A model generated the notes under the pieces. That model had not been told where the DNA came from and did no database searches. It worked only from the letters and a program-made list of their open reading frames with translations. Source: Desulfitibacter sp. BRH_c19 (lineage in GTDB: Bacteria > Bacillota > DSM-16504 > Desulfitibacterales > Desulfitibacteraceae). From it: DNA of 64,000 nt. Location: the NCBI GenBank assembly GCA_001515945.1, contig LOER01000023.1:62001-126000 (forward strand). The letters are read 5' to 3'. This document shows, in pieces, positions 1 to 64,000 of the stretch (positions within the stretch are counted from its first letter, which is position 1; every line of letters begins with the position of its first letter). The translations under genes and the position numbers were made by a program.

Positions 1-25
1 CACTCAATCTCTTGAGTGCCTTTGG
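1..25 (-). terminator. Probable terminator hairpin of the tRNA cluster, cut by the window edge
   Basis: Seven-base inverted repeat CACTCAA / TTGAGTG around a four-base loop, followed on the plus strand by GCCTTT. If the bases before the window begin with AAAGG the stem would grow to 12 bp. It lies just downstream of tRNA-Leu in the minus-strand sense. The T-run that would prove a terminator falls outside the window. Confidence 0.45.
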
Positions 26-35
26 TTTTTGGGTT

Positions 36-120
36 TGGTGCGGGAAACAGGACTTGAACCTGCACATCGTGAGACACTAGATCCTAAGTCTAGCGCGTCT
101 GCCAATTCCGCCATTCCCGC
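36..120 (-). tRNA. tRNA-Leu (anticodon TAG)
   Basis: Class II tRNA of 85 nt with encoded CCA. The acceptor stem GCGGGAA pairs with TTCCCGC and the discriminator is A. The anticodon stem CTAGA/TCTAG holds loop CTTAGGA, giving anticodon TAG (reads CUA leucine codons). A variable arm and a GGTTCAAGT T-loop are present. Last gene of the six-tRNA cluster. Confidence 0.96.
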
Positions 121-142
121 ACATTTTAAATTAAATTTTTAA

Positions 143-218
143 TGGTGAGCCATCCGCGACTCGAACGCGGGACACCCTGATTAAAAGTCAGGTGCTCTAC
201 CGACTGAGCTAATGGCTC
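143..218 (-). tRNA. tRNA-Lys (anticodon TTT)
   Basis: 76 nt with encoded CCA. The acceptor stem GAGCCAT/ATGGCTC is perfect. The anticodon stem CCTGA/TCAGG holds loop CTTTTAA, so the anticodon is TTT (lysine). The T-arm CCGCG TTCGAGT CGCGG is intact. Confidence 0.97.
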
Positions 219-225
219 ATGTAAA

Positions 226-300
226 TGGCTGGGGCGGCAGGATTTGAACCTACGAGTGTCGATTCCAAAGACCGATGCCTTACCGCTTGGCTACGCCCCA
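226..300 (-). tRNA. tRNA-Gln (anticodon TTG)
   Basis: 75 nt with encoded CCA and discriminator G. The acceptor stem TGGGGCG pairs with CGCCCCA. The anticodon loop CTTTGGA gives TTG (glutamine CAA). The U1-A72 start of the acceptor is typical of bacterial tRNA-Gln. Confidence 0.96.
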
Positions 301-328
301 TCGTCTATAACATGATTTTACTTTATTA

Positions 329-406
329 TGGGGTGGATGATGGGACTTGAACCCACGGCCCCCAGAGCCACAATCTGGTGCTCTAACCACCTGAGCTACA
401 CCCACC
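329..406 (-). tRNA. tRNA-His (anticodon GTG)
   Basis: 78 nt with encoded CCA. The anticodon loop TTGTGGC gives GTG (histidine). The extra 5' G at position -1 faces C73, the identity element of tRNA-His, so the gene starts one base before the seven-base acceptor stem GTGGGTG. Confidence 0.96.
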
Positions 407-434
407 ACAGTGTTGGATTTCACAAAAATACATA

Positions 435-511
<77 letters not shown>

Positions 512-525
512 TCAATGACTTTTTT

Positions 526-599
526 TGGAGCGGGTGATGGGGATCGAACCCACACAACCGGCTTGGAAGGCCGGAACTCTACCATTGAGCTACACCCGC
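526..599 (-). tRNA. tRNA-Gly (anticodon TCC)
   Basis: 74 nt with encoded CCA. The acceptor stem GCGGGTG pairs with CACCCGC. The anticodon stem CCGGC/GCCGG holds loop CTTCCAA, giving TCC (GGA/GGG glycine). First gene of the cluster, about 30 nt downstream of the promoter. Confidence 0.97.
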
Positions 600-630
600 A
601 AACAGCGTCGCCGCGCGACTGACAAAGTTT

Positions 631-659
631 ATTATACCCCAAATACAAACTCATGTCAA
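631..659 (-). promoter_or_regulatory. Consensus housekeeping promoter of the tRNA cluster
   Basis: On the minus strand a perfect TTGACA (654-659) and a perfect TATAAT (631-636) are separated by exactly 17 bases. The first tRNA (Gly) begins about 30 nt downstream. This is the sigma-A consensus, as expected for a highly expressed stable-RNA operon. Confidence 0.9.
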
Positions 660-746
660 AGGTTTTTTATAGGTATTTATTACCTTTTTGTCTTTCTTCG
701 TCTTCAACGGAGGTTATTATAACACGAAATCCAACCAGGTTCAAGA

Positions 747-1361
747 CTATTTCTGCAAGATATCCGCAAGTATTTTAACTGCTTTTTTGAATGCTTCTGA
801 CCTGTGACTAATTGTATTTTTAATATCTGGTTCTAACTGCGCTAATGTCTTTTTGTATTCAGGCAGATAAAAGAGTGGATCATATCCAAAGCCATGTTCT
901 CCCTTTAAATCATCAATAATTATACCTTCACAGGTACCATCTGTTTCAAAAAACACTTCATCAGGTGTCATGATGCATATGGAACATCTAAAGCGTGCCA
1001 ATCTCTTTTCATAAGGTACATCTTTTAATAATGAAAGAAGCTTTTCATTGTTTTTATTATCGTCCTTTGGTTCACCAGCAAAACGTGCAGAATGAATACC
1101 TGGAGCTCCTCCGAGATAATCCACCTCAAGACCAGAATCATCCGCTAAAGTAATCAACTTAGTATGTAATGAGACAGCCTTTGCTTTGATGAAGGCATTT
1201 TCTCGAAACGTTTTGCCATCCTCTATAATCTCAGGGACATTAGCAATGTCCACTAGTGATTTCATATCAATATTAAGAGAGTTATAATTAAGCATGGCTA
1301 TAAATTCTTTTATTTTACCTTTATTTTGAGTAGCTAATACTATCTTAATACGTTCAACCAT
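747..1361 (-). CDS. rdgB: XTP/dITP diphosphatase (RdgB/HAM1 family)
   Basis: 204 aa, the usual size of the family. It removes non-canonical purine nucleotides (XTP, dITP, ITP) by hydrolysis to the monophosphate plus pyrophosphate and so protects DNA and RNA. The N-terminal signature VLATQNKGKIKEF, the DDSGLEVDYLGGAPGIHSAR block and the C-terminal GYDPLF and SHR segments are all visible. The start ATG overlaps the rph stop codon (TAATG), so the two genes are translationally coupled. An rph-rdgB pair close to murI and a GerM-type gene recalls the racE-gerM-rph-ysnA order of Bacillus, which supports the call. Confidence 0.96.
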   Translation of the reverse strand: MVERIKIVLATQNKGKIKEFIAMLNYNSLNIDMKSLVDIANVPEIIEDGKTFRENAFIKAKAVSLHTKLITLADDSGLEVDYLGGAPGIHSARFAGEPKDDNKNNEKLLSLLKDVPYEKRLARFRCSICIMTPDEVFFETDGTCEGIIIDDLKGEHGFGYDPLFYLPEYKKTLAQLEPDIKNTISHRSEAFKKAVKILADILQK

Positions 1362-2128
1362 TAAGCTTCATCCTTACCATTAGTTTGCCAAATGCCTACC
1401 TGACTTGCTAATGACCCTAAAACATCTTTTTGGATCATCACTAGATCCTGAATGCCCTTTTCTGCTGCACTTAAAAGGCTATCCATCTCTTGTTTTGTAA
1501 ATGGATACTCCTCAGCTGTGCCCTGTATTTCAACTATTCGCCCATCACCAGTCATAACAACATTCATATCCACCTGTGCGTTGGAATCCTCCCCAAAATT
1601 TAAATCTAATAAAATTTCATCATTTACCTTACCCACACTAATAGCCGCCAGGTAGTCTATTACTGGCATTTTTTCTAATGCTCCTTTTTTTATGAGGCTA
1701 TGTAATGCATCGATTAAAGCTACAAAACTACCAGTAATACTTGCTGTACGAGTCCCACCATCTGCCTGGATTACATCACAGTCAAGCCATAATGTTCTTT
1801 CTCCAAGTCCTTTTAGATCAACAATAGAACGCATAGCTCTTCCTATTAACCTTTGGATTTCCATGGTTCTACCTCCAACCTTACCCCTGGCAGCCTCTCT
1901 GATTGTTCTAACTGATGTTGCCCTTGGTAGCATTGAGTACTCAGCGGAAATCCAACCTTTATTTGCTCCCTTTAAAAAATGAGGAACTCTTTCTTCTACT
2001 GTTACAGTACATATAACCTTTGTGTCTCCCATTTCCATTAATACTGAACCCTCAGCAAATTTATTATAGTTTCTGGTTATTTTTACTGGACGTAGTTGAT
2101 CTGCAGCTCTTTCGTCAGCTCTTGGCAT
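1361..2128 (-). CDS. rph: Ribonuclease PH
   Basis: 255 aa. Phosphorolytic 3'-to-5' exoribonuclease that trims tRNA precursor 3' ends, releasing nucleoside diphosphates and working as a hexameric ring. Family blocks seen: [14 protein letters not shown] near residue 10, a [16 protein letters not shown] segment near 32, MLPRAT and [25 protein letters not shown] near 65-100, and [18 protein letters not shown] near 115-132 with the phosphate and metal region. Ribosome-binding site TAGGAGG precedes the ATG. It is followed directly by rdgB with overlapping stop and start. Confidence 0.97.
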
Positions 2129-2140
2129 ATCTAATTCCTC

Positions 2141-2899
2141 CTATATATCTATTATCATTCCTTCTTCTGCCATATCTACTTCTTTTCCGTATCCTTCTTC
2201 TATTTCTTTTTTGACTATATTGAGATCGTATTCTGGAAAAAAATGACTTGGTAAGAATTTTTTAGCATTTGATTTTCTTGCTATCTCCCCGGCTTGTCTT
2301 GCAGTTAGGTGTCTACCTACTGCGTAATCTTTGTTCTTTTCAAGTACAGTTGCCTCACTAATAAATAAATCTGCATCCTTTGCAAAGTCAATTAAATCCG
2401 GGAAATATTGAGTATCACCAGAATATACAATTGTTTTGCCACCAACTTCAATACTAACACCATATGCAAGCATAGTATGTTCTACTTTAAAGAACTTTAG
2501 TTTAAAGTTACCTACTTCAGCCACTTTATATAGGCCTTGTTCCGGTAAGTTTTCGATAATATTAAGGTCTAAGCCATCTTGGTATGTATCTATAATAGAA
2601 TAATTCAGTTCTGGTTTTCCTGGAAGATAAACCGGCATTTTGCCTTGAATTTTATCATATAAGACTCCGGTTTTTACTGCATTTCTTGCTAATGGTAAAT
2701 CTCCACTATGGTCAGCATGCAAATGGGTACATATAATTGCTTCTGAATTCCAAAAGGATCCATATTGTTCTACCTTACCAAAGATGCCATTGCCGATTTC
2801 TAAGAGAATTATAGAGTTATTGCTTTCAATTAAGTATCCACTACATGCTCCATTTCCTCTAGGATAGGGTGACCATTTCCCTAAAACAGTTATCCTCAT
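2141..2899 (-). CDS. MBL-fold metallo-hydrolase, RNase Z-like subgroup
   Basis: 252 aa. Metallo-beta-lactamase-fold hydrolase with motif THLHADHSGDLP (HxHxDH) near residue 60, a metal-bridging YSGDTQ near 160 and a late LPSHFFPEYD histidine. The order is that of the ribonuclease Z / ElaC-like branch, but the protein lacks the long exosite arm and is shorter than tRNA-processing RNase Z, so the substrate is unknown. Its stop lies 12 nt before rph and its start lies next to the glycerate kinase stop, so it sits inside the same minus-strand run. Start chosen at ATG with AGGAG nine bases upstream. Confidence 0.85.
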   Translation of the reverse strand: MRITVLGKWSPYPRGNGACSGYLIESNNSIILLEIGNGIFGKVEQYGSFWNSEAIICTHLHADHSGDLPLARNAVKTGVLYDKIQGKMPVYLPGKPELNYSIIDTYQDGLDLNIIENLPEQGLYKVAEVGNFKLKFFKVEHTMLAYGVSIEVGGKTIVYSGDTQYFPDLIDFAKDADLFISEATVLEKNKDYAVGRHLTARQAGEIARKSNAKKFLPSHFFPEYDLNIVKKEIEEGYGKEVDMAEEGMIIDI

Positions 2900-4048
2900 T
2901 TATTCACTCCTTAAATCTATTCCTATTCTAACTGCCCTCATAGCTCTTTCAACATTTGTTACTAATAAAGAATAACCCTCATTTATTGCATCATCCAAAG
3001 TTATTATGCTCTGAACATTAGCACTCACAAAATCTATTCCCTTTTCATATATCTTTTGATAATTATGACCTAATATACCGCTAAAGGCTAAAACAGGAAT
3101 TTCATATTTTTTTGCTAATTGAGCAACCCCCATAGGAGCCTTTCCATAGGCAGTCTGTTCATCAATTCTCCCTTCACCAGTTAATACCAGGTCAACACCT
3201 TTTAGCCTGTTTTCAAAGTCAACTGCATCAAGTACTAAACCTATACCAGGTTTTAGGCTTCCTCCTAAAAACGCTAGTATCCCCGCCCCTAATCCACCTG
3301 CGGCTCCAGCCCCAGGTACATTTAGAACATCTATTTCCAATTGTTCCTTTACCTTTTCAGCAAATATTGCAAGAGAAGTATCTAATTCTCTGACCATTTC
3401 AGGATTAGCTCCCTTTTGCGGCCCATAAACTGCACTTGCCCCTCTTTCTCCACATAGTGGATTGTCAACATCACAAGCAGCTGTAATTTTTGTGTTTTTC
3501 AAGCGAGAATCTATTTTGGACATATCTAGTTTATCCAATTCCTTTAAAGCTCTTCCACCAAATGAAAGTTTATTTCCGTTTTTGTCTAGCAATACTGCCC
3601 CTAAGGCTTGTGCCATTCCTGCTCCACCATCATTTGTGGCACTTCCTCCGATTCCCACAATTATTTCTTCACAATTATAATCCAAGGCAGCTTTAATGAG
3701 TTGCCCTGTCCCGTATGTGGTTGTAATGTAAGGATTTCTTTCTTTCGTTTTTAGTAGCGGTAGTCCAGACGCAGCTGCCATCTCAATTACTGCAGTTCTT
3801 CCGTTGCCAAGGATCCCAAAAAAGCTTTCTATTTCTCTACCGAGGGGGTCAAGTGCCATCACGGAAACAATTTTGCCATCAGTAGCTTGCGTTAGTGCTT
3901 CTACTGTACCTTCTCCTCCATCAGCAAGTGGTATTTTTATTACTTCACTATTAGCAAATACCTTTTTAATTCCTTCTTCCATCGCAGAGGCAGCTTCAAT
4001 AGCAGAGACACTACCTTTAAAAGAATCTGAAGCAACAATAATCCTCAA
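2900..4048 (-). CDS. glxK: Glycerate kinase (GlxK/GarK type)
   Basis: 382 aa from a TTG start. It phosphorylates glycerate, usually to 2-phosphoglycerate in this type II family, feeding glycolysis. Signature blocks: RIIVASDSFKGSVSA at the N terminus, KIPLADGGEGT near 45, GIGGSATNDGGAGMAQALG near 125, GAAGGLGAGILAFLGG near 255 and LVLTGEGRIDEQTAYGK near 285. An upstream in-frame ATG at 4075 would add nine residues that contain the ribosome-binding site GGGAGGG, so the TTG seven bases after that site is the better start. It abuts the MBL gene with no gap. Confidence 0.93.
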   Translation of the reverse strand: MRIIVASDSFKGSVSAIEAASAMEEGIKKVFANSEVIKIPLADGGEGTVEALTQATDGKIVSVMALDPLGREIESFFGILGNGRTAVIEMAAASGLPLLKTKERNPYITTTYGTGQLIKAALDYNCEEIIVGIGGSATNDGGAGMAQALGAVLLDKNGNKLSFGGRALKELDKLDMSKIDSRLKNTKITAACDVDNPLCGERGASAVYGPQKGANPEMVRELDTSLAIFAEKVKEQLEIDVLNVPGAGAAGGLGAGILAFLGGSLKPGIGLVLDAVDFENRLKGVDLVLTGEGRIDEQTAYGKAPMGVAQLAKKYEIPVLAFSGILGHNYQKIYEKGIDFVSANVQSIITLDDAINEGYSLLVTNVERAMRAVRIGIDLRSE

Positions 4049-4100
4049 TTTTATCCCTCCCGGTCTTTTGATCATATTTTATACCAAATTGGATAAATTC

Positions 4101-4871
4101 TCAATTTAGGCCTTCCAGATTGCTGCCATATACACAACAGCCAATAGCTCCATTAAACTGAGGTGACGGAGGGATTATTACTGTTGATCCTAACTCTTTC
4201 TTCAAAATTTCCACAAAGGCCATGTTTTTGGCAACTCCACCTACAAAAACTAATGTATCATAGCCCATTTTATGAAGTAACGGCTGTATTCTTTTAAAAA
4301 TCGTGTAGTTTACTCCCGCGGCTAGGTCTTCTAATGAATACCCCTCTACAATCTTTCCAATCAATTCAGTTTCCCCAAAGACCGCACATGTAGAGCTTAG
4401 TTCCACAGGCCTTTCATAGTATTTACTCAATTCACCTAATTCAATTCCTAAAACAGTAGCCATATTTTCTAGATATCGACCTGAGCTAGCAGCACATTTA
4501 TCATTAGTGAGAAAATCAACCATTTTCCCACCAGATACTCTAACAATTTTACTATCTTGTCCTCCTAAATCCAGCAAAGTAAAGTTTTGTAAACCACATT
4601 GAGATAGTGCCCCTAGGTAATGGGCTTTTATTTCAGGAATTGCATCTGCACCAGCCAGTTTAACTGTAAGTCTTCCATAACCAGTAGAAACTATTCCTTG
4701 ACAATTAGGGATGGTTAGCGCAGAAAAGTCAATGTGCAATTGCTGATCTTTTTTAATTGCATAATTTTTATAAAATTTTATGGTATCATAAACTGCTGTC
4801 TTTATAATTTTATTTTTGTCCATAACAGCTATTTTAACATTCCTGCTTCCTAAATCTATTCCACAAAGCAC
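4101..4871 (-). CDS. Acyl-CoA dehydratase activase (BadF/BadG/BcrA/BcrD ATPase family)
   Basis: 256 aa. ATP-dependent [4Fe-4S] activator that injects one high-energy electron into a partner 2-hydroxyacyl-CoA dehydratase. ASKHA-fold motifs are clear: GIDLGSRNVK at the N terminus, LLDLGGQDSKIVR near 100 and FVGGVAKN near 210. The two cluster cysteines expected at the dimer interface are in NDKCAASSGR and SSTCAVFGETE. GTG start; its ribosome-binding site AGGTGA is formed by the last codons of the upstream dehydratase gene, six bases away, so the two are made together. The partner's substrate is not evident. Confidence 0.92.
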   Translation of the reverse strand: MLCGIDLGSRNVKIAVMDKNKIIKTAVYDTIKFYKNYAIKKDQQLHIDFSALTIPNCQGIVSTGYGRLTVKLAGADAIPEIKAHYLGALSQCGLQNFTLLDLGGQDSKIVRVSGGKMVDFLTNDKCAASSGRYLENMATVLGIELGELSKYYERPVELSSTCAVFGETELIGKIVEGYSLEDLAAGVNYTIFKRIQPLLHKMGYDTLVFVGGVAKNMAFVEILKKELGSTVIIPPSPQFNGAIGCCVYGSNLEGLN

Positions 4872-4877
4872 CTTGAA

Positions 4878-5852
4878 TCACCTCAACATCTCCACAAAAG
4901 TGTCTATTCTCATCTTACTTCTAGCATCAAGCAGACCTGGCCTGTCCCCTTCGAGAGTTAAGATAGGAATGTTGATTTTTTCTCTAAAAATTAGATCCTC
5001 TATTTGTCTAAAACAAAAACTCTGTGTGTAATGGATTATCCCATCCAACTGCCTTCTTTTTATCTCTCTTTGTAAGTCCTCTATCCTAGCAAAGGCATGA
5101 TAAGGATAGGTATACAACAAATATTGATCAACTAGTTCTGCCTCATTAAAGGGCATCGTAAACTGTCTTTGTATCTCATTATAGACTACCCTTGCCCCGA
5201 TTTCCTCAATGTATTGGTATAAATCAGTAAAGATAGGTGGAACACCCATGAAGCCCAAACGCACTTTTTCTTTCAAAGGTTTTCGTGATTTTACCTCTTC
5301 TATTAATATTTTTAGTTCATTACAAAAAAGATCTGGATTGCCGTTAAAATCGCTACAGGAAACCTGCCAAAGATGGTTTTCAAATCCAGTTACCTGATTT
5401 GCCTCCCAGGTTAGTCTATCTAATTCCCAAACCCACTGCCTCACTTTTTGTAATTTTTCCTTCCAGAGCTTTACCTCTGGCCAGCTAGCACCCATGTAAT
5501 CCATAAATTTATTTAACTGTAACATTAACATTTCTCTATCTCTATCATAGGGAAATGCAAATGGAATTATCCTCACACCCTTTAAATGTAATGTCTCCAT
5601 CAATGCATGGGTATTACTACAATCCCCTTGGGTTACTGCAACTAATTCCCCAATCTTATTGTCTATCACAACTCCATATAAACCTTTAATCCACCCGCAT
5701 AAGTTACGAGGATATCCAGCTAATTCTGCTACCTCAACATAATGATTAGGTGAGTGCGCTGTTATAAAGATATTGTTTAAGTCCACAGGAACAGCTCCCG
5801 CGGCATATATTATTTCTGAGGGAATTGTTGTAGTTATCCCTACTTTTCTCAC
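4878..5852 (-). CDS. 2-hydroxyacyl-CoA dehydratase family protein (HgdB/FldC-like component)
   Basis: 324 aa. Member of the dehydratase D-component family that binds a [4Fe-4S] cluster and removes water from 2-hydroxyacyl-CoA after activation. Cysteines are placed as in the family: NLCGWIKGLYG near 50, QGDCSNTHALMETL near 80 and HYTQSFCFRQIED near 285. Only one subunit is present, whereas characterised enzymes use two related subunits, so it may act alone or belong to the little-studied YjiM-like branch. GTG start overlaps the murI stop (GTGA). The activase follows after six bases. Coupling to glutamate racemase is odd and may point to glutamate-derived substrates. Confidence 0.85.
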   Translation of the reverse strand: MRKVGITTTIPSEIIYAAGAVPVDLNNIFITAHSPNHYVEVAELAGYPRNLCGWIKGLYGVVIDNKIGELVAVTQGDCSNTHALMETLHLKGVRIIPFAFPYDRDREMLMLQLNKFMDYMGASWPEVKLWKEKLQKVRQWVWELDRLTWEANQVTGFENHLWQVSCSDFNGNPDLFCNELKILIEEVKSRKPLKEKVRLGFMGVPPIFTDLYQYIEEIGARVVYNEIQRQFTMPFNEAELVDQYLLYTYPYHAFARIEDLQREIKRRQLDGIIHYTQSFCFRQIEDLIFREKINIPILTLEGDRPGLLDARSKMRIDTFVEMLR

Positions 5853-6652
5853 GTAATCACCTTCTTAACTAATGGTAGCTTCCCTCCCATTAGGATTTCT
5901 CCTACCCTTTGAAAATTTTCAGGATTACCGGTCACATAAAATTCATGGTCAGGCACCTTTTCTTGTAACGTCTTTTCTGCAAATTCTTCTCCGAAGTACT
6001 TTTTTGTTTCTTTAGTTGTCTCATAAGCAGGATCCACTAATGTTATACTTTCCCCTATCACCTCTTTAATGGCTTTAGCTAAATATGGATAATGTGTACA
6101 CCCTAATATAAGGGTATCAATTTTTGTATCCATTAATGGTTCAAGGGTTCTTCTTACTATAGAGATAACTCTCTCCCCAGTAACCTCTCCTGCCTCCACC
6201 AAAGGTACAAAATCAGGACAAGCTAAAGAAACTACCGATACATCAGGATCTAATTCACAAGCGACTTTCTTATGGGCACCACTTTTAACTGTAGCCTCTG
6301 TGCCTATAACACATATTCTTCCATTTTGCGTGATAGCAAGTGCCGACCTTATCCCAGGTTCAATTACACCGATTATGGGGTTTGCATACTTCTCCTGTAA
6401 AAAATCAAGGGCTACCGCAGAGGTACTATTGCATGCATCAACTATTACCCCACAATTCTTATCCACTAAAAACTGTGTAATATCATCAGCAAAAGATTTT
6501 AATTCCCCAGCACTTTTTCCTCCATAGGGAACCCTAGCTGTGTCCCCAAGATAAATTATTTTTGCTTGGGGAATTTGAACTAATACTTTTTCAACTACTG
6601 ACAAACCGCCTAACCCAGAATCAAAAACTCCTATGGGTTTTTTATTTAACAA
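5849..6652 (-). CDS. murI: Glutamate racemase
   Basis: 267 aa, standard length. Cofactor-independent racemase supplying D-glutamate for peptidoglycan. Both catalytic cysteines are visible, in VDACNSTSAVAL near 70 and ILGCTHYPYL near 180, with the N-terminal FDSGLGGLSV and the DTARVPYG block. TTG start preceded by GAGG at about 12 nt. The 3' end overlaps the dehydratase start by four bases. Upstream there is about 190 nt to the amidase gene, including that gene's terminator. Confidence 0.97.
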   Translation of the reverse strand: MLNKKPIGVFDSGLGGLSVVEKVLVQIPQAKIIYLGDTARVPYGGKSAGELKSFADDITQFLVDKNCGVIVDACNSTSAVALDFLQEKYANPIIGVIEPGIRSALAITQNGRICVIGTEATVKSGAHKKVACELDPDVSVVSLACPDFVPLVEAGEVTGERVISIVRRTLEPLMDTKIDTLILGCTHYPYLAKAIKEVIGESITLVDPAYETTKETKKYFGEEFAEKTLQEKVPDHEFYVTGNPENFQRVGEILMGGKLPLVKKVIT

Positions 6653-6797
6653 GGAAATAACGCCTCACTTTCTTATTATATAACCATAAATAGTGTATGT
6701 TTTTTTAATGTGGAAATACACAACCATTTGGCCATTAGCGAAAAACAATATTACTTAAACCATTTTAGCACTTCATGAACATGTGTCAATATACTAT

Positions 6798-6844
6798 AAA
6801 ACAAAACCAGCCAGGAGAACCGTCCCCCTGGCTGGTTTTGTTTT
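6798..6844 (-). terminator. Strong bidirectional-looking terminator after the amidase gene
   Basis: Perfect 18-bp inverted repeat (6798-6815 and 6827-6844) around an 11-base loop. The stem core is CCAGCCAGG/CCTGGCTGG with A-tracts and T-tracts at the ends, so it can stop transcription in both directions. The right arm overlaps the amidase stop codon. The loop carries GAACCGTCCC, a motif reminiscent of Firmicute REP-type palindromes. Confidence 0.9.
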
Positions 6845-8957
6845 AGTTGTAGTAACGTTCAATTCCTTCTGCAATTCCTCTGGCTACTTTAGCTCTAAAA
6901 TTTGGATCAGCGAGAAGCTTTTCCTCTGTGGAATTGGATATAAAAGCAGTTTCTACTAATATCGAAGGCATTTTTGTCTCTCGTATTACCTTAAAGGAAC
7001 TCTGAATTATTCCCATGTTTTTCCTTCCGCCATGGGCCACTACTGACTGTTGAACGAGCTGTGCTAATCTAATCCTTTGTGCCCTTTGAGGTCCTAAAAT
7101 AGGATCACTAGCTGGAGCGTAGTAGTATGTAGAAGTTCCACCAGCATTTCGGTTTAATGCTGCATTGGCATGAATACTTACATATAAATCAGCATTTACT
7201 GAGTTTGCCAGCTGCACCCTGCCATCAAGAGATAGAGACGTAGCTTGAGTAGTTCTAGTTAACATTACCTTTGCACCCTTATCCGTTAGAATGCCAGCTA
7301 CTCTATTAGCTATATCCATTACAACTTCTCTCTCCTTTAGACCCGAAGAACCCATGGCACCTGGATCAGATAAGCCTGACCCATTGACAGAACCGTGACC
7401 AGGATCTATTACAATTAGTCTTCCTGCCAAGGAACCTTTTTGGAATAAGAAGGTTATTTCTTTGTCACCCTGGCTACTTAATTCAGAAAACCCAATTGGA
7501 GATTTTAGCTCTATAACTACCCTGCCAACATCATCTGAAAACTGCCCTGCCCTGATTTGTTTGATAAATGGATTATTAAGTTTAATTTTTTCAAGTTCAT
7601 CAACTGGCAAATCCAATTTAACTCCTTGGACATCTATGACAACTCTATATGGGTTTTCAAGATACATGGTGCTATAGTGGAGTCCATTGTTGCCTTGTAA
7701 TGTTAAAAAGAAAGCATCATCAACCTCTTCACATTCTAAGCCAAATAATGAAGGATAGGAAGAGTTGTCCTTACTCTCATTAAAGTCAGCAACTATGATT
7801 CCTGTTCCCCTTGATGCTTGAGTATATCTATCATCTCTAATTGATTGAAGAGATATGTAATCCCCAGTTATCCAGCCCACATCTCCACTAGTCGTTTTAA
7901 CATAATACCAGTTATTACTTTCATTTAAAACTTCAAGAATATCTCCAATGTTTGCCTGGTGATTAATATCAAAAGAAGTTCCTGGACCCTTGCGAATGTT
8001 TACTACACTACCAATAACGAGTGCCGTTTGCTGTTGATTTCCTACATCCGTCCCATCAGGTTTTTGTTCTGAAAAACCATTTCTTAGTGTAACTAGCCAA
8101 CCGGCAATCCAGCCTTTCTCTCCATCATCAAGGGTAATTTGGTGCCATATTTCCCCATCTTTATCCAAGGATGAATTAAGTATTTTAAATTCATTGCCGG
8201 AAGTTGCTTGTCCAACTTGAGCATTCTCTGTTCCAGGACCAGATCGAACATTGACATTACTGTCAGTCACAACAGCAACATCTCCTTGGGGCTGACTGAC
8301 ATGAGTAGTTATAACAACCATTTTATTGGAGGCCTGCCACTCTACATCTGCTCCGAAGGATTCGCTTATAAACCTAAGTGGAACCATTGTTCTTCCATTG
8401 GTCAATTCAGCCTGTGTATCCATTGTTACACTATTACCATTCACATCGGCCTGCATCTTGCCAATCCAAAGTTGTATTTCCTGACCTTGCTTCTTAATAA
8501 CAACCTTCTGCTCTGCCGGCAACCAATTCACGTCAGATCCCAATTCTTCACCAATAAAACGTATAGGAACCATTGTTCTATTCTGGAAATTAACAAATGG
8601 ATGCACATCAAAGCTTACATTCTTGCCGTTTACAGATACTCCTATATTGCTTGCCTCTGTGGTGCTTGCAGGTGAATCTATTTTAATAAAATCTTTTGAA
8701 ACCCAGCCGATCTTTCCGTTATTAAGTTTAACTTTAACCCAACCGTTATTTTCTTCTAAAACAGATACCTTACTACCCTTTGGTACCTGGTCTACTATGG
8801 AATGAGTTAGAGCGGGTCCTGCACGTACATTCAAAACGTTTCCTGTTATGGTAGCTGTAGCACCACTTGCTAATATGTTTGCAGGAATTAATGTAGCAAA
8901 TACAGTAAAAACTAATATGTATGTAATAAATCTTACAATCGATTTCTTAGACTCCAA
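6843..8957 (-). CDS. N-acetylmuramoyl-L-alanine amidase with SH3b, copper-amine-oxidase-N-like and AMIN domains
   Basis: 704 aa secreted cell-wall hydrolase. In order: signal peptide (about 1-30), SH3b (35-95), copper-amine-oxidase N-terminal-like domain (105-215) with the repeated RTMVPLRFI motif, second and third SH3b (225-285, 310-370), AMIN domain (400-500) and a C-terminal Amidase_3 domain (515-704). Catalytic zinc residues are visible: IDPGHG, the GLKEREV glutamate, VSIHANA, and VETAFISN. It cleaves the amide bond between muramic acid and the stem peptide. TTG start chosen: GGAG lies eight bases upstream, whereas the GTG three codons earlier overlaps it. Confidence 0.93.
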   Translation of the reverse strand: MESKKSIVRFITYILVFTVFATLIPANILASGATATITGNVLNVRAGPALTHSIVDQVPKGSKVSVLEENNGWVKVKLNNGKIGWVSKDFIKIDSPASTTEASNIGVSVNGKNVSFDVHPFVNFQNRTMVPIRFIGEELGSDVNWLPAEQKVVIKKQGQEIQLWIGKMQADVNGNSVTMDTQAELTNGRTMVPLRFISESFGADVEWQASNKMVVITTHVSQPQGDVAVVTDSNVNVRSGPGTENAQVGQATSGNEFKILNSSLDKDGEIWHQITLDDGEKGWIAGWLVTLRNGFSEQKPDGTDVGNQQQTALVIGSVVNIRKGPGTSFDINHQANIGDILEVLNESNNWYYVKTTSGDVGWITGDYISLQSIRDDRYTQASRGTGIIVADFNESKDNSSYPSLFGLECEEVDDAFFLTLQGNNGLHYSTMYLENPYRVVIDVQGVKLDLPVDELEKIKLNNPFIKQIRAGQFSDDVGRVVIELKSPIGFSELSSQGDKEITFLFQKGSLAGRLIVIDPGHGSVNGSGLSDPGAMGSSGLKEREVVMDIANRVAGILTDKGAKVMLTRTTQATSLSLDGRVQLANSVNADLYVSIHANAALNRNAGGTSTYYYAPASDPILGPQRAQRIRLAQLVQQSVVAHGGRKNMGIIQSSFKVIRETKMPSILVETAFISNSTEEKLLADPNFRAKVARGIAEGIERYYN

Positions 8958-9145
8958 TATACTCACTCCTCAATGTAATAGACGAAACCCCGATGACATT
9001 TGTTGCATCTTTTTACTAATACGTTTCATATTTCGAGTTTTTATAGGTATTTCCTGCAAAATTTACCTATTTTTCGTATGGTAAAAATATCCACAGAGGT
9101 CTTTTATATGGGTCAAGCCTTTTCATCGGAGTAGATGAACCTTTA

Positions 9146-9171
9146 AAAGAAAAAACCGGCTTTTGCCGGTG
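9146..9171 (-). terminator. Rho-independent terminator of the GerMN lipoprotein gene
   Basis: Six-bp GC-rich stem ACCGGC/GCCGGT with a TTTT loop. Read on the minus strand, it is followed by TTTTTTCTTTT. It lies about 18 nt downstream of the stop codon at 9189. Confidence 0.88.
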
Positions 9172-9188
9172 AAGTATCTTGAGATTTT

Positions 9189-9824
9189 TTAGGGCCCCAT
9201 TTCAAGACTAGAAGAAATAGCTTGGGAAAGATCCATATGGCCGGTTAATGTTTCAACATATTGACCTTCAACTAAAAACTGAACTCTATCAACTGTTGGG
9301 AACTGGGTAAGTGTATTAACTATTGAATAAACAGTTAGTGCTTCAGAAGTTGTTCCACCTATATGATTGTCTATTAATTCTTTTGAGAAATCAACAATTA
9401 CTAAACCATCACTTTTGACATTTATATCTTTAAGTACAGTTCCAACTGGAATAATTGGAAGTAGATCACTATCTGCACTTGGGCCTTTTATTAATTCATT
9501 GACGGTTGCTCGCCCTATTCCCTCAACTTTGGAAATTTCTCTCTCTTCCATTACCAACGTTTGTCCCTGGCTATCACCAAACCACAGTTGTACTACAATT
9601 TGCTCGCCAGGTTCTTCAAGTGAATAGTCCTCTGCGTTCATGGGAACCTCTTGGAATTGATTTTCCTCTGGAATATCAATTGTTATTGTTGGCTCCTCTT
9701 CACCTCTGAATTTTTCTTTTAATGATGTTAAGGTATTGATAGCACCGCAACCGGCCATAACTAACATACAGCCCACAATGAGAATAATCACAAAAATCTT
9801 TTGCTTTCTAGATTTAATTAACAC
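9189..9824 (-). CDS. GerMN-domain lipoprotein
   Basis: 211 aa from a GTG start. An N-terminal hydrophobic stretch ends in a lipobox (VMAGC near residue 25), so it should be membrane-anchored outside the cell. The remainder is one GerMN domain, seen as QLWFGDSQGQTLVMEERE, VNELIKGPS, LLPIIPVGTVLKDI and VDFSKELIDNH. In GerM of Bacillus this domain is duplicated and needed for spore cortex and germination; here it occurs once. The GTG lies seven bases after GGGAGG; an ATG 13 codons upstream would bury that site. It is transcribed toward the amidase gene and has its own terminator. Confidence 0.88.
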   Translation of the reverse strand: MLIKSRKQKIFVIILIVGCMLVMAGCGAINTLTSLKEKFRGEEEPTITIDIPEENQFQEVPMNAEDYSLEEPGEQIVVQLWFGDSQGQTLVMEEREISKVEGIGRATVNELIKGPSADSDLLPIIPVGTVLKDINVKSDGLVIVDFSKELIDNHIGGTTSEALTVYSIVNTLTQFPTVDRVQFLVEGQYVETLTGHMDLSQAISSSLEMGP

Positions 9825-10025
9825 AAAAAATCCTCCCTTCCTAAATTGTTTTTCATAGTACATGTTTATCCTTGAAAGGAGGAATTTATTACTATTTTCT
9901 TATTTGCTTTTTTTCACTAGAAGATAAAACAAAAGTTATACTTCCTGATAGTACTAAAAAGGATTTTTGTCTTTTTTTGAAGAATTAAGATATATAATAA
10001 TATATTCCTTGGAGGTAATAGTATA

Positions 10026-10775
10026 ATGCGATTAAAGGCTCTTATTGTAGATGATGAATATCCTGCAAGAATGGAATTGCGATATTTATTAGAAAAATTC
10101 TCCCATGTTGAAGTGGTAGGCGAAGCAACCAATGCAGCTGAGGCTCTTCAGCTAATAAATGCGCTAGATTACTCGATTATTTTTCTAGATATTAATATGC
10201 CTGGAGTTAATGGACTTGACTTAAGCAAGCAAATAAAAAATAATCCTCAAAAACCTAATGTTATTTTTGTAACAGCTCATGAAGAATATGCATTGGAGGC
10301 TTTTGGAGTAGATGCTGTAGATTACTTACTTAAACCAGTTAACCCTGAAAGGTTGACTGAAGCTTTATTAAAAGTTGAAAATAGAATTGCAAAAACCAAT
10401 AATATTGCTACTAAACCTAAGAGTGAAGCCAACTCTACTACCCTTGATATAATCCCTATTGAAAGTCAAGGAAAAACAGTTCTCTTAAAGCATACTGATA
10501 TCATTTACGTAAATGCTCAAAATGATTACTGTATATTTAAAACATTTGATAAACAATTTTTATCTAGGTTCACCTTAAAAGACCTAGAAGCAAGACTTAA
10601 CAAAAATCTTTTCTTTCGTTGTCATCGTTCATACCTTGTGAACATTAAACGAGTTCGGGAAGTAACACCCCTTTATAATGGTACACTTTTATTAACAGTA
10701 GACGATAAAGAGAAAAGTGAAGTGCCAGTTAGTAGATCACAGGTGAAACAAATTAGAAATTCATTAGGAATGTGA
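10026..10775 (+). CDS. LytTR-family response regulator (CheY-like receiver plus LytTR DNA-binding domain)
   Basis: 249 aa. Receiver domain (1-120) with acidic pocket VDDEYPAR, phospho-acceptor aspartate in IIFLDINMPG near 55, conserved Thr in FVTAHEEYA and Lys in LLKPVNPERL. LytTR domain (about 145-249) with IPIESQGKTVLLKHTDIIYV and CHRSYLVNIKRV. Such regulators bind promoter direct repeats and often control cell-surface or quorum genes. No sensor kinase is adjacent, so it is an orphan here. Ribosome-binding site TTGGAGG ten bases before ATG. Its 3' end overlaps the convergent ptb gene by 12 bases. Confidence 0.94.
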   Translation: MRLKALIVDDEYPARMELRYLLEKFSHVEVVGEATNAAEALQLINALDYSIIFLDINMPGVNGLDLSKQIKNNPQKPNVIFVTAHEEYALEAFGVDAVDYLLKPVNPERLTEALLKVENRIAKTNNIATKPKSEANSTTLDIIPIESQGKTVLLKHTDIIYVNAQNDYCIFKTFDKQFLSRFTLKDLEARLNKNLFFRCHRSYLVNIKRVREVTPLYNGTLLLTVDDKEKSEVPVSRSQVKQIRNSLGM

Positions 10776-11675
10776 TGGTTTTTCATATGCAAGACAAGCC
10801 AAGGCAATTGAATTAAGCTTGCCCTCTGCATTCTCTGCCCTTGAAGTCAATACTATAGGATTAGTTGCACCTAGAACAAGTCCAGCCATTTTTGCTTTCG
10901 CAAAATAAATCAATGCTTTCCCAAAGGCATTGCCTGTTTCAATATTTGGAAGCAAAAACAAGTCTGCCTTGCCAGATATCTTACTGTCAATTCCTTTGTG
11001 GTGAGCTGCATCTTGACTAACAGCTACATCAAGGGCAATTGGGCCTTCAACAATTCCTTTGGGCAATTCACCTCTTTTACTCATTTCTGAAAGTTCCTTA
11101 GCATCAACAGTTGCTGGCATTTTTGAGTTGACCTGCTCATTAGCTGTCAAAACCGCAACATGTGGATTATCAAGCCCCATTGCATTTAGCGTTAATAGTG
11201 CATTAACTAAAATGTCTTTTTTCTCATTAATATTTGGAGCTATATTTATTCCTCCGTCTGTAAGGTATAATAATCTATCCCACCCTGGGATTTCAAAAAC
11301 TCCTAAATGACTTAATAATCTACCTGTTCGTAGGCCTTCTTCCTTATTTAAGACTGCCTTTAAAAATGTGCTACTATTAATAAGGCCCTTCATCAAAATA
11401 TGTGCTTCTCCTTTTTTTACCAGAGAAACGGCCTTTAAAGCCGCCTTCTCGTCGTCGGGCTCATCTACAATTTCATAGCCTGCATTGATGCCCATGTTTT
11501 TTAAAATAGACCCTATACGGATTGCATCTCCCACAAGAATGGCTGAAGCTAATTTTGCTCTTCTGGCAGCGTCTATGGCTTCAAGGACATCTTTATCCTG
11601 TGCAACAGCAACGCTTATTAGATAATTCCCTCTACTTTTGGCACTTTCTAGAATTTCATTGAAATTGTGGTACAA
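10764..11675 (-). CDS. ptb: Phosphate butyryltransferase-type phosphotransacylase
   Basis: 303 aa, typical of Ptb. Converts an acyl-CoA (butyryl-CoA or a branched analogue) and phosphate to acyl phosphate and CoA. Family segments: ILVGDAIRIGSIL near 45, LMKGLINSSTFLKAVLNKEEGLRTG near 95, GPIALDVAVS near 205 and the C-terminal AGLVLGATNPIVLTSRA. The butyrate kinase gene lies 27 nt upstream, making a Ptb-Buk pair that yields ATP by substrate-level phosphorylation. Phosphate acetyltransferase is the close alternative, but the Buk neighbour argues for butyrate or branched-chain acids. Confidence 0.92.
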   Translation of the reverse strand: MYHNFNEILESAKSRGNYLISVAVAQDKDVLEAIDAARRAKLASAILVGDAIRIGSILKNMGINAGYEIVDEPDDEKAALKAVSLVKKGEAHILMKGLINSSTFLKAVLNKEEGLRTGRLLSHLGVFEIPGWDRLLYLTDGGINIAPNINEKKDILVNALLTLNAMGLDNPHVAVLTANEQVNSKMPATVDAKELSEMSKRGELPKGIVEGPIALDVAVSQDAAHHKGIDSKISGKADLFLLPNIETGNAFGKALIYFAKAKMAGLVLGATNPIVLTSRAENAEGKLNSIALACLAYEKPSHS

Positions 11676-11702
11676 GAATTACCACCTCCTTGAGAAACCC
11701 AT

Positions 11703-12770
11703 TTAATATTCTTTAGCCACTTCTTCTCTTCTAAGTACTCTTAGAGCCCCCATAGCTAAAGACCCCAGTTCTTCTTCACCTGGAACGAGTATTACAGGAG
11801 CAATGAATTTCACTCGTTTAATAATATCATCTGTGATTCTTTTTGAATGAGCTATTCCGCCAGTAATTATAATCCGATCAACTTGACCCTCTAGTACTGC
11901 AGACATGGCAGCAATCTCCTTACTTACCTGATAGGAAAGAGCATTCAGTAAAAGGACTGCCTGTTGATTACCATCTACTGCCATTTTTTCAATTTCTCTA
12001 AGATCTTTTACCCCCAGATAAGCAAATAAACCACCTTTGCTAATAAGCTTTTCTTTCATTTCTTTATGGGTATACTTACCTGAATAGCACAAATTCATCA
12101 ATTGCGTTGCAGGTAGACCTCCACATCTATCTGGAGAAAAAGGGCCTTCTTCAATGGCATTGTTTACATCAATCATTCTGCCACGTTTGTGAGGAGTAAC
12201 CGATACTCCACTCCCTAGATGGGCCACCACAAAATTAAATTCTTGATAGCCCTTACCTAATTCCTTTGCCACTTTATGGGCGACTGCTTTCATGTTTAGA
12301 GCATGTGACAAGCTAGTTCTGTCAATATCAGGTAATCCTGATATTCTTGCTACAGGTTCCATTTCATCAACAGAAACGGGATCAACTATAAAGGCTGGAA
12401 TATTCAACTTACTAGCAATATTGTAGGCAATTACTGCACCAAGATTGGATGCATGTTCTCCCCTTTTCCCTTCCTTCAGATCACTAAGCATATTTTCACT
12501 AACTCGGTACGTTCCACCAGCTAAAGGTTTAACCAGTCCGCCACGTCCAACAACAGCATTAATTGAGTTAAGCTCTATATTTGCCTTTGCAAGTTCTTTT
12601 AATATAAGTTCTAGGCGATATGTATACTGATCAAATACCCTTGCAAACTGTTCCAATTCTATTACCTCATGCTCAAGGGTTTTCTTTAATATTGGTTGGT
12701 CATCTGCAAATACAGCAAACTTTGTTGAAATAGCTCCTGGATTAATAACAAGAATATTATTTTTCTCCAT
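11703..12770 (-). CDS. buk: Butyrate kinase
   Basis: 355 aa, standard length. ASKHA acyl kinase making ATP from acyl phosphate. Seen: LVINPGAISTKFAVF at the N terminus, VGRGGLVKPLAGGTY near 90, VAHLGSGVSVTPHKRGRMIDVNNA near 180, EGPFSPDRCGGLP near 210 and IITGGIAHSKR near 300. First gene of the ptb-buk unit, 25 nt downstream of hisC. With ptb it can run either as the terminal butyrate-forming step or for branched-chain keto-acid oxidation, which fits IorAB elsewhere in the window. Confidence 0.96.
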   Translation of the reverse strand: MEKNNILVINPGAISTKFAVFADDQPILKKTLEHEVIELEQFARVFDQYTYRLELILKELAKANIELNSINAVVGRGGLVKPLAGGTYRVSENMLSDLKEGKRGEHASNLGAVIAYNIASKLNIPAFIVDPVSVDEMEPVARISGLPDIDRTSLSHALNMKAVAHKVAKELGKGYQEFNFVVAHLGSGVSVTPHKRGRMIDVNNAIEEGPFSPDRCGGLPATQLMNLCYSGKYTHKEMKEKLISKGGLFAYLGVKDLREIEKMAVDGNQQAVLLLNALSYQVSKEIAAMSAVLEGQVDRIIITGGIAHSKRITDDIIKRVKFIAPVILVPGEEELGSLAMGALRVLRREEVAKEY

Positions 12771-12795
12771 TAAAGTAAATTTTCCACCTTTCTAT

Positions 12796-13917
12796 TTAGA
12801 TAGAGGAATCTGCTAAAATTAATAATACTTCTTTTAACGAAGCTATAAACCTTTGATTCTCTTCCTGGGTGCCTATGGTGACCCTTATGAAGGTATCCAT
12901 ACCAAAAATATCTCCAGTACGTATTATAACTCCCCTCTTTTGCAGCTCTATGAAAACTTCTTTAGAGTTTTTCCTTAAATCCACCATCAGGAAGTTAGCA
13001 TGGGTAGGAATATAGTCTAATCCCATTTCTTCAAAAGATTTATATAAAAATTCTTTTCCAGCTTTGTTCACATCTATACTATTTAGGACATGTTCCTTGT
13101 CTTGTAACCCAGCTAGAGCAGCTTTTTGAGCCATTAGATTAACATTAAAAGGTTCTCTAGTTCTTTCTAAAAGCTGGATCATAGCAGGAACAGCAACTCC
13201 ATATCCTATTCTTAATCCTGCCAAACCATGAATCTTGGAAAAAGTCCTTAGAATTATTATATTTTCTTTTCCATTTTTAACATATTCCATAGACTGAGGA
13301 TAATTCTTATTGTCCACATACTCATAATACGCTTCATCAAAAACAACCACTACATGATCAGGAACCTTTGCTAGGAATTTCTCTACCTCTTCAGATGTTA
13401 CAATGGTTCCTGTTGGGTTATTAGGGTTGCATATAAAAATCATTTTTGTTTTTTCAGTTATTTGTTCTGCCATTTTTTCGAGATCATGGGTATGATTTGT
13501 CACTGGAACCTTTTTAAGAATGCCACCCATCAATAGACACACGAAGTTATATTCAGAAAAGCTAGGATCAGCAACTATTACCTCATCCCCTGGATGAATA
13601 AAAGTCTCACCTAAAAGTTTAATTATTTCGTCAGACCCATTACCAAATATTAATTGATTCTGTGGAACCTCCAAAAAATCGGAAACCATATTTCTTAATT
13701 CAGTACAGTATCCATCAGGATATAAAAACATTTTATGGGCATTATCCTTCATGGCTTGTACAGCCTTCGGGGATGGACCTATGGGGTTTTCATTGGAGGC
13801 TAGTTTGATAACATCTGTTAAACCAAATTCCTTCTGTACTAGCTCTATTGGCTTACCCGGCACATAGGGTCTAATATTCATTATGCATTCACGATACTTA
13901 GGAAAATTTTTACTCAC
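12796..13917 (-). CDS. hisC: Histidinol-phosphate aminotransferase (class I/II PLP aminotransferase)
   Basis: 373 aa. PLP enzyme exchanging an amino group between glutamate and imidazole-acetol phosphate or, in many Firmicutes, aromatic keto acids. Blocks seen: RPYVPGKPIELVQ, KLASNENPIGPSPKA, FGNGSDEII, DPSFSEY, ICNPNNPTGT near 170, DEAYYEYV, the PLP-lysine motif RTFSKIHGLAGLRIGYG near 230, and a terminal IRVTIGT. It lies outside a his operon, so an aromatic role is possible. Start is uncertain: GTG 13926, TTG 13923 and GTG 13917 follow AAAGGAG by 1, 4 and 10 bases; the last is chosen. Confidence 0.92.
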   Translation of the reverse strand: MSKNFPKYRECIMNIRPYVPGKPIELVQKEFGLTDVIKLASNENPIGPSPKAVQAMKDNAHKMFLYPDGYCTELRNMVSDFLEVPQNQLIFGNGSDEIIKLLGETFIHPGDEVIVADPSFSEYNFVCLLMGGILKKVPVTNHTHDLEKMAEQITEKTKMIFICNPNNPTGTIVTSEEVEKFLAKVPDHVVVVFDEAYYEYVDNKNYPQSMEYVKNGKENIIILRTFSKIHGLAGLRIGYGVAVPAMIQLLERTREPFNVNLMAQKAALAGLQDKEHVLNSIDVNKAGKEFLYKSFEEMGLDYIPTHANFLMVDLRKNSKEVFIELQKRGVIIRTGDIFGMDTFIRVTIGTQEENQRFIASLKEVLLILADSSI

Positions 13918-14013
13918 CTTCAACACACTCCTTTAAAAAAGAATTTCTATGTAATTTCCTTTTCAATTATACTACACCAGCACATATTAGCAAAGCAGAG
14001 TGATGATCCATGT

Positions 14014-15189
14014 CTACTTTCCTCCATTATAAGTAAAAATCGCTGGGGAATCTTTTATTACTGTTTCCAAATGTATCTTTTTGCCCCACAAAAAAAACAA
14101 TAACTCTAACGTTTTCTCTAAATATTGTTGGTCTAGCTCCCATTTATCATAGCAATGAAGTAAATACAATTCGCCTTTATTGTTATAATTTCCATCAACT
14201 ACCTTAACTATGGGATGTCCTCCATTAATTAAACTATTGATTATACCATCCCGAACTTTTTCCCAGTTTTTTTCAACAACTACCCATTTTTGACCTTTTT
14301 TTGCATAAAGATATAGATCTAGATTCTCAATTAAACTTTCGTCAAGATAGTTTCTCACAAAAGAAAAATCCCTTTCGTTTCTACGTACATCAAACAAAGC
14401 TTCAATTCCCATTGACTTCTCCAACTCAGCAAATATTTTGAAACCAACAAGGTAAGGGTTTATAAAAAATTTATTTGTTTGCAGCAAATTTGCCTGCATT
14501 TGTGCAAATTGTATAAATTCCTCAGCACTCAGGTTGATTAGACGCATGATTTTAGAATGCCAAAAAGTAGCCCAGCCTTCATTAATTATTCTAGTATCTC
14601 TTAGAGGCAAAAAATACTCGATCTCTTTTTTTAGTATCATTAAAATATCTTTTTGCCACTGGTTAAGATACTGACTATGTAAACAGATAAAGTTAAGAAT
14701 GCCCTCTTCCCCTACTTGAGGATTATTTTTAAGCGCCATGGCAGCATCTAAAAGTTTTTCAACTTCATAACTACCAAATCTTTCTTCGTATCTACTTATT
14801 GTATCCTTGTTTCTCTCCATAGTATTTAGAATATCCTTATCAGTTTTACAAGTAAAAATGTTATTCTTAAAAAAATCACTATGGGCGTAAACGTGGGCTA
14901 CAATCATTGTTTGTTCAACTAAAGATGTATCTTCCAACAAAAATGCATGACATGGATTGGAATTTAAAACTAATTCATAAATTTTGTGCAGATTTAGTTC
15001 ATATTGAAGCTTCATTTTATAAAAATGTTTTCCAAAGCTCCAATGATTAAAGCGAGTAGGAATTCCATATGCTCCAATTGCATGAATAACATCTGATGGA
15101 CATAATTCAAATTCGATTGGATAAAAATCTAAACCGTATTCACTTGCTAGTAAATCTATTTTCTCCACTCTTTTGTGCAGATTTTTCAT
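14014..15189 (-). CDS. spoVR: SpoVR family protein, short form
   Basis: 391 aa. Family needed for spore cortex formation in Bacillus and co-expressed with PrkA and YhbH in many bacteria; biochemical role unknown. Typical segments: YGIPTRFNHWSFGKHFYKMK near 55, NSNPCHAFLLE near 90, VAHVYAHSDFFKNN near 110, INEGWATFWHSKIM near 205 and NPYLVGFKIF near 250. It is shorter than Bacillus SpoVR (about 470 aa) or E. coli YcgB (about 510 aa), mostly at the C terminus. It lies nine bases after yhbH, so the two are co-transcribed. Confidence 0.93.
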   Translation of the reverse strand: MKNLHKRVEKIDLLASEYGLDFYPIEFELCPSDVIHAIGAYGIPTRFNHWSFGKHFYKMKLQYELNLHKIYELVLNSNPCHAFLLEDTSLVEQTMIVAHVYAHSDFFKNNIFTCKTDKDILNTMERNKDTISRYEERFGSYEVEKLLDAAMALKNNPQVGEEGILNFICLHSQYLNQWQKDILMILKKEIEYFLPLRDTRIINEGWATFWHSKIMRLINLSAEEFIQFAQMQANLLQTNKFFINPYLVGFKIFAELEKSMGIEALFDVRRNERDFSFVRNYLDESLIENLDLYLYAKKGQKWVVVEKNWEKVRDGIINSLINGGHPIVKVVDGNYNNKGELYLLHCYDKWELDQQYLEKTLELLFFLWGKKIHLETVIKDSPAIFTYNGGK

Positions 15190-15198
15190 AGGAATCCC

Positions 15199-16353
15199 CT
15201 ATTCTGAAAAGAATTTTTTTAGCGCCAGATGGACATCTGTTCTATCCTTTATATTAACGGGCACAAACTTTTTATTACTGCAAAGGGGTTTATATAAATC
15301 CATTAGGGTTCCAGTTTTATAATAGGGATTTGCAATTTCTGCATATCCAACTGAATTACATGTTCCTATCAAGGTTTCCATTAATTCATAGCACTTAACA
15401 TTGTCTGATGGAAGGTTATCTCCATCAGAAAAATGGAAGGTATAGATATTATATTCTGAAGGTTTATACTTGTTACCTATTAAATCCAGAGCTAATGCGT
15501 AAACTGAAGAACATCTTGTGCCTCCGCTTTCTCCTTTTGTAAAAAAATCAATCTCTGCAACTTCTTTAGCTTCTGTGTGGTGTGCTAAAAAAACTATCTC
15601 AACTTTTTTATAATATACCCTTAAAAATCTAGTCATCCAAAAGAAGAAACTTCTAGCAAAATATTTTTCGTATGTACCCATCGAACCAGAGATATCCATC
15701 ATAGCAAACACTACAGCACCATAAGAAATTTCTTCAGTTTTGTCCCATGTACTAAAACGCAAATCCTCCGGAATAAAAGTATTAACAATATTAGTTCCAT
15801 TTAAATTCATTCCATTTAAGGAATTTCTTCTGATATTTTCTAAAATTGTTTTTTTCTTGTCAAGATTACTAAGAGACCCTGTTCTACTGATACTCTTAAA
15901 TTCTAAAGTGTCATCTTTTATTATCTTTGCACCTTTTTTTTGAAGATCGGGAAGCCTTAGCTCTTTAAAAAGAATGTCTTCCACATCTTCAAGATTTATT
16001 TCTACTTCATAATAACTTACTCCTGGAAGAGTTCCAGCTCCTAATTTGCCTCTTTCATACTGTGTGTTTTGTTCCTTGATGGTACTTAAGACTTTACCTT
16101 CCTTTGTATTGCCCAAACCCTGACCAGCATAGTCTATCTGCTGTAGATTATACCGAAAACAATATTCTTCCATAGACTGGACTGGTATTTTGAAAAGCTT
16201 TTTCCCTTTTTCTAGTATTAAACTTTCATCACAAAGGAACTCAGCTAAATTATTTTTAAGAGCTTCAAGAACCTTTTTTCTATGTCGTTCCACATCGATA
16301 AAGGGCTTTCGGTATAATGACCAATCCTCCCTATTAATTCGAAAATTTACCAC
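15199..16353 (-). CDS. yhbH: YhbH family protein (DUF444, von Willebrand-like)
   Basis: 384 aa. DUF444 family, partner of PrkA and SpoVR in stress and sporulation regulons. N-terminal half is charged and holds a GAGTLPGVSYYEVE segment. The C-terminal part shows a degenerate vWA-type metal site, MMDISGSMGTYEK near 215, then FLAHHTEAKEV, GGTRCSSVYALAL and YTFHFSDGDNLPSD. It precedes spoVR with a 9-nt gap. The usual third partner, prkA, is not adjacent but some 7 kb away at 23446-25299. Confidence 0.94.
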   Translation of the reverse strand: MVNFRINREDWSLYRKPFIDVERHRKKVLEALKNNLAEFLCDESLILEKGKKLFKIPVQSMEEYCFRYNLQQIDYAGQGLGNTKEGKVLSTIKEQNTQYERGKLGAGTLPGVSYYEVEINLEDVEDILFKELRLPDLQKKGAKIIKDDTLEFKSISRTGSLSNLDKKKTILENIRRNSLNGMNLNGTNIVNTFIPEDLRFSTWDKTEEISYGAVVFAMMDISGSMGTYEKYFARSFFFWMTRFLRVYYKKVEIVFLAHHTEAKEVAEIDFFTKGESGGTRCSSVYALALDLIGNKYKPSEYNIYTFHFSDGDNLPSDNVKCYELMETLIGTCNSVGYAEIANPYYKTGTLMDLYKPLCSNKKFVPVNIKDRTDVHLALKKFFSE

Positions 16354-16423
16354 TGTAATCTCTCCGTTCAGGAAGCTGTTTTTACACCTTATGCTTTTTG
16401 GCTTGTACAGTTAACTCTTTCAA

Positions 16424-16463
16424 AATAAAAAAACAAATATTCCCCTTTCGCCGGAATATTTGT
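16424..16463 (-). terminator. Terminator of the universal stress protein gene
   Basis: Perfect 11-bp stem (16433-16443 and 16453-16463, ACAAATATTCC and its complement) with a nine-base loop. On the minus strand it is followed by TTTTTTTATTTT. It sits about 40 nt after the stop codon at 16504 and upstream of yhbH, so uspA is a separate transcript. Confidence 0.9.
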
Positions 16464-16503
16464 CTTCCTAAATCATTTTTTTATTATTATAATGCTACTC
16501 TTC

Positions 16504-16947
16504 CTATTTAATTATCATTACCGGACATGGCGAATTATCAATTAACTGTGTCATTGTATTACCTTTAAAAAGTAATTCAGTCAAGCTAGTCTCACCATGA
16601 TAGCCGATAATCATTAAATCGCTGCCTATTTCCTCAGATATTGCCTTAATTACTTTTATTGGGTCTCCCCTCTTAATTCTAATCTTATAAGCAATACCAT
16701 TGTCTTTAAATACTTTAGTAGATTTCTGAATACATTCTTCAACATGCGCACTTAGTATTTTCTGAAAATCCTTGCCTCTTGTGACTATTTCATAATCAAC
16801 CTCTGCTGGCATATCATATTTCTCAAGCACATGGAGGATAGTAACTTCTCTATCCGGTTTTTCTTTTATTAATCCTACAATTGTATTAGCTATTTTATTA
16901 GACAAACCTGCACCTGTTGTGGGAAATAGAATTTTTTCAAACATCAT
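16504..16947 (-). CDS. Universal stress protein, UspA family
   Basis: 147 aa single-domain Usp. The ATP-binding pattern G-x2-G-x9-G-N is present as GYHGETSLTELLFKGNT near residue 117, so it belongs to the nucleotide-binding UspFG-type class, followed by the usual NSPCPVMIIK end. N terminus FEKILFPTTG. Family members respond to stress or energy state; the target is unknown. It is divergent from typA across a 325-nt intergenic region and ends in its own terminator. Confidence 0.92.
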   Translation of the reverse strand: MMFEKILFPTTGAGLSNKIANTIVGLIKEKPDREVTILHVLEKYDMPAEVDYEIVTRGKDFQKILSAHVEECIQKSTKVFKDNGIAYKIRIKRGDPIKVIKAISEEIGSDLMIIGYHGETSLTELLFKGNTMTQLIDNSPCPVMIIK

Positions 16948-17272
16948 TAAAACCCCCCTTATTTAAGGAAGAACTTAGCTTCACTTAATACTGTTTACTA
17001 TTTTGATGTTTATAACGAAACTCCTTTTTTTATAATAAAAAAACTTATAAAACTTGGCACTTAGTATAATTTTTGTTAAACTTAAGCCTATTAAGCCTAT
17101 TTCTAGAAACTTTATTATAGTAATTATACTTTTTAATGCTATAATTATAGGGTTGGAGACATATTCAAATTGCTTAACTAAGGAATAAATCATAAAAAAC
17201 AGAGTGAAACTTAATTTAGGAGCATATCCTCAAAAGAGGTGTGTCCCCGTTCATTAAAAAGGAGGACTATTA
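16948..17272. other. Divergent intergenic region between uspA and typA
   Basis: 325 nt, very AT-rich. Several TATAAT-like hexamers occur (for example near 17140) but none has a convincing -35 box at 16-18 bp, so no promoter is assigned. The only organised sequence is the hairpin leader at 17226-17255 just before the typA ribosome-binding site. A small minus-strand open frame at 16981-17193 lacks a ribosome-binding site and is not accepted as a gene. Confidence 0.6.
17226..17255 (+). repeat. Short form of a shared leader hairpin (AAAAGAGGTGTGTCCCCGT motif)
   Basis: The 19 bases at 17232-17250 recur exactly, in reverse orientation, at 31694-31712. In both places the motif is followed by CATT and then, 9-10 bases on, GGAGG and an ATG. 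Here CCTC-AAAA-GAGG can form a small hairpin; the copy at 31.7 kb is longer and pairs GGGGACA with TGTCCCC. It may be a mobile palindromic repeat or a 5' leader element. Confidence 0.6.
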
Positions 17273-19102
17273 ATGTCATCGGATAATATACGCAATATAG
17301 CAATAATCGCCCACGTTGACCATGGGAAAACTACTTTAGTTGACAAAATGTTATCTCAGTCAGGAGCTTTTAGGGAGAATGAACAGGTTATTGAAAGGGT
17401 CATGGATTCAAATGACCTTGAAAGAGAAAAGGGTATTACCATACTTGCCAAAAATACATCAATAAAATATAAGGGATATAAAATAAATATATTAGATACT
17501 CCTGGACATGCTGACTTTGGTGGTGAGGTTGAAAGGATTATGAAAATGGTACAAGGAGTGCTTCTTGTAGTGGATGCCTTTGAAGGATGTATGCCACAGA
17601 CAAGATTTGTTCTAAAAAAAGCTTTAGAACAAAACCTGATACCAATAGTTGTTGTAAATAAGATGGATAGAGAAAATGCTAGACCCCTTGAAGTAGTTGA
17701 CGAGGTTTTAGATTTATTTATTGATTTAGGTGCTAATGAAGATCAGCTTGAATTTCCAGTAATTTATGCCTCAGCCTTAGATGGTAAGGCTGGTCTTGAT
17801 ATAGATAACTTGGATACAGATTTCGTGCCCCTCTTCGAAACAATTGTAAATCAAATTCCTGCACCCCAGGGTCAAAAAGATGATCCATTACAAATGCAGG
17901 TAACACTTTTGGATTATAACGATTATCTTGGAAGAATTGCAATTGGGACAATTAATAGAGGTACCATGAAAAAAGGAAATCAGATTATAGTTCTAAAAAG
18001 AGATGGGACGATTGAAACTCACCGAGTAACAAAGCTTTTCACCTTTGAAGGCCTAAAACGAGTTGAAACAGACCAGGTGGCTGCAGGAGACATAGTTGCC
18101 CTAGCTGGCATGGAGCAAATAAATGTTGGAGAAACATTATGTGATGTGGACACATGTGAACCACTCCCATTATTAACAATTGATGAGCCTACCCTGCAAA
18201 TGAGCTTCATAGTAAATAATTCACCTTTTTCAGGTAAAGAAGGAGACCCGGTAACCTCACGCAAGCTAGGAGCAAGGCTAATGAGAGAAATAGAAACTGA
18301 TGTATCATTACGTGTGGAAGAAACATCCAGTCCAGATGTATTCCTAGTTGCTGGAAGAGGAGAACTACATTTAGCAATCTTAATTGAAACAATGCGTAGA
18401 GAAGGTCTAGAATTTCAGGTATCTAAACCTCAGGTAATTACAAAAAGGGTAGATGGCAGAATACATGAACCATTTGAAAACCTAACCATAGATATTCCTG
18501 AAGAATATACAGGTTCAATAATGGAAAAGATAGGGCTGCGTAAAGGAACTTTAATGAATATGACTCACATCAGGGAACAGGTTCGTTTAGAATATTCTAT
18601 CCCTACTCGAGGTCTCGTAGGTTTTAGAACTGAGTTTTTAACTGATACTCGTGGTTATGGAATCCTAAACAGAAGTTTTGACTCCTATAAACCGTATCAA
18701 GGAGATTTTACTAGTAGAACTAGGGGAGTGCTCATAGCCTACGAAAGTGGAACTGCTAATACCTATGGACTTTTAGCAGCAGAGGAAAGAGGCATTCTTT
18801 TCATCGAACCAGGAACTGCAGTTTATGAAGGTATGGTTGTGGGTGAAAACAGCAGAGACCAAGATATTGTTGTAAATATTTGCAAAGAAAAAGCATTAAC
18901 AAATGTGCGTTCCTCCACCAAGGATGATACTGTTAAATTAAAGGGTTCACGTAATCTTTCCCTAGAGCAGGCTTTGGCATATATAGATACTGATGAATAT
19001 TTAGAACTAACTCCAAAGTCCATACGGATACGTAAAAAATACTTGAAAAAGGCAGAACGTGAAAGATTTGAAAAGAACAACAAGAAAAATCCTGTATCAT
19101 AA
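17273..19102 (+). CDS. typA: Ribosome-associated GTPase TypA/BipA
   Basis: 609 aa. EF-G-like translational GTPase acting on 50S subunit assembly and stress adaptation. GTPase motifs: AHVDHGKTT (13-21), DTPGHADFGGEV (about 77), VVNKMDR (about 127) and SALDGKAG. Domains II, III and V follow, and the BipA-specific C-terminal domain contains TNVRSSTKDDTVKLKG and LTPKSIRIRKK. Start ATG is preceded by AAAGGAGG at a good distance. It stands alone on the plus strand between minus-strand genes, with the shared leader hairpin directly upstream and a terminator overlapping its stop codon. Confidence 0.98.
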   Translation: MSSDNIRNIAIIAHVDHGKTTLVDKMLSQSGAFRENEQVIERVMDSNDLEREKGITILAKNTSIKYKGYKINILDTPGHADFGGEVERIMKMVQGVLLVVDAFEGCMPQTRFVLKKALEQNLIPIVVVNKMDRENARPLEVVDEVLDLFIDLGANEDQLEFPVIYASALDGKAGLDIDNLDTDFVPLFETIVNQIPAPQGQKDDPLQMQVTLLDYNDYLGRIAIGTINRGTMKKGNQIIVLKRDGTIETHRVTKLFTFEGLKRVETDQVAAGDIVALAGMEQINVGETLCDVDTCEPLPLLTIDEPTLQMSFIVNNSPFSGKEGDPVTSRKLGARLMREIETDVSLRVEETSSPDVFLVAGRGELHLAILIETMRREGLEFQVSKPQVITKRVDGRIHEPFENLTIDIPEEYTGSIMEKIGLRKGTLMNMTHIREQVRLEYSIPTRGLVGFRTEFLTDTRGYGILNRSFDSYKPYQGDFTSRTRGVLIAYESGTANTYGLLAAEERGILFIEPGTAVYEGMVVGENSRDQDIVVNICKEKALTNVRSSTKDDTVKLKGSRNLSLEQALAYIDTDEYLELTPKSIRIRKKYLKKAERERFEKNNKKNPVS

Positions 19103-19120
19103 TAAGATACAGGATTTTTT
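19086..19120 (+). terminator. Terminator of typA (bidirectional stem)
   Basis: Perfect 13-bp stem (19086-19098 and 19106-19118) with a seven-base loop that contains the typA stop codon, followed by TTTTTTG. The A-rich left arm means it may also serve the convergent gdhA transcript, whose stop is at 19141. Confidence 0.9.
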
Positions 19121-19140
19121 GTTTAGTTATTGATAATATC

Positions 19141-23095
<3,955 letters not shown>

Positions 23096-23159
23096 GGAGT
23101 TTCCTCTCTTTTTAATCAATCTCACGCTAAATTAAGCTCCTAATTCATAACAAAATAGA

Positions 23160-23290
23160 GTGAACTCGTTCAGCCAAAGCTGAACATTGGGGAATCAGAT
23201 GGAGACTCTACTCCACCTGATTTAGAGCCAACTTATAGAAGTGGGGGTCTTAACCCACATAAAATATTTCGGATAAAACAAAACTTGGCT
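23160..23290 (+). repeat. Dispersed structured element, copy A (longest relative of B and C)
   Basis: Two successive hairpins: GTTCAGC-CAAA-GCTGAAC (perfect 7 bp) and AATCAGATGGAG/CTCCACCTGATT with a six-base loop. They are followed by TTTAGAGC and an outer stem AGCCAACTT (23226-23234) / AACTTGGCT (23282-23290) enclosing GTGGG/CCCAC. The first 67 bases match copy B (28981-29049, opposite strand) at about 91 percent by eye. The GGAGANTCTACTCC core and TTTAGAGC linker are shared with copy D at 58.3 kb. No coding potential. It fills most of the 350-nt gap between prkA and the PEP-binding gene. Confidence 0.75.
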
Positions 23291-23299
23291 AGTGAAAAT

Positions 23300-23349
23300 A
23301 AAAAACGCCCCCAATAGACCCGCCTAGAAAGCAGGTCTATTGAGGACGT
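23300..23349 (-). terminator. Terminator of prkA
   Basis: On the minus strand a 16-bp stem (two G-U pairs) runs from ACGTCCTCAATAGACC to GGTCTATTGGGGGCGT and is followed by TTTTTTATTTT. It lies about 100 nt after the prkA stop codon, so prkA is transcriptionally separate from the PEP-binding protein and gdhA. Confidence 0.92.
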
Positions 23350-23445
23350 CATCGCCCTACATTATTTTCTTAAATTGTATTATAGCACAGTAATCTTGTT
23401 TCGGAAAGTATATTTGCATGCAAAATTTAATAACATATTTTTACA

Positions 23446-25299
23446 TTATCTAAATGCTAAACCAGCAATGTTATTTAACAGTTCTGATGCACACAACTCG
23501 CAATATCCATTATAGTCAATCAAATGCTTAGTTGCTTTATTTAGGGTTTTTCTATCTTCATGGTGATAAGAGCCTACTTTTAAGCTAATTATTTCTCTGA
23601 AATCATAAAAGAGCTTCTTATCAACAGCTTCCTTTAAGACACTATGGGAACTATAATCTAAATCCAATTCTTTTAAATTTTTCTCTGTAAACCTGATTGC
23701 TATTTCCTCTCTAAATCCATTTTTAGCATTCTCACTAATCCCTATGTTTTCTTCCAAACTTCTCATAAAATTTTCATCAGCTTCCGTATCATTTAAATAT
23801 GAGTTTATCATCTTAAGATATTCTCTAAATATTACTCGGGCTTCCTTTGAAAAGGAGGATTTACAGAGATTATAAAAATCATTGGTATATTTTTTGATGT
23901 ACTCTTGTCTAACTAGTTCTATATAACCTAAATATTTCTCGTTGTTTGTACTGTCACTAAATCCAGCCTCAAGCAAGGATCTTTTTAATGCCTTTAATAT
24001 TTCATGTCCATTTAAACATTCATTCTGGTGTTTGACTAGCAAGGAACACATAAGATTAACTAAAATTCGAGGATCAATACCCTCCATTCCTTCCCCTGGA
24101 AACTCCATTTTTAAGTCTTTTAAATCTTTTCCAGAAAACCCTTCTGCTTTTTCCCCATTATAAAGCTTTAGTTTCTTTATTAAAGTTAAGCCTTGCTTTT
24201 GAGATGGTTTTAACCTTGTTAAGACAGCAAAAGCTGCAATACTCCATAGGGCATGGGGTGCTATGTGAACATTTATATCACTTTTATTAATTATTTTCTC
24301 ATAAATTTTGATTTCATTGTTTACCTCTAAGTTATACATTACAGGTACAGTAACCATCCTTGAACGTAGAGCTGCATTTTTTTCATTATTAATAAAGTCC
24401 TTGTATTCTGCTTCATTACTATGAGCAATAACCATTTCATCAGCTGAAATTAAGGCGTATCTCCCCACTTTAAAATTGCCTTCCTGAGATAAGTTCAATA
24501 AATTATATAAAAACTTTTCATCAAATTTAAAAATCTCCTGAAATTCCATTAATCCTCTATTTGCTTTATTGAACTCTCCATCAAATCTATACGCCCTTGG
24601 ATCTGACTCTGATCCGTATTTACAAATAGTTGAAAAATCTATGCTCCCTGTTAATTCAGAAATGTCTTGAGATTTTGGATCTGATGGAGTAAAAGTTCCA
24701 ATTCCCCTTCTTTCTTCCTCAGAAATCACTATCCTTTCAACTAGTACATCTTCAATACATCCATTATACTTTTCACGCAAATTGACTTTACATGAAGGAC
24801 ATAAATTTCCTTCTATATATATGCCATACTGATCCTGAAACATACCTCTCATATGGTCTGGAATCAGGTGCAGAGGCTCTTCATGCATGGGACATCCTTT
24901 GATTCCATACAAAGTGCCTGCTTCTGTTTTGCTATACTTCTCTAAACCTTTTTTTAACATATTAACTATTGTAGATTTACCTCCACCTACAGGACCCACC
25001 AATACCAAAATTCTTTTCCTAACATCTAATCTTCTTGCTGCAGAACAAAGATAGTCTTCTACAATCTTTTCAAGGGTCTTATCTAGGCCAAACAACTCAA
25101 CTGAAAAAAAATTGTACTGTTTTTCTCCATTTATTTCTCTAAAACCTTGGGATAAAATCATGTCATATATTCTGCTATGAGCTAATCTTACAATATTTGG
25201 ATTGCTCTTAACCATTTGCAGATATTTTACAAAGCTGCCTTCCCATTTTAGTTTCTTCATATCTTCTTGGGATTTTTTGAGCTTTTCTAAAAAGTCCAT
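23446..25299 (-). CDS. prkA: PrkA serine protein kinase / AAA+ protein
   Basis: 617 aa, close to the family's usual 630-640. N-terminal AAA-type domain with Walker A LVGPVGGGKSTIV near residue 104 and a C-terminal PrkA kinase-like region. Diagnostic stretches: GCPMHEEPLHLIP, GNLCPSCKVNLREKY, RGLMEFQEIFKF, RYALISADEMVIAHSNEAEY and LRSRMVTVPV. In Bacillus it acts in sporulation and stress, possibly as protease rather than kinase. Start ATG with AAGGGGG upstream. Its usual partners yhbH and spoVR are 7 kb away on the same strand; a strong terminator closes this transcript. Confidence 0.96.
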   Translation of the reverse strand: MDFLEKLKKSQEDMKKLKWEGSFVKYLQMVKSNPNIVRLAHSRIYDMILSQGFREINGEKQYNFFSVELFGLDKTLEKIVEDYLCSAARRLDVRKRILVLVGPVGGGKSTIVNMLKKGLEKYSKTEAGTLYGIKGCPMHEEPLHLIPDHMRGMFQDQYGIYIEGNLCPSCKVNLREKYNGCIEDVLVERIVISEEERRGIGTFTPSDPKSQDISELTGSIDFSTICKYGSESDPRAYRFDGEFNKANRGLMEFQEIFKFDEKFLYNLLNLSQEGNFKVGRYALISADEMVIAHSNEAEYKDFINNEKNAALRSRMVTVPVMYNLEVNNEIKIYEKIINKSDINVHIAPHALWSIAAFAVLTRLKPSQKQGLTLIKKLKLYNGEKAEGFSGKDLKDLKMEFPGEGMEGIDPRILVNLMCSLLVKHQNECLNGHEILKALKRSLLEAGFSDSTNNEKYLGYIELVRQEYIKKYTNDFYNLCKSSFSKEARVIFREYLKMINSYLNDTEADENFMRSLEENIGISENAKNGFREEIAIRFTEKNLKELDLDYSSHSVLKEAVDKKLFYDFREIISLKVGSYHHEDRKTLNKATKHLIDYNGYCELCASELLNNIAGLAFR

Positions 25300-25446
25300 T
25301 CTGTTCCCCCTTGGCAGAAAGCTAGATAGATAGTCACTTTACCTTAAATATATGTATAACTTTTTTTGAGTATGAGTAATACTAACAAATAATGGGTATT
25401 TTATAATAAGGAAGAAATAAATATATTAATAGGTGGAGGTGTTACT

Positions 25447-25605
25447 TTGGCTTACATATGCAGTCAATGTGGGAAAACCTCAAGATTACCGGATTTTTGC
25501 TGTGGTAAATCAACAGTTAGACAAGGATCTTACTTATGTAAAACTTGCAGCAATACATCTAGTATAGAGCAGGAATGTTGCGGAACAAATATGGTTAAAA
25601 TGTAG
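25447..25605 (+). CDS. 52-aa Cys-rich zinc-ribbon-like protein
   Basis: Short gene with a TTG start seven bases after a perfect GGAGG (25435-25439), ended by a strong terminator. The protein has two similar halves, each with CxxC followed later by CC: CSQC...FCC and CKTC...ECC, giving eight cysteines in 52 residues. This suggests one or two structural zinc sites or a metal-sensing role. No transmembrane segment or signal peptide. I do not recognise a named family. It lies upstream of, and in line with, the PGI-like cupin gene, but the terminator between them argues for separate transcripts. Confidence 0.75.
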   Translation: MAYICSQCGKTSRLPDFCCGKSTVRQGSYLCKTCSNTSSIEQECCGTNMVKM

Positions 25606-25611
25606 TGATTA

Positions 25612-25647
25612 AAAATAACCAGCTTAATGTCATAAGCTGGTTATTTT
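25612..25647 (+). terminator. Terminator of the 52-aa protein gene
   Basis: Perfect 15-bp stem (25612-25626 and 25633-25647) with a six-base loop and an A/T-rich base ending in TTATTTTA. It begins seven bases after the TAG stop. Confidence 0.88.
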
Positions 25648-25721
25648 ACAGTTTTCTTTTGTAATCTTTTATAATTTATACTATAATGATTTAAAAGAAG
25701 CTGCCAAGGAGGCCTTTATTA

Positions 25722-26462
25722 ATGATATTTGGTACAGATATTATTCTTACGGATAAGGGTACTATAGTCTTTACCGAAGGAATAATTCATCCTGTTGAAC
25801 CAGAAATTGGCACTATAAAAGATGCAATTTCCTTCTTTTATTATAAGGTAGCGCCGACTGAAGTCCCCTTGTATTATAGATACAAAAATATTTATTATGA
25901 ACAGGATGAAACAATCTTTAATGAAGTTAATATCCGATACGATATTGTTGTGATGTTTCCAGGAAAAATTGGAAAAGAATTCATTAAAACAATAGGTACT
26001 TTTCAACCTTTGAAAAGTACAGGGAAGGAAACCTATTCAGAGTATTATGAAGTGTTATCCGGAGAAGCTATCTTTTTACTCCAAAAAAATGGCCGCAACA
26101 ATGAAGTGGAAGAAGTCATTGCAATTGAAGCCAAAACAGGCGACAAAGTATACATACCCTCCAACTATGGCCATGTTATCATTAACCCCGGCGAAAGCTT
26201 TTTAGTTGTTGCTAACTTAATTGCTGCAAATGTAAGTGCTATCTCTGAAGCATTTTTGGAGAAGTCAGGAGCTGCTTATTTCTATATAGAAACTGAAAAG
26301 GGTAAGTGTGACTGGATAAAAAATCCAGACTATAAAAACTCGGTAGGGTTAAAAATAAAAGCCGCACCAAATTTGGAGCAGCCTATATCAGATATAAAAG
26401 ATAAACCCTTGTATAGTGCATTTATAGAAAATCCTCAGTGTTTTGCAATACTTACAAATTAA
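25722..26462 (+). CDS. Cupin protein of the archaeal-type glucose-6-phosphate isomerase family
   Basis: 246 aa. The central part (about 95-190) matches the cupin PGI fold: EYYEVLSGEAIFLLQ, AKTGDKVYIPSNYGHVIINPGESFLVVANLIA. In characterised archaeal cupin PGIs metal is bound by an HxH pair, a Glu and a later His. Here the Glu (SEYYEV) and the late His (NYGHV) are visible, but the HxH position reads STGKET, so the metal site looks incomplete. Isomerase activity is therefore doubtful; a sugar-phosphate-binding role is possible. AAGGAGG precedes the ATG. Single gene with its own terminators on both sides. Confidence 0.75.
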   Translation: MIFGTDIILTDKGTIVFTEGIIHPVEPEIGTIKDAISFFYYKVAPTEVPLYYRYKNIYYEQDETIFNEVNIRYDIVVMFPGKIGKEFIKTIGTFQPLKSTGKETYSEYYEVLSGEAIFLLQKNGRNNEVEEVIAIEAKTGDKVYIPSNYGHVIINPGESFLVVANLIAANVSAISEAFLEKSGAAYFYIETEKGKCDWIKNPDYKNSVGLKIKAAPNLEQPISDIKDKPLYSAFIENPQCFAILTN

Positions 26463-26497
26463 AAGAAAAGACCATATGTCTTGGTCTTTTCTTTTTT
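26461..26497. terminator. Shared bidirectional terminator between the cupin gene and the lipoprotein gene
   Basis: 14-bp perfect stem (26461-26474 and 26482-26495, AAAAGAAAAGACCA and its complement), followed by TT on the plus strand and preceded by A's, so T-runs form in both directions. It overlaps the stop codons of both convergent genes. Confidence 0.9.
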
Positions 26498-27749
26498 ACT
26501 CTTTTTCTGCCTGCTGAAGCTGCAAGGTTACAATTTCCCCTGGAATCTCCATTTCAATAGTCTGACCTTCAACTGTCTCAATAGTTAACATTAATGGAGT
26601 TGGTTTATTCTCTTCTTTAGGAGCAATTTCTAAATTTTTAATGGGCTTGGGAATTTCTACTTTTACATTTCCTTCTTTGGTCTCGATCATTAGCGTCATG
26701 GGACTATTGCCTGATGATGGGGAATTACCCTGATTCTTAGAACTCGAACCACTGCTTTTCTGGTTGCCAAGCAATTTGAACCGCTCATCTAAAAGATATG
26801 TATTCTCTTGAGTTATTAATCTTACAGGAACTATCTTTCCAGGAACATCAAAGTTTCCATTCTTAAGAGTCTTTTCACTATCCCACTGATCATCCTTAAT
26901 TAACTGGGCTGCTGCTTTCAGCGCGTTTCTAGCAATCATTTGTGGCATATAATCCACTTCTCCATCATGAAAACCCTGTTTGATTGCTTCAGTTGCTTCC
27001 TTAGTGGCACCTAAGCCTACTGTAATCACCTGAGGATCTCTACCAACAGTATCAAGAGCTTCCACACCCTTTAATGCTAGCAGGCTAGATGGAAATATGC
27101 TACCAATAATATTTTGATTTTGACTTAAATCCCTTGCAATAAAATCTGCAGCCCCTTCTATATCATCAGCAGGTAAATTCCTAATAGCATATTGCATTTT
27201 GGCCTTTTCTAACTCATCGACAACCTCCTTTACCATTTCTGCAAAAGCTGTTGCATTAGTTTCAAAGGTATATATTACTATCTCACCTGGAGTTCCTTCT
27301 AGCTTCTTGCCAATAAAGCTCCCTTGTATCTGACCAATTCTAACAAAATCAGGAGCAATATGTCCATCTAAAGGAACCTGCTCGGGCATTACCCCAATGG
27401 AGATTAGCTTAACACCTTCCTCCATGATTTTTGTTGCAACCTCGCTGTTACCTTTTCCCGGGCCAAATTGTATAATTGCTGCATCTATATCTTCCTTTAA
27501 CATTTCATCCACTTTTTTTCGTAAATCCTCTTCAGTTGGTGCCATTTCGACTGAGGCCAAAGCTACATTTTCCTTTTTAGCTTCCTCTTCCATAGTTTTT
27601 TCCATTATCTTAGCAATATCCTCCTCAATCAAGGTAAATATAACACCAACCTTTCCTTCAGGAGGCTTAGGTTTTTGTGGAGGAGATTGGTTGCAACCAA
27701 ATATAAATAGAATACACAATAACCCGCCAAGCACCATACGAAATTTCAT
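26496..27749 (-). CDS. Orphan periplasmic-binding-fold lipoprotein
   Basis: 417 aa. Signal peptide with lipobox IFGC near residue 19, so exported and lipid-anchored. Residues 35-310 have the type I periplasmic binding fold of sugar/BMP-type receptors (VGVIFTLIEED, EEGVKLISIGVMPEQ, QVITVGLGATKEATEAIKQG); the DUF3798 family is my best guess. After a Ser/Asn-rich linker (about 325-340) the C terminus contains two similar units, MTLMIETKEGNVKVEIPKPI and LMLTIETVEGQTIEMEIPGE, an internal duplication. No permease or ATPase is adjacent, so the ligand and role (transport or sensing) are unknown. Confidence 0.75.
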   Translation of the reverse strand: MKFRMVLGGLLCILFIFGCNQSPPQKPKPPEGKVGVIFTLIEEDIAKIMEKTMEEEAKKENVALASVEMAPTEEDLRKKVDEMLKEDIDAAIIQFGPGKGNSEVATKIMEEGVKLISIGVMPEQVPLDGHIAPDFVRIGQIQGSFIGKKLEGTPGEIVIYTFETNATAFAEMVKEVVDELEKAKMQYAIRNLPADDIEGAADFIARDLSQNQNIIGSIFPSSLLALKGVEALDTVGRDPQVITVGLGATKEATEAIKQGFHDGEVDYMPQMIARNALKAAAQLIKDDQWDSEKTLKNGNFDVPGKIVPVRLITQENTYLLDERFKLLGNQKSSGSSSKNQGNSPSSGNSPMTLMIETKEGNVKVEIPKPIKNLEIAPKEENKPTPLMLTIETVEGQTIEMEIPGEIVTLQLQQAEKE

Positions 27750-27807
27750 AATCGAATTCTCGCTCCTTTCAGATGATAGTTCAAAATATTCCCTTTAAAC
27801 ACATCCA

Positions 27808-28938
27808 TTAAGTATAGTGTGGCGTCTTTTCCCTTGTTTTATCCAGAGCATCTTTGATTTCGTGGACAACCTCCAAATGGTTCTCAATATGCATACTTTT
27901 CTCAAGAAGGGTTTTGCTCTGTTGATTACCTATCTGACCTAAAGCCCATGCAGCATGTACTCTCATTTTATAATCTTCATGATTTAAAAATGGTTCTATC
28001 AAATGAATTGCGTCAGATTGCTTCTGATTACCTAGAACAATTAAAGCATTTCTTTGCAGAACTTTTTTTCCGCACCAACCAAAAGCGGCTCTTGAAAAAA
28101 GTTGTTTAAATTTTGAATTAGTTAACGTTAAGATATCTTTTAAACTAATATCTAAAAAATCCAGGGGTTCAAGGTATTTGTGTCCATTAGGTGAAACACC
28201 TTTATTATTAGGGCATACCTCTTGGCAGATATCACATCCCATTAGGTTGCTACCTATTAATGGACGTAATTTTTTAGGGACTATTTCCTTAGCTTGAGTG
28301 ACATAGGCTAGGCATTTATGCGGGTTTAAGGTATACATTCCTTCTATAGCACCTGTAGGACAAGCTTTGATACAGACTTTACAATTCTTGCAACCGGTCT
28401 CTACTGAAGAAACTTCAGTAATGCCAAGTTCAATTGTTAGCAATATTTCTCCAAGGAATATCCAGGAACCTGTGGCTTTTGTATAAAAGCAAGAATTCTG
28501 CCCTATCCAACCAAGCCCTATTTTTTCTGCAAGAAACCTTTCTAATAAAGGGCTACTATCCACTAGCGCCTTATACTCGAAACTTTCTTCTTCTGACTTC
28601 AAATATTCTATTACCTTATTCATTTTTTGCTTCATAACTAGATGATAATCCATTCCCCGCGTATAACGAGCTACCTGTGCTTTGAGAGGTTCTGGGCTAG
28701 ATTCTACATCAGAATAGTAACCAAGTCCAAGTACAAGAATTGACTTTACATTAGGTAAAACTAATTGGGGAGATGTACGAAGATTAAGATCTGGGTTTTC
28801 AAAACGAGAGTTATATCCTTTTCTACGCCTTTCTGTTAAAACATCCAAACGGTCTTTTAAAAAATCCGGTTCTACTATACCAACCAGATCAAATCCCATG
28901 TCCTTGCAAAATTTTATCAGCTTTTCACTTAGATTCAT
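27808..28938 (-). CDS. queG: Epoxyqueuosine reductase QueG
   Basis: 376 aa. Cobalamin- and Fe-S-dependent enzyme that reduces epoxyqueuosine to queuosine in tRNA. N-terminal domain with CARYTRGMDYH-like segment (VARYTRGMDYHLVMK near 90) and DSSPLLERFLAEKIGLGWIGQNS near 125. Two 4Fe-4S motifs follow, CKNCKVCIKACPTGAI near 185 and MGCDICQEVCPNN near 235. C-terminal HEAT-like repeats (RNALIVLGN, VHAAWALGQIGN) run from 290 to 350. It needs B12, which links it to the corrinoid genes at 53-57 kb. Single gene; structured element B lies just upstream of its start. Confidence 0.96.
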   Translation of the reverse strand: MNLSEKLIKFCKDMGFDLVGIVEPDFLKDRLDVLTERRRKGYNSRFENPDLNLRTSPQLVLPNVKSILVLGLGYYSDVESSPEPLKAQVARYTRGMDYHLVMKQKMNKVIEYLKSEEESFEYKALVDSSPLLERFLAEKIGLGWIGQNSCFYTKATGSWIFLGEILLTIELGITEVSSVETGCKNCKVCIKACPTGAIEGMYTLNPHKCLAYVTQAKEIVPKKLRPLIGSNLMGCDICQEVCPNNKGVSPNGHKYLEPLDFLDISLKDILTLTNSKFKQLFSRAAFGWCGKKVLQRNALIVLGNQKQSDAIHLIEPFLNHEDYKMRVHAAWALGQIGNQQSKTLLEKSMHIENHLEVVHEIKDALDKTREKTPHYT

Positions 28939-28949
28939 TAATCTACACC

Positions 28950-29049
28950 TTTATCCAAAAAATTCTATACTTCTTTAAGATTCTAAATCAGGTGGAGTAA
29001 AGCCTCCATCTGATTCCCCGATGTTCAGCATTAGCTGAATGAGTTCACT
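28950..29049 (-). repeat. Dispersed structured element, copy B
   Basis: Read on the minus strand it begins GTGAACTCATTCAGC, forms hairpin GTTCAGC/GCTGAAT-type then the AATCAGATGGAG/CTCCACCTGATT hairpin, and ends TAGAATTTTTTGGATAAA. About 91 percent identical to copy A over 67 bases. Its 3' end (18 bases, 28950-28967) is repeated exactly next to copy C. It lies between dedA and queG. Confidence 0.75.
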
Positions 29050-29054
29050 TTTCA

Positions 29055-29657
29055 TTATTTTAGATATTTGCTAAATCTACTACAAAAACGGATAATAATA
29101 TAATACACTACACCCAATGATAATACACCTGGGAAAACCATAGATGAATAGTTCACGACAACCTGCCAGTTACTTTTAAATACGATGCCTGCTATTAACA
29201 ACCCACCACACCACAGATATGTCCCCATGAGGGTATAACAGAAATACTGGGTGGGATACATTTTAGTCATTCCAGCAAAGTAAGATACATATTTTCCACA
29301 AAATAGAGGTCTGCTAAATACAACAACCATTGGTCCGTATCTTTCCAACCATTTCTGCCCAGATAAGAATTTTGTATGGTATCCTAGGTTTACTTTCTTA
29401 ATCTTAGATAGAATTTTCTTACCCCAAAGAAAAGATAAAAAGAATGGTACCATTGAACCTAAAGAAAAGCCCATGACCCCTGAAAATAGGGCGGGCCAAA
29501 AAGACAGAAAACCTCCAGCCACTAAAAAGCCTGCAAATATTATAAAATAGGCACCTGGAAAAGGTATTGATAGACCCTCAAGAAGCATTACGAAAAAAAT
29601 TCCAGGATACCCTATTAAAATCATATAATATAGTATAGAATCTATAACTGATGACAT
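29055..29657 (-). CDS. DedA family membrane protein
   Basis: 200 aa with about five hydrophobic segments. DedA/SNARE-associated family members act in membrane homeostasis, several as lipid-carrier (undecaprenyl phosphate) translocases. Family features: GIFFVMLLEGLSIPFPGAYFIIFAGFLVAGG at the N terminus with the membrane-embedded Glu and Pro, LSFLWGKKIL, the F-GRP-like FSRPLFCGKYVSYFAGMTKM near 110-130 and a YxxxxGTYLWCG stretch. Start codons of this gene and the divergent gene at 29692 are only 34 nt apart, so their promoters must overlap. Confidence 0.88.
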   Translation of the reverse strand: MSSVIDSILYYMILIGYPGIFFVMLLEGLSIPFPGAYFIIFAGFLVAGGFLSFWPALFSGVMGFSLGSMVPFFLSFLWGKKILSKIKKVNLGYHTKFLSGQKWLERYGPMVVVFSRPLFCGKYVSYFAGMTKMYPTQYFCYTLMGTYLWCGGLLIAGIVFKSNWQVVVNYSSMVFPGVLSLGVVYYIIIRFCSRFSKYLK

Positions 29658-29691
29658 TAACTCAACTCCAATACTATTAAGGAGATTAAAT

Positions 29692-30231
29692 ATGGAGCTT
29701 ACATTAATAGATTATCAAGAGATATATGAATTATTAAATCCAGGACCTTTGGATACAAAGGACTGTGGAACCCTGTGTAAAGCTGCTTGCTGTCAAACCT
29801 ACAACCAGGATATGGGGATGTATTTAATGCCTGGGGAAGAAAAAATGTTCAACTCTGAAGATATGGACTGGTTATCATGGGAAACCCATAATCCCCAAAA
29901 TTATGATTTTCCCGGAAGTTGGTTACAACCTGTATACTATGCAAAATGTTTAAAGCCTTGTCCGAGAGAAAAGCGCCCTATACAGTGCAGAACTTTTCCA
30001 TTAACTCCCCACATTACAAAAGATGGCAATTTAATACTAATTTGGGAGACTTTGAAGCTTCCATATACGTGTCCTCTGATAGAAAAAAAATCATCCCTCA
30101 ACAGTAATTATGTAGAAGGATTACAAAAAGCCTGGTCAAAATTAATTAAAAACAGTTTAATAAAGGATTTGATCAATTGGGACTCCAGACAAAGAGAAAA
30201 AGAGAAATTAACACTTTCCCCTTATCTATAA
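29692..30231 (+). CDS. Cys-rich YkgJ-like protein of unknown function
   Basis: 179 aa. Cysteines cluster as DCGTLCKAACCQTY near residue 25 and CLKPCPREKRPIQCRTFPL near 85, resembling the CxxCxxCC families (YkgJ-like) thought to bind zinc or Fe-S clusters. Two late Cys residues are less conserved. No signal peptide or membrane helix. Ribosome-binding site AAGGAG before ATG. Divergent from dedA. Its last six bases overlap the convergent zinc-ribbon gene at 30226. Confidence 0.72.
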   Translation: MELTLIDYQEIYELLNPGPLDTKDCGTLCKAACCQTYNQDMGMYLMPGEEKMFNSEDMDWLSWETHNPQNYDFPGSWLQPVYYAKCLKPCPREKRPIQCRTFPLTPHITKDGNLILIWETLKLPYTCPLIEKKSSLNSNYVEGLQKAWSKLIKNSLIKDLINWDSRQREKEKLTLSPYL

Positions 30232-30459
30232 TTCAACTAAATCTATTGACAACCTAAAATCACTACCACACTTTGAACAACTAACCAAGTGAACACATTT
30301 ATTGTCCACATTATCAGTTCTGAGAGTTAATTCTTCATATGGACTATACGGTCCAACAAATTCATTAATGCTTCCATTATCGATCATTTTTATGCCACAA
30401 TGAGGACATATAAATTCCTGAATATTTTCTAACCCATTACACAATGGACATATCTCCAT
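30226..30459 (-). CDS. 77-aa double zinc-ribbon protein
   Basis: Three CxxC knuckles: CPLCNG at residue 4, CPHCG at 18 and CSKCGSDF near 61, so at least one full zinc ribbon. The middle is acidic and hydrophilic. No membrane segment. GGTGGGG lies before the ATG. It ends convergently with the YkgJ-like gene, overlapping by six bases, and lies downstream of the flavoprotein gene with element C between them. Specific function not recognised. Confidence 0.72.
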   Translation of the reverse strand: MEICPLCNGLENIQEFICPHCGIKMIDNGSINEFVGPYSPYEELTLRTDNVDNKCVHLVSCSKCGSDFRLSIDLVEL

Positions 30460-30513
30460 GTATCTTACCCCACCATAATCTTCTTTCTTATATTATTCAG
30501 CAGGTTAACAATT

Positions 30514-30546
30514 TTTATCCAAAAAATTCTAGCTGAACGAGTTCAC
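30514..30546 (-). repeat. Dispersed element, copy C: internally deleted remnant
   Basis: Read on the minus strand, 15-16 bases GTGAACTCGTTCAGC (the left end of copies A and B) join directly to TAGAATTTTTTGGATAAA (the right end of copy B, identical over 18 bases). All the hairpin interior is missing. It touches the stop codon of the flavoprotein gene. Confidence 0.7.
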
Positions 30547-31367
30547 TACAAAATCAGATTACTTTTTATTTCTTCTAAAGAAAAAACTGGACCATTTAAA
30601 TTTACCCACTTGTGATCTTCTTTGTTGAGTAGATAATCTAAGCTAACCATTATCTGCTTATCATTAAACTGTTTTCTATATAAAAAATTAGCAGCAAATT
30701 TAAGCATCATCTCAGGTCCAGAAATTAGGGCTATTGTATCGTCACAGGTGCTATTCATATCTTTTAAAAGGCTCACAATAAGGCCTCTCTTATGTTTTGT
30801 AGTGTCATTTAAAGGAATGTTTTCTACAATAAACTTCATGTCAATCTTAACATTTTTCCATCTTTCATATTCATCCATGTAAAGAAAATCTTTAGGTGTT
30901 TTAACAGCATATAGAACCTCTACTTCGTTAAACAAAAATCTTCGATGATATATATAATCTAACATAGGCTTGATAGATCTAAACCCTAACCCGCTAGTAA
31001 TAATTAATAAATTTTTACCCTGTAGCTTTGTTCCTAACCATCCATTTCCAAATGGTCCTGAGGCTTTAATTACAGTTCCTTCCATAAGACGTTCAATAAT
31101 TTTATATTCTATACTATCTCTTGTAGTGAACCGAAAAGTATGTTCAAATGTATTTATCTCATTAGGATTAGAAGTAATAATACTTTTAAAAATTCCAAGA
31201 CTTGGAATATCTAATAGATTGAATTGACCTGGTAAAAACTCCAACTTTCTTACTAATTGCTTTTTGATAAAAGAAAAACAAAAGGTATATGAATTCTGGG
31301 TTTCCCTCGTTTTTGTCAGAACTTCAACTTCCTGAAAAAGAGGTTTATCTATAGTATTAAAAATCAT
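30546..31367 (-). CDS. Ferredoxin-NADP reductase-like FAD/NAD-binding protein lacking the C-terminal [2Fe-2S] cysteines
   Basis: 273 aa. FAD domain (PGQFNLLDIPSLGIF near 45, FTTRDSIEYKIIERLMEGTVIKA near 75) and NAD(P) domain (GNGWLGTKLQGKNLLIITSGLGFRSIKPMLDYI near 100-140, ISGPEMMLKFAANFL near 220). Closest by eye to hydrogenase/sulfhydrogenase gamma or anaerobic sulfite reductase B subunits. Those end with a VSLERRMKCGxGKCGHC-type cluster site before GPVF; here the segment reads VSLDYLLNKEDHKW then GPVFSLEEI, so the cysteines are gone. It should transfer electrons between NAD(P)H and an unknown flavin-linked partner. No partner subunit is adjacent. Confidence 0.8.
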   Translation of the reverse strand: MIFNTIDKPLFQEVEVLTKTRETQNSYTFCFSFIKKQLVRKLEFLPGQFNLLDIPSLGIFKSIITSNPNEINTFEHTFRFTTRDSIEYKIIERLMEGTVIKASGPFGNGWLGTKLQGKNLLIITSGLGFRSIKPMLDYIYHRRFLFNEVEVLYAVKTPKDFLYMDEYERWKNVKIDMKFIVENIPLNDTTKHKRGLIVSLLKDMNSTCDDTIALISGPEMMLKFAANFLYRKQFNDKQIMVSLDYLLNKEDHKWVNLNGPVFSLEEIKSNLIL

Positions 31368-31483
31368 TTCATGTCTCCCCTCTATTCAATTGTTTAAATT
31401 TTCAGTCACATTTAGATAATTCTTAATTCTCTAAGAGAAATACTCTATCCTGCTTTTTTTCTTCATTGCAATAATAATTACTA

Positions 31484-31518
31484 AAAAAGAATGAGGATTA
31501 CCATTTAGTAACCCTCAT
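31484..31518 (-). terminator. Terminator of the 54-aa zinc-ribbon gene
   Basis: On the minus strand ATGAGGGTTAC pairs with GTAATCCTCAT (one G-U) around a six-base loop and is followed by TCTTTTTTAG. The left arm includes the gene's stop codon. Confidence 0.85.
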
Positions 31519-31669
31519 CAGACGCATCAAGCATATTACACTTATTTTCATTGCAATGAAAACCACAAATAGGACACTCACTTTCTTTGTTTTCTGTTAA
31601 AGAAAACATGGTACCACAGTTCGCACATTTATAACTAGTACTACTATTTTCCGATTGTGGATAGACCAT
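31505..31669 (-). CDS. 54-aa zinc-ribbon protein
   Basis: Small gene: ATG at 31667-31669 with GGAGG ten bases upstream and a terminator overlapping its stop. The protein has CANCG near residue 15 and CPICG near 32, a rubredoxin-like or zinc-ribbon pair with 12 residues between, then two further Cys and a His (FHCNENKC). It resembles small rubredoxin/zinc-ribbon domains, but the spacing is too short for normal rubredoxin. Its leader carries the long copy of the hairpin shared with typA. Confidence 0.72.
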   Translation of the reverse strand: MVYPQSENSSTSYKCANCGTMFSLTENKESECPICGFHCNENKCNMLDASDEGY

Positions 31670-31693
31670 TTATAAAATTCCTCCATTCAATGT

Positions 31694-31746
31694 ACGGGGA
31701 CACACCTCTTTTAAAGCTAGCTCTGTGTAACTGAGGAATGTCCCCA
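31694..31746 (-). repeat. Long form of the shared leader hairpin
   Basis: GGGGACA (31696-31702) pairs with TGTCCCC (31739-31745), with inner CCTC/GAGG pairing. The 19 bases 31694-31712 match 17232-17250 exactly. On the minus strand it stands directly upstream of the GGAGG of the 54-aa zinc-ribbon gene, at the same distance as the typA copy from its ribosome-binding site. Confidence 0.65.
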
Positions 31747-31799
31747 ACTAATGTACAAGTTATTAATATTATGTTAAAAAACCAGGCTAATTATTAATA

Positions 31800-32210
31800 T
31801 TAATTTTGAATGTTATTGGCCAAAGAAATCAATCCTCTAATCGCATGGGTTTCTGTAAATAAACCTAAAATCTTATTACCCTTAGTTACTGGAAGGCATC
31901 CAACCTTGTTATCTGTCATTATCTTTGCTGCAACTAGAATAGTAGTATCTTCTGTTACTGAAATAATCTTGTCCTGCATTACTGATTGAACACAAGTCAA
32001 ATTCAAAAGTTCCATATCACACTCTTCTACAATTGATGGAAGTATATCTCTCAAATCTCTTTCAGCAATAAGTCCTACAAAATCCCCATTTTCCACAACA
32101 GGGATATACCTAATTCTGTTAGTCCTGAGAAGCTTTAAAGCCCATAGTAGTGTATTCTTTGGGGCTAATGTCTGAAAACTCTTTTCCATGAAGTCTCTTA
32201 CCAAAGCCAT
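31800..32210 (-). CDS. CBS-domain protein
   Basis: 136 aa made of two CBS motifs (about 1-62 and 75-136), the adenosyl-ligand-binding Bateman module. Segments: IRYIPVVENGDFVGLIAERDLRDI and VGCLPVTKGNKILGLFTETH. With no attached catalytic domain it is probably an energy or redox-state sensor for another protein. The ATG at 32208-32210 has GGAGG ten bases upstream. A longer in-frame reading from 32351 would run through the terminator of the nup operon and is rejected. Confidence 0.88.
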   Translation of the reverse strand: MALVRDFMEKSFQTLAPKNTLLWALKLLRTNRIRYIPVVENGDFVGLIAERDLRDILPSIVEECDMELLNLTCVQSVMQDKIISVTEDTTILVAAKIMTDNKVGCLPVTKGNKILGLFTETHAIRGLISLANNIQN

Positions 32211-32290
32211 CTTTGATGCCCTCCTAAAATGAAAAAAGACTCCTGTTAACTTCTCGCTAATTGTTAAAAAATCCTGCAAGGAGCGCTGAA

Positions 32291-32330
32291 AAATAAAAGC
32301 CCAAGACCTGTGGACTGGCCTGGGCTTATT
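32291..32330 (-). terminator. Terminator of the nup operon
   Basis: On the minus strand AAGCCCA(GG) pairs with (C)TTGGGCTT and is followed by TTATTTTT. It starts two bases after the nupQ stop codon. Confidence 0.85.
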
Positions 32331-32331
32331 T

Positions 32332-33291
32332 CTAACGTTTTCCCTTATCATAGGGTTCCCCAGCCGCTTTAGGGGCTTGGGAAGATTTTGAAAACAATAC
32401 CAAAGCTATGAGAGTAAACACATATGGAAAAGTTTTTAGCAATATACCAGGGATAATAGCAAGAAGAGGAATCACTTGAGAAACGTTAGCTACGGTGCTA
32501 GCAAAACCAAAAAATAAGGTTGCAGCTAAGATACCAAGAGGCTTCCATTGTCCAAAGATCAATGAAGCAAGGGCAAGAAATCCTAAACCTGCAGCCGTTC
32601 CATTAAACTCACCTGAGTAGGTAACAATCACAATAGCCCCTCCCAACCCGGCAAATGCTCCAGATATCATAACAGCAATATAGCGCATCACATAAACATT
32701 AATACCAGCAGAATCAGCAGCATGGGGGTGTTCACCACAGGCCCTTAATCGTAATCCAAAAGCTGTTCTGTAGAGTACAAACCATGAAATCAGAAGTATG
32801 GATAATACTAACCAAGTTGTCGAATAGCTCGTGGTGAAAAAGAGCTTTCCTAGTATTGGAATATCAGACAGTAGGTTGATATTCTGCCTTGCCATCCCAT
32901 GAACAATTTGGATGTTACCACTACCCGTAATATTTCTGGCTAGAAAGGTAGTAAGAGCCCCTGCCATCATATTGATTGCAATCCCACTAATGACCTGATT
33001 GGCATTGAGAGTAATACAGGCAAAAGCATGCAATAGAGAAAATGCAGCACCAGCAATAAAGGCAGCTAGTAGGCCAATCCAAATAGCAGTACCAGGATAA
33101 ATGAACTCTAACTGAGAAATAACAATTGCCCCAGTAAACATACCTATTACCATCAGACCTTCAAGACCAATATTAACAACACCACTTCTCTCGCTAAATA
33201 GTCCTCCAAGAGAGGTTATTAATAAAGGAATAGTAAAGGCAATAGCATATGGAAAAATTAGTAATATTACACTTAGCATATCACTTGGCAC
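32332..33291 (-). CDS. nupQ: Nucleoside ABC transporter permease (NupQ/YufQ type)
   Basis: 319 aa, about 8-10 membrane segments, BPD_transp_2 family. Segments: LFSERSGVVNIGLEGLMVIGMF near 35, LRACGEHPHAADSAGINV near 185 and GAFAGLGGAIVIV near 215 match permeases of the BMP-type purine nucleoside importers. Last gene of the operon, overlapping nupP by 11 bases. Pairs with NupP as the two translocation subunits in the cytoplasmic membrane. A strong terminator follows. Confidence 0.93.
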   Translation of the reverse strand: MPSDMLSVILLIFPYAIAFTIPLLITSLGGLFSERSGVVNIGLEGLMVIGMFTGAIVISQLEFIYPGTAIWIGLLAAFIAGAAFSLLHAFACITLNANQVISGIAINMMAGALTTFLARNITGSGNIQIVHGMARQNINLLSDIPILGKLFFTTSYSTTWLVLSILLISWFVLYRTAFGLRLRACGEHPHAADSAGINVYVMRYIAVMISGAFAGLGGAIVIVTYSGEFNGTAAGLGFLALASLIFGQWKPLGILAATLFFGFASTVANVSQVIPLLAIIPGILLKTFPYVFTLIALVLFSKSSQAPKAAGEPYDKGKR

Positions 33292-34339
33292 CTCCCAGCT
33301 TTTTCTTCAGCTTGTCCCAGTTTCTTTGGATTAGGATACTGGTGGCTGAGAAGTAAATAATAGTAGCAATAATTGTATCAGCTATCTCAGGAGGTATACT
33401 AGTCATTGCATTCATGAAACCTTTTCCAGTATGAAGCAGACCAAAGAAGATGGCAGACACCATAACACCTACTGGTGAATTAGCGCCTAAAAGGGCTACT
33501 GCAATACCATCAAAACCATGAGAAGGCAAAACTCCAATCTGCATATTAGAAGCATATCCAACATAAAACGTTGCACCAGCTAACCCGGCCAAAGCACCCG
33601 CAATGACCATTGAAAGAATAATACTACGGTTTACATTTATTCCTGCTGTTTCAGCTGCGTGTCTATTATAGCCAACAGCCTTTAGCTCATAACCTAGGGT
33701 TGTCTTATTAAGGATGAATGCAATTATAATTACAAATAAAATAGCTAAAAATAAACCAAGATTAATATAAGAGCCATAAAATAAATCTGTAAGCCAAGGA
33801 ACTTTTAATGATGCTTCATATGGAATTCTTCTCGACTCTGTTTCCAAGAATTGGCCTTTGAAATAAGCTGGAATCGTATAATAAACAGTCCAGTAAGCAA
33901 TCCAATTCATCATTATAGTAGAAACAACCTCGTGGACATTATACTTTGATTTAAGCAAACCAGGTAATGCACCCCAAAGTCCTCCACCTATCATGGCTGC
34001 TAGAAGCATAACTATCAGAAGAATAGGTTTTGGCCAGGCAAAGGTCAATCCAATCGCTGTGGAACAAAGTCCACCAATTAGCATTTGTCCAGCTGCACCA
34101 ATATTAAATAACCCTGTCTTAAAAGCAAAAGCTACTGAAAGGCCGGTAAAAATTAAAGGAGTAGCAGTAGCTAGAGAGTTCCCTATTCTTTCAATATTCA
34201 TTGTCCCACCTTGGAACAGGTATATATATCCTTCGACTGGATTGCTTTTAGCAACTAGCATGAGAATGCTTCCTGCTATCAACCCTAGCACTACAGCAAT
34301 CAGAGATAAAAAATATTCATTGTTAAATTTTATTTTCAA
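33281..34339 (-). CDS. nupP: Nucleoside ABC transporter permease (NupP/YufP type)
   Basis: 352 aa, polytopic. FAFKTGLFNIGAAGQMLIGGL near 70, KSKYNVHEVVSTIMMNWIAYW near 130, LKAVGYNRHAAETAGINV near 220 and ALAGLAGATFYVG are family blocks. It overlaps nupO by four bases and nupQ by eleven, so translation is coupled. Substrates of this family are guanosine and other purine nucleosides; the deoC gene at the head of the operon supports nucleosides rather than ribose. Confidence 0.93.
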   Translation of the reverse strand: MKIKFNNEYFLSLIAVVLGLIAGSILMLVAKSNPVEGYIYLFQGGTMNIERIGNSLATATPLIFTGLSVAFAFKTGLFNIGAAGQMLIGGLCSTAIGLTFAWPKPILLIVMLLAAMIGGGLWGALPGLLKSKYNVHEVVSTIMMNWIAYWTVYYTIPAYFKGQFLETESRRIPYEASLKVPWLTDLFYGSYINLGLFLAILFVIIIAFILNKTTLGYELKAVGYNRHAAETAGINVNRSIILSMVIAGALAGLAGATFYVGYASNMQIGVLPSHGFDGIAVALLGANSPVGVMVSAIFFGLLHTGKGFMNAMTSIPPEIADTIIATIIYFSATSILIQRNWDKLKKKLGGAK

Positions 34340-35859
34340 GCTGTAGCACCTCTCTTTATTCCTGCCATCATTAAACCAACCTCATTTTCGTTGGTTTCAT
34401 CAGCATTGACTATATCAACTAACTCTCCATTGTTAATACAAGCAATTCGATCCGAAATATCAAGAATTTCGTCTAGTTCTAATGATATTAGTAGAACAGC
34501 CTTTCCTCTATTTCTCTGTTCTACTAAACGCTTATGAATATATTCAATGGCGCCAACGTCTAATCCCCTAGTAGGCTGAACAGCAATTAAAAGATCTGGG
34601 TCTCTATCAATTTCACGACCAACAATAGCCTTTTGTTGGTTTCCACCTGAAAGTGAACGAGCCAAAGAGGAACTGCCCTGTCCAGCACGAACATCAAAAT
34701 CATTAATAATTTTTTCTCCGTATTGGTGAACCTTATCCCAGTTTATAAGACCGTTTCTGGAAAGGGGCTCTTGATAATACACCATTAAAATCATATTTTC
34801 TTCCAGGGTATAGTCTAAAATAAGCCCATCTCTATGCCTATCTTCTGGAATATGGGAAAGGCCTTTGTTAATCCTCTCCCGAATAGGCAGGTTGGTGATA
34901 TCCATTCCTCTAAAAAGTATTCTCCCGCTTTCAACCTTTTTCAGACCTAGAAGTGATTCCACTATTTCTGACTGACCGTTTCCATCAACACCAGCGATAC
35001 CAAGTATCTCTCCCCAGCATATATCTAGTGAAAAATTCTTTAATCCAAGAACCCCATGAATATTGCGAACTGATAGATTTTCTAAACTTAAAATAACCTC
35101 ACCAGATTCCATTTTATTTTTATCCACCTTAAAGGAGACCTTTCGTCCAACCATCATTTCTGCTAATTCCTCTCCTGAGGTTGAAGCAACATCTACTGTA
35201 CCTATATGCTTGCCTCTGCGAATAACTGTACAGCGATCAGCAATTGCTTTAATTTCTTTTAGCTTATGGGTTATTAGAATAATAGATTTTCCCTCAGTAA
35301 TCAGATTTCCCATGATTTTCATTAGTTCCTGTACCTCCTGTGGAGTCAGAACTGATGTTGGTTCATCAAAAATTAAAATATCTGCACTTCGATAAAGCAT
35401 TTTGAGTATTTCTACCCTCTGCTGCATACCAACTGAAATGTCATAAATTTTTGCATGGGGATTTACATTAAGCTTATATTTTTCTGAAAGCTCCTTTATT
35501 CTCTTAGCAGCTGAGTCCGTATCCACCATTAATCCCCTGGTTGGCTCAATACCTAAAATAATATTTTCTGTAACTGTAAAATTATGCACTAGTTTAAAGT
35601 GTTGATGAACCATTCCAATGCCAAGGTCATTAGCAATATTGGGATTGGAAATGTTTACTTTTTTTCCCCCAAGACTTATACTCCCACTATCAGGTTGATA
35701 AAGACCAAAAAGAATACTCATTAAAGTAGACTTCCCTGCACCATTTTCACCCAATAGTGCATGAATCTCTCCCTTTTTCAACTGGAGGGTAATATCGTCA
35801 CAGGCAACTACACCAGGAAATTCTTTGCGAATTTTTTGCATTTCAACAACATACTCCAT
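34336..35859 (-). CDS. nupO: Nucleoside ABC transporter ATPase (two ABC domains, NupO type)
   Basis: 507 aa, tandem ABC domains. First domain: Walker A GENGAGKST, DISVGMQQRVEILK in place of LSGGQ, Walker B LIFDEPTSVLTP. Second: degenerate Walker A GVDGNGQSE, LSGGNQQKAIVGRE, and LLIAVQPTRGLDVGA as in RbsA/NupO-type proteins. Start ATG 35859 follows AAAGGTGG; an upstream frame start at 35907 lies inside the nupN terminator and is rejected. The gene is read only by transcription passing that terminator, which should keep ATPase levels below the binding protein. Confidence 0.94.
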   Translation of the reverse strand: MEYVVEMQKIRKEFPGVVACDDITLQLKKGEIHALLGENGAGKSTLMSILFGLYQPDSGSISLGGKKVNISNPNIANDLGIGMVHQHFKLVHNFTVTENIILGIEPTRGLMVDTDSAAKRIKELSEKYKLNVNPHAKIYDISVGMQQRVEILKMLYRSADILIFDEPTSVLTPQEVQELMKIMGNLITEGKSIILITHKLKEIKAIADRCTVIRRGKHIGTVDVASTSGEELAEMMVGRKVSFKVDKNKMESGEVILSLENLSVRNIHGVLGLKNFSLDICWGEILGIAGVDGNGQSEIVESLLGLKKVESGRILFRGMDITNLPIRERINKGLSHIPEDRHRDGLILDYTLEENMILMVYYQEPLSRNGLINWDKVHQYGEKIINDFDVRAGQGSSSLARSLSGGNQQKAIVGREIDRDPDLLIAVQPTRGLDVGAIEYIHKRLVEQRNRGKAVLLISLELDEILDISDRIACINNGELVDIVNADETNENEVGLMMAGIKRGATA

Positions 35860-35905
35860 AGCTACCCCACCTTTGTCAACAACATCCTCACTCAATATCA
35901 TACTC

Positions 35906-35939
35906 AAAAAGAAAGGGGCGGATTAATACCGTCCCTTTC
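35906..35939 (-). terminator. Intra-operon terminator/attenuator between nupN and nupO
   Basis: On the minus strand GAAAGGGACGG pairs with CCGCCCCTTTC (one mismatch) around a seven-base loop, followed by TTTTTGAG. It begins 20 nt after the nupN stop. Such leaky hairpins commonly give more binding protein than permease and ATPase. Confidence 0.88.
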
Positions 35940-35959
35940 TCATACTGTAATCAATCCAT

Positions 35960-37072
35960 TTACTTAATTAATTCACCTTGAACATCTGACACTACTAAAC
36001 TTCCTGCCTTTAATTGGGCAAATACTTCAGCAACTTTAGCTTCAACTTCTTCACTAAGATTTGGGTTCTCGCTAGGTATTCCTACACCATCATTTTGTGC
36101 ACTAAACATTAGCGTCTCCCCACCTGGGAAGTTGCCTTCCTTTTCAGCCTTAATCATGTCATAAGCAGATTTATCAATCTGCTTCATAGCAGAAGTAAGA
36201 ATAATGGATTTGTCTCCATCGTAAATACCTTCAGCATATTGGTCAACGTCAACACCAACAATCCAAATGTCATTGCCAGCTATTGCTCTAGCTTTTGCTT
36301 CATTAATGGCACCAATACCCACACCACCAGCAGCTGTAAAGATAACGTCTACTCCCTTGTCATACATCTGTGCAGCTAACTGCTGACCAGCAGCAACATC
36401 ATCAAAACTTCCTTGGTAAATGACATTCTCTGCTTCTATAGCTATGCTTGTGTTAAAGTTATCATTTGCATACTGGATTCCCTGTTGAAAACCCCAGTTG
36501 AATTTCTGAACTGCAGGTATCTCCATCCCACCAATAAAACCAGCTTCTCCATCCTCTAATTGGAGAGCAGTTGCAACACCTGCTAGGAAACCTGATTCGT
36601 GTTCCGCAAAAAAGATGGAAACTGTATTTTCCTTAACAACTGAAACCCAATCACCAGCATGGGGATATCCGTCAATCAATACAAACTTTGCATCTGGATA
36701 TTTTTCTTGTGCTGCAAATATTGCTGTTTCAAATTTGAATCCAGGAGTTACAATAAATTTAAACTCAGCGTCATAAAGGTTTCCAATTTCCTTAATATAA
36801 TCAGCTTCAGTAGTTCCTGCAGGTTTTAAATACTTTGTTTCAAAGCCAAAGTCTTCTCCTGCTTGTAATACACCTTCCCAAGTCCCTTGGTTAAACGATT
36901 TATCGTCAATAGTTCCTGCATCTGTAACCATCCCTACTTTAAAACCAGCATCTTCACCTGCAGGGTCATTAGCAGGGTCATTAGCAGGTGCATCGTCTGT
37001 CCCACCACATCCAGCAGCTACTGCTAACATAAATAGCAAAACTACAAACAAACCAACTCTTCTTTTAAACAT
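35960..37072 (-). CDS. nupN: BMP-family nucleoside-binding lipoprotein
   Basis: 370 aa. Signal peptide with lipobox VAAGC near residue 22, then an acidic linker and a BMP/PnrA-type type I binding domain: VGMVTDAGTIDDKSFNQGTWEG near 45, FFAEHESGFLAGVATALQ near 155, GFIGGMEIPAVQKFNWGF near 180 and VDVIFTAAGGVGIGAI near 245. Captures purine nucleosides outside the membrane for NupOPQ. Ribosome-binding site GAGGAGG. It follows deoC by 97 nt and is followed by an attenuator. Confidence 0.94.
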   Translation of the reverse strand: MFKRRVGLFVVLLFMLAVAAGCGGTDDAPANDPANDPAGEDAGFKVGMVTDAGTIDDKSFNQGTWEGVLQAGEDFGFETKYLKPAGTTEADYIKEIGNLYDAEFKFIVTPGFKFETAIFAAQEKYPDAKFVLIDGYPHAGDWVSVVKENTVSIFFAEHESGFLAGVATALQLEDGEAGFIGGMEIPAVQKFNWGFQQGIQYANDNFNTSIAIEAENVIYQGSFDDVAAGQQLAAQMYDKGVDVIFTAAGGVGIGAINEAKARAIAGNDIWIVGVDVDQYAEGIYDGDKSIILTSAMKQIDKSAYDMIKAEKEGNFPGGETLMFSAQNDGVGIPSENPNLSEEVEAKVAEVFAQLKAGSLVVSDVQGELIK

Positions 37073-37169
37073 CTACACTCCTCCTCAATTTTTTCTTTCA
37101 AAAATTTACCAACAAATTCATTTTACCACAATATTGATCTTTGTGTACTAGCAATATTTAATGATCTAT

Positions 37170-37853
37170 TTATTTTACTTCCTCCATTATTTTCTGCGTA
37201 GCGCTTGTACCAATTCGAGTTGCTCCTGCTTTATATAGCTCTAATACTTGTTCTAATGTGCGAATTCCACCTGAAGCCTTAATCGCTACCTGGGGCCCGC
37301 AACTTTCTCTCATTAATTTAATGTGTTCAAGTGTTGCACCTGTTCCTGCAAAACCTGTAGATGTCTTAACAAAATCCACTTTTAACTCCTCACATAACTT
37401 ACAACACTTAGCTATCTCTTCATTAGTAAGATAAGCATTTTCAAAAATAATTTTAACTAGGACGTTTCTTTCGTGGCATGCCTCAGTAACTGTTCTAACA
37501 TCTTCCTTTACATAATCCCAATCCCCTGAACGTATTTTGCCAATAGGCATTACAATGTCAAGCTCCACTGCACCATCTTCCATTGCCTTTATGGCTTCAT
37601 ATAGTTTTGCTGCTGTAGTACTATTCCCATGGGGAAAACCTATCACAGCACTAATAAGAACTTCTGAATTCTCTAAGATTTTTTTGCAAGTAGCTACATC
37701 ATAAGGCCTTACGCATACAGTTGCCACACTATATTCGTTAGCAATTTTACATCCTTCAATAACTTCTTCATCTGTCATTTCAGGTTTCAGCATGGGATAA
37801 TCTATCATTTTAGCTATTTCTTTAGCATTAAGAACTTTGTTTTGTTGTTTCAT
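37170..37853 (-). CDS. deoC: Deoxyribose-phosphate aldolase
   Basis: 227 aa, class I aldolase cleaving 2-deoxyribose-5-phosphate to acetaldehyde and glyceraldehyde-3-phosphate. The Schiff-base lysine is in DFVKTSTGFAGTGAT near 150 and the helper lysine in VAIKASGGIRT near 185. DIVMPIG near 100 is also typical. Ribosome-binding site GGGAGG before ATG. First gene of the minus-strand nucleoside operon; divergent from the SOS-type promoter at 37979. It consumes the sugar phosphate left after nucleoside phosphorolysis. Confidence 0.96.
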   Translation of the reverse strand: MKQQNKVLNAKEIAKMIDYPMLKPEMTDEEVIEGCKIANEYSVATVCVRPYDVATCKKILENSEVLISAVIGFPHGNSTTAAKLYEAIKAMEDGAVELDIVMPIGKIRSGDWDYVKEDVRTVTEACHERNVLVKIIFENAYLTNEEIAKCCKLCEELKVDFVKTSTGFAGTGATLEHIKLMRESCGPQVAIKASGGIRTLEQVLELYKAGATRIGTSATQKIMEEVK

Positions 37854-37978
37854 ATTATCCTCCCATCCATATTTTGAAACTACCCTACCTTGATCTATAT
37901 TTTAAAATTAATAATTATATTCTCATATTCTCCAAATTTTGTATAAACCCTTTTTGTATCTTTACCAAAATTTATAGA

Positions 37979-38007
37979 TTGACACTTAATTTATCTGTTA
38001 CTATAAT
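37979..38007 (+). promoter_or_regulatory. Consensus promoter of the imuB-like gene
   Basis: Perfect TTGACA (37979-37984), 17-base spacer, perfect TATAAT (38002-38007). The expected start point, near 38014, falls at the edge of the LexA-type box, so binding there would block initiation. Confidence 0.9.
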
Positions 38008-38014
38008 TGTTATA

Positions 38015-38028
38015 CGAACATTAGTTTG
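38015..38028 (+). promoter_or_regulatory. LexA (DinR) box at the imuB-like promoter
   Basis: CGAACATTAGTTTG fits the Gram-positive SOS box CGAAC-N4-GTTYG with no mismatch. It begins seven bases after the -10 box. A second box occurs only at the dnaE2 promoter (49813-49826) as far as I can see in this window. Confidence 0.85.
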
Positions 38029-38044
38029 GTTAGGTGGTTTTTCT

Positions 38045-39040
38045 ATGTCCCTTGTTATTTTTGTGAAATTAAAAAATGGTAGTTTTAATAGAAGTTTTAT
38101 TGATTCATGTTACTCTTTATCTCCCCATATAATTAAAAAACAGGATAACGAATTTTTTATTGAAATGGGAAAAATTAATCTGGAAAAAGTTATTGTCCAG
38201 ATTAATAATCTGAATTTGCTTCCACATAAAATCGTAACCTTTGGTTTAGCTTATAATAGATTAGCGGCATATATTGCTGCCCTAACTTCATTTAGACATC
38301 CCCAGCTTATTAGAAAAAAAACAAACTGGGGATATTTATCATGGGTAGAAAAAAATAATTCATCTAGTTTTATTCAGACAACAGCTTTAAAAGCGCTACA
38401 TTTTCTTTTATCTTCTAAAACTTTGAAAACATTGATTAACCTTGGAATAAACAGTCTTAGTGAAACAAATAGAATTTCCATGGAGACCCTTAAAGATTTC
38501 CTTGGAGAAGATGCAAAGATTATATATTTATTGAATAATGGGATCTTCCCCTATGCTACTTCTCCATTACCTTTAGAATTTGTAATATATAAATCAATAC
38601 CCCCAGACCATAACTTTAGTGACCTTCTGGAATATATCAAAATAGCATGCCAAGAGCTATCCTTGGAATTAGCAAATAAAAATTTAGGTTGCCGCACCAT
38701 TTTCTTAAATGCAAATATGTATACAGGCGTTACTTTAAGTGAAAAAGAAATCTACTCTCAACCTAAAAACCAATGGGGTATTTTTGAAAATACATGTTTG
38801 AGTTTTTTTAAATCTGTATTTAAAGGCCATTATGAAGACCAACTTTTAGATTTTTCTCTTCAAGTTAAGGAATATGAAGCCATTGATGGTAAGCAACTAG
38901 ACATTTACGATTTACAACCCGCTAGAGGTCAATCTCTTGACCATGTAAAAAGTTTACCTTCTATTTCTATCTGCCCTCATGTAAGCAGAAGAGAACAGAT
39001 TCTTTCCTTATATGATCCATATAGACAAGGGAGAAATTAA
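38045..39040 (+). CDS. imuB: ImuB-like, catalytically degenerate Y-family polymerase homologue
   Basis: 331 aa from the ATG seven bases after AGGTGG; a longer frame from 37874 crosses the promoter and is rejected. Segments follow the Y-family order: VTFGLAYNRLAAYIAAL near 70 (fingers/palm GxAxNKxLAK-like), a helix-hairpin region LINLGINSLSETNRISMETLKDFLG near 135, then a little-finger-like LLEYIKIACQELSLELANKN near 200 and a terminal SRREQILSLYDPYRQ. The N-terminal palm with the catalytic DxD-type aspartates of active Pol IV is missing, as in ImuB, which recruits DnaE2 to the clamp. LexA-regulated by sequence. Confidence 0.68.
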   Translation: MSLVIFVKLKNGSFNRSFIDSCYSLSPHIIKKQDNEFFIEMGKINLEKVIVQINNLNLLPHKIVTFGLAYNRLAAYIAALTSFRHPQLIRKKTNWGYLSWVEKNNSSSFIQTTALKALHFLLSSKTLKTLINLGINSLSETNRISMETLKDFLGEDAKIIYLLNNGIFPYATSPLPLEFVIYKSIPPDHNFSDLLEYIKIACQELSLELANKNLGCRTIFLNANMYTGVTLSEKEIYSQPKNQWGIFENTCLSFFKSVFKGHYEDQLLDFSLQVKEYEAIDGKQLDIYDLQPARGQSLDHVKSLPSISICPHVSRREQILSLYDPYRQGRN

Positions 39041-39041
39041 A

Positions 39042-39287
39042 ATGACAAAAATTTGGGAGCTTAATATTCTGGTTGAAACCAAAAATGGACTGCCCATTTC
39101 ATTTATTTGGAGACAAGAAAAATATGAAACACTTCAGATTATAGAGCAGTGGAAGGATATAGGTTCATGGTGGCTCGGTGAAGGGGAAAAAATCTTTTAC
39201 CGCCTTGAAACTCTAGATAAAGGGTTATGGGAAATCTTTTACGATATAAAGGAAAAGAAATGGTTTTTGTATAAAAGTTACGACTAA
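39042..39287 (+). CDS. Small DUF6504-like protein paired with the ImuB-like gene
   Basis: 81 aa. Pattern IxWRQEKYETLQIIEQWKD, GSWWLGEGEKIFYRLET, GLWEIFYDIKEKKWFLYKSYD resembles the DUF6504 domain that accompanies Y-family/ImuB genes and lies C-terminal in some of them. Aromatic-rich and compact, with no metal or catalytic motif. Its ATG comes one base after the upstream stop, with GGGAG inside the end of that gene, so the two are translated together. Probably an accessory subunit of translesion synthesis; function otherwise unknown. Confidence 0.68.
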   Translation: MTKIWELNILVETKNGLPISFIWRQEKYETLQIIEQWKDIGSWWLGEGEKIFYRLETLDKGLWEIFYDIKEKKWFLYKSYD

Positions 39288-39303
39288 AAAATCGTCTGAA
39301 CTA

Positions 39304-39369
39304 GGATAAAGGGCAGTACCTGTGGACAGGAATGTCCATTACTATATAAGCTTACCTGCCCCTTTATCC
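39304..39369. other. Long imperfect inverted repeat between convergent genes
   Basis: GGATAAAGGGCAG (39304-39316) pairs with CTGCCCCTTTATCC (39356-39369) with one bulged base; inside is a short GGACA/TGTCC hairpin. It overlaps the nagB stop. There is no clear T-run, so it is not a standard terminator, though it may act as a transcript boundary. Confidence 0.5.
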
Positions 39370-40067
39370 AAAAGTACTGTCACCCTGGGATGGACCTGGA
39401 GCATAGATGCAGGTATTTGGGTGCTGATAACACCAGTTAATGTTTCTTTAATTATCTCTGCTTTGCTCTCACCAGCAGCCAGCAAAATGATCTCCTTTGC
39501 CTTCATAATAGTACCCATTCCCATGGTAATGGCTTGCTTGGGTACATCATTAATATCTACAAAAAATCTGCTGTTAGCCTTTATTGTATCCTCACTTAGC
39601 TTGACTAGATGGGTATTAGCAGACAAGGAAGCACCTGGCTCATTAAAGCCAATATGACCATTCTCACCAATCCCTAACACCTGTAGGTCAATTCCTCCTA
39701 CCTCCTCTATCCTGGCCTCATAATCCAGGCAAACTTTAAGGGCATCCACAGGATTTCCATCAGGAATATTAGTGTTCTCCATTCTTATATCAACTCTATT
39801 CCAGAGGTTTTCCCGCATATAGCTATAATAGCTATGGGGAATTTCTCTAGCAATGGGATAGTACTCATCTAGATTAAAGGTGGTAACCTGACTAAAGCTT
39901 ACCTGTTTTAATTGGTAAAGCTTAATTAGCTGCTTATACATTCCTAACGGTGTAGAACCTGTGGCTAAACCTAGCACTAGGTTGGACTTTTGCTCTATCC
40001 TGCAAGCTACATATTTAGCTGCTTCTGCACTTAATTTTGAATAGTCATCCAAGATGCGTATTTTCAT
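39342..40067 (-). CDS. nagB: Glucosamine-6-phosphate deaminase
   Basis: 241 aa, same length as Bacillus NagB. Converts glucosamine-6-phosphate to fructose-6-phosphate and ammonia. Seen: GLATGSTPLGMYKQL near 35, FNLDEYYPI near 65, VLGIGENGHIGFNEPGASL near 130 and AITMGMGTIMKAKEI near 185. Start ATG one base after the ATPase stop; a longer frame from 40115 lies inside that gene. Last gene of the sugar operon and its link to glycolysis, which identifies the imported compound as an amino sugar. Confidence 0.96.
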   Translation of the reverse strand: MKIRILDDYSKLSAEAAKYVACRIEQKSNLVLGLATGSTPLGMYKQLIKLYQLKQVSFSQVTTFNLDEYYPIAREIPHSYYSYMRENLWNRVDIRMENTNIPDGNPVDALKVCLDYEARIEEVGGIDLQVLGIGENGHIGFNEPGASLSANTHLVKLSEDTIKANSRFFVDINDVPKQAITMGMGTIMKAKEIILLAAGESKAEIIKETLTGVISTQIPASMLQVHPRVTVLLDKGAGKLI

Positions 40068-40068
40068 G

Positions 40069-41166
40069 CTACTTAACCTGACTTCCATTGAAAATTGTCT
40101 GCTCACTTTTGCCATTAAATAAGTGCAGCTTGTCAGTAATAAAATTAATTGTTACCTTGTCTCCAGTTTTTATGGACAGATTGGCCTCTACCCTAGCTAT
40201 GATAGTCTTACCAGCCAAATTTACATACACATAGGTTTCTGCTCCCATAGGTTCTATTACTTCTACTAACCCAAAAGCCCGCGCCCCTTCAGTATAAAGC
40301 CCAAGTCTGATATCCTCAGGTCTTACACCTAAAACCAAATCACTATTGTTCAGAGCCTCGTGCCAGTTATTAAGTACCGGTGCCTGCCACTTTTCACCTT
40401 CCACAATTAACTGCTCTCCTTCTTGCTTTAACATAACTGGTAGGAAGTTCATAGCAGGAGAACCAATAAACCCGGCAACAAACATGTTAGCTGGTGTATT
40501 GTACAAATGTAAGGGCGTATCCACTTGTTGAATATAACCGTCCTTCATGACCACAATTCTATCTCCCATTGTCATAGCTTCAGTTTGGTCATGAGTAACA
40601 TAGACTATAGTCGCACCTAATCGTTTATGGAGCTTGCTAATTTCTGTTCGCATATGCACCCTCAGCTTGGCATCCAAATTAGATAGTGGTTCATCCATCA
40701 AAAATACTTTAGGATGGCGAACAATAGCTCTTCCTAGGGCTACCCTCTGCCTCTGTCCCCCAGAGAGGGCTTTTGGCTTGCGGTGCAAATAGTCCTCTAA
40801 GTTAAGTATTTTGGCTGCTTCTTGAACATTTTTCTCTATTTCAGGCTTTGACATCTTTCTAAGCTTTAACGCAAAGGCTAAATTTTCGTAGACACTCATA
40901 TGAGGATAAAGTGCATAGTTTTGAAAGACCATGGCAATATCCCGATCCTTGGGTAAAATATCATTAACCAGTTTATTGTCAATATACAATTCCCCAGCTG
41001 TAATCTCCTCTAAACCAGCAATCATCCTTAATGTGGTGGACTTTCCGCAGCCAGATGGACCAACTAGCACCAAAAATTCTTGATCATTTATAAGCAAATT
41101 GAAATCGTGGACAACAGTTACATCTCCATAATTTTTCTTGATGTTTTTCAATTCAACCTGTGCCAT
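40069..41166 (-). CDS. Sugar ABC transporter ATPase (MsmK/UgpC type)
   Basis: 365 aa. Walker A GPSGCGKSTTLR near 38, Q-loop FQNYALYPHMSVYENL, signature LSGGQRQRVALGRA near 135, Walker B VFLMDEPLSNLDAKL near 155 and VTHDQTEAM; a C-terminal TOBE-type regulatory region (from 240) with LGVRPEDIRLG. Powers uptake through the MalF/MalG-type permeases of this operon. ATG follows GGAGGG by seven bases. CUT1-type importers often share one MsmK; here a dedicated copy is present. Confidence 0.94.
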   Translation of the reverse strand: MAQVELKNIKKNYGDVTVVHDFNLLINDQEFLVLVGPSGCGKSTTLRMIAGLEEITAGELYIDNKLVNDILPKDRDIAMVFQNYALYPHMSVYENLAFALKLRKMSKPEIEKNVQEAAKILNLEDYLHRKPKALSGGQRQRVALGRAIVRHPKVFLMDEPLSNLDAKLRVHMRTEISKLHKRLGATIVYVTHDQTEAMTMGDRIVVMKDGYIQQVDTPLHLYNTPANMFVAGFIGSPAMNFLPVMLKQEGEQLIVEGEKWQAPVLNNWHEALNNSDLVLGVRPEDIRLGLYTEGARAFGLVEVIEPMGAETYVYVNLAGKTIIARVEANLSIKTGDKVTINFITDKLHLFNGKSEQTIFNGSQVK

Positions 41167-41275
41167 TTTTCTTCCCTCCAGTTCCTTCATTAACGCTTAC
41201 TTCTAACCATGTTTCCTTCACTTCTCCTGGTCCAATAAGACTAGTCTCCCCTTTGAGGTCTGTCTCTTGTAACAT
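41153..41275 (-). CDS. Possible 40-aa open frame between the UroD-like and ATPase genes
   Basis: ATG 41273-41275 with a weak AAGG eight bases upstream; it ends 14 bases inside the ATPase gene. The product (begins MLQETDLKGETSLIGPGEV, ends Gly/Lys-rich) has alternating hydrophobic residues suggestive of beta strands but matches nothing I know. It could be a gene remnant, a coupling leader peptide, or chance. It lies within the 120-nt spacer between two well-supported genes of the operon. Confidence 0.3.
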   Translation of the reverse strand: MLQETDLKGETSLIGPGEVKETWLEVSVNEGTGGKKNGTG

Positions 41276-41285
41276 GGGTACTACC

Positions 41286-42284
41286 TTATACCGACTTAAC
41301 TGCTCTTAATAATGCCTGAAAATTGTTATGAGATGTATCTTTAGGCACCTCACAACCAGGGCTTAATATATATCCCAACCCACCTATTTCGATGCACTTT
41401 TTGGCCTCGGTTAGGATTTTTTCTTCAGTTCCCTGTAGCAACACCCCACTAGGATTTATGTTTCCTTTAATACAAGTATCCTGTAGCACGTCCCTGGCTT
41501 TATTCAAGTCTACCTTGGAATCAATGTTAACTAAATCTGCTCCTAGCACTTTAATTTGTTCTAGCAAATGAGAGGCATCACCACAGATATGATATTTGAC
41601 TTTAGCACCACTTTTTTTAATTGCTGCGATCACCCTTTTATTGTAAGGCAGGACTAAGGTTTCATAAGATTTAGGTGAAATCAGGGAAGCAACTGCGTCT
41701 CCAATCCCTATTATATGAGCTCCCGCTTTAGCCTGCGCAACACCAAAGTCAATGGCTAACCGTGTTGTAAATTCAAGCAATTCCCTCACAAAGTCCTCAT
41801 CTTCTACGGTATCCATCATCAACTCTGTCAAGCCTCTCAAAATAGCTGCGCTTTGAAATGGGCTCTCTACCCAGCCTAAAACTGGTATTTCTCCAGCAGT
41901 CTTTTTTCGTAACTCTTCCACTCCTGCTATTTTATCAGCCAAGCGATAAGACCCGCTAATTACTGGTACTTGCATATTTAAGAGGTCTTTTTTTTCAGCA
42001 ATTGCTTTTATCTTTTCAATTGGCAAGTCATCCTCTTGAAATTCAATTAGTGCACCACAAGCCTCGGCTTCACGATAAGCATCTGTATCTGCAGTAACAA
42101 TATCATAGTCAAAATGCTCCACACAAGCCAATTGTGCTTCAGCCATGCTGCGATAATCTGTACAGTACTTCCCATAAGGCACTTGGGCAAATTTAGAAGC
42201 AAATGCCATCACAAATGGACATACAGGAACTCGATCAACTGGTTGAAAGGTTATTGCTGCCATTGTTCTTTCATATGAATTCAT
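41286..42284 (-). CDS. Uroporphyrinogen decarboxylase-family protein with methyltransferase-type zinc site (MtaA-like)
   Basis: 332 aa TIM barrel. N terminus MNSYERTMAAITFQPVDRVPVCP is typical. It keeps the H-x-C...C zinc ligands of MtaA/MtbA-type methylcobamide:CoM methyltransferases: KYHICGDASHL near 225 and ILSPGCEVP near 305. True HemE residues for tetrapyrrole binding are not evident, so haem synthesis is unlikely. In methanogens and demethylating anaerobes such proteins transfer methyl groups via a zinc thiolate; no corrinoid protein is encoded here. Its operon position suggests a step in sugar catabolism. Alternative: a non-methyl function shared by sugar-operon UroD-like proteins. Confidence 0.82.
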   Translation of the reverse strand: MNSYERTMAAITFQPVDRVPVCPFVMAFASKFAQVPYGKYCTDYRSMAEAQLACVEHFDYDIVTADTDAYREAEACGALIEFQEDDLPIEKIKAIAEKKDLLNMQVPVISGSYRLADKIAGVEELRKKTAGEIPVLGWVESPFQSAAILRGLTELMMDTVEDEDFVRELLEFTTRLAIDFGVAQAKAGAHIIGIGDAVASLISPKSYETLVLPYNKRVIAAIKKSGAKVKYHICGDASHLLEQIKVLGADLVNIDSKVDLNKARDVLQDTCIKGNINPSGVLLQGTEEKILTEAKKCIEIGGLGYILSPGCEVPKDTSHNNFQALLRAVKSV

Positions 42285-42314
42285 GGTTATTCAACCCCCT
42301 ATGCTTTGGATTCC

Positions 42315-43247
42315 TTATTGGCAATCATGCTTTTTTAAGAAAATTTCCAAGATTTTCAAATCAGGTGCCGAGGCTCCTCCCCCATAATTAGATGCGGCAA
42401 TGGCTCCACACGCACTTCCCAGCATCAGGCACCGAGCTGTGGAAAGATTATTCAGATACCCATAGAGAAATCCGGCATCAAAGGCATCCCCTGCCCCTAC
42501 GGCATCTAACGCAGCCACCTGAAAAGCAGCTTGTTTCCAGCTTCCATTATGGTCCTTGGCAATAGCTCCTTTGCTGCCTCTAGTAATCACTACTATCGGC
42601 ACCAAAGCACTTAATATATTTAAAGCTTTATCCACATTTTCTTCACTAGTGAGCTTTAGTGCCTCTGTTTCATTAGGGAAAAATAGATTTATGTTAGTTA
42701 GAACCTGATTCATTTTTTCCCAATATTTTTCATAATCGTCAAAGCCTATATCTAACGATGTCGACATGCCTCGTCGTTTTAACTCTACAAAAACCTTAAC
42801 ATAGCCATCAATTAATTTTCGCCAGTTAAAACCAGCTACATGGATATGTCCAGCATTTTCAACACTTTTTTCTAATAGTTTCTCTGGATTGTATAGTTTG
42901 TTGCTTCCCATATAACTTATAAAGGCTCGATCCTTACCTGATGTCAGGCAGATACTAATTCCCGTATCTGCTTTATTTACAACTTCCATTAGTGAGGTAT
43001 CTACTCCCAGCTTTTCCAGGTATGATAAGATATACTGTCCAAAATGATCGTTACTCACTACCCCGTATAGGGCTACTTTTAAGCCTAGCTTGCATAAACT
43101 GATAGCGGTGTTAGCAGCACTACCACCCACAGTCACAGCCATCTCATCGATAAATAATTCTTCACCCATTTTCGGTAGTTCATCAAAGCTACCTGGTATT
43201 ATATCTAAATTGACATCTCCTGCTACAATTATATCTAGTTTCTTCAC
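42315..43247 (-). CDS. PfkB-family carbohydrate kinase
   Basis: 310 aa ribokinase fold. VGGSAANTAISLCKLGLKVALYGVVSNDHFG near 35-65 and the catalytic ALDAVGAGDAFDAGFLYGYL near 240 are clear; VVITRGSKGAIAKD marks the ATP site. Phosphorylates a sugar, nucleoside or amino sugar. Next to PIG-L deacetylase and NagB the simplest guess is glucosamine or a derivative to its 6-phosphate. GTG start 43247 chosen because GGGGTGG lies nine bases upstream; the GTG four codons earlier has no ribosome-binding site. Confidence 0.9.
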   Translation of the reverse strand: MKKLDIIVAGDVNLDIIPGSFDELPKMGEELFIDEMAVTVGGSAANTAISLCKLGLKVALYGVVSNDHFGQYILSYLEKLGVDTSLMEVVNKADTGISICLTSGKDRAFISYMGSNKLYNPEKLLEKSVENAGHIHVAGFNWRKLIDGYVKVFVELKRRGMSTSLDIGFDDYEKYWEKMNQVLTNINLFFPNETEALKLTSEENVDKALNILSALVPIVVITRGSKGAIAKDHNGSWKQAAFQVAALDAVGAGDAFDAGFLYGYLNNLSTARCLMLGSACGAIAASNYGGGASAPDLKILEIFLKKHDCQ

Positions 43248-43279
43248 TATTGCATCCACCCCATTACTTGCATTGATTG

Positions 43280-44005
43280 TTAAGGAAGAAGTCGTTCAGG
43301 GGTAACCCTTAATGAACTTATATACCTGATAAAGCCTTCCGCATATTCTGTTCCACATTGGAAACCACGAAAGCGGCCACATATTTTAATAAACTCCATA
43401 ATATCCATATTGTCATGATCCCTGAGCCAGTCAATTTGGCTCACATGTTCAGCCAACATTTTTTCCTTTAAAAAAAATGTTTCAGTCACATCCACATATT
43501 CCGTAGGAGCAAAATTTACACCAGCATAATTATCCATAAAGTAAATTTGAGGCACTTTGTCAATAGCTGGGTACTCCGTGATAATGTGGGGAACTGATAC
43601 CATAAAACTGGCATCAACTGCTAGTTTAGAAACTGCCACATGGTCGGCATGGTAATCAGCTGGATGGTGAGTGATAATGAGATCAGGATTAGCCCTTCGA
43701 ATCAAGTCCACCATTCTCCATCTGCTCGCCAAATTCTCCTCTATCTCTCCGTCTTTAAATCCCATATTATAAACAGGGGAGTTTAAATGTCGAGCAGCCT
43801 TTTTGCTCTCCTCAATCCTTATCTTGCCAAGCTCATCAGGAGCAATATGGCGGTGTCCCTTATCACCTTCACAGGCTACTCCCATAACTACTTCATGACC
43901 TAGGTGATGGTACCTTGCTAAAGTACCAGCACAAGATATTTCCAAGTCATCGGGATGTGCCCCTATGCCTAATACTGTTAACCTTCGTTTACTTTTTTGT
44001 ATCAC
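43280..44005 (-). CDS. PIG-L family deacetylase (LmbE-like)
   Basis: 241 aa. Zinc hydrolase that removes N-acetyl groups, typically from GlcNAc-containing compounds. Catalytic motif GIGAHPDDLEISCAGTL near 15 (AHPDD, where D is the base and H/D bind zinc) and ITHHPADYHADH near 110 (third zinc His). GTG start eight bases after GGAGG. In this operon it would convert an imported N-acetyl amino sugar to the free amine before phosphorylation. The second Asp of AHPDDE is followed by Leu-Glu, a normal variation. Confidence 0.92.
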   Translation of the reverse strand: MIQKSKRRLTVLGIGAHPDDLEISCAGTLARYHHLGHEVVMGVACEGDKGHRHIAPDELGKIRIEESKKAARHLNSPVYNMGFKDGEIEENLASRWRMVDLIRRANPDLIITHHPADYHADHVAVSKLAVDASFMVSVPHIITEYPAIDKVPQIYFMDNYAGVNFAPTEYVDVTETFFLKEKMLAEHVSQIDWLRDHDNMDIMEFIKICGRFRGFQCGTEYAEGFIRYISSLRVTPERLLP

Positions 44006-44017
44006 TTCAACTACCTC

Positions 44018-44848
44018 CTATCCTTTTACTGCACCAGCAGTAAGTCCCTTAATAAATTGTTTTGACATGATTAGATAGAAAATTATGGCTGGTATGACCG
44101 CTACTGTTAATGCAGCAAATACAGTAGGCCAGTCTGTTTGAAATTGGCCGAAAAAGATGGCTGTTCCAAGAGGTACGGTCTTTAATGCATCACTTTTGAT
44201 AAATATCAACGGAAAATAGAAATCATTCCAAATTGGTATAAAGTGATAAATAGCTGATGTGGCTATGGCGGGACGCAGTAGTGGCAAGTAAATTCTTATT
44301 AATATTTGCCAGTCATTACACCCATCAATTTGTGCTGCCTCCAGCATTTCTTTAGGAATTTGTTTCACAAAGGCAGTTATGATAAAAACTGAAAAGGGGA
44401 TCCCCATAGCTGTATAGATCAAAATTAATGCTAATAAGTTATCAAATAGATTTAGACTCTGAAAGATCTGAAACAAATTCAAAACTCCCAGGCGGATAGG
44501 TATCATCATGCCGGCCAGAAAAAAGAAATAAATCAGCTTATTTCCGCGAAACTCATATCTTCCTAATGCATATGAAGCCAGAGTTGAAACCACTATTATT
44601 AGCAATAAAGAAACAACCGTTACCATAATACTGTTGCGGTAATAAATTAAAAAATTAGTTTGTAGCAATACTGTCTCATAACCGCTTAAATTAATGCTCT
44701 GTGGTAAGCCAAAAGGTTTTGTCATCACTTCTAAATTTGTCTTAAAGGAGGTAATGACCATAATATACAAAGGATAAATGACTACAAAGGAATAAGCCAA
44801 TAAAATGGCATGAGTCATCAGATTAGTAATTCGTACTTTAGGATTCAC
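44018..44848 (-). CDS. Sugar ABC transporter permease (MalG type)
   Basis: 276 aa with six membrane segments. The EAA loop is visible as EMLEAAQIDGCNDWQILIRIYLPLLRPA near 185-215. Forms the translocation pore with the MalF-type subunit. Start is a GTG shortly after a G7 ribosome-binding stretch (around 44855-44861); the longer frame would lie within the upstream gene. Adjacent to PIG-L by 12 nt. Confidence 0.93.
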   Translation of the reverse strand: MNPKVRITNLMTHAILLAYSFVVIYPLYIMVITSFKTNLEVMTKPFGLPQSINLSGYETVLLQTNFLIYYRNSIMVTVVSLLLIIVVSTLASYALGRYEFRGNKLIYFFFLAGMMIPIRLGVLNLFQIFQSLNLFDNLLALILIYTAMGIPFSVFIITAFVKQIPKEMLEAAQIDGCNDWQILIRIYLPLLRPAIATSAIYHFIPIWNDFYFPLIFIKSDALKTVPLGTAIFFGQFQTDWPTVFAALTVAVIPAIIFYLIMSKQFIKGLTAGAVKG

Positions 44849-44861
44849 TATCTTTCCCCCC

Positions 44862-45767
44862 CTAACTCTTGTTAAATTTGGAATCAATGTATGACCAACT
44901 TGCCACACCAAAGCAGATAATCACAAACATAAAGACTGCTATTGCTGCTCCCATCCCCATGCTTGGCTGTGCACTCGTAGCGCTAAAGGCAGTACGATAA
45001 AATAAGGTTCCTAAAACATCCGTAGCATAATTGGGTCCGGCCATGGTACCAGCCATGGCATAAATAATTTCAAATGAACTAAAGTTTCCAACTACTGTTA
45101 ATATCATCACTAAGCCAATTATTGGCATTAGTCCGGGCAGGGTTATATTTCTAAATACGTGCCATTCATTACACCCATCTATTCTAGCCGCTTCAAAGAG
45201 CTCTTCGGGAATTGCCCTAATCCCGGCTACAAACATCATAATGGGCAAGCCAATAAATTGCCAGGAATTAACATATGCAATTACTGGTAACGCTAAGTTA
45301 GGGTCCCCTAACCAAGGCTTTGCTAAATTCACCAGACCTATTAATTCTAAACCTTTGTTCAGTACTCCCCAAGTAGGATTTAGAATAAGCGTCCATATGA
45401 AACCTACTATTAATACGGATAAAGTGACAGGCATAAAATAAATTGTACGATAAAAATCTGTCCCTCTTAACTTTTTGGTTAATAATACCGCTAAAAAGAG
45501 AGCCACCACATTTTGAAATAAGGTGGTATATGCAAATAATTTAAAATTGTTCGTCAGGGCATTAAAAAACCTAGCATTAAAAGGCTCTACAAAAAGCAGC
45601 CTTTTAAAATTTTCAAGTCCAACAAAACTCATTGGACCATAGCCATTCCACTCATATAGACTCATACCTAAGGACATTATTAATGGATAGGCCATAAATA
45701 GCGTATATAGAATTACTGCTGGCAATAAGTATAGGATTATTCCATATCTAGTTCTTTTTTTTGCCAT
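44862..45767 (-). CDS. Sugar ABC transporter permease (MalF type)
   Basis: 301 aa with six predicted helices (first LYLLPAVILYTLFMAYPLIMSL near 10-32). The EAA motif reads EELFEAARIDGCNEWHVFRNITLPGLMPI near 200-230. CUT1-family subunit working with the neighbouring MalG-type permease, lipoprotein receptor and MsmK-type ATPase. Gap to the upstream UroD-like gene is 17 nt, so it belongs to the same transcript. Confidence 0.93.
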   Translation of the reverse strand: MAKKRTRYGIILYLLPAVILYTLFMAYPLIMSLGMSLYEWNGYGPMSFVGLENFKRLLFVEPFNARFFNALTNNFKLFAYTTLFQNVVALFLAVLLTKKLRGTDFYRTIYFMPVTLSVLIVGFIWTLILNPTWGVLNKGLELIGLVNLAKPWLGDPNLALPVIAYVNSWQFIGLPIMMFVAGIRAIPEELFEAARIDGCNEWHVFRNITLPGLMPIIGLVMILTVVGNFSSFEIIYAMAGTMAGPNYATDVLGTLFYRTAFSATSAQPSMGMGAAIAVFMFVIICFGVASWSYIDSKFNKS

Positions 45768-45784
45768 GTCATCACACCTATATC

Positions 45785-46930
45785 TTAATATTTTCCGTAT
45801 GATAGTGCTGTATCAATCATCGCAACGTAATTATTCTTAGTTCTTTCTTTAAGTTCTACATCAAGTGGGGCAGCCGTGGGCATCAAAACAAATCTTCCCC
45901 CTGGTGCCCCCTGGTCAATTGTCCGCTTTGTAATTTCTATTATTTCTTTCTCATTACGCAATTCCAAGTCATGGAGTTGGATATTTCCAAAAATGGTAAC
46001 CCTATCACCAATAATTCTTTTCGCCTCCGCCAATTCTATATCACCACTAGGAGGGGCCTCAACAGGATCTATAGCATCTGCACCCATGTCTGCAATATAT
46101 TCCAAAACCTGGCCTACCCGACCATGGGCATGCACTCGGCAATAACAATCGTATTTATGGATTAAATCAATAAGCTTCTTATCATAATTATATACATAAT
46201 CCTTAAACAATCTGTTTGGTAAATAAGGAGGTGTTGCCAACTCGGGGCCATAAATCCTTACCAATGGTCCTGCACCATTTTCTAGAAGATACTGCAGGTA
46301 ATTATAAATTCTCTCAAAATATATTTCTAATAACTGATGCATTCTTTTCTCTTCTGTCATTGCAAACATTAAAAATTCATCATACTTAAATAAGTCAAAA
46401 ACGTAAACAATAGGGTCCCCAATATCAGTTGTAATAATTCCTTTATCACCTATTTCAATCTGAGCCTGTATTAGAGAACTAGTGTCGGGCAGAAATGGTT
46501 CATATGGAATTGAAAGTACTTTTTCCAAATCACTAAGATCTTTCACAAAATGTTCAATAACCCAAACAGTATTAACTAGATCATTGAAACGTTCCACCAT
46601 TTTAAGGTCACCCTTTGGGGTCTTTATGATAATTTCGGTGTAAGTATCTTCCCCTTCTCGCCAGCTACGAAGCTCTTCTGTTATTTTCTTGGTACCTGTC
46701 AAAAAACGGCCCAATCCCTTATCCGAATCACCAATACGTTGACCTGTATAGGGATACCAAAAATTTATTCCATCAGTATTTTTCCTGATATAGTCCATCA
46801 ACTCAGCATACTTGGGCTGCTTGTTATACCAATCATTGGATTTCCATCCCTGTAGCTCAAGAGTATTGATAGGAACTCTATCTGGCATATCTCCTTTTAA
46901 GACAGCTAGTAATCTTTCTTTGGAATTCAC
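45785..46930 (-). CDS. Second uroporphyrinogen decarboxylase-family protein, without the cysteine zinc ligands
   Basis: 381 aa from a GTG start after GGAGGGG; the ATG frame start 21 codons upstream overlaps the attenuator. N terminus VNSKERLLAVLKGDMPDRVPINTLEL is UroD-like. At the positions where MtaA-type enzymes have HxC and a later Cys this protein has CRVHAHGRVGQVLEYIADMGADAIDPVEAPP near 285 and FVLMPTAAPLDVE near 350, so only histidines remain. It is too divergent for HemE. It lies between the binding-protein gene and the permeases, which suggests a catalytic role on the transported substrate. Function unknown. Confidence 0.75.
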   Translation of the reverse strand: MNSKERLLAVLKGDMPDRVPINTLELQGWKSNDWYNKQPKYAELMDYIRKNTDGINFWYPYTGQRIGDSDKGLGRFLTGTKKITEELRSWREGEDTYTEIIIKTPKGDLKMVERFNDLVNTVWVIEHFVKDLSDLEKVLSIPYEPFLPDTSSLIQAQIEIGDKGIITTDIGDPIVYVFDLFKYDEFLMFAMTEEKRMHQLLEIYFERIYNYLQYLLENGAGPLVRIYGPELATPPYLPNRLFKDYVYNYDKKLIDLIHKYDCYCRVHAHGRVGQVLEYIADMGADAIDPVEAPPSGDIELAEAKRIIGDRVTIFGNIQLHDLELRNEKEIIEITKRTIDQGAPGGRFVLMPTAAPLDVELKERTKNNYVAMIDTALSYGKY

Positions 46931-46962
46931 AAATTCCCCTCCATTCACGATGCAAGATGTAA

Positions 46963-47002
46963 AATATAATCTATGGGATGGTTCATTGACCATCCCATAG
47001 AT
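46963..47002 (-). terminator. Attenuator after the sugar-binding lipoprotein gene
   Basis: Perfect 14-bp stem (46969-46982 and 46989-47002, core CTATGGGATGGT) with a six-base loop. On the minus strand it is followed by TATATTTTA, a weak T-run, so readthrough into the rest of the operon is likely. It begins 18 nt after the stop at 47020. Confidence 0.82.
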
Positions 47003-47019
47003 ATTTTAGATTTTTGATA

Positions 47020-48321
47020 TTATTCCTGAAATGGTATGTACCAACTTGCCAATCCATTTTGGAGATGTTCCGCAGCTTCTTGTGGAGTCATATCTCCATT
47101 AAACATGCTGGTAATACTCTCCATATTAAGCGTTCCGGCAGATGGTTCTTCTCTGTTGAAATTTTCTAATCCATAACATACAGCAAAGTTTTCACCATTT
47201 GCTCCTGAAGCTTCAATCCATTCCCTTGCTAATTCGTCTTCAATCTTATCAAGAGGTACATTTACAGTTGGATAAAGTCCTGCCATCAAGTTACCTGTAA
47301 GAATCTGTGCCTTTTCACTTAGTAACCAGTTAGCATAAATTAAAGCTTCCTCAACATGTTCTGAGTTCTTATTAATTCCTACCCCTGCTCCACCGTTGAA
47401 AGCTAGCCACTGCTTATCCCCTTTATTGACTGTTGGGGACATAAATACACCAAACTCCATATCTGGATTTTGATCTTGGAAATAGCCGATTTCCCAAGAT
47501 CCAGCTGGGTAAATAGCAGCTTGCTCAGATAAAAATAACTGTTGTGATTCTACATAACCAATTGCCTGGTAAGCATTGGGCATGTAATCCTTCCATCTGT
47601 CAAGGCTTTCTAGATAACCTACAAAATCAGAATCAGTAAATTTCTTTTCACCTTTTAAAATAGCATTACGCCAGTTTTCCCCATCAAGGAAATTGACATA
47701 GTTGGGATTAGCTATTACTTCATCCATCACCCAGCCATCTTTAGTACCAAGGGCAAGGGGAGTAACGCCTTCAGCTTTAAGTTTATCTAATACTGTAAAA
47801 AATTCATCCCAAGTTTCTGGCTCTGATAAATTATGTTCATCGAAGATACCCTTGTTGTAGATAAATCCATAGGATACATACATATATGGAGCAGAATTAA
47901 GTTTTCCATCTTCAGACTTATAAACCTGTCTTTGGGTTTCAGGAACACTTGCCAGGTTAGGTAAGTTCTCTTCATTCATTTCTACCAAATATCCGGATTC
48001 AAATAAACTTACACCCCTGTCAAAAGGTCTAACATACATTAAATCAGCAGCAGTATTAGTATTTAAGCTCATGCTTAATACTGAGTTGTACTCTGTGTTT
48101 TTAATAGGGTCATATTTTACCCTAATGTCTGGGTATTCTTTATTGAATTCTGCATTCAGTATTTTAAAAGCTTCAATTTCTTCAGTTCTCCAGCTAGTTA
48201 ATGTAATTTCTACTATACCATCTTCTGGTTCTCCCTCTTCATCAGGCTCAGATGTACTACATCCGGCTAATGAACCTATAGCTAAGCCAAGTACTAACAA
48301 TAAAACTAAAAACTTTTTCAT
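47020..48321 (-). CDS. Sugar-binding lipoprotein (family 1 solute-binding protein)
   Basis: 433 aa. Lipobox SLAGC near residue 20, then an acidic linker and an MalE-like fold: EITLTSWRTEEIEAFKILNAEFNKEYPDIRVKYDP near 45-75, YMYVSYGFIYNKGIFDEHNL near 145 and AAIYPAGSWEIGYFQ near 265. First gene of the amino-sugar operon. Ribosome-binding site is three overlapping GGAGGAGGAG. Two 22-bp direct repeats overlap its promoter, and an attenuator follows it, so it should be made in excess of the permeases. Confidence 0.94.
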   Translation of the reverse strand: MKKFLVLLLVLGLAIGSLAGCSTSEPDEEGEPEDGIVEITLTSWRTEEIEAFKILNAEFNKEYPDIRVKYDPIKNTEYNSVLSMSLNTNTAADLMYVRPFDRGVSLFESGYLVEMNEENLPNLASVPETQRQVYKSEDGKLNSAPYMYVSYGFIYNKGIFDEHNLSEPETWDEFFTVLDKLKAEGVTPLALGTKDGWVMDEVIANPNYVNFLDGENWRNAILKGEKKFTDSDFVGYLESLDRWKDYMPNAYQAIGYVESQQLFLSEQAAIYPAGSWEIGYFQDQNPDMEFGVFMSPTVNKGDKQWLAFNGGAGVGINKNSEHVEEALIYANWLLSEKAQILTGNLMAGLYPTVNVPLDKIEDELAREWIEASGANGENFAVCYGLENFNREEPSAGTLNMESITSMFNGDMTPQEAAEHLQNGLASWYIPFQE

Positions 48322-48339
48322 CTTTTCTCCTCCTCCATA

Positions 48340-48383
48340 ATCTTAAAAAGTAACTATCAACATCTTAAAGAGTAACTATTAAC
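48340..48383 (-). promoter_or_regulatory. Tandem 22-bp direct repeats, candidate operator of the sugar operon
   Basis: ATCTTAAAAAGTAACTATCAAC (48340-48361) and ATCTTAAAGAGTAACTATTAAC (48362-48383) abut with two differences. On the minus strand the half-motif AGTTACT resembles the AGTTAACTT motif near the ROK gene. The repeats cover the -10 region and start point of the promoter below. Confidence 0.65.
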
Positions 48384-48404
48384 ACAGAAAACCTTATGTC
48401 TCAA
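48376..48404 (-). promoter_or_regulatory. Probable promoter of the amino-sugar operon
   Basis: On the minus strand TTGAGA (48399-48404), 17-base spacer, TAATAG (48376-48381). The -10 is imperfect, as is common for regulated promoters, and lies inside the upstream of the two 22-bp repeats. Confidence 0.5.
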
Positions 48405-48428
48405 TCCCCCTTTCATAAATGCCAAAAT

Positions 48429-49631
48429 TCAATCCAATAAATGCTTAAACACATAATCTAGTCCAATCGCAAAGGCCCCATAAATACCCGCCTTACTGTT
48501 AAGCACAGAGTATATTATTGCTGGTTTAGTGGGCATTATCTTTCCAGCCTGCTTATTAACTAGATCAAGCAAGTGATTTTCTAATACTCTAATTTCACCA
48601 CCAATGATAATTAGATCTAGGTCTAATACTGCCTGAAGATTGGCGGTTGCTACAGCCAAGTATCTGGCAATTGCTGTAACTGCCTTTTCAGCAAGTGCAT
48701 CTTGATTGTCTAATGCTTGTTTAATAATTTTCAACGTTATTTTATCCGGATCATCTACCCATTGATTTATAATAGAAACTTCCCCACCAGCCACTAACTT
48801 TTTCACTTGTTTCAATAGTGCCGGGACGGATGTTCTTGCCTCTAGTGGACCATACCCATCGAACTCTTCATCAAGCATGTCTACATCCGGTACCATGTAG
48901 CCAATTTCCCCTGCAGCAAGATTACTGCCTTCGAACAGCTTTCCCTTTAGAATGATTCCAGCACCCACTCCCATATCCACGCTAATGTAGGCTAGGTTAC
49001 GGCTTTTTTTCCCTACCCCATAATGGGCCTCTCCTAAAGCCGCCAAGTTAATGTCGTTTTTTAATAACACAGGCACCTGAAAGTGCTCACTTAATATTTG
49101 CTTAACTGGCAGATGATCCCAACCCCTGAACTGGGGACTTAAGCGTACTGTATTAGCTTCAGGATCAATTACCCCTGGAGTACCGACAGTAATAGCCTTT
49201 AATTTATTTTTAGTCTCAGGATAACTAGCAAAAATCTCCTGAATAGTATATATAATTTTTTCGATGATTTTTTCTCCGTCTTTATCCTCAGGCAAGCTAA
49301 ACTGCTCCATGGCAATTATATTGCCTAGTAGATCTCCTAAAGCAGTCCTGCAATTTTCACTACTTAAGTCAATGCCTATTACGTATCCGTATTCCTTATT
49401 AAATTCTAAAAGGATAGGTTTTCTCCCGCCTCCAGAGTCTCCTTCGCCAACTTCCCTCAGTAAGTCCATCTTCAATAGCTGATCTATATTTGAAGATACA
49501 CTAGGAGCACTTAAAATTAATTCCTTGGCCAACTCAGCCCTGGAAATAGTCCCTTTTCTTTTTATTGTTTCTATAATCAGCTTTAGATTTGTCTTGCGAA
49601 CTAAGTGCTGATTTCCGCCAATTCGCGCCAT
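48429..49631 (-). CDS. ROK-family transcriptional repressor (NagC/XylR type)
   Basis: 400 aa. N-terminal winged helix (about 10-70): LIIETIKRKGTISRAELAKELILSAPSVSSNIDQLLKMDLL. The ROK sugar-binding domain follows: VIGIDLSSENCRTALGDLLGN near 90, LKNDINLAALGEAHYGVGK near 200, YISVDMGVGAGIILKGKLFEGSNLAAGEIGYM near 230. The usual zinc-site CxCGxxGCxE stretch is replaced by DEEFDGYGPLEARTSVP, so it is a non-zinc or variant ROK. It probably senses the operon's sugar. ATG after AGGAGG; the longer frame is rejected. It lies directly upstream of, and in line with, the operon. Confidence 0.9.
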   Translation of the reverse strand: MARIGGNQHLVRKTNLKLIIETIKRKGTISRAELAKELILSAPSVSSNIDQLLKMDLLREVGEGDSGGGRKPILLEFNKEYGYVIGIDLSSENCRTALGDLLGNIIAMEQFSLPEDKDGEKIIEKIIYTIQEIFASYPETKNKLKAITVGTPGVIDPEANTVRLSPQFRGWDHLPVKQILSEHFQVPVLLKNDINLAALGEAHYGVGKKSRNLAYISVDMGVGAGIILKGKLFEGSNLAAGEIGYMVPDVDMLDEEFDGYGPLEARTSVPALLKQVKKLVAGGEVSIINQWVDDPDKITLKIIKQALDNQDALAEKAVTAIARYLAVATANLQAVLDLDLIIIGGEIRVLENHLLDLVNKQAGKIMPTKPAIIYSVLNSKAGIYGAFAIGLDYVFKHLLD

Positions 49632-49647
49632 TATTTGCTCCTCCTGA

Positions 49648-49725
49648 GTTAACTTAGTTAACTTTAACTTGTAAACGTTTTGAGAAAAACAAAGCATTAA
49701 ATGCTACTTTGTTAACTTAACTAAG
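49648..49725. promoter_or_regulatory. Two inverted copies of a CTTAGTTAA motif, candidate ROK autoregulatory operators
   Basis: GTTAACTTAGTTAAC (49648-49662) and GTTAACTTAACTAAG (49711-49725) are inverted relatives sharing CTTAGTTAA, about 50 bp apart and flanking the likely promoter of the ROK gene. TTAGTT/AACTAA half-sites are typical of XylR-type ROK repressors. Repression with looping would fit. Confidence 0.55.
49669..49683 (+). promoter_or_regulatory. Candidate cre site (CcpA) upstream of the ROK gene
   Basis: TTGTAAACGTTTTGA matches the catabolite-responsive consensus WTGNAANCGNWNNCA with one mismatch. It lies 38-52 bases upstream of the ROK start codon, between the two CTTAGTTAA motifs, so glucose repression of the regulator is plausible. 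Confidence 0.5.
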
Positions 49726-49803
49726 TAAGTATTTCTCCAAAAATTCTCAAATTCCTGCTAAGAAGTAGGAATTTTACAAACACTTTTTACCAAATAATAA
49801 CAT

Positions 49804-49832
49804 TTGCCTATTCAAACATATGTTCGTATAAT
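49804..49832 (+). promoter_or_regulatory. Promoter of dnaE2
   Basis: TTGCCT (49804-49809), 17-base spacer, perfect TATAAT (49827-49832). The LexA-type box fills the spacer. The start codon is 22 bases beyond the -10, preceded by TTAGGAGG. Confidence 0.85.
49813..49826 (+). promoter_or_regulatory. LexA (DinR) box at the dnaE2 promoter
   Basis: CAAACATATGTTCG fits CRAAC-N4-GTTYG (the reverse strand reads CGAACATATGTTTG). It sits exactly between the -35 and -10 hexamers, the classic repressor position. Confidence 0.85.
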
Positions 49833-49853
49833 GAGGTTAGGAGGTTAACTAAT

Positions 49854-52800
49854 ATGATAAGCTTTTCTCATTTACATTGTCATTCATATTTCTCTTTTCT
49901 AGATGGTTGTAATTCACCCGAAGAGCTGGTGGAAATGGCGGCTAATTTAAATATGTCATCCATAGCTCTTACGGACCATAATAATCTCTGTGGAGCAGTA
50001 AGGTTTCATCAGGCTGCTAAAAAAGCTAATATTAAACCTATCATAGGTAGTGAGATAACTCTGGAAAACAACTACCACCTAACCCTTTTGGCAACAAACA
50101 CCAAGGGTTACAATAATCTCTGCAAAATTCTAACTGAAAGCTATAAAAAAGGGGGGCGTTATCAGCCTACAACCTCCTTTTCGACTCTGGAAAAATATCA
50201 TGAAAATCTTATTGCCCTTTCCGGGTGTTACAGAGGAGAAATACCTGCCCTATTGCTAAATAGGCAATTTCATAAAGCACTAGAAGTAGCTAAAAGATAT
50301 TTAAATATTTTTAATCAGGATAACTTTTACTTGGAAATACAAAACCTACTTCACCCAGGTGATAAGTTGTTACAAAATCATATTCACCAATTAGCACAAC
50401 AGCTTAATCTTAAAATAGTAGCTACAAACAATACCCATTTCTTAAAAAAAGAAAACTTTGCTTTACATGACATCCTTACCTGTATCAGAACAAACACCAC
50501 CTTAAACCAAATACATAAAGAAAGAAGATTAAACGCCGAATGCTATTTTAAAAGCCAAATGGAAATGGAATATCTTTTTAAAAACAATCCCGTAGCCCTT
50601 AAAAACATCCATGAATTAGAGGAAAGATGTCAGGACGCCCTACCCACAGCTAATAGATTATTTCCTTCATTTCCCCTACCACCTGGCACAGACGCTGCAG
50701 ATTTTCTTAAAACAATTGTTTATCAAGGAGCAGCAGCAAGATACAAAAAATTAACTCAATCCATAAGAACCCGTTTAGAGGGTGAACTAGATGTGATAAT
50801 CAAGCTAGGGTTTCAGGACTATTTCTTGATGGTATGGGATCTTGCACGGTATGCTTCAAGGAAGAAAATAAGGTATGCAGCTAGGGGTTCAGTAGCTGTC
50901 TCTGTTGTCGCATTTTCCTTAAGAATATCTGAAGTGGATCCCATTTCTCGGGGACTACTTTTTGAAAGGTTTATGAGCTTAGAAAGGGCTGAAAAACCTG
51001 ATATTGATATAGATTTTGACTCCCGTAAGCGTGATATTTTAATAGATTATCTTGTCAAAAAATACGGTGAGGATAAGGTTGCAAGTGTCTGCACCTATAA
51101 TACTTTTAAGGCTCGTGGAGCAGTAAGAGATCTAGGAAAGGTTTTGGAAATACCTGAAGGGGAACTGGACAAAATAGCAAAGCTTCTTCCCCATGTCTAT
51201 GCTGATCAGATTCCTGATGTGTTAGTTAGTCTTCCAGAGTTAAGAAAAAGCAACATGGATTGGAGCAACTATAGCCAGCTCTTTGATTTCTGTAAACAGG
51301 CAGCTGGTCTTCCAAGATTCCTTGGAACTCACCTTGGAGGGGTAGTTGTAAGCTCGGTCCCATTAGAACAGGTAACACCGCTCCAGCCTTCTGCCAAAGG
51401 TTTGACTATAACCCAATTTGACAAGGATGATATTGAAGCATTCGGACTTGTGAAGCTTGATTTGCTATCCTTAAGAACACTCGCTGCTGTAGAAGACTGC
51501 AACGAAAGCATCAAGCTTGCTGAAAGTAGCTTTTCTTATGAAGCTATACCTTATGATGATAAAGATACCTTTAATATGCTACAGCAAGGAGAAACCATAG
51601 GTGTTTTTCAGTTAGAAAGTCCTGCCCAAAGAGGATTGCAAAATAGACTGAAATCATCTCATATGGAAGATATTGTGGCCAGCCTAGCACTTATACGTCC
51701 AGGTCCTATTAAAGGAAACATGGTAGAACCATTTATTGCTAGACGCCATGGTACAGAAGCTGTTACTTATCTTCATCCCAAATTAGAACCTATCTTGAAA
51801 AAAACCTATGGGGTTGTTCTTTTCCAAGAACAGGTTATTGAAATAGCCACTGAGGTGGCAGGCTTTTCTCCTGGTGAGGCAGATCAGGTGCGCAGGATAA
51901 TGACCAAGGCACGATCTTATAAGGCAATGGAGAAAATTGGAGAACACTTTGTTACTAAAGCTCAAAGTAATGGAATTTCCCAGGATCTAGCCCAAGTTAT
52001 CTTCTCATACATAGCTTCCTATGCAAGCTATGGTTTTTGTGAAGCCCATGCAGCCTCCTTTGCCACAACGGCATATAAAACGGCATATCTGATAAAGCAT
52101 TATCCAGCCCATTTTTTTGCAGCACTTTTAAGTAATCAGCCAATGGGGTTTTATAGTGCTCAAACCTTATGTGTAGAAGCAAGAAGGAGAGATGTTGAAA
52201 TACTTCCTCCCCATATTAATTTAAGTAAGGATAAATTTGTTGTAGAAGGCAGAGAAATAAGAGTTTCTTTGGGGCAAGTAAAGGGGATGCAGGATAAAAT
52301 CCTTCCGAAAATATTGGAAGTTCGTTCTCAAATGGATTTCACTTCTCTTGAGGATTTTTATAAACGAACGGGAGTTCCAAAGGATTTATGTGAAAATCTA
52401 ATTTTTTCAGGGGCTTTTGATTCCATAGGGCAAAACCGCCGCGACCTCCTTTGGAAGCTACATAAGATACTAAAAGGAAAGGAAATTCATTTCTCTTCTC
52501 CTGTACCTGATTTTCCTACGGATGAGCGGGAAATACTCCAGTTCGAAGTTCTAGGCATCCACGTAAATGAACATCCATTGGGGAAAATAAGGAAGATCTT
52601 GAAATTGAAGGGTTTCTATACTGCAGCTGAACTAAAGAAGTTCCCAGACAAAACAAAGGTGAAATGTTCGGGCATACCCATTAGGCCTCAAAGACCACCT
52701 GTAAAAAGTGGCAAAACAATGGTATTTTTCTCCTTAGAGGATGAAACAGGTCTCACCGATGTAACTGTCTTTGAAGATATTTATAAAAAGTTCGGACAGT

Positions 52801-52907
52801 TTATTTACACAGCTTCTCCGAAGCCGTTGATTGTATCAGGGTATATTTCAAAAAGGGGTGAGGGCTTTAGTCTGATAGCTCAGGAAATAGCCGTCTTAGC
52901 AATCTAA
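49854..52907 (+). CDS. dnaE2: Error-prone DNA polymerase III alpha subunit, DnaE2 type
   Basis: 1017 aa, shorter than replicative DnaE. N-terminal PHP domain: FSHLHCHSYFSFLDGCNSPEELV, then SIALTDHNNLCGAVRFHQAAK. Catalytic palm aspartates in PDIDIDFD near 385 and KLDLLSLRTL near 530. DnaE2 hallmarks: VVLFQEQVIEIATEVAGF near 655, SYGFCEAHAASFA near 725 and LLSNQPMGFYSAQTL near 755. An OB domain (about 940-1010) closes the protein; the C-terminal tau-binding region of replicative enzymes is absent. Such polymerases make SOS-induced mutations with ImuB. A LexA box lies in its promoter. Its likely partners are 10.6 kb upstream on the same strand. Confidence 0.93.
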   Translation: MISFSHLHCHSYFSFLDGCNSPEELVEMAANLNMSSIALTDHNNLCGAVRFHQAAKKANIKPIIGSEITLENNYHLTLLATNTKGYNNLCKILTESYKKGGRYQPTTSFSTLEKYHENLIALSGCYRGEIPALLLNRQFHKALEVAKRYLNIFNQDNFYLEIQNLLHPGDKLLQNHIHQLAQQLNLKIVATNNTHFLKKENFALHDILTCIRTNTTLNQIHKERRLNAECYFKSQMEMEYLFKNNPVALKNIHELEERCQDALPTANRLFPSFPLPPGTDAADFLKTIVYQGAAARYKKLTQSIRTRLEGELDVIIKLGFQDYFLMVWDLARYASRKKIRYAARGSVAVSVVAFSLRISEVDPISRGLLFERFMSLERAEKPDIDIDFDSRKRDILIDYLVKKYGEDKVASVCTYNTFKARGAVRDLGKVLEIPEGELDKIAKLLPHVYADQIPDVLVSLPELRKSNMDWSNYSQLFDFCKQAAGLPRFLGTHLGGVVVSSVPLEQVTPLQPSAKGLTITQFDKDDIEAFGLVKLDLLSLRTLAAVEDCNESIKLAESSFSYEAIPYDDKDTFNMLQQGETIGVFQLESPAQRGLQNRLKSSHMEDIVASLALIRPGPIKGNMVEPFIARRHGTEAVTYLHPKLEPILKKTYGVVLFQEQVIEIATEVAGFSPGEADQVRRIMTKARSYKAMEKIGEHFVTKAQSNGISQDLAQVIFSYIASYASYGFCEAHAASFATTAYKTAYLIKHYPAHFFAALLSNQPMGFYSAQTLCVEARRRDVEILPPHINLSKDKFVVEGREIRVSLGQVKGMQDKILPKILEVRSQMDFTSLEDFYKRTGVPKDLCENLIFSGAFDSIGQNRRDLLWKLHKILKGKEIHFSSPVPDFPTDEREILQFEVLGIHVNEHPLGKIRKILKLKGFYTAAELKKFPDKTKVKCSGIPIRPQRPPVKSGKTMVFFSLEDETGLTDVTVFEDIYKKFGQFIYTASPKPLIVSGYISKRGEGFSLIAQEIAVLAI

Positions 52908-53042
52908 TTAAATAATTCCATCATTTTTCAATTCTTTTACAGCATGCTTTACAGCTAACTTTACCACAAAATATAGTATAACCGCTGGGATAAGCAGATA
53001 TATTGGCATTAGTATGAACGAAAAGATATTATACGCCATCAT
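52908..53042 (-). CDS. 44-aa single-pass membrane peptide
   Basis: Starts at tandem ATG ATG (53042) with GAGGAGG upstream and ends one base after the dnaE2 stop (convergent). The product has one strongly hydrophobic segment (about residues 5-28, rich in Ile/Leu/Pro/Tyr) and a basic-amphipathic tail KLAVKHAVKELKND. No family recognised. It follows the btuD-like gene by about 40 nt and could be co-transcribed with it, or could be a toxin-like or accessory transporter peptide. Confidence 0.6.
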   Translation of the reverse strand: MMAYNIFSFILMPIYLLIPAVILYFVVKLAVKHAVKELKNDGII

Positions 53043-53081
53043 TTACTTTAACCTCCTCAACTGTTTAGTAGAATAATATGG

Positions 53082-54350
53082 TTATACATCATTCTCTAGG
53101 AACTCAAAAATCTCCTGTGGGTTATGGACAAGTACAACACCAGCTGTTTTCATTTCCTCCATCAGCTTTCCAGCATTTCCCTCAGTAAAATCTCTTTCTG
53201 AAAAATCATTTGCCATCATTAAAACAGGCTTGCCAGTCCGGCAGGCCTCTACAGTTAATTGTAAGTTTGCTAAATTACCGTTCCCAAAGGGTATAGAGGT
53301 TATAATTAAATAGTTTGCTTTTTCAATTAAAGTTTTGTTCTTTAAGATAGATCTTTCACTAATAGGTGCAAAGGGTGCTTCTTCCACAACTTCTACCCCC
53401 AGCATCTTCGCCCTGTTCCAATCAGTATCTCCAATATTTAAAACACCACAGCTTACTTTATAGCCAAGCTGAACAAGTCTATCTAAGATAAATACCCCTG
53501 TCCCACCACCACATACAAGATGAATATGAAGGCCTTTTCCATCCTTTAGGTCTGATTTAGTTCTTCCCAGAGAAATCACATTAAACCTACCTGTCAAAGG
53601 ATTATCAGTTATGGCAACTTCCATATTATATACTTTTCTTATATTAGCTGGAGTCAATACCTGATGAGGTTCTCCCTCTGCAAAGATCTCCCCATCTTTC
53701 ATCAAAAGAATAGATTCACTAAATTGGGCGGAGAGATTTAAATCATGAAGAACCGCTATGATAGTAAGGCCACTTGTCCAGTTTAGGCTTTGCAGAAGTT
53801 CTAAAAGCTCTACCTGGTGCTGAATATCAAGGTGGGCAGTAGGCTCATCTAGAAGAATAATCCTGGGTTCCTGGGCTAAAGCCCTTGCAACAACCACCCT
53901 TTGTCTTTCCCCACCACTTATTTCCGTAACAGATCTATCTTTGAGCTGCCATATATTAGTTATCTCCATAGCCCATTTGGCAAGAGCAAAGTCCCTAGGG
54001 CTTTCATTTTCAAATCTTCCCAAAAAGGGTGTTCTACCCATCAAAACCGTTTCATACACACTAAAGGAAAACTCAATTGCAGTATCTTGGGGAACAACAG
54101 CCATCTTTTGAGCAATTTGCCTAGGTTTCATTGAAAGGAGATTTTGAGAATCAAGTTCAACTTCTCCCTTTTGTGGCAAGACTGCTCTAGAAATATTTTT
54201 AAGCAGAGTTGATTTGCCTGAACCATTTGGGCCAATTATAGAAAGAAAGCTTCCAGGCCTAACCTCAAGGTTTATATCCTTGAGCACTATACTTTTCCCG
54301 TATCCAAACTGCAAATTTTTAACTTTTATTTCTGACCCAGGAATAATCAT
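53082..54350 (-). CDS. btuD: Corrinoid/siderophore-type ABC ATPase with an extra C-terminal domain
   Basis: 422 aa. Residues 1-255 are a FecE/BtuD ABC domain: Walker A GPNGSGKSTLLK, VVPQDTAIEFSFSVYETVLMGR, signature ISGGERQRVVVARA, Walker B IILLDEPTAHLD. Residues about 270-422 are an added Rossmann-like domain beginning HLVCGGGTGVFILDRLVQLGYKV, with ANYLIITSIPFGNGNLAN and PVLMMANDF, not needed for transport. It starts one base after btuC, in the btuFCD order. Neighbour cbiZ argues for corrinoid rather than iron. The tail may handle or sense the imported ligand. Confidence 0.87.
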   Translation of the reverse strand: MIIPGSEIKVKNLQFGYGKSIVLKDINLEVRPGSFLSIIGPNGSGKSTLLKNISRAVLPQKGEVELDSQNLLSMKPRQIAQKMAVVPQDTAIEFSFSVYETVLMGRTPFLGRFENESPRDFALAKWAMEITNIWQLKDRSVTEISGGERQRVVVARALAQEPRIILLDEPTAHLDIQHQVELLELLQSLNWTSGLTIIAVLHDLNLSAQFSESILLMKDGEIFAEGEPHQVLTPANIRKVYNMEVAITDNPLTGRFNVISLGRTKSDLKDGKGLHIHLVCGGGTGVFILDRLVQLGYKVSCGVLNIGDTDWNRAKMLGVEVVEEAPFAPISERSILKNKTLIEKANYLIITSIPFGNGNLANLQLTVEACRTGKPVLMMANDFSERDFTEGNAGKLMEEMKTAGVVLVHNPQEIFEFLENDV

Positions 54351-54351
54351 A

Positions 54352-55425
54352 TTAAATCTCAGACCCTTTCTTTCTTTTTAATAAATATATGAAAAATGGC
54401 CCTCCAAGCATGGCTGTTATAATTCCTACTGGTATCTCCACACTTCCTAAAAGGGTCCTAGCAAATGTATCTGTTGCTACCATAAAGATACCTCCCACTA
54501 ATGCGGAAATTGGCATTAAAGCTCTATGATCAGGTCCTACCACAAGACGTACTCCATGGGGAATAATCAATCCAACAAAACCTATGGTACCACTTACCGA
54601 TACCGCTGCGGCCGCAGTAAAAGCCCCTAGAGTCAAAAGCAGTTTTTTTGTTCTTTCTGCATCTATACCCAAGTGCTGTGCAGTATGGTCCCCAAATAGC
54701 ATAACATTTAGTTCTCTTGTAAAACAGTTAATAATAACCACACCAATAAGTATTAATGGTGCTGCTGCTTGAACATGCCCCCAGTTTCTTGCAGAGAAGC
54801 TTCCCAAGAGCCAAAACATTATCTGCTGCATTTCATTAGAGTTTAGAACCATAAGAAAGGACATTATTGCAGACATGAAGGCACTCAACGCTACCCCTGC
54901 TAGCAACAATGTATATACAGGAACGCTGTTTCCGACCCTAGCTATATTGTAAACTGTATAGGTGCTTATTAAAGCCCCTATGAATGCCATCCATGGCACC
55001 GCAAAATATCCTAGTACAGCTGAGAGACCTGTTACTATTGCAATAGTAGCTCCCAAGGCAGCCCCGGATGATACACCAATTATATATGGGTCAGCCATTG
55101 GGTTTTTTAATAGACCTTGAAAAGTTGCTCCTACAGTTGCTAGTGCTATACCAACCAAGGCAGCCAAAAGAATTCTAGGAAACCTTATCTGTAACACTAT
55201 TGTCTGTTGGCTAACTTTCACATCATCAAGAACAATGCTATCTCCCAGCACCGGTATTTCAGAAAGTAAAATTTTTACTGTCTGACCCAAAGTTATATCC
55301 GCAGGCCCAATGGTAACGGCTGTTAAGCAAACAAATATAAGCAAAATAGCCAAGAAGACTATTTTGCCAATGGGGCGCGATTTTAATTGTACACTTGGAT
55401 TTTCAGGTTTGTCCACTAACTCCAT
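54352..55425 (-). CDS. btuC: FecCD-type permease of the corrinoid importer
   Basis: 357 aa with about ten membrane helices. Family blocks: LQIRFPRILLAALVGIALATVGATFQGLLKNPMADPYIIGVSSGAALGA near 75-125, GVALSAFMSAIMSF, FGDHTAQHLGIDAERTK near 240 and VSGTIGFVGLIIPHGVRLVVGPDHR near 280. The charged N terminus is cytoplasmic. GGAG lies eight bases before the ATG. Works with BtuF and BtuD in the cytoplasmic membrane. Confidence 0.93.
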   Translation of the reverse strand: MELVDKPENPSVQLKSRPIGKIVFLAILLIFVCLTAVTIGPADITLGQTVKILLSEIPVLGDSIVLDDVKVSQQTIVLQIRFPRILLAALVGIALATVGATFQGLLKNPMADPYIIGVSSGAALGATIAIVTGLSAVLGYFAVPWMAFIGALISTYTVYNIARVGNSVPVYTLLLAGVALSAFMSAIMSFLMVLNSNEMQQIMFWLLGSFSARNWGHVQAAAPLILIGVVIINCFTRELNVMLFGDHTAQHLGIDAERTKKLLLTLGAFTAAAAVSVSGTIGFVGLIIPHGVRLVVGPDHRALMPISALVGGIFMVATDTFARTLLGSVEIPVGIITAMLGGPFFIYLLKRKKGSEI

Positions 55426-55483
55426 TTACAGCACTCCACTCAATTTGCCTGTTCGTCATAGAAAGGCTAGGTTTTCTTTATAA

Positions 55484-56386
55484 CTAAAACAATTCAGGAT
55501 GGATTATCTTGGCCACCTCTTCTAAACCTAGAACAATCCTTGGCCCAGGCAATGTTACTAAATCATCATTTAAGGTATAAACCCTTTCTGTTTTTATCGC
55601 CTTTAAAGTTTCATAACCAGGTCTTGTCATAATGTCACCCTTTTTATGAAAATCGTTTGCAATATATACATCTGGGTCTCTTTCAAAGAGAATTTCCATA
55701 CTTAACTGAGGAAACTGGGTATCAGCATCTCCTGCCAAGTTACTTCCACCAGCAAGATTAATAATACTGTCTATAAATGTTCCGGGACCAGCAGACATAA
55801 GTGGTTCATCCCATACCTCAAAAAACACAACAGGCTTTTCTTGGTCCTTTACCTTATCAACTATATAATCTACCTTTTCTTGCATTTCATCTGTTAAACT
55901 CTTGGTTATCTCAGGTACCCCCATGATATCCCCTACCATGCTTATGTTTTTAATTACCTGATCAACACTTGCAGCATCTAAACAGAATACTGTAATACCA
56001 AGTTCTTCAAGTCTTTCAATTAGCTCCGTCTGTATCCCAGCTGCTACAAAAACAATATCAGGTTCTGCATCCACAACCAACTCAATATTTGGATCTTCGA
56101 ACCCTCCCATCTTTGGTTTGCTAAGTGCTTCTTCAGGAAAAGTACAGTACTCAGTAACTCCCATTACTTTGTCACCCAGCTCTAATTCAAATAGAATTTC
56201 AGTTACTGCTGGTGTTAAAGATATTACCCTTTGTGGAGGTTCAAGTATTTCTACCTCTCTTCCTAAAACATCCTTAAAAATTTTGCTGTCCGTATTTGTA
56301 TTTACATCTATCGCATTACTACCACACCCACTCAATAAGAATGTAAAAGCAATAAGTAGAACCAACACTTTGTAAGTACCTTTCAT
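55484..56386 (-). CDS. btuF: Cobalamin/corrinoid-binding lipoprotein (BtuF type)
   Basis: 300 aa. Lipobox LLSGC near residue 20. Type III binding fold: GREVEILEPPQRVISLTPAVTEILFELELGDKVMGVTEYCTFPEEA near 45-90, PDIVFVAAGIQTELIERLEELGI near 110 and PVVFFEVWDEPLMSAGPGTFIDSIINLAGG near 185-215, all like BtuF. The ATG overlaps the cbiZ stop (ATGA), so binding protein and salvage enzyme are made together. Iron-siderophore or haem binding is possible in the fold, but the cbiZ fusion of translation favours corrinoids. Confidence 0.9.
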   Translation of the reverse strand: MKGTYKVLVLLIAFTFLLSGCGSNAIDVNTNTDSKIFKDVLGREVEILEPPQRVISLTPAVTEILFELELGDKVMGVTEYCTFPEEALSKPKMGGFEDPNIELVVDAEPDIVFVAAGIQTELIERLEELGITVFCLDAASVDQVIKNISMVGDIMGVPEITKSLTDEMQEKVDYIVDKVKDQEKPVVFFEVWDEPLMSAGPGTFIDSIINLAGGSNLAGDADTQFPQLSMEILFERDPDVYIANDFHKKGDIMTRPGYETLKAIKTERVYTLNDDLVTLPGPRIVLGLEEVAKIIHPELF

Positions 56387-57132
56387 CGTGTTTTAACCCC
56401 CTCTATTCCATCTTTAATTAGTGCTTCTGTAACTCCCTTTTTTACAATCCTACTTATTAGTTCTCCTAGTCTGGAATGGGTACCAACATCCGAAAAAGAA
56501 TATTCATCATCGTTATGGCAAGCAGCTATCAGGCCATCTGTACCAGTCCCTGTAGCTACTCCTTCAGAAAAACAGCTTTTAACATTTAGCTCCTGCATAG
56601 CTGCTGTCTTTGCCTCTGTAACCACAATAGCAGTCCTTGCAAGGCCTTCGACAGGTATGGAAAATTCAAGTACAAGCATTATATTTATAGTGCCTGCAAC
56701 AGGTACAAACCTTCCAAAGCTTGTCTCATCATATGAAGCAGAATCTCCTGCCCTAGCAGCATTAACACTAGCTCCTCCCGTGACTACAGCAAATAATGAC
56801 GCATCTCCGAGAACTTCGTGAATAATGGCTACATTATCCATGGAGGCTGAAGTGATTAAACCTGTTGATCGGTTACCTTCCAACCCTAAGATTTCTGAAT
56901 TATAGGCTAGATAGTTTTTTAAGCTGCCTCCCGGTAAATCATCAACTGTTTCAATCCATTTAGATAATTGATGATTGAAGCTATAGTCTATTTTATTGAT
57001 ACCGCCATTTAGCTGAGATGTTGAGAAGGCAAGCATTTCTTTATTATAACGAATAAAAATATTATTTTCATGCCTGTGTACCTCATGTCCAGCAGAACTT
57101 TTAAAAAGCAAATCTGATTTAGGGGTTTTCAA
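56383..57132 (-). CDS. cbiZ: Adenosylcobinamide amidohydrolase CbiZ
   Basis: 249 aa. Removes the nucleotide loop or aminopropanol side chain from imported cobinamides and foreign cobamides, giving cobyric acid for rebuilding with the cell's preferred lower ligand. Segments: MLAFSTSQLNGGI near 35, GLITSASMDNVAI near 90, FAVVTGGASVNAARAGD near 115, NIMLVLEFSIPVEGLARTAIVVTEAKTAA near 150, GVATGTGTDGLIAA near 195. The start is uncertain: TTG 57132 is twelve bases after GGAGG, while the TTG at 57144 touches it. Confidence 0.9.
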   Translation of the reverse strand: MKTPKSDLLFKSSAGHEVHRHENNIFIRYNKEMLAFSTSQLNGGINKIDYSFNHQLSKWIETVDDLPGGSLKNYLAYNSEILGLEGNRSTGLITSASMDNVAIIHEVLGDASLFAVVTGGASVNAARAGDSASYDETSFGRFVPVAGTINIMLVLEFSIPVEGLARTAIVVTEAKTAAMQELNVKSCFSEGVATGTGTDGLIAACHNDDEYSFSDVGTHSRLGELISRIVKKGVTEALIKDGIEGVKTR

Positions 57133-57216
57133 AATTTGTCCCAACCTCCGTCACCTTCTTATCCAGAAAAACTACCATATTATATTTCCACAGTTATCTC
57201 CCTTTTCCTGCATTAC

Positions 57217-58062
57217 TTAGTGGGCTAAAATAAATGAGCTGCCTGCAGATACAAATTTGAAGGAGTCAGCAAAAATATTATATAGCTCTGCTGACACTTG
57301 TGGTCCCGTGCAATGATTAGGCGCAAAGAGCTTTAAATCTAGAGATTTTAAGAACTCAATTGTTTCTTCTTGCCTAACTTTTGGTAGCGGTCCTAAATGA
57401 GTTCCCCCAATTATTGAGTGTATTTTAGAAATTCCAGTTACTTTACGAGCATGTTCTACTATATTGATTATACCTGCATGAGCACAACCAAGAATAATGA
57501 CTAATCCTGCTTCAGTAGGTACATAAAGCGAAAAATCATCTAATACAGAGTCTATCAGTTGTTGATCACCTTCTAAAACTTTTAATCTCAGATCCTGATT
57601 TTCTACGGTAGAGTTTCTAGGCACTTCACCACTTACAAAAAGGTTAGGTGCTATTTCTAAGGGTTGGGTGATTAACTGAAAATTAGCCCCTAACCCTTCT
57701 AATTCCGCACGTGTATATGGAATACCTACGTGCCTTAATTTACCATCAGTTACAGTATAGCGTGCTTTAAAGATGTCAGGATGAGCAATTATATCTAGTG
57801 ATCCCTTATAGTATTGTAGAAAGGAACGTAATCCACCTGTATGATCATAATGTCCATGACTTAATACTACTAAATCTACATCTTCTAAATTAATTCCAAG
57901 CGTTCGTGCATTTGGTACTATCGCTCCTGTAGCTCCAGTATCAAAAAGAATAGTCTTCCCTTCTATCTCTATTAGGAAACTTAAACCCCATTCTCCTACT
58001 AACCCAATACTAATTCCAACGGTATTTTCTACTAGTACTGTTATTTTTAGGTCTTTAGACAA
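57217..58062 (-). CDS. MBL-fold metallohydrolase, COG1237 (dihydropterin/beta-RFAP-synthase-like)
   Basis: 281 aa. Metallo-beta-lactamase fold: TILFDTGATGAIVPNARTLGINLEDVDLVVLSHGHYDHTGGLRS near 35-75 (HGHYDH site), LVIILGCAHAGIINIVEHA near 190, IHSIIGGTHLGP near 215 and FAPNHCTG near 255. This is the COG1237 group named after the archaeal methanopterin pathway, but bacterial members are mostly uncharacterised. It lies 84 nt upstream of cbiZ in the same direction, so it may share the transcript. Confidence 0.88.
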   Translation of the reverse strand: MSKDLKITVLVENTVGISIGLVGEWGLSFLIEIEGKTILFDTGATGAIVPNARTLGINLEDVDLVVLSHGHYDHTGGLRSFLQYYKGSLDIIAHPDIFKARYTVTDGKLRHVGIPYTRAELEGLGANFQLITQPLEIAPNLFVSGEVPRNSTVENQDLRLKVLEGDQQLIDSVLDDFSLYVPTEAGLVIILGCAHAGIINIVEHARKVTGISKIHSIIGGTHLGPLPKVRQEETIEFLKSLDLKLFAPNHCTGPQVSAELYNIFADSFKFVSAGSSFILAH

Positions 58063-58227
58063 AGAATATCATCTCCTTACCAATTATTATCTGACTATGA
58101 ATTAGATCAGAATATATTTAGCTTATGGCATTCCGTTATGTACTCTAAGTCATTAGTTGATAAATTAATTTTACCACACTTGTCAGGAATTTAATTAAGA
58201 AAAACTTTTATAGTGCTTTCTGATAGT

Positions 58228-58266
58228 ATAAATAAAAGGATACTAGGAATTAGACCTAATATCCTT
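58228..58266 (-). terminator. Minus-strand terminator upstream of the COG1237 gene
   Basis: On the minus strand AAGGATATTAGG pairs with CCTAGTATCCTT (one G-U) around a seven-base loop, followed by TTTATTTATA. It probably ends the transcript of the Gln-rich gene (stop 58461) after element D. Confidence 0.8.
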
Positions 58267-58274
58267 CATTGAAG

Positions 58275-58440
58275 TAAGATCTTAATTCAGGGGGAGATTC
58301 TACTCCCGCTGAATTTTAGAGCTACGAATGAATGGCTTAGTTGGCGTTGTACTCCCACTTGTAGAAGATGGGAGACTCGAAGTGAAACTTGTCAACTTGT
58401 TGACTTAGTTGAACCTGTGCAGAGCTACGCCAAGTTAGTC
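58275..58440 (+). repeat. Dispersed structured element, copy D; RNA-like multibranch fold
   Basis: Hairpin ATTCAGGGGGAG/CTCCCGCTGAAT (58285-58314), linker TTTAGAGC, then an outer stem GGCTTAGTTGGCGT / ACGCCAAGTTAGTC (58334-58347 with 58427-58440, 11 of 14 paired) that encloses CTCCCA/TGGGAG (58352-58374) and GTCAAC-TT-GTTGAC (58391-58404). The same order of parts (GGAGANTCTACTCC hairpin, TTTAGAGC, TTGGC outer stem, CCCA hairpin) is seen in copy A. No ORF. Confidence 0.7.
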
Positions 58441-58460
58441 AGTTAAATAGATATACTCTT

Positions 58461-58781
58461 TTAGTACTCTCTATTTTTCTGAGTCTTAACCTCTGGGGGT
58501 TGTGCCTTTTCAATAAGTTCATGACCTACTTGTTCAATGGCTTGTTGATCCATTTGAAGTACATCCTCTGCTTGTTGAAGCAGTTGAAAATCAGTACCAT
58601 TTTGTTGATTTATATATTGACTCTCAGTTGCTTGAACATTCTGCTGAGCTTCTTGCACTTGCTTGCTAGCTTCAAGTAGTTCTATAGGCTGAGTACTAGA
58701 ATTCAGTTCTTCAACAGCCCTATGAGCTTTTTGTGCTTTATTAACAGTCTCTTGGACTCCCTGCCTTTGCTGCTTTTTCAT
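58461..58781 (-). CDS. 106-aa Gln-rich coiled-coil protein
   Basis: Strong AAGGAGG before ATG. Composition is unusual: about one fifth glutamine, many Glu/Ala, no Cys or Trp, with heptad-like spacing over most of the chain (for example LEASKQVQEAQQNVQATESQ), so a long coiled coil is likely. No signal peptide or membrane segment. Such small Gln-rich coiled coils occur as spore or cell-envelope accessory proteins, but I cannot place it in a family. It stands alone between iorB and element D. Confidence 0.72.
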   Translation of the reverse strand: MKKQQRQGVQETVNKAQKAHRAVEELNSSTQPIELLEASKQVQEAQQNVQATESQYINQQNGTDFQLLQQAEDVLQMDQQAIEQVGHELIEKAQPPEVKTQKNREY

Positions 58782-58875
58782 GCAAAATTCCTCCTTAATT
58801 TGTTTTCATTATTTAACATGTGTAGAAATTGGATTGTGTATACTGGTGATTAATATGATGTATTAACAAATTAAG

Positions 58876-58909
58876 GAATAAAAGAAGCAGCCACACGAGT
58901 ATGACTGCT
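58876..58909 (-). terminator. Terminator of the iorAB transcript
   Basis: On the minus strand AGCAGTCA pairs with TGGCTGCT (one G-U) around an eight-base loop, followed by TCTTTTATT. It lies 20 nt after the iorB stop codon. Confidence 0.85.
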
Positions 58910-58928
58910 TTTTAGCAAAAAATTCACA

Positions 58929-59519
58929 TTAAATGTTATAATTATATCCCATTTCAAAGGCTTTCATGTTTACTTCTAAAAATCTTTCAGGAACAGTTTC
59001 TTTTATGGCATTTTCCCACATGTTTTCATCAAAATCCAGATCCTTTGCCAAAACACCAAGCAATACAACATTAGCCGCCTTCATGTTACCTGCTTCTTTA
59101 GCTAACTCATAAGCCTTTAAGCCTATCACTTCGATACCCATTTTCTGTATTTCCTTGATAGGATCTTCTGGATACTTGACTGCTCCTACTAATACTGGCA
59201 TTGGTGCTATCTTCTGTTCATTAATGATTATTTTTCCATCCTTCTTTAATAAGGGCAAATATCTCAAGGCTTCCATCATTTCAAAAGATAGAATTATATC
59301 TGCACCCTCATCAGGAATTAGTGGAGAATATATCTTTTCACCAAACCTAACCTGGGTAACAACGCTACCGCCCCTTTGAGCCATTCCATGTACCTCTGAC
59401 ATTTTAATATCTAACCCTTCTTGCATTACTACCTGCCCAAGCACTTTGCTTGCCAATAGCGTTCCCTGTCCTCCAACTCCTACAATTAATATGCTTTTAT
59501 CCGCCATTTTATTTGTCAT
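58929..59519 (-). CDS. iorB: Indolepyruvate:ferredoxin oxidoreductase, beta (gamma-domain) subunit
   Basis: 196 aa. Small subunit of the TPP-dependent enzyme that oxidatively decarboxylates aryl pyruvates to aryl-acetyl-CoA with reduction of ferredoxin. Family segments: ILIVGVGGQGTLLASKVLGQVVMQEGL near 10-35 (pyruvate ferredoxin oxidoreductase gamma domain), EVHGMAQRGGSVVTQVRFG near 45 and DIILSFEMMEALRYLPLL near 75. Its ATG overlaps the iorA stop (TAATG). Followed by a terminator. Confidence 0.95.
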   Translation of the reverse strand: MTNKMADKSILIVGVGGQGTLLASKVLGQVVMQEGLDIKMSEVHGMAQRGGSVVTQVRFGEKIYSPLIPDEGADIILSFEMMEALRYLPLLKKDGKIIINEQKIAPMPVLVGAVKYPEDPIKEIQKMGIEVIGLKAYELAKEAGNMKAANVVLLGVLAKDLDFDENMWENAIKETVPERFLEVNMKAFEMGYNYNI

Positions 59520-61252
59520 TATTGGACACCAGCCTTCACAATTGCATCTTTAGGACAGACTTGCCTACATACACCACATCCGACACACATTAATTGATCT
59601 ATTGATGATTTTTGGTCTACTGAAATAGCAGAGCACCCAACCTTGAGGCATTTTTTACATGCTATACACTTATCTTCGTCCACCGAATATGGAGTGTCAT
59701 GTTTTTTTTGAATAAGAGCACAAGGCCTTTTTACTATTATTACTGAAGTCTCTTCCGCTGTAAGCTCTTCTTTTAATACAGCTTCTAAGTCCTTCAAAGT
59801 AAATGGATCCGCATTTCGCACTCTTTTTACACCTAATGCTTTTACTACATCCTCCAAATTAATATGGGGCGTATCATGACCCATTAATGCCTTTCCAGTA
59901 CCTGGATGATCTTGATGCCCTGTCATTGCTGTTGTGGAATTATCTAGAATAAGCAATGTTGATGTGGAGCCATTATATACCATATTTAGGAGACCAGTCA
60001 TTCCAGAGTGATAGAATGTTGAGTCCCCAATAACTCCAACGGTCTTTTGAGAAAACTCTTTGCCTAAGGCCTTCTCCAATCCAAACAATGCTCCTATGGA
60101 TGCTCCCATACATATAGTAGTATCTATTCTATTAAAGGGTGGTGCTGCTCCAAGGGTATAACAACCAATATCCCCAGTTACTGTGAGCTTCATCTTTGTT
60201 AAAACGTAGAAGGTTCCCCTATGAGGGCATCCTGGACAAAGAATAGGAGGCCTTACTGGTAAATTTTGAGCTGATTGATATAACTCAGTCTTTTCAATAT
60301 CAAAAAATGCTTTGCGAAGAATATCCTCTGTAAGTTCCCCTTCTCTAGGAATAATGCTTTTCCCCTCTACTTTAATTCCCATTGCCTTAATCTGGGTTTC
60401 AAATATTGGTTCTAGTTCTTCGACTATTACCAGCCTTTCAACACCATTTGCAAATTCCTTTATAAGTGCTTCATTTAATGGCCAGGCTAAGCCTATTTTT
60501 AAAACTGAAGCCTCTGGAATAACTTCCTTTACATATTGATAGTTGATACTGCTAGTTATAATGCCTAGTTTTCTATCACCCCATTCAATTCTGTTTAAAT
60601 GGGTTTTGCCCGCAAATTCTTCAAGAGCAATTCTTCTTTTCTCAACTTCTGAATGTCTAACTCTAGCATGCTTAGGAAGAATAACATATTTCTCAGGAGT
60701 TTTTATATATTCCTTAATCACTATTTCCTTAGGTTCCTCAAGCTTGACCATGCTTTTTGAATGTGAAACTCGTGTGTTTGTTCTTAGAATAACAGGAGTA
60801 TCAAACATCTCACTAATTTCAAAAGCATACTTAACAAAATCCTTTGCTTCCTGGCTGTCGCTTGGCTCAATAACAGGAATTTTAGCAAAAAGACCCCAAT
60901 ATCTACTATCCTGTTCATTCTGTGAACTATGCATTCCTGGATCATCAGCTGCTACTAAAACCAGTCCCCCATTTACCCCAATATAGGTATAACTCATTAG
61001 AGGATCAGCTGCAACATTCACTCCTACATGTTTCATAGTTGATAATGCTCTAGCTCCCCCAATAGAAGCTCCTATAGCTACCTCTAAGGCCACTTTTTCG
61101 TTAGGGGACCATTGGGAATCGATTACATCATATTTGGCAACATTCTCGAGAATTTCTGTGCTAGGAGTTCCTGGATAAGCAGCCGCTACCTTAACTCCTG
61201 CCTCATACGCACCCCTAGCTATTGCTTCATTTCCGGAAAACAATTTGTACAA
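59519..61252 (-). CDS. iorA: Indolepyruvate:ferredoxin oxidoreductase, alpha subunit
   Basis: 577 aa. Holds the substrate and TPP-binding domains: VAAAYPGTPSTEI near 20, ADDPGMHSSQNEQDSRYWG near 100, PGCPHRGTFYVL near 345, GDIGCYTLG near 370 and VIGDSTFYHSGMTGLLNMVYN near 410-430 (TPP motif). Two C-terminal [4Fe-4S] clusters: CIACKKCLKVGC near 530 and CVGCGVCRQVCP near 560. TTG start chosen because AAGGAGG lies seven bases upstream; the ATG six codons earlier (ATGAAGGAGG) contains that site. With Ptb-Buk-type acyl kinases it can conserve energy from amino-acid fermentation. Confidence 0.95.
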   Translation of the reverse strand: MYKLFSGNEAIARGAYEAGVKVAAAYPGTPSTEILENVAKYDVIDSQWSPNEKVALEVAIGASIGGARALSTMKHVGVNVAADPLMSYTYIGVNGGLVLVAADDPGMHSSQNEQDSRYWGLFAKIPVIEPSDSQEAKDFVKYAFEISEMFDTPVILRTNTRVSHSKSMVKLEEPKEIVIKEYIKTPEKYVILPKHARVRHSEVEKRRIALEEFAGKTHLNRIEWGDRKLGIITSSINYQYVKEVIPEASVLKIGLAWPLNEALIKEFANGVERLVIVEELEPIFETQIKAMGIKVEGKSIIPREGELTEDILRKAFFDIEKTELYQSAQNLPVRPPILCPGCPHRGTFYVLTKMKLTVTGDIGCYTLGAAPPFNRIDTTICMGASIGALFGLEKALGKEFSQKTVGVIGDSTFYHSGMTGLLNMVYNGSTSTLLILDNSTTAMTGHQDHPGTGKALMGHDTPHINLEDVVKALGVKRVRNADPFTLKDLEAVLKEELTAEETSVIIVKRPCALIQKKHDTPYSVDEDKCIACKKCLKVGCSAISVDQKSSIDQLMCVGCGVCRQVCPKDAIVKAGVQ

Positions 61253-61368
61253 ATAAAAGACCTCCTTCATGTAGTATTACAATAATCTATTCTAAGTTTA
61301 TCAATCATATAGTTAGTTTTGCTATATAATTGTATCATTAACATTAATGCAAGGTAAGTGCTTTTTTA

Positions 61369-61403
61369 ATAAAATACCTGTGGCACTTAATTAAACCACA
61401 GGT
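61369..61403 (-). terminator. Terminator of the YdjM-like gene
   Basis: ACCTGTGG (61376-61383) pairs perfectly with CCACAGGT (61396-61403). On the minus strand it is followed by ATTTTATTAAAAA. It is 27 nt after the stop at 61430. Confidence 0.82.
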
Positions 61404-61429
61404 TATCAAATACCAGAAAGCACCCTTTG

Positions 61430-62371
61430 CTAACTAGCAATCTTTATTTTTCTGTTTTTGTTGTAAGGTTGGAAAATTCCATCCATAAGCTGGAGTTCCT
61501 CATTGATAATACATGAAGCATGGTGCATAAAATCGTCTCTTAAAAAATATCTTAAATCAATAAAACTAACAAGATGCCCATTCGGTTTTGTTTGGAAAGC
61601 AACATGAAAAATTGGAGTGAAATCCCCAAATAATTTACCAAGCTTACTATTAATAGCTGCTTGGACAACAGGATGATTTTTCTGTTTTCTATAGCTTCTC
61701 CTTATTTTCATTGCCCATGACAAAAACTTTACTTCGCCTACTGTAATATTATTGTCATTTTCTAAAAGAAAGTGCCAGTTCCAAATACTGATAACCGATG
61801 GAATCACAATAATCTTTTTAAAATTAGAATACTTTTTCTTAACTACCCACGCTACTCTTAAACGCATATAAACCCTAAAAGCCAAATATGCCATAACGCT
61901 AATTGCGCCAATGACATTTATCATAGGATTTAGCATTTGCCCAGCTAATGATGCCCCCATAATAAATGTTAGAATAGGATCAAAAACAGTTAATATCCCT
62001 AAATTTTGTTTCTTTTTGGAAAATGGCCAGAAAAGCTTCGCACCATATGAATTCAAAAAATCCAAAAACCCGTGACTTAATGCTCCGAGCAAAGTCCACA
62101 AGAATACTGTCATAAAAGCTGTTTCTGGAAATATAAAACTTAGGACACCAGCTATTCCAGTAGCTATAATAATAAATCCAATAAATGAATGGGAGAAGCC
62201 CCTGTGATTTTTTAAATAAGCCATATCTCCCTTAGTCTGATATATAATATCTAAATCAGGAGCCATAGATCCTAAAACAACACCCAAAAAAATGGGGTCT
62301 GCTATGGATATAGGGTTTCCTGAGAAAGAAGCCACTAATGCACCAGCTAAAGCATGAGTTAACGGATCCAT
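61430..62371 (-). CDS. Membrane-bound metal-dependent hydrolase, YdjM/DUF457 family
   Basis: 313 aa. N-terminal membrane half with the family's motifs MDPLTHALAGALVASF, MAPDLDIIYQ, NHRGFSHSF and LLGALSHGFLDFLNSYGAKLFWPF, whose His/Asp residues form a putative metal site; about four transmembrane helices, then a soluble C-terminal domain of some 130 residues. YdjM in E. coli is a LexA-regulated inner-membrane protein of unknown reaction; no LexA box is seen here. Single gene with an extended -10 (TGTTATAAT) upstream and a terminator downstream. Confidence 0.87.
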   Translation of the reverse strand: MDPLTHALAGALVASFSGNPISIADPIFLGVVLGSMAPDLDIIYQTKGDMAYLKNHRGFSHSFIGFIIIATGIAGVLSFIFPETAFMTVFLWTLLGALSHGFLDFLNSYGAKLFWPFSKKKQNLGILTVFDPILTFIMGASLAGQMLNPMINVIGAISVMAYLAFRVYMRLRVAWVVKKKYSNFKKIIVIPSVISIWNWHFLLENDNNITVGEVKFLSWAMKIRRSYRKQKNHPVVQAAINSKLGKLFGDFTPIFHVAFQTKPNGHLVSFIDLRYFLRDDFMHHASCIINEELQLMDGIFQPYNKNRKIKIAS

Positions 62372-62575
62372 ATTAACACCCCATTTCTACTCCGATAGTC
62401 CTCTCATATGGAAGTAATTATAACACAGAATTAGGTTCAATCTCATTGTTAAATCATGTTAGCTAGTATCCTGAACTTTAAGTACAGCTCAAAAAAATAC
62501 TGTAAATGAATATTTAGGGTATACTAGATAATCAAATAGTCTCTTAAATTTCAATTCTAAAAAGTGGTGAAAAAA

Positions 62576-63436
62576 ATGTGGGATTTGCATATTGATGCCT
62601 ACTCTCCCAAAGAAATGGCGTCAAGGGTAGAAAAAATTGGAGTGGCAAAAGCAACAAACTCTTTTACAAAAATGTTTGTACTAAGTCTTCTGGCAGGGGG
62701 ATTTATAGCACTTGGCTCCCAGTTCTATACATTTATCATACATGATTCTGTTTTGTCGTTAGGATTTACCCAGTTGATTGGAGGCTTAGGATTTACACTT
62801 GGTTTAATTCTAATAATAATTGGTGGTGCAGAACTATTTACAGGCAATACTCTAATTGTCATGGCCTATGTACAAAAGAAGATATCTTTCTATTTAATGC
62901 TTAGAAACTGGGTAATTGTTTTTGCAGGCAATTTTCTAGGCGCTTTAATCTTGGTGTTATTAGTTTATCTTGCTCAACAGCCCTTAATTAATGACCAGCT
63001 AGTAGGTGCTAAAACAATTTTAATAGCCAACACCAAAGTCAACTATAGCTTTTTAGAAGCCTTTATGCGAGGTATACTGTGCAATATTTTAGTTGTCCTT
63101 GCTGTTTGGTTAAGCTTTGGAGCTCGTAGTGTGACTGATAAAATTGCTGCGATTATCTTGCCTATTGCAGCCTTTGTTACTTCAGGTTTTGAACACTCTA
63201 TAGCTAACATGTATTTTATTCCCATGGGTATTCTTTTAGTTCACAGAAATATTGGTTTTGAACAGGCCGAAGAAATACTGGGATATCCAATTAACACAGA
63301 TATGTTAAACTGGGGAAGTTTTATAATAAACAACCTAATTCCTGTAACCTTAGGAAACATTGTAGGTGGAGTACTATTTGTAGGTTTAGTATACTGGTTT
63401 GTATATTTAAAAGACGAAGATCCAGGGTTAAACTAA
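62576..63436 (+). CDS. Formate/nitrite transporter family channel
   Basis: 286 aa, six membrane helices in the aquaporin-like FNT fold. Characteristic stretches: SFTKMFVLSLLAGGFIALGSQFY near 30, GAELFTGNTLIVMAYVQKKIS near 90, NFLGALILVLLVY near 120, GILCNILVVLAVWLSFGA near 170 and PIAAFVTSGFEHSIANMYFIPMG near 205. Moves formate, nitrite or hydrosulfide as small anions; which one cannot be told from sequence. ATG 62576 is preferred over the GTG pair four codons earlier, which forms part of the GTGGTG ribosome-binding sequence. Confidence 0.92.
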   Translation: MWDLHIDAYSPKEMASRVEKIGVAKATNSFTKMFVLSLLAGGFIALGSQFYTFIIHDSVLSLGFTQLIGGLGFTLGLILIIIGGAELFTGNTLIVMAYVQKKISFYLMLRNWVIVFAGNFLGALILVLLVYLAQQPLINDQLVGAKTILIANTKVNYSFLEAFMRGILCNILVVLAVWLSFGARSVTDKIAAIILPIAAFVTSGFEHSIANMYFIPMGILLVHRNIGFEQAEEILGYPINTDMLNWGSFIINNLIPVTLGNIVGGVLFVGLVYWFVYLKDEDPGLN

Positions 63437-63540
63437 TGGTGATTATTCCATAAAATCTATACCTCTTGATGATTCCTCTCAATCTGCGAGCTTATTCAAG
63501 CAAGAGATTCTCTACTTGGCCCATTACTGCTACTTAATTT

Positions 63541-63569
63541 TTGTAATCCAATTCTGTTTGTAATATTAT
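63541..63569 (+). promoter_or_regulatory. Promoter of the nucleoside hydrolase gene
   Basis: TTGTAA (63541-63546), 17-base spacer, TATTAT (63564-63569). The start codon is 47 bases downstream, with GGGAGG between. Confidence 0.65.
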
Positions 63570-63616
63570 AGGTATAGAAAACATTAGCTGGTAATTTCTT
63601 CTGGGAGGGTTTTGAA

Positions 63617-64000
63617 GTGAAGAAAGTTATTTTCGATTGTGATAATACAATGGGTGTTGAAGGATGCGATGTAGATGACGGCTTAGCTTTACTTTATCTA
63701 TTAGGAAAGGGATGGATAGAAATCTGTGGAATTACTACAACATTTGGAAATAGCGATTTGAAAACAGTATATTCAGCAACACAAAAGTTGCTAAATGATA
63801 TTGATGCGACTCACATCCCCCTGCTCGAGGGTAGCCCTGATAAACATACCTTAACTAGTGACGCAGCTGAATTTATAGTTGCAACGGTAAATGCTAATCA
63901 AGAAAACATTTCCTTATTAGCCCTAGGCTCTCTAACAAATATATATGGAGCATATCTACTAGATAATGAGATTTTTGAAAAGGTATCTAAAATTGTCCTA
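63617..64000 (+). CDS. Nucleoside hydrolase (IUNH family), 3' end outside the window
   Basis: First 128 residues of an inosine/uridine-preferring nucleoside hydrolase, which splits ribonucleosides to base plus ribose. The N-terminal calcium site, usually DTDxGxDDAxA, is here drawn out as DCDNTMGVEGCDVDDGLAL with a six-residue insertion, a pattern I associate with one Firmicute subfamily. ITTTFGNSDLKTVYSATQKLL, HIPLLEGSP and LALGSLTNIYGAYL follow as in the family. GTG start eight bases after GGAGG. It fits the nucleoside-uptake operon at 32-37 kb. Frame is open to the last base. Confidence 0.9.
   Translation, partial: MKKVIFDCDNTMGVEGCDVDDGLALLYLLGKGWIEICGITTTFGNSDLKTVYSATQKLLNDIDATHIPLLEGSPDKHTLTSDAAEFIVATVNANQENISLLALGSLTNIYGAYLLDNEIFEKVSKIVL

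Follow-up and report, generated by a model that had tools for sequence, protein, structure and literature searches.

In mycobacteria, ImuB is the clamp hub needed for mutagenesis by DnaE2 (PMC10421592, PMC11791113), and the main text of PMC6511836 describes a split cassette in these bacteria as well. An inactive Y-family protein together with a standalone ImuB-C and DnaE2 was described in 2019 as the Kyrpidia tusciae type (PMC6511836), and the same arrangement was named DnaE2X-iPolY-[ImuB-C]-RecA in 2026 (PMC12926913). The main text of the latter also describes drastic structural deletions in canonical ImuB, which keep the little finger, the thumb and ImuB-C, and modelled complexes in which the thumb and ImuB-C contact DnaE2. 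ImuB-C is also found with active Y-family polymerases in Clostridia (main text of PMC6511836). These systems raise the question of which parts of the dead polymerase matter in ImuB-type mutasomes.

The locus considered here is located in a stretch of 64,000 nucleotides of Desulfitibacter sp. BRH_c19 (hereafter the window). It is highly likely that positions 38045-39287 encode the scaffold and the beta-barrel subunit of an SOS-induced translesion mutasome, in which the DnaE2-like protein encoded at 49854-52907 is the catalytic subunit. The earlier note held that this was not a described mutasome arrangement, which the publications of 2019 and 2026 contradict. Because relatives have the order iPolY, DUF6504, DnaE2, because LexA boxes are present and because DUF6504 corresponds to ImuB-C, the window system most probably belongs to the published DnaE2X-iPolY-[ImuB-C]-RecA type of putative mutasome. 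The first unit has the following features.

37979-38007, forward strand: sigma-70 promoter TTGACA-N17-TATAAT, 12/12 matches (consensus scan).
38015-38028, forward strand: LexA (SOS) box CGAACATTAGTTTG, lying shortly after the -10 and 16 bases ahead of the start codon of iPolY (pattern scan).
38032-38037, forward strand: Shine-Dalgarno-like AGGTGG (sequence).
38045-39040, forward strand: iPolY, a 331-aa predicted inactive Y-family (ImuB-like) scaffold without fingers (alignments, fold, relatives).
38072-38089, forward strand: fingers-loss junction, residues 10-15, linking palm strand 1 to the following helix (alignments).
38351-38536, forward strand: thumb region, residues 103-164 (AlphaFold2 model; weak Pol IV matches).
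38579-38881, forward strand: little finger, residues 179-279 (AlphaFold2 model; weak IMS_C match).
38894-38908, forward strand: putative beta-clamp-binding motif QLDIY, residues 284-288 (relatives have QLNLF/QLSLF at the aligned position).
38984-39025, forward strand: conserved tail SRREQILSLYDPYR, residues 314-327 (alignments).
39042-39287, forward strand: standalone ImuB-C (DUF6504), 81 aa, six-stranded beta model (PF20114, model).

The two open reading frames reported earlier are both present: 331 codons at 38045-39040 closed by a TAA stop, then the 81-aa frame, whose ATG begins one base after that stop. The codon usage of the genome itself fits frame 1 in both. The in-frame extension of iPolY to 37874 scores -0.30 for coding and contains the promoter and the LexA box, so that an upstream start restoring a catalytic palm was rejected and the true start is very probably the ATG at 38045.

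Family models recognise the 331-aa protein only marginally (IMS_C at E = 0.18 over residues 190-285, Pol IV models at E = 0.02-0.05 over residues 99-222). A PDB sequence search gave nothing useful, and a search for related loci with the single protein as query gave no matches. We modelled the protein with AlphaFold2, with the window protein and the related loci fetched by search as the only input. The model (mean pLDDT 77.9, pTM 0.58) has palm strands, thumb helices and a little finger, and the PDB matches listed for it by Foldseek are Y-family polymerases (best E 7e-14). VIA aligned residues 2-280 with the whole Dbh and Dpo4 chains at Z of about 16, matching 259-263 residues to chains of 333-344 and leaving roughly 80 target residues unmatched. 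The Y-family nature of the protein is clear from this fold and from the relatives, the sequence models being marginal. A chance resemblance is ruled out by the same evidence, and neither a non-Y-family fold nor an upstream start restoring the palm was found. The ImuB-like identity proposed earlier is thereby borne out, as are the thumb (hairpin) and little-finger segments, both visible in the model, and the terminal sequence, which is the tail SRREQILSLYDPYR.

What is missing differs from what had been proposed. The earlier note described a protein that keeps the fingers and lacks the palm. Aligned with DinB, the protein has no counterpart of the segment at about residues 12 to 75, i.e. the fingers, which span about 65 residues both in DinB and in full-length relatives; alignment with the latter rules out that they are retained. 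Palm strand 1 remains at the N-terminus, followed by everything from the next palm helix onward, so that the palm sheet is mostly kept (alignments, AlphaFold2 model). The claim that the palm is lacking was therefore wrong in detail. The claim that there is no catalytic aspartate region was right in effect: Asp8 of DinB is replaced by Lys8 and Asp103 by Asn35, while Glu104 is kept as Glu36. With 2/3 of the catalytic carboxylates gone and the fingers absent, iPolY lacks the features of an active Y-family polymerase (Pol IV), and these alignments support its being a catalytically dead scaffold. Towards the C-terminus, QLDIY is an atypical clamp motif, and the tail residues R, R, E, L, D and P are invariant among 11 fingerless homologues. 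The spacing from the clamp motif to RRE is 26 residues, vs 36-44 in most relatives. The RecA-NT region has no recognisable helix end and glycine, and is at low pLDDT in the model. The fingerless relatives L111 and L113, by comparison, keep RecA-NT.

The partner gene had been described as DUF6504-like, and PF20114 (DUF6504) matches the 81-aa protein above cut-off (E = 9e-10). An Ensifer plasmid ImuB is also matched above cut-off by this model, at residues 428-504, which by sequence match identifies DUF6504 with the domain called ImuB-C in the literature, located at the C-terminus of canonical ImuB. The proposed coupling of a dead ImuB-like scaffold to a separate DUF6504 subunit is thus supported. 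The predicted structure is all-beta, with six strands. A fold search with this model retrieved no PDB match at E 0.001, in agreement with the main text of PMC12926913, where ImuB-C is said to lack close relatives in the PDB. The name DUF6504 was not mentioned in the literature searched.

The second unit, with the genes that part it from the first, is laid out as follows; neither an SOS promoter nor the dnaE2-like gene appeared in the earlier note.

39342-49697, reverse strand: sugar-utilisation cluster on the opposite strand, outside the mutasome and parting its two units (gene reading; DUF6504 and dnaE2 adjoin in relatives).
49804-49832, forward strand: promoter of the dnaE2-like gene, TTGCCT-N17-TATAAT (promoter scan).
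49813-49826, reverse strand: LexA box CGAACATATGTTTG within the spacer of that promoter (pattern scan).
49854-52907, forward strand: DnaE2-like error-prone C-family polymerase, 1017 aa (homology, tree, motifs).

The DnaE2-like protein has the active-site motifs PDIDIDF and VKLDLL and reaches the cut-off of neither the DnaE1-type nor the DnaE2-type NCBIfam models. In a tree that contained no published DnaE2X reference sequence, it groups with all linked DnaE proteins in a clade of 100% support, separate from the main DnaE of the genome and from plasmid DnaE2. No QxxLF clamp motif was found in it, nor in nearly all linked DnaE proteins. At the matching position the main DnaE proteins have QLSLF-like sequences (QLSFF in the window's genome). 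It is the iPolY proteins that carry the clamp motif instead. The dnaE2-like gene is on the same strand as the DUF6504 gene and belongs to a separate operon: about 10.6 kb, with opposite-strand genes, lie between the two. Hence, its pairing with iPolY-DUF6504 is suggested by homology, the common strand and the LexA boxes, rather than by a shared operon.

Of the intervening genes, named by eye, some encode NagB, a UgpC-like ATPase, two UroD/MtaA-like proteins and a PfkB kinase, and others a PIG-L-like deacetylase, a binding-protein transporter and a ROK regulator. Two UroD-like proteins beside a sugar transporter make an unusual mix.

Of the 44 iPolY-like genes scanned, most have a LexA-type box with no more than one mismatch close to their start; such a box occurs in a few per cent to about 20% of random stretches taken from these loci. 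The lexA and recA genes of the window's genome carry one-mismatch boxes. Perfect boxes were not in excess genome-wide over a reversed-pattern control; because of this we do not use their enrichment as evidence, and the positions of the boxes alone carry the argument. The genome encodes one LexA, one RecA, one DinB and a main DnaE. ImuA gave no match above cut-off in this genome, the sole weak match being RecA itself. A genome search with PF00154 retrieved RecA and a second weak match on contig C35, whose ORF looks RadA-like by eye. Elsewhere in the same genome, two CGAAC....GGTTCG-type palindromes lie 27 bp apart (L118:1501-1555, i.e. G000 C8:2649-2703), just past the 3' end of an integrase-like ORF.

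Homologues of iPolY were found in other genomes of the phylum, where the order is [iPolY][DUF6504][DnaE, about 1000-1100 aa], mostly behind a LexA box; in most loci read, the gene after DUF6504 is DnaE2-like. In the window protein and in six others, what is missing is exactly the fingers segment of DinB and of the full-length relatives. Forms with and without fingers stand together in two 100/100 clades (L073/L074 against L063/L055, and L091 against L078). A single origin of the fingerless form was rejected: on the iPolY tree it takes 7 changes, of which starred branches force at least 3. If losses are irreversible, the iPolY tree gives 10, or 4-6 with weak branches collapsed, and the DnaE tree 6-7. 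Loss of the fingers thus seems to recur among iPolYs, with an estimated 4-10 losses depending on the tree and on collapsing, a rough number given the length and weak support of the deep branches in the iPolY tree. The most reduced protein comes from another locus.

L085:5202-5765, forward strand: iPolY remnant, 187 aa, with only the little finger, a QLSFF clamp motif, a RecA-NT-like stretch and the SRREIMLAFYDPWR tail.

Its thumb and palm are gone, and DUF6504 and a 1050-aa DnaE follow downstream. We tentatively picture a parallel whittling of the scaffold, possible rather than probable, from a full length of about 400-430 aa to fingerless forms of about 320-370 aa by several independent in-frame deletions, and on to the 187 aa of L085. 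In the window protein even the RecA-binding helix would seemingly have been lost, and if this is true, the window encodes a DnaE2 mutasome that works with neither RecA nor ImuA bound to its scaffold.

Two further loci deserve mention. Genome G185 has a full-length iPolY (L055:2359-3678, forward strand) about 2.7 kb from DUF6504 and dnaE2, a second broken cassette. On a plasmid of Thermomicrobium roseum (L132:1703-7168), genes for recombinase A, a 416-aa IMS_C protein annotated as hypothetical and an error-prone DNA polymerase lie in a row, and this Y-family protein also looks N-terminally short.

We propose the following working for the window system. DNA damage would activate RecA, LexA would leave the two promoters that carry its boxes, and all three proteins would be made, both units being presumably damage-induced. 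The dead iPolY would bind the sliding clamp via QLDIY, and its thumb, little finger and RRE...DP tail would serve as docking surfaces, the tail being a candidate site for the standalone ImuB-C. ImuB-C would form the bridge to the PHP domain of DnaE2. Lacking a clamp motif itself, DnaE2 would reach the blocked primer end through iPolY and synthesise across the damage. Since handling of nucleotide and template is no longer a task of iPolY, the fingers would be dispensable, and were presumably deleted in frame. We infer recruitment of DnaE2, clamp binding, complex formation and mutagenic output from homology to mycobacterial and modelled systems.

One point against a mutasome is that the RecA-NT motif of the published type does not appear recognisable in the window protein. 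The main rival is relaxed constraint on the window iPolY, given its fast evolution (end branch of 2.48 in the iPolY tree). The pair might even be a decaying remnant, its cassette broken by the sugar cluster and its iPolY shedding fingers and RecA-NT on the way to a pseudogene. This would fit the very long branch, the low identity to relatives (20-24%), the shortened RecA-NT region and the situation in the congener G002. The latter is colinear with the window, at 65-91% identity, through deoC (37170-37853) and then breaks; neither unit is present at the colinear site, and a DUF6504 search of its genome gave no match. The mutasome is therefore located in a variable stretch of the genus. Colinearity resumes near 63617, which makes a variable stretch of roughly 26 kb (37854-63617). 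Yet decay is unlikely: both frames are intact at 331 and 81 codons with codon usage like that of their own genome, the promoter with its LexA box is perfect, the Shine-Dalgarno sites are good, the clamp motif and the invariant tail residues are kept, and the identical fingers deletion occurs in intact linked cassettes elsewhere.

Alternatively, the pair could have no need of the distant dnaE2 and instead regulate the cell's own DinB (Pol IV) or replicative DnaE at the level of the clamp or of RecA. The transcription units are separate, the genome has one DinB and a main DnaE, and in Clostridia ImuB-C also accompanies active Y-family polymerases (main text of PMC6511836). We regard this as very improbable, since the relatives' loci mostly place a DnaE2-like gene after DUF6504, the window DnaE belongs to the linked-DnaE clade and LexA boxes stand on both window units.

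Under the mutasome reading, nature has run the same deletion experiment several times: the fingers are lost, whereas palm strand 1, the little finger, the clamp motif and the RRE...DP tail stay, and usually the thumb. This repeated loss with clamp motif and tail kept argues for a pure tether-and-dock role of the scaffold, whose reduction goes in step with a DnaE2 lacking the clamp motif. It names a minimal scaffold for structural or test work, and indicates that a mutasome of this kind can be divided between two SOS units. The main texts of PMC6511836 and PMC12926913 do not mention fingers loss in iPolY, which their supplements may already draw. Judged by these main texts, the fingers loss in several lineages of the split system looks new, as do the 187-aa iPolY of L085, the shortened RecA-NT region of the window protein and the dnaE2 split off under its own SOS promoter in this genome. 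The two-unit split alone is not new in kind, because the mycobacterial cassette is also split.

The window system shares with the DnaE2X-iPolY-[ImuB-C]-RecA type an inactive Y-family protein, an adjoining standalone ImuB-C gene, a linked DnaE2-like polymerase, the lack of ImuA and SOS-type promoters. It differs in that its iPolY is fingerless and has no recognisable RecA-NT motif, and in that its dnaE2 stands apart as an SOS unit of its own, at a distance of about 10.6 kb. With mycobacterial ImuA-ImuB-DnaE2 it has in common a dead Y-family hub with a clamp motif, an ImuB-C domain, a DnaE2 without clamp motif, LexA control and a split cassette, but its ImuB-C is a separate protein, and ImuA and the fingers are absent. 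It also departs from canonical ImuB (ImuB1/ImuB2), as ImuB-C is unfused (39042-39287) and no ImuA was found above cut-off. The drastically reduced ImuB1/ImuB2, referred to in PMC12926913 as Supplementary Fig. S22, resemble it in deleting structural elements while keeping little finger and thumb; these are fused and accompanied by ImuA, whereas the window has a split iPolY. The 187-aa iPolY of L085 is reduced further than the most reduced ImuB described in that main text. Finally, iPolY has the palm sheet, thumb and little-finger fold of DinB/Pol IV, Dpo4 and Dbh, and differs from them in having no fingers and in the replacement of 2/3 of the catalytic carboxylates.
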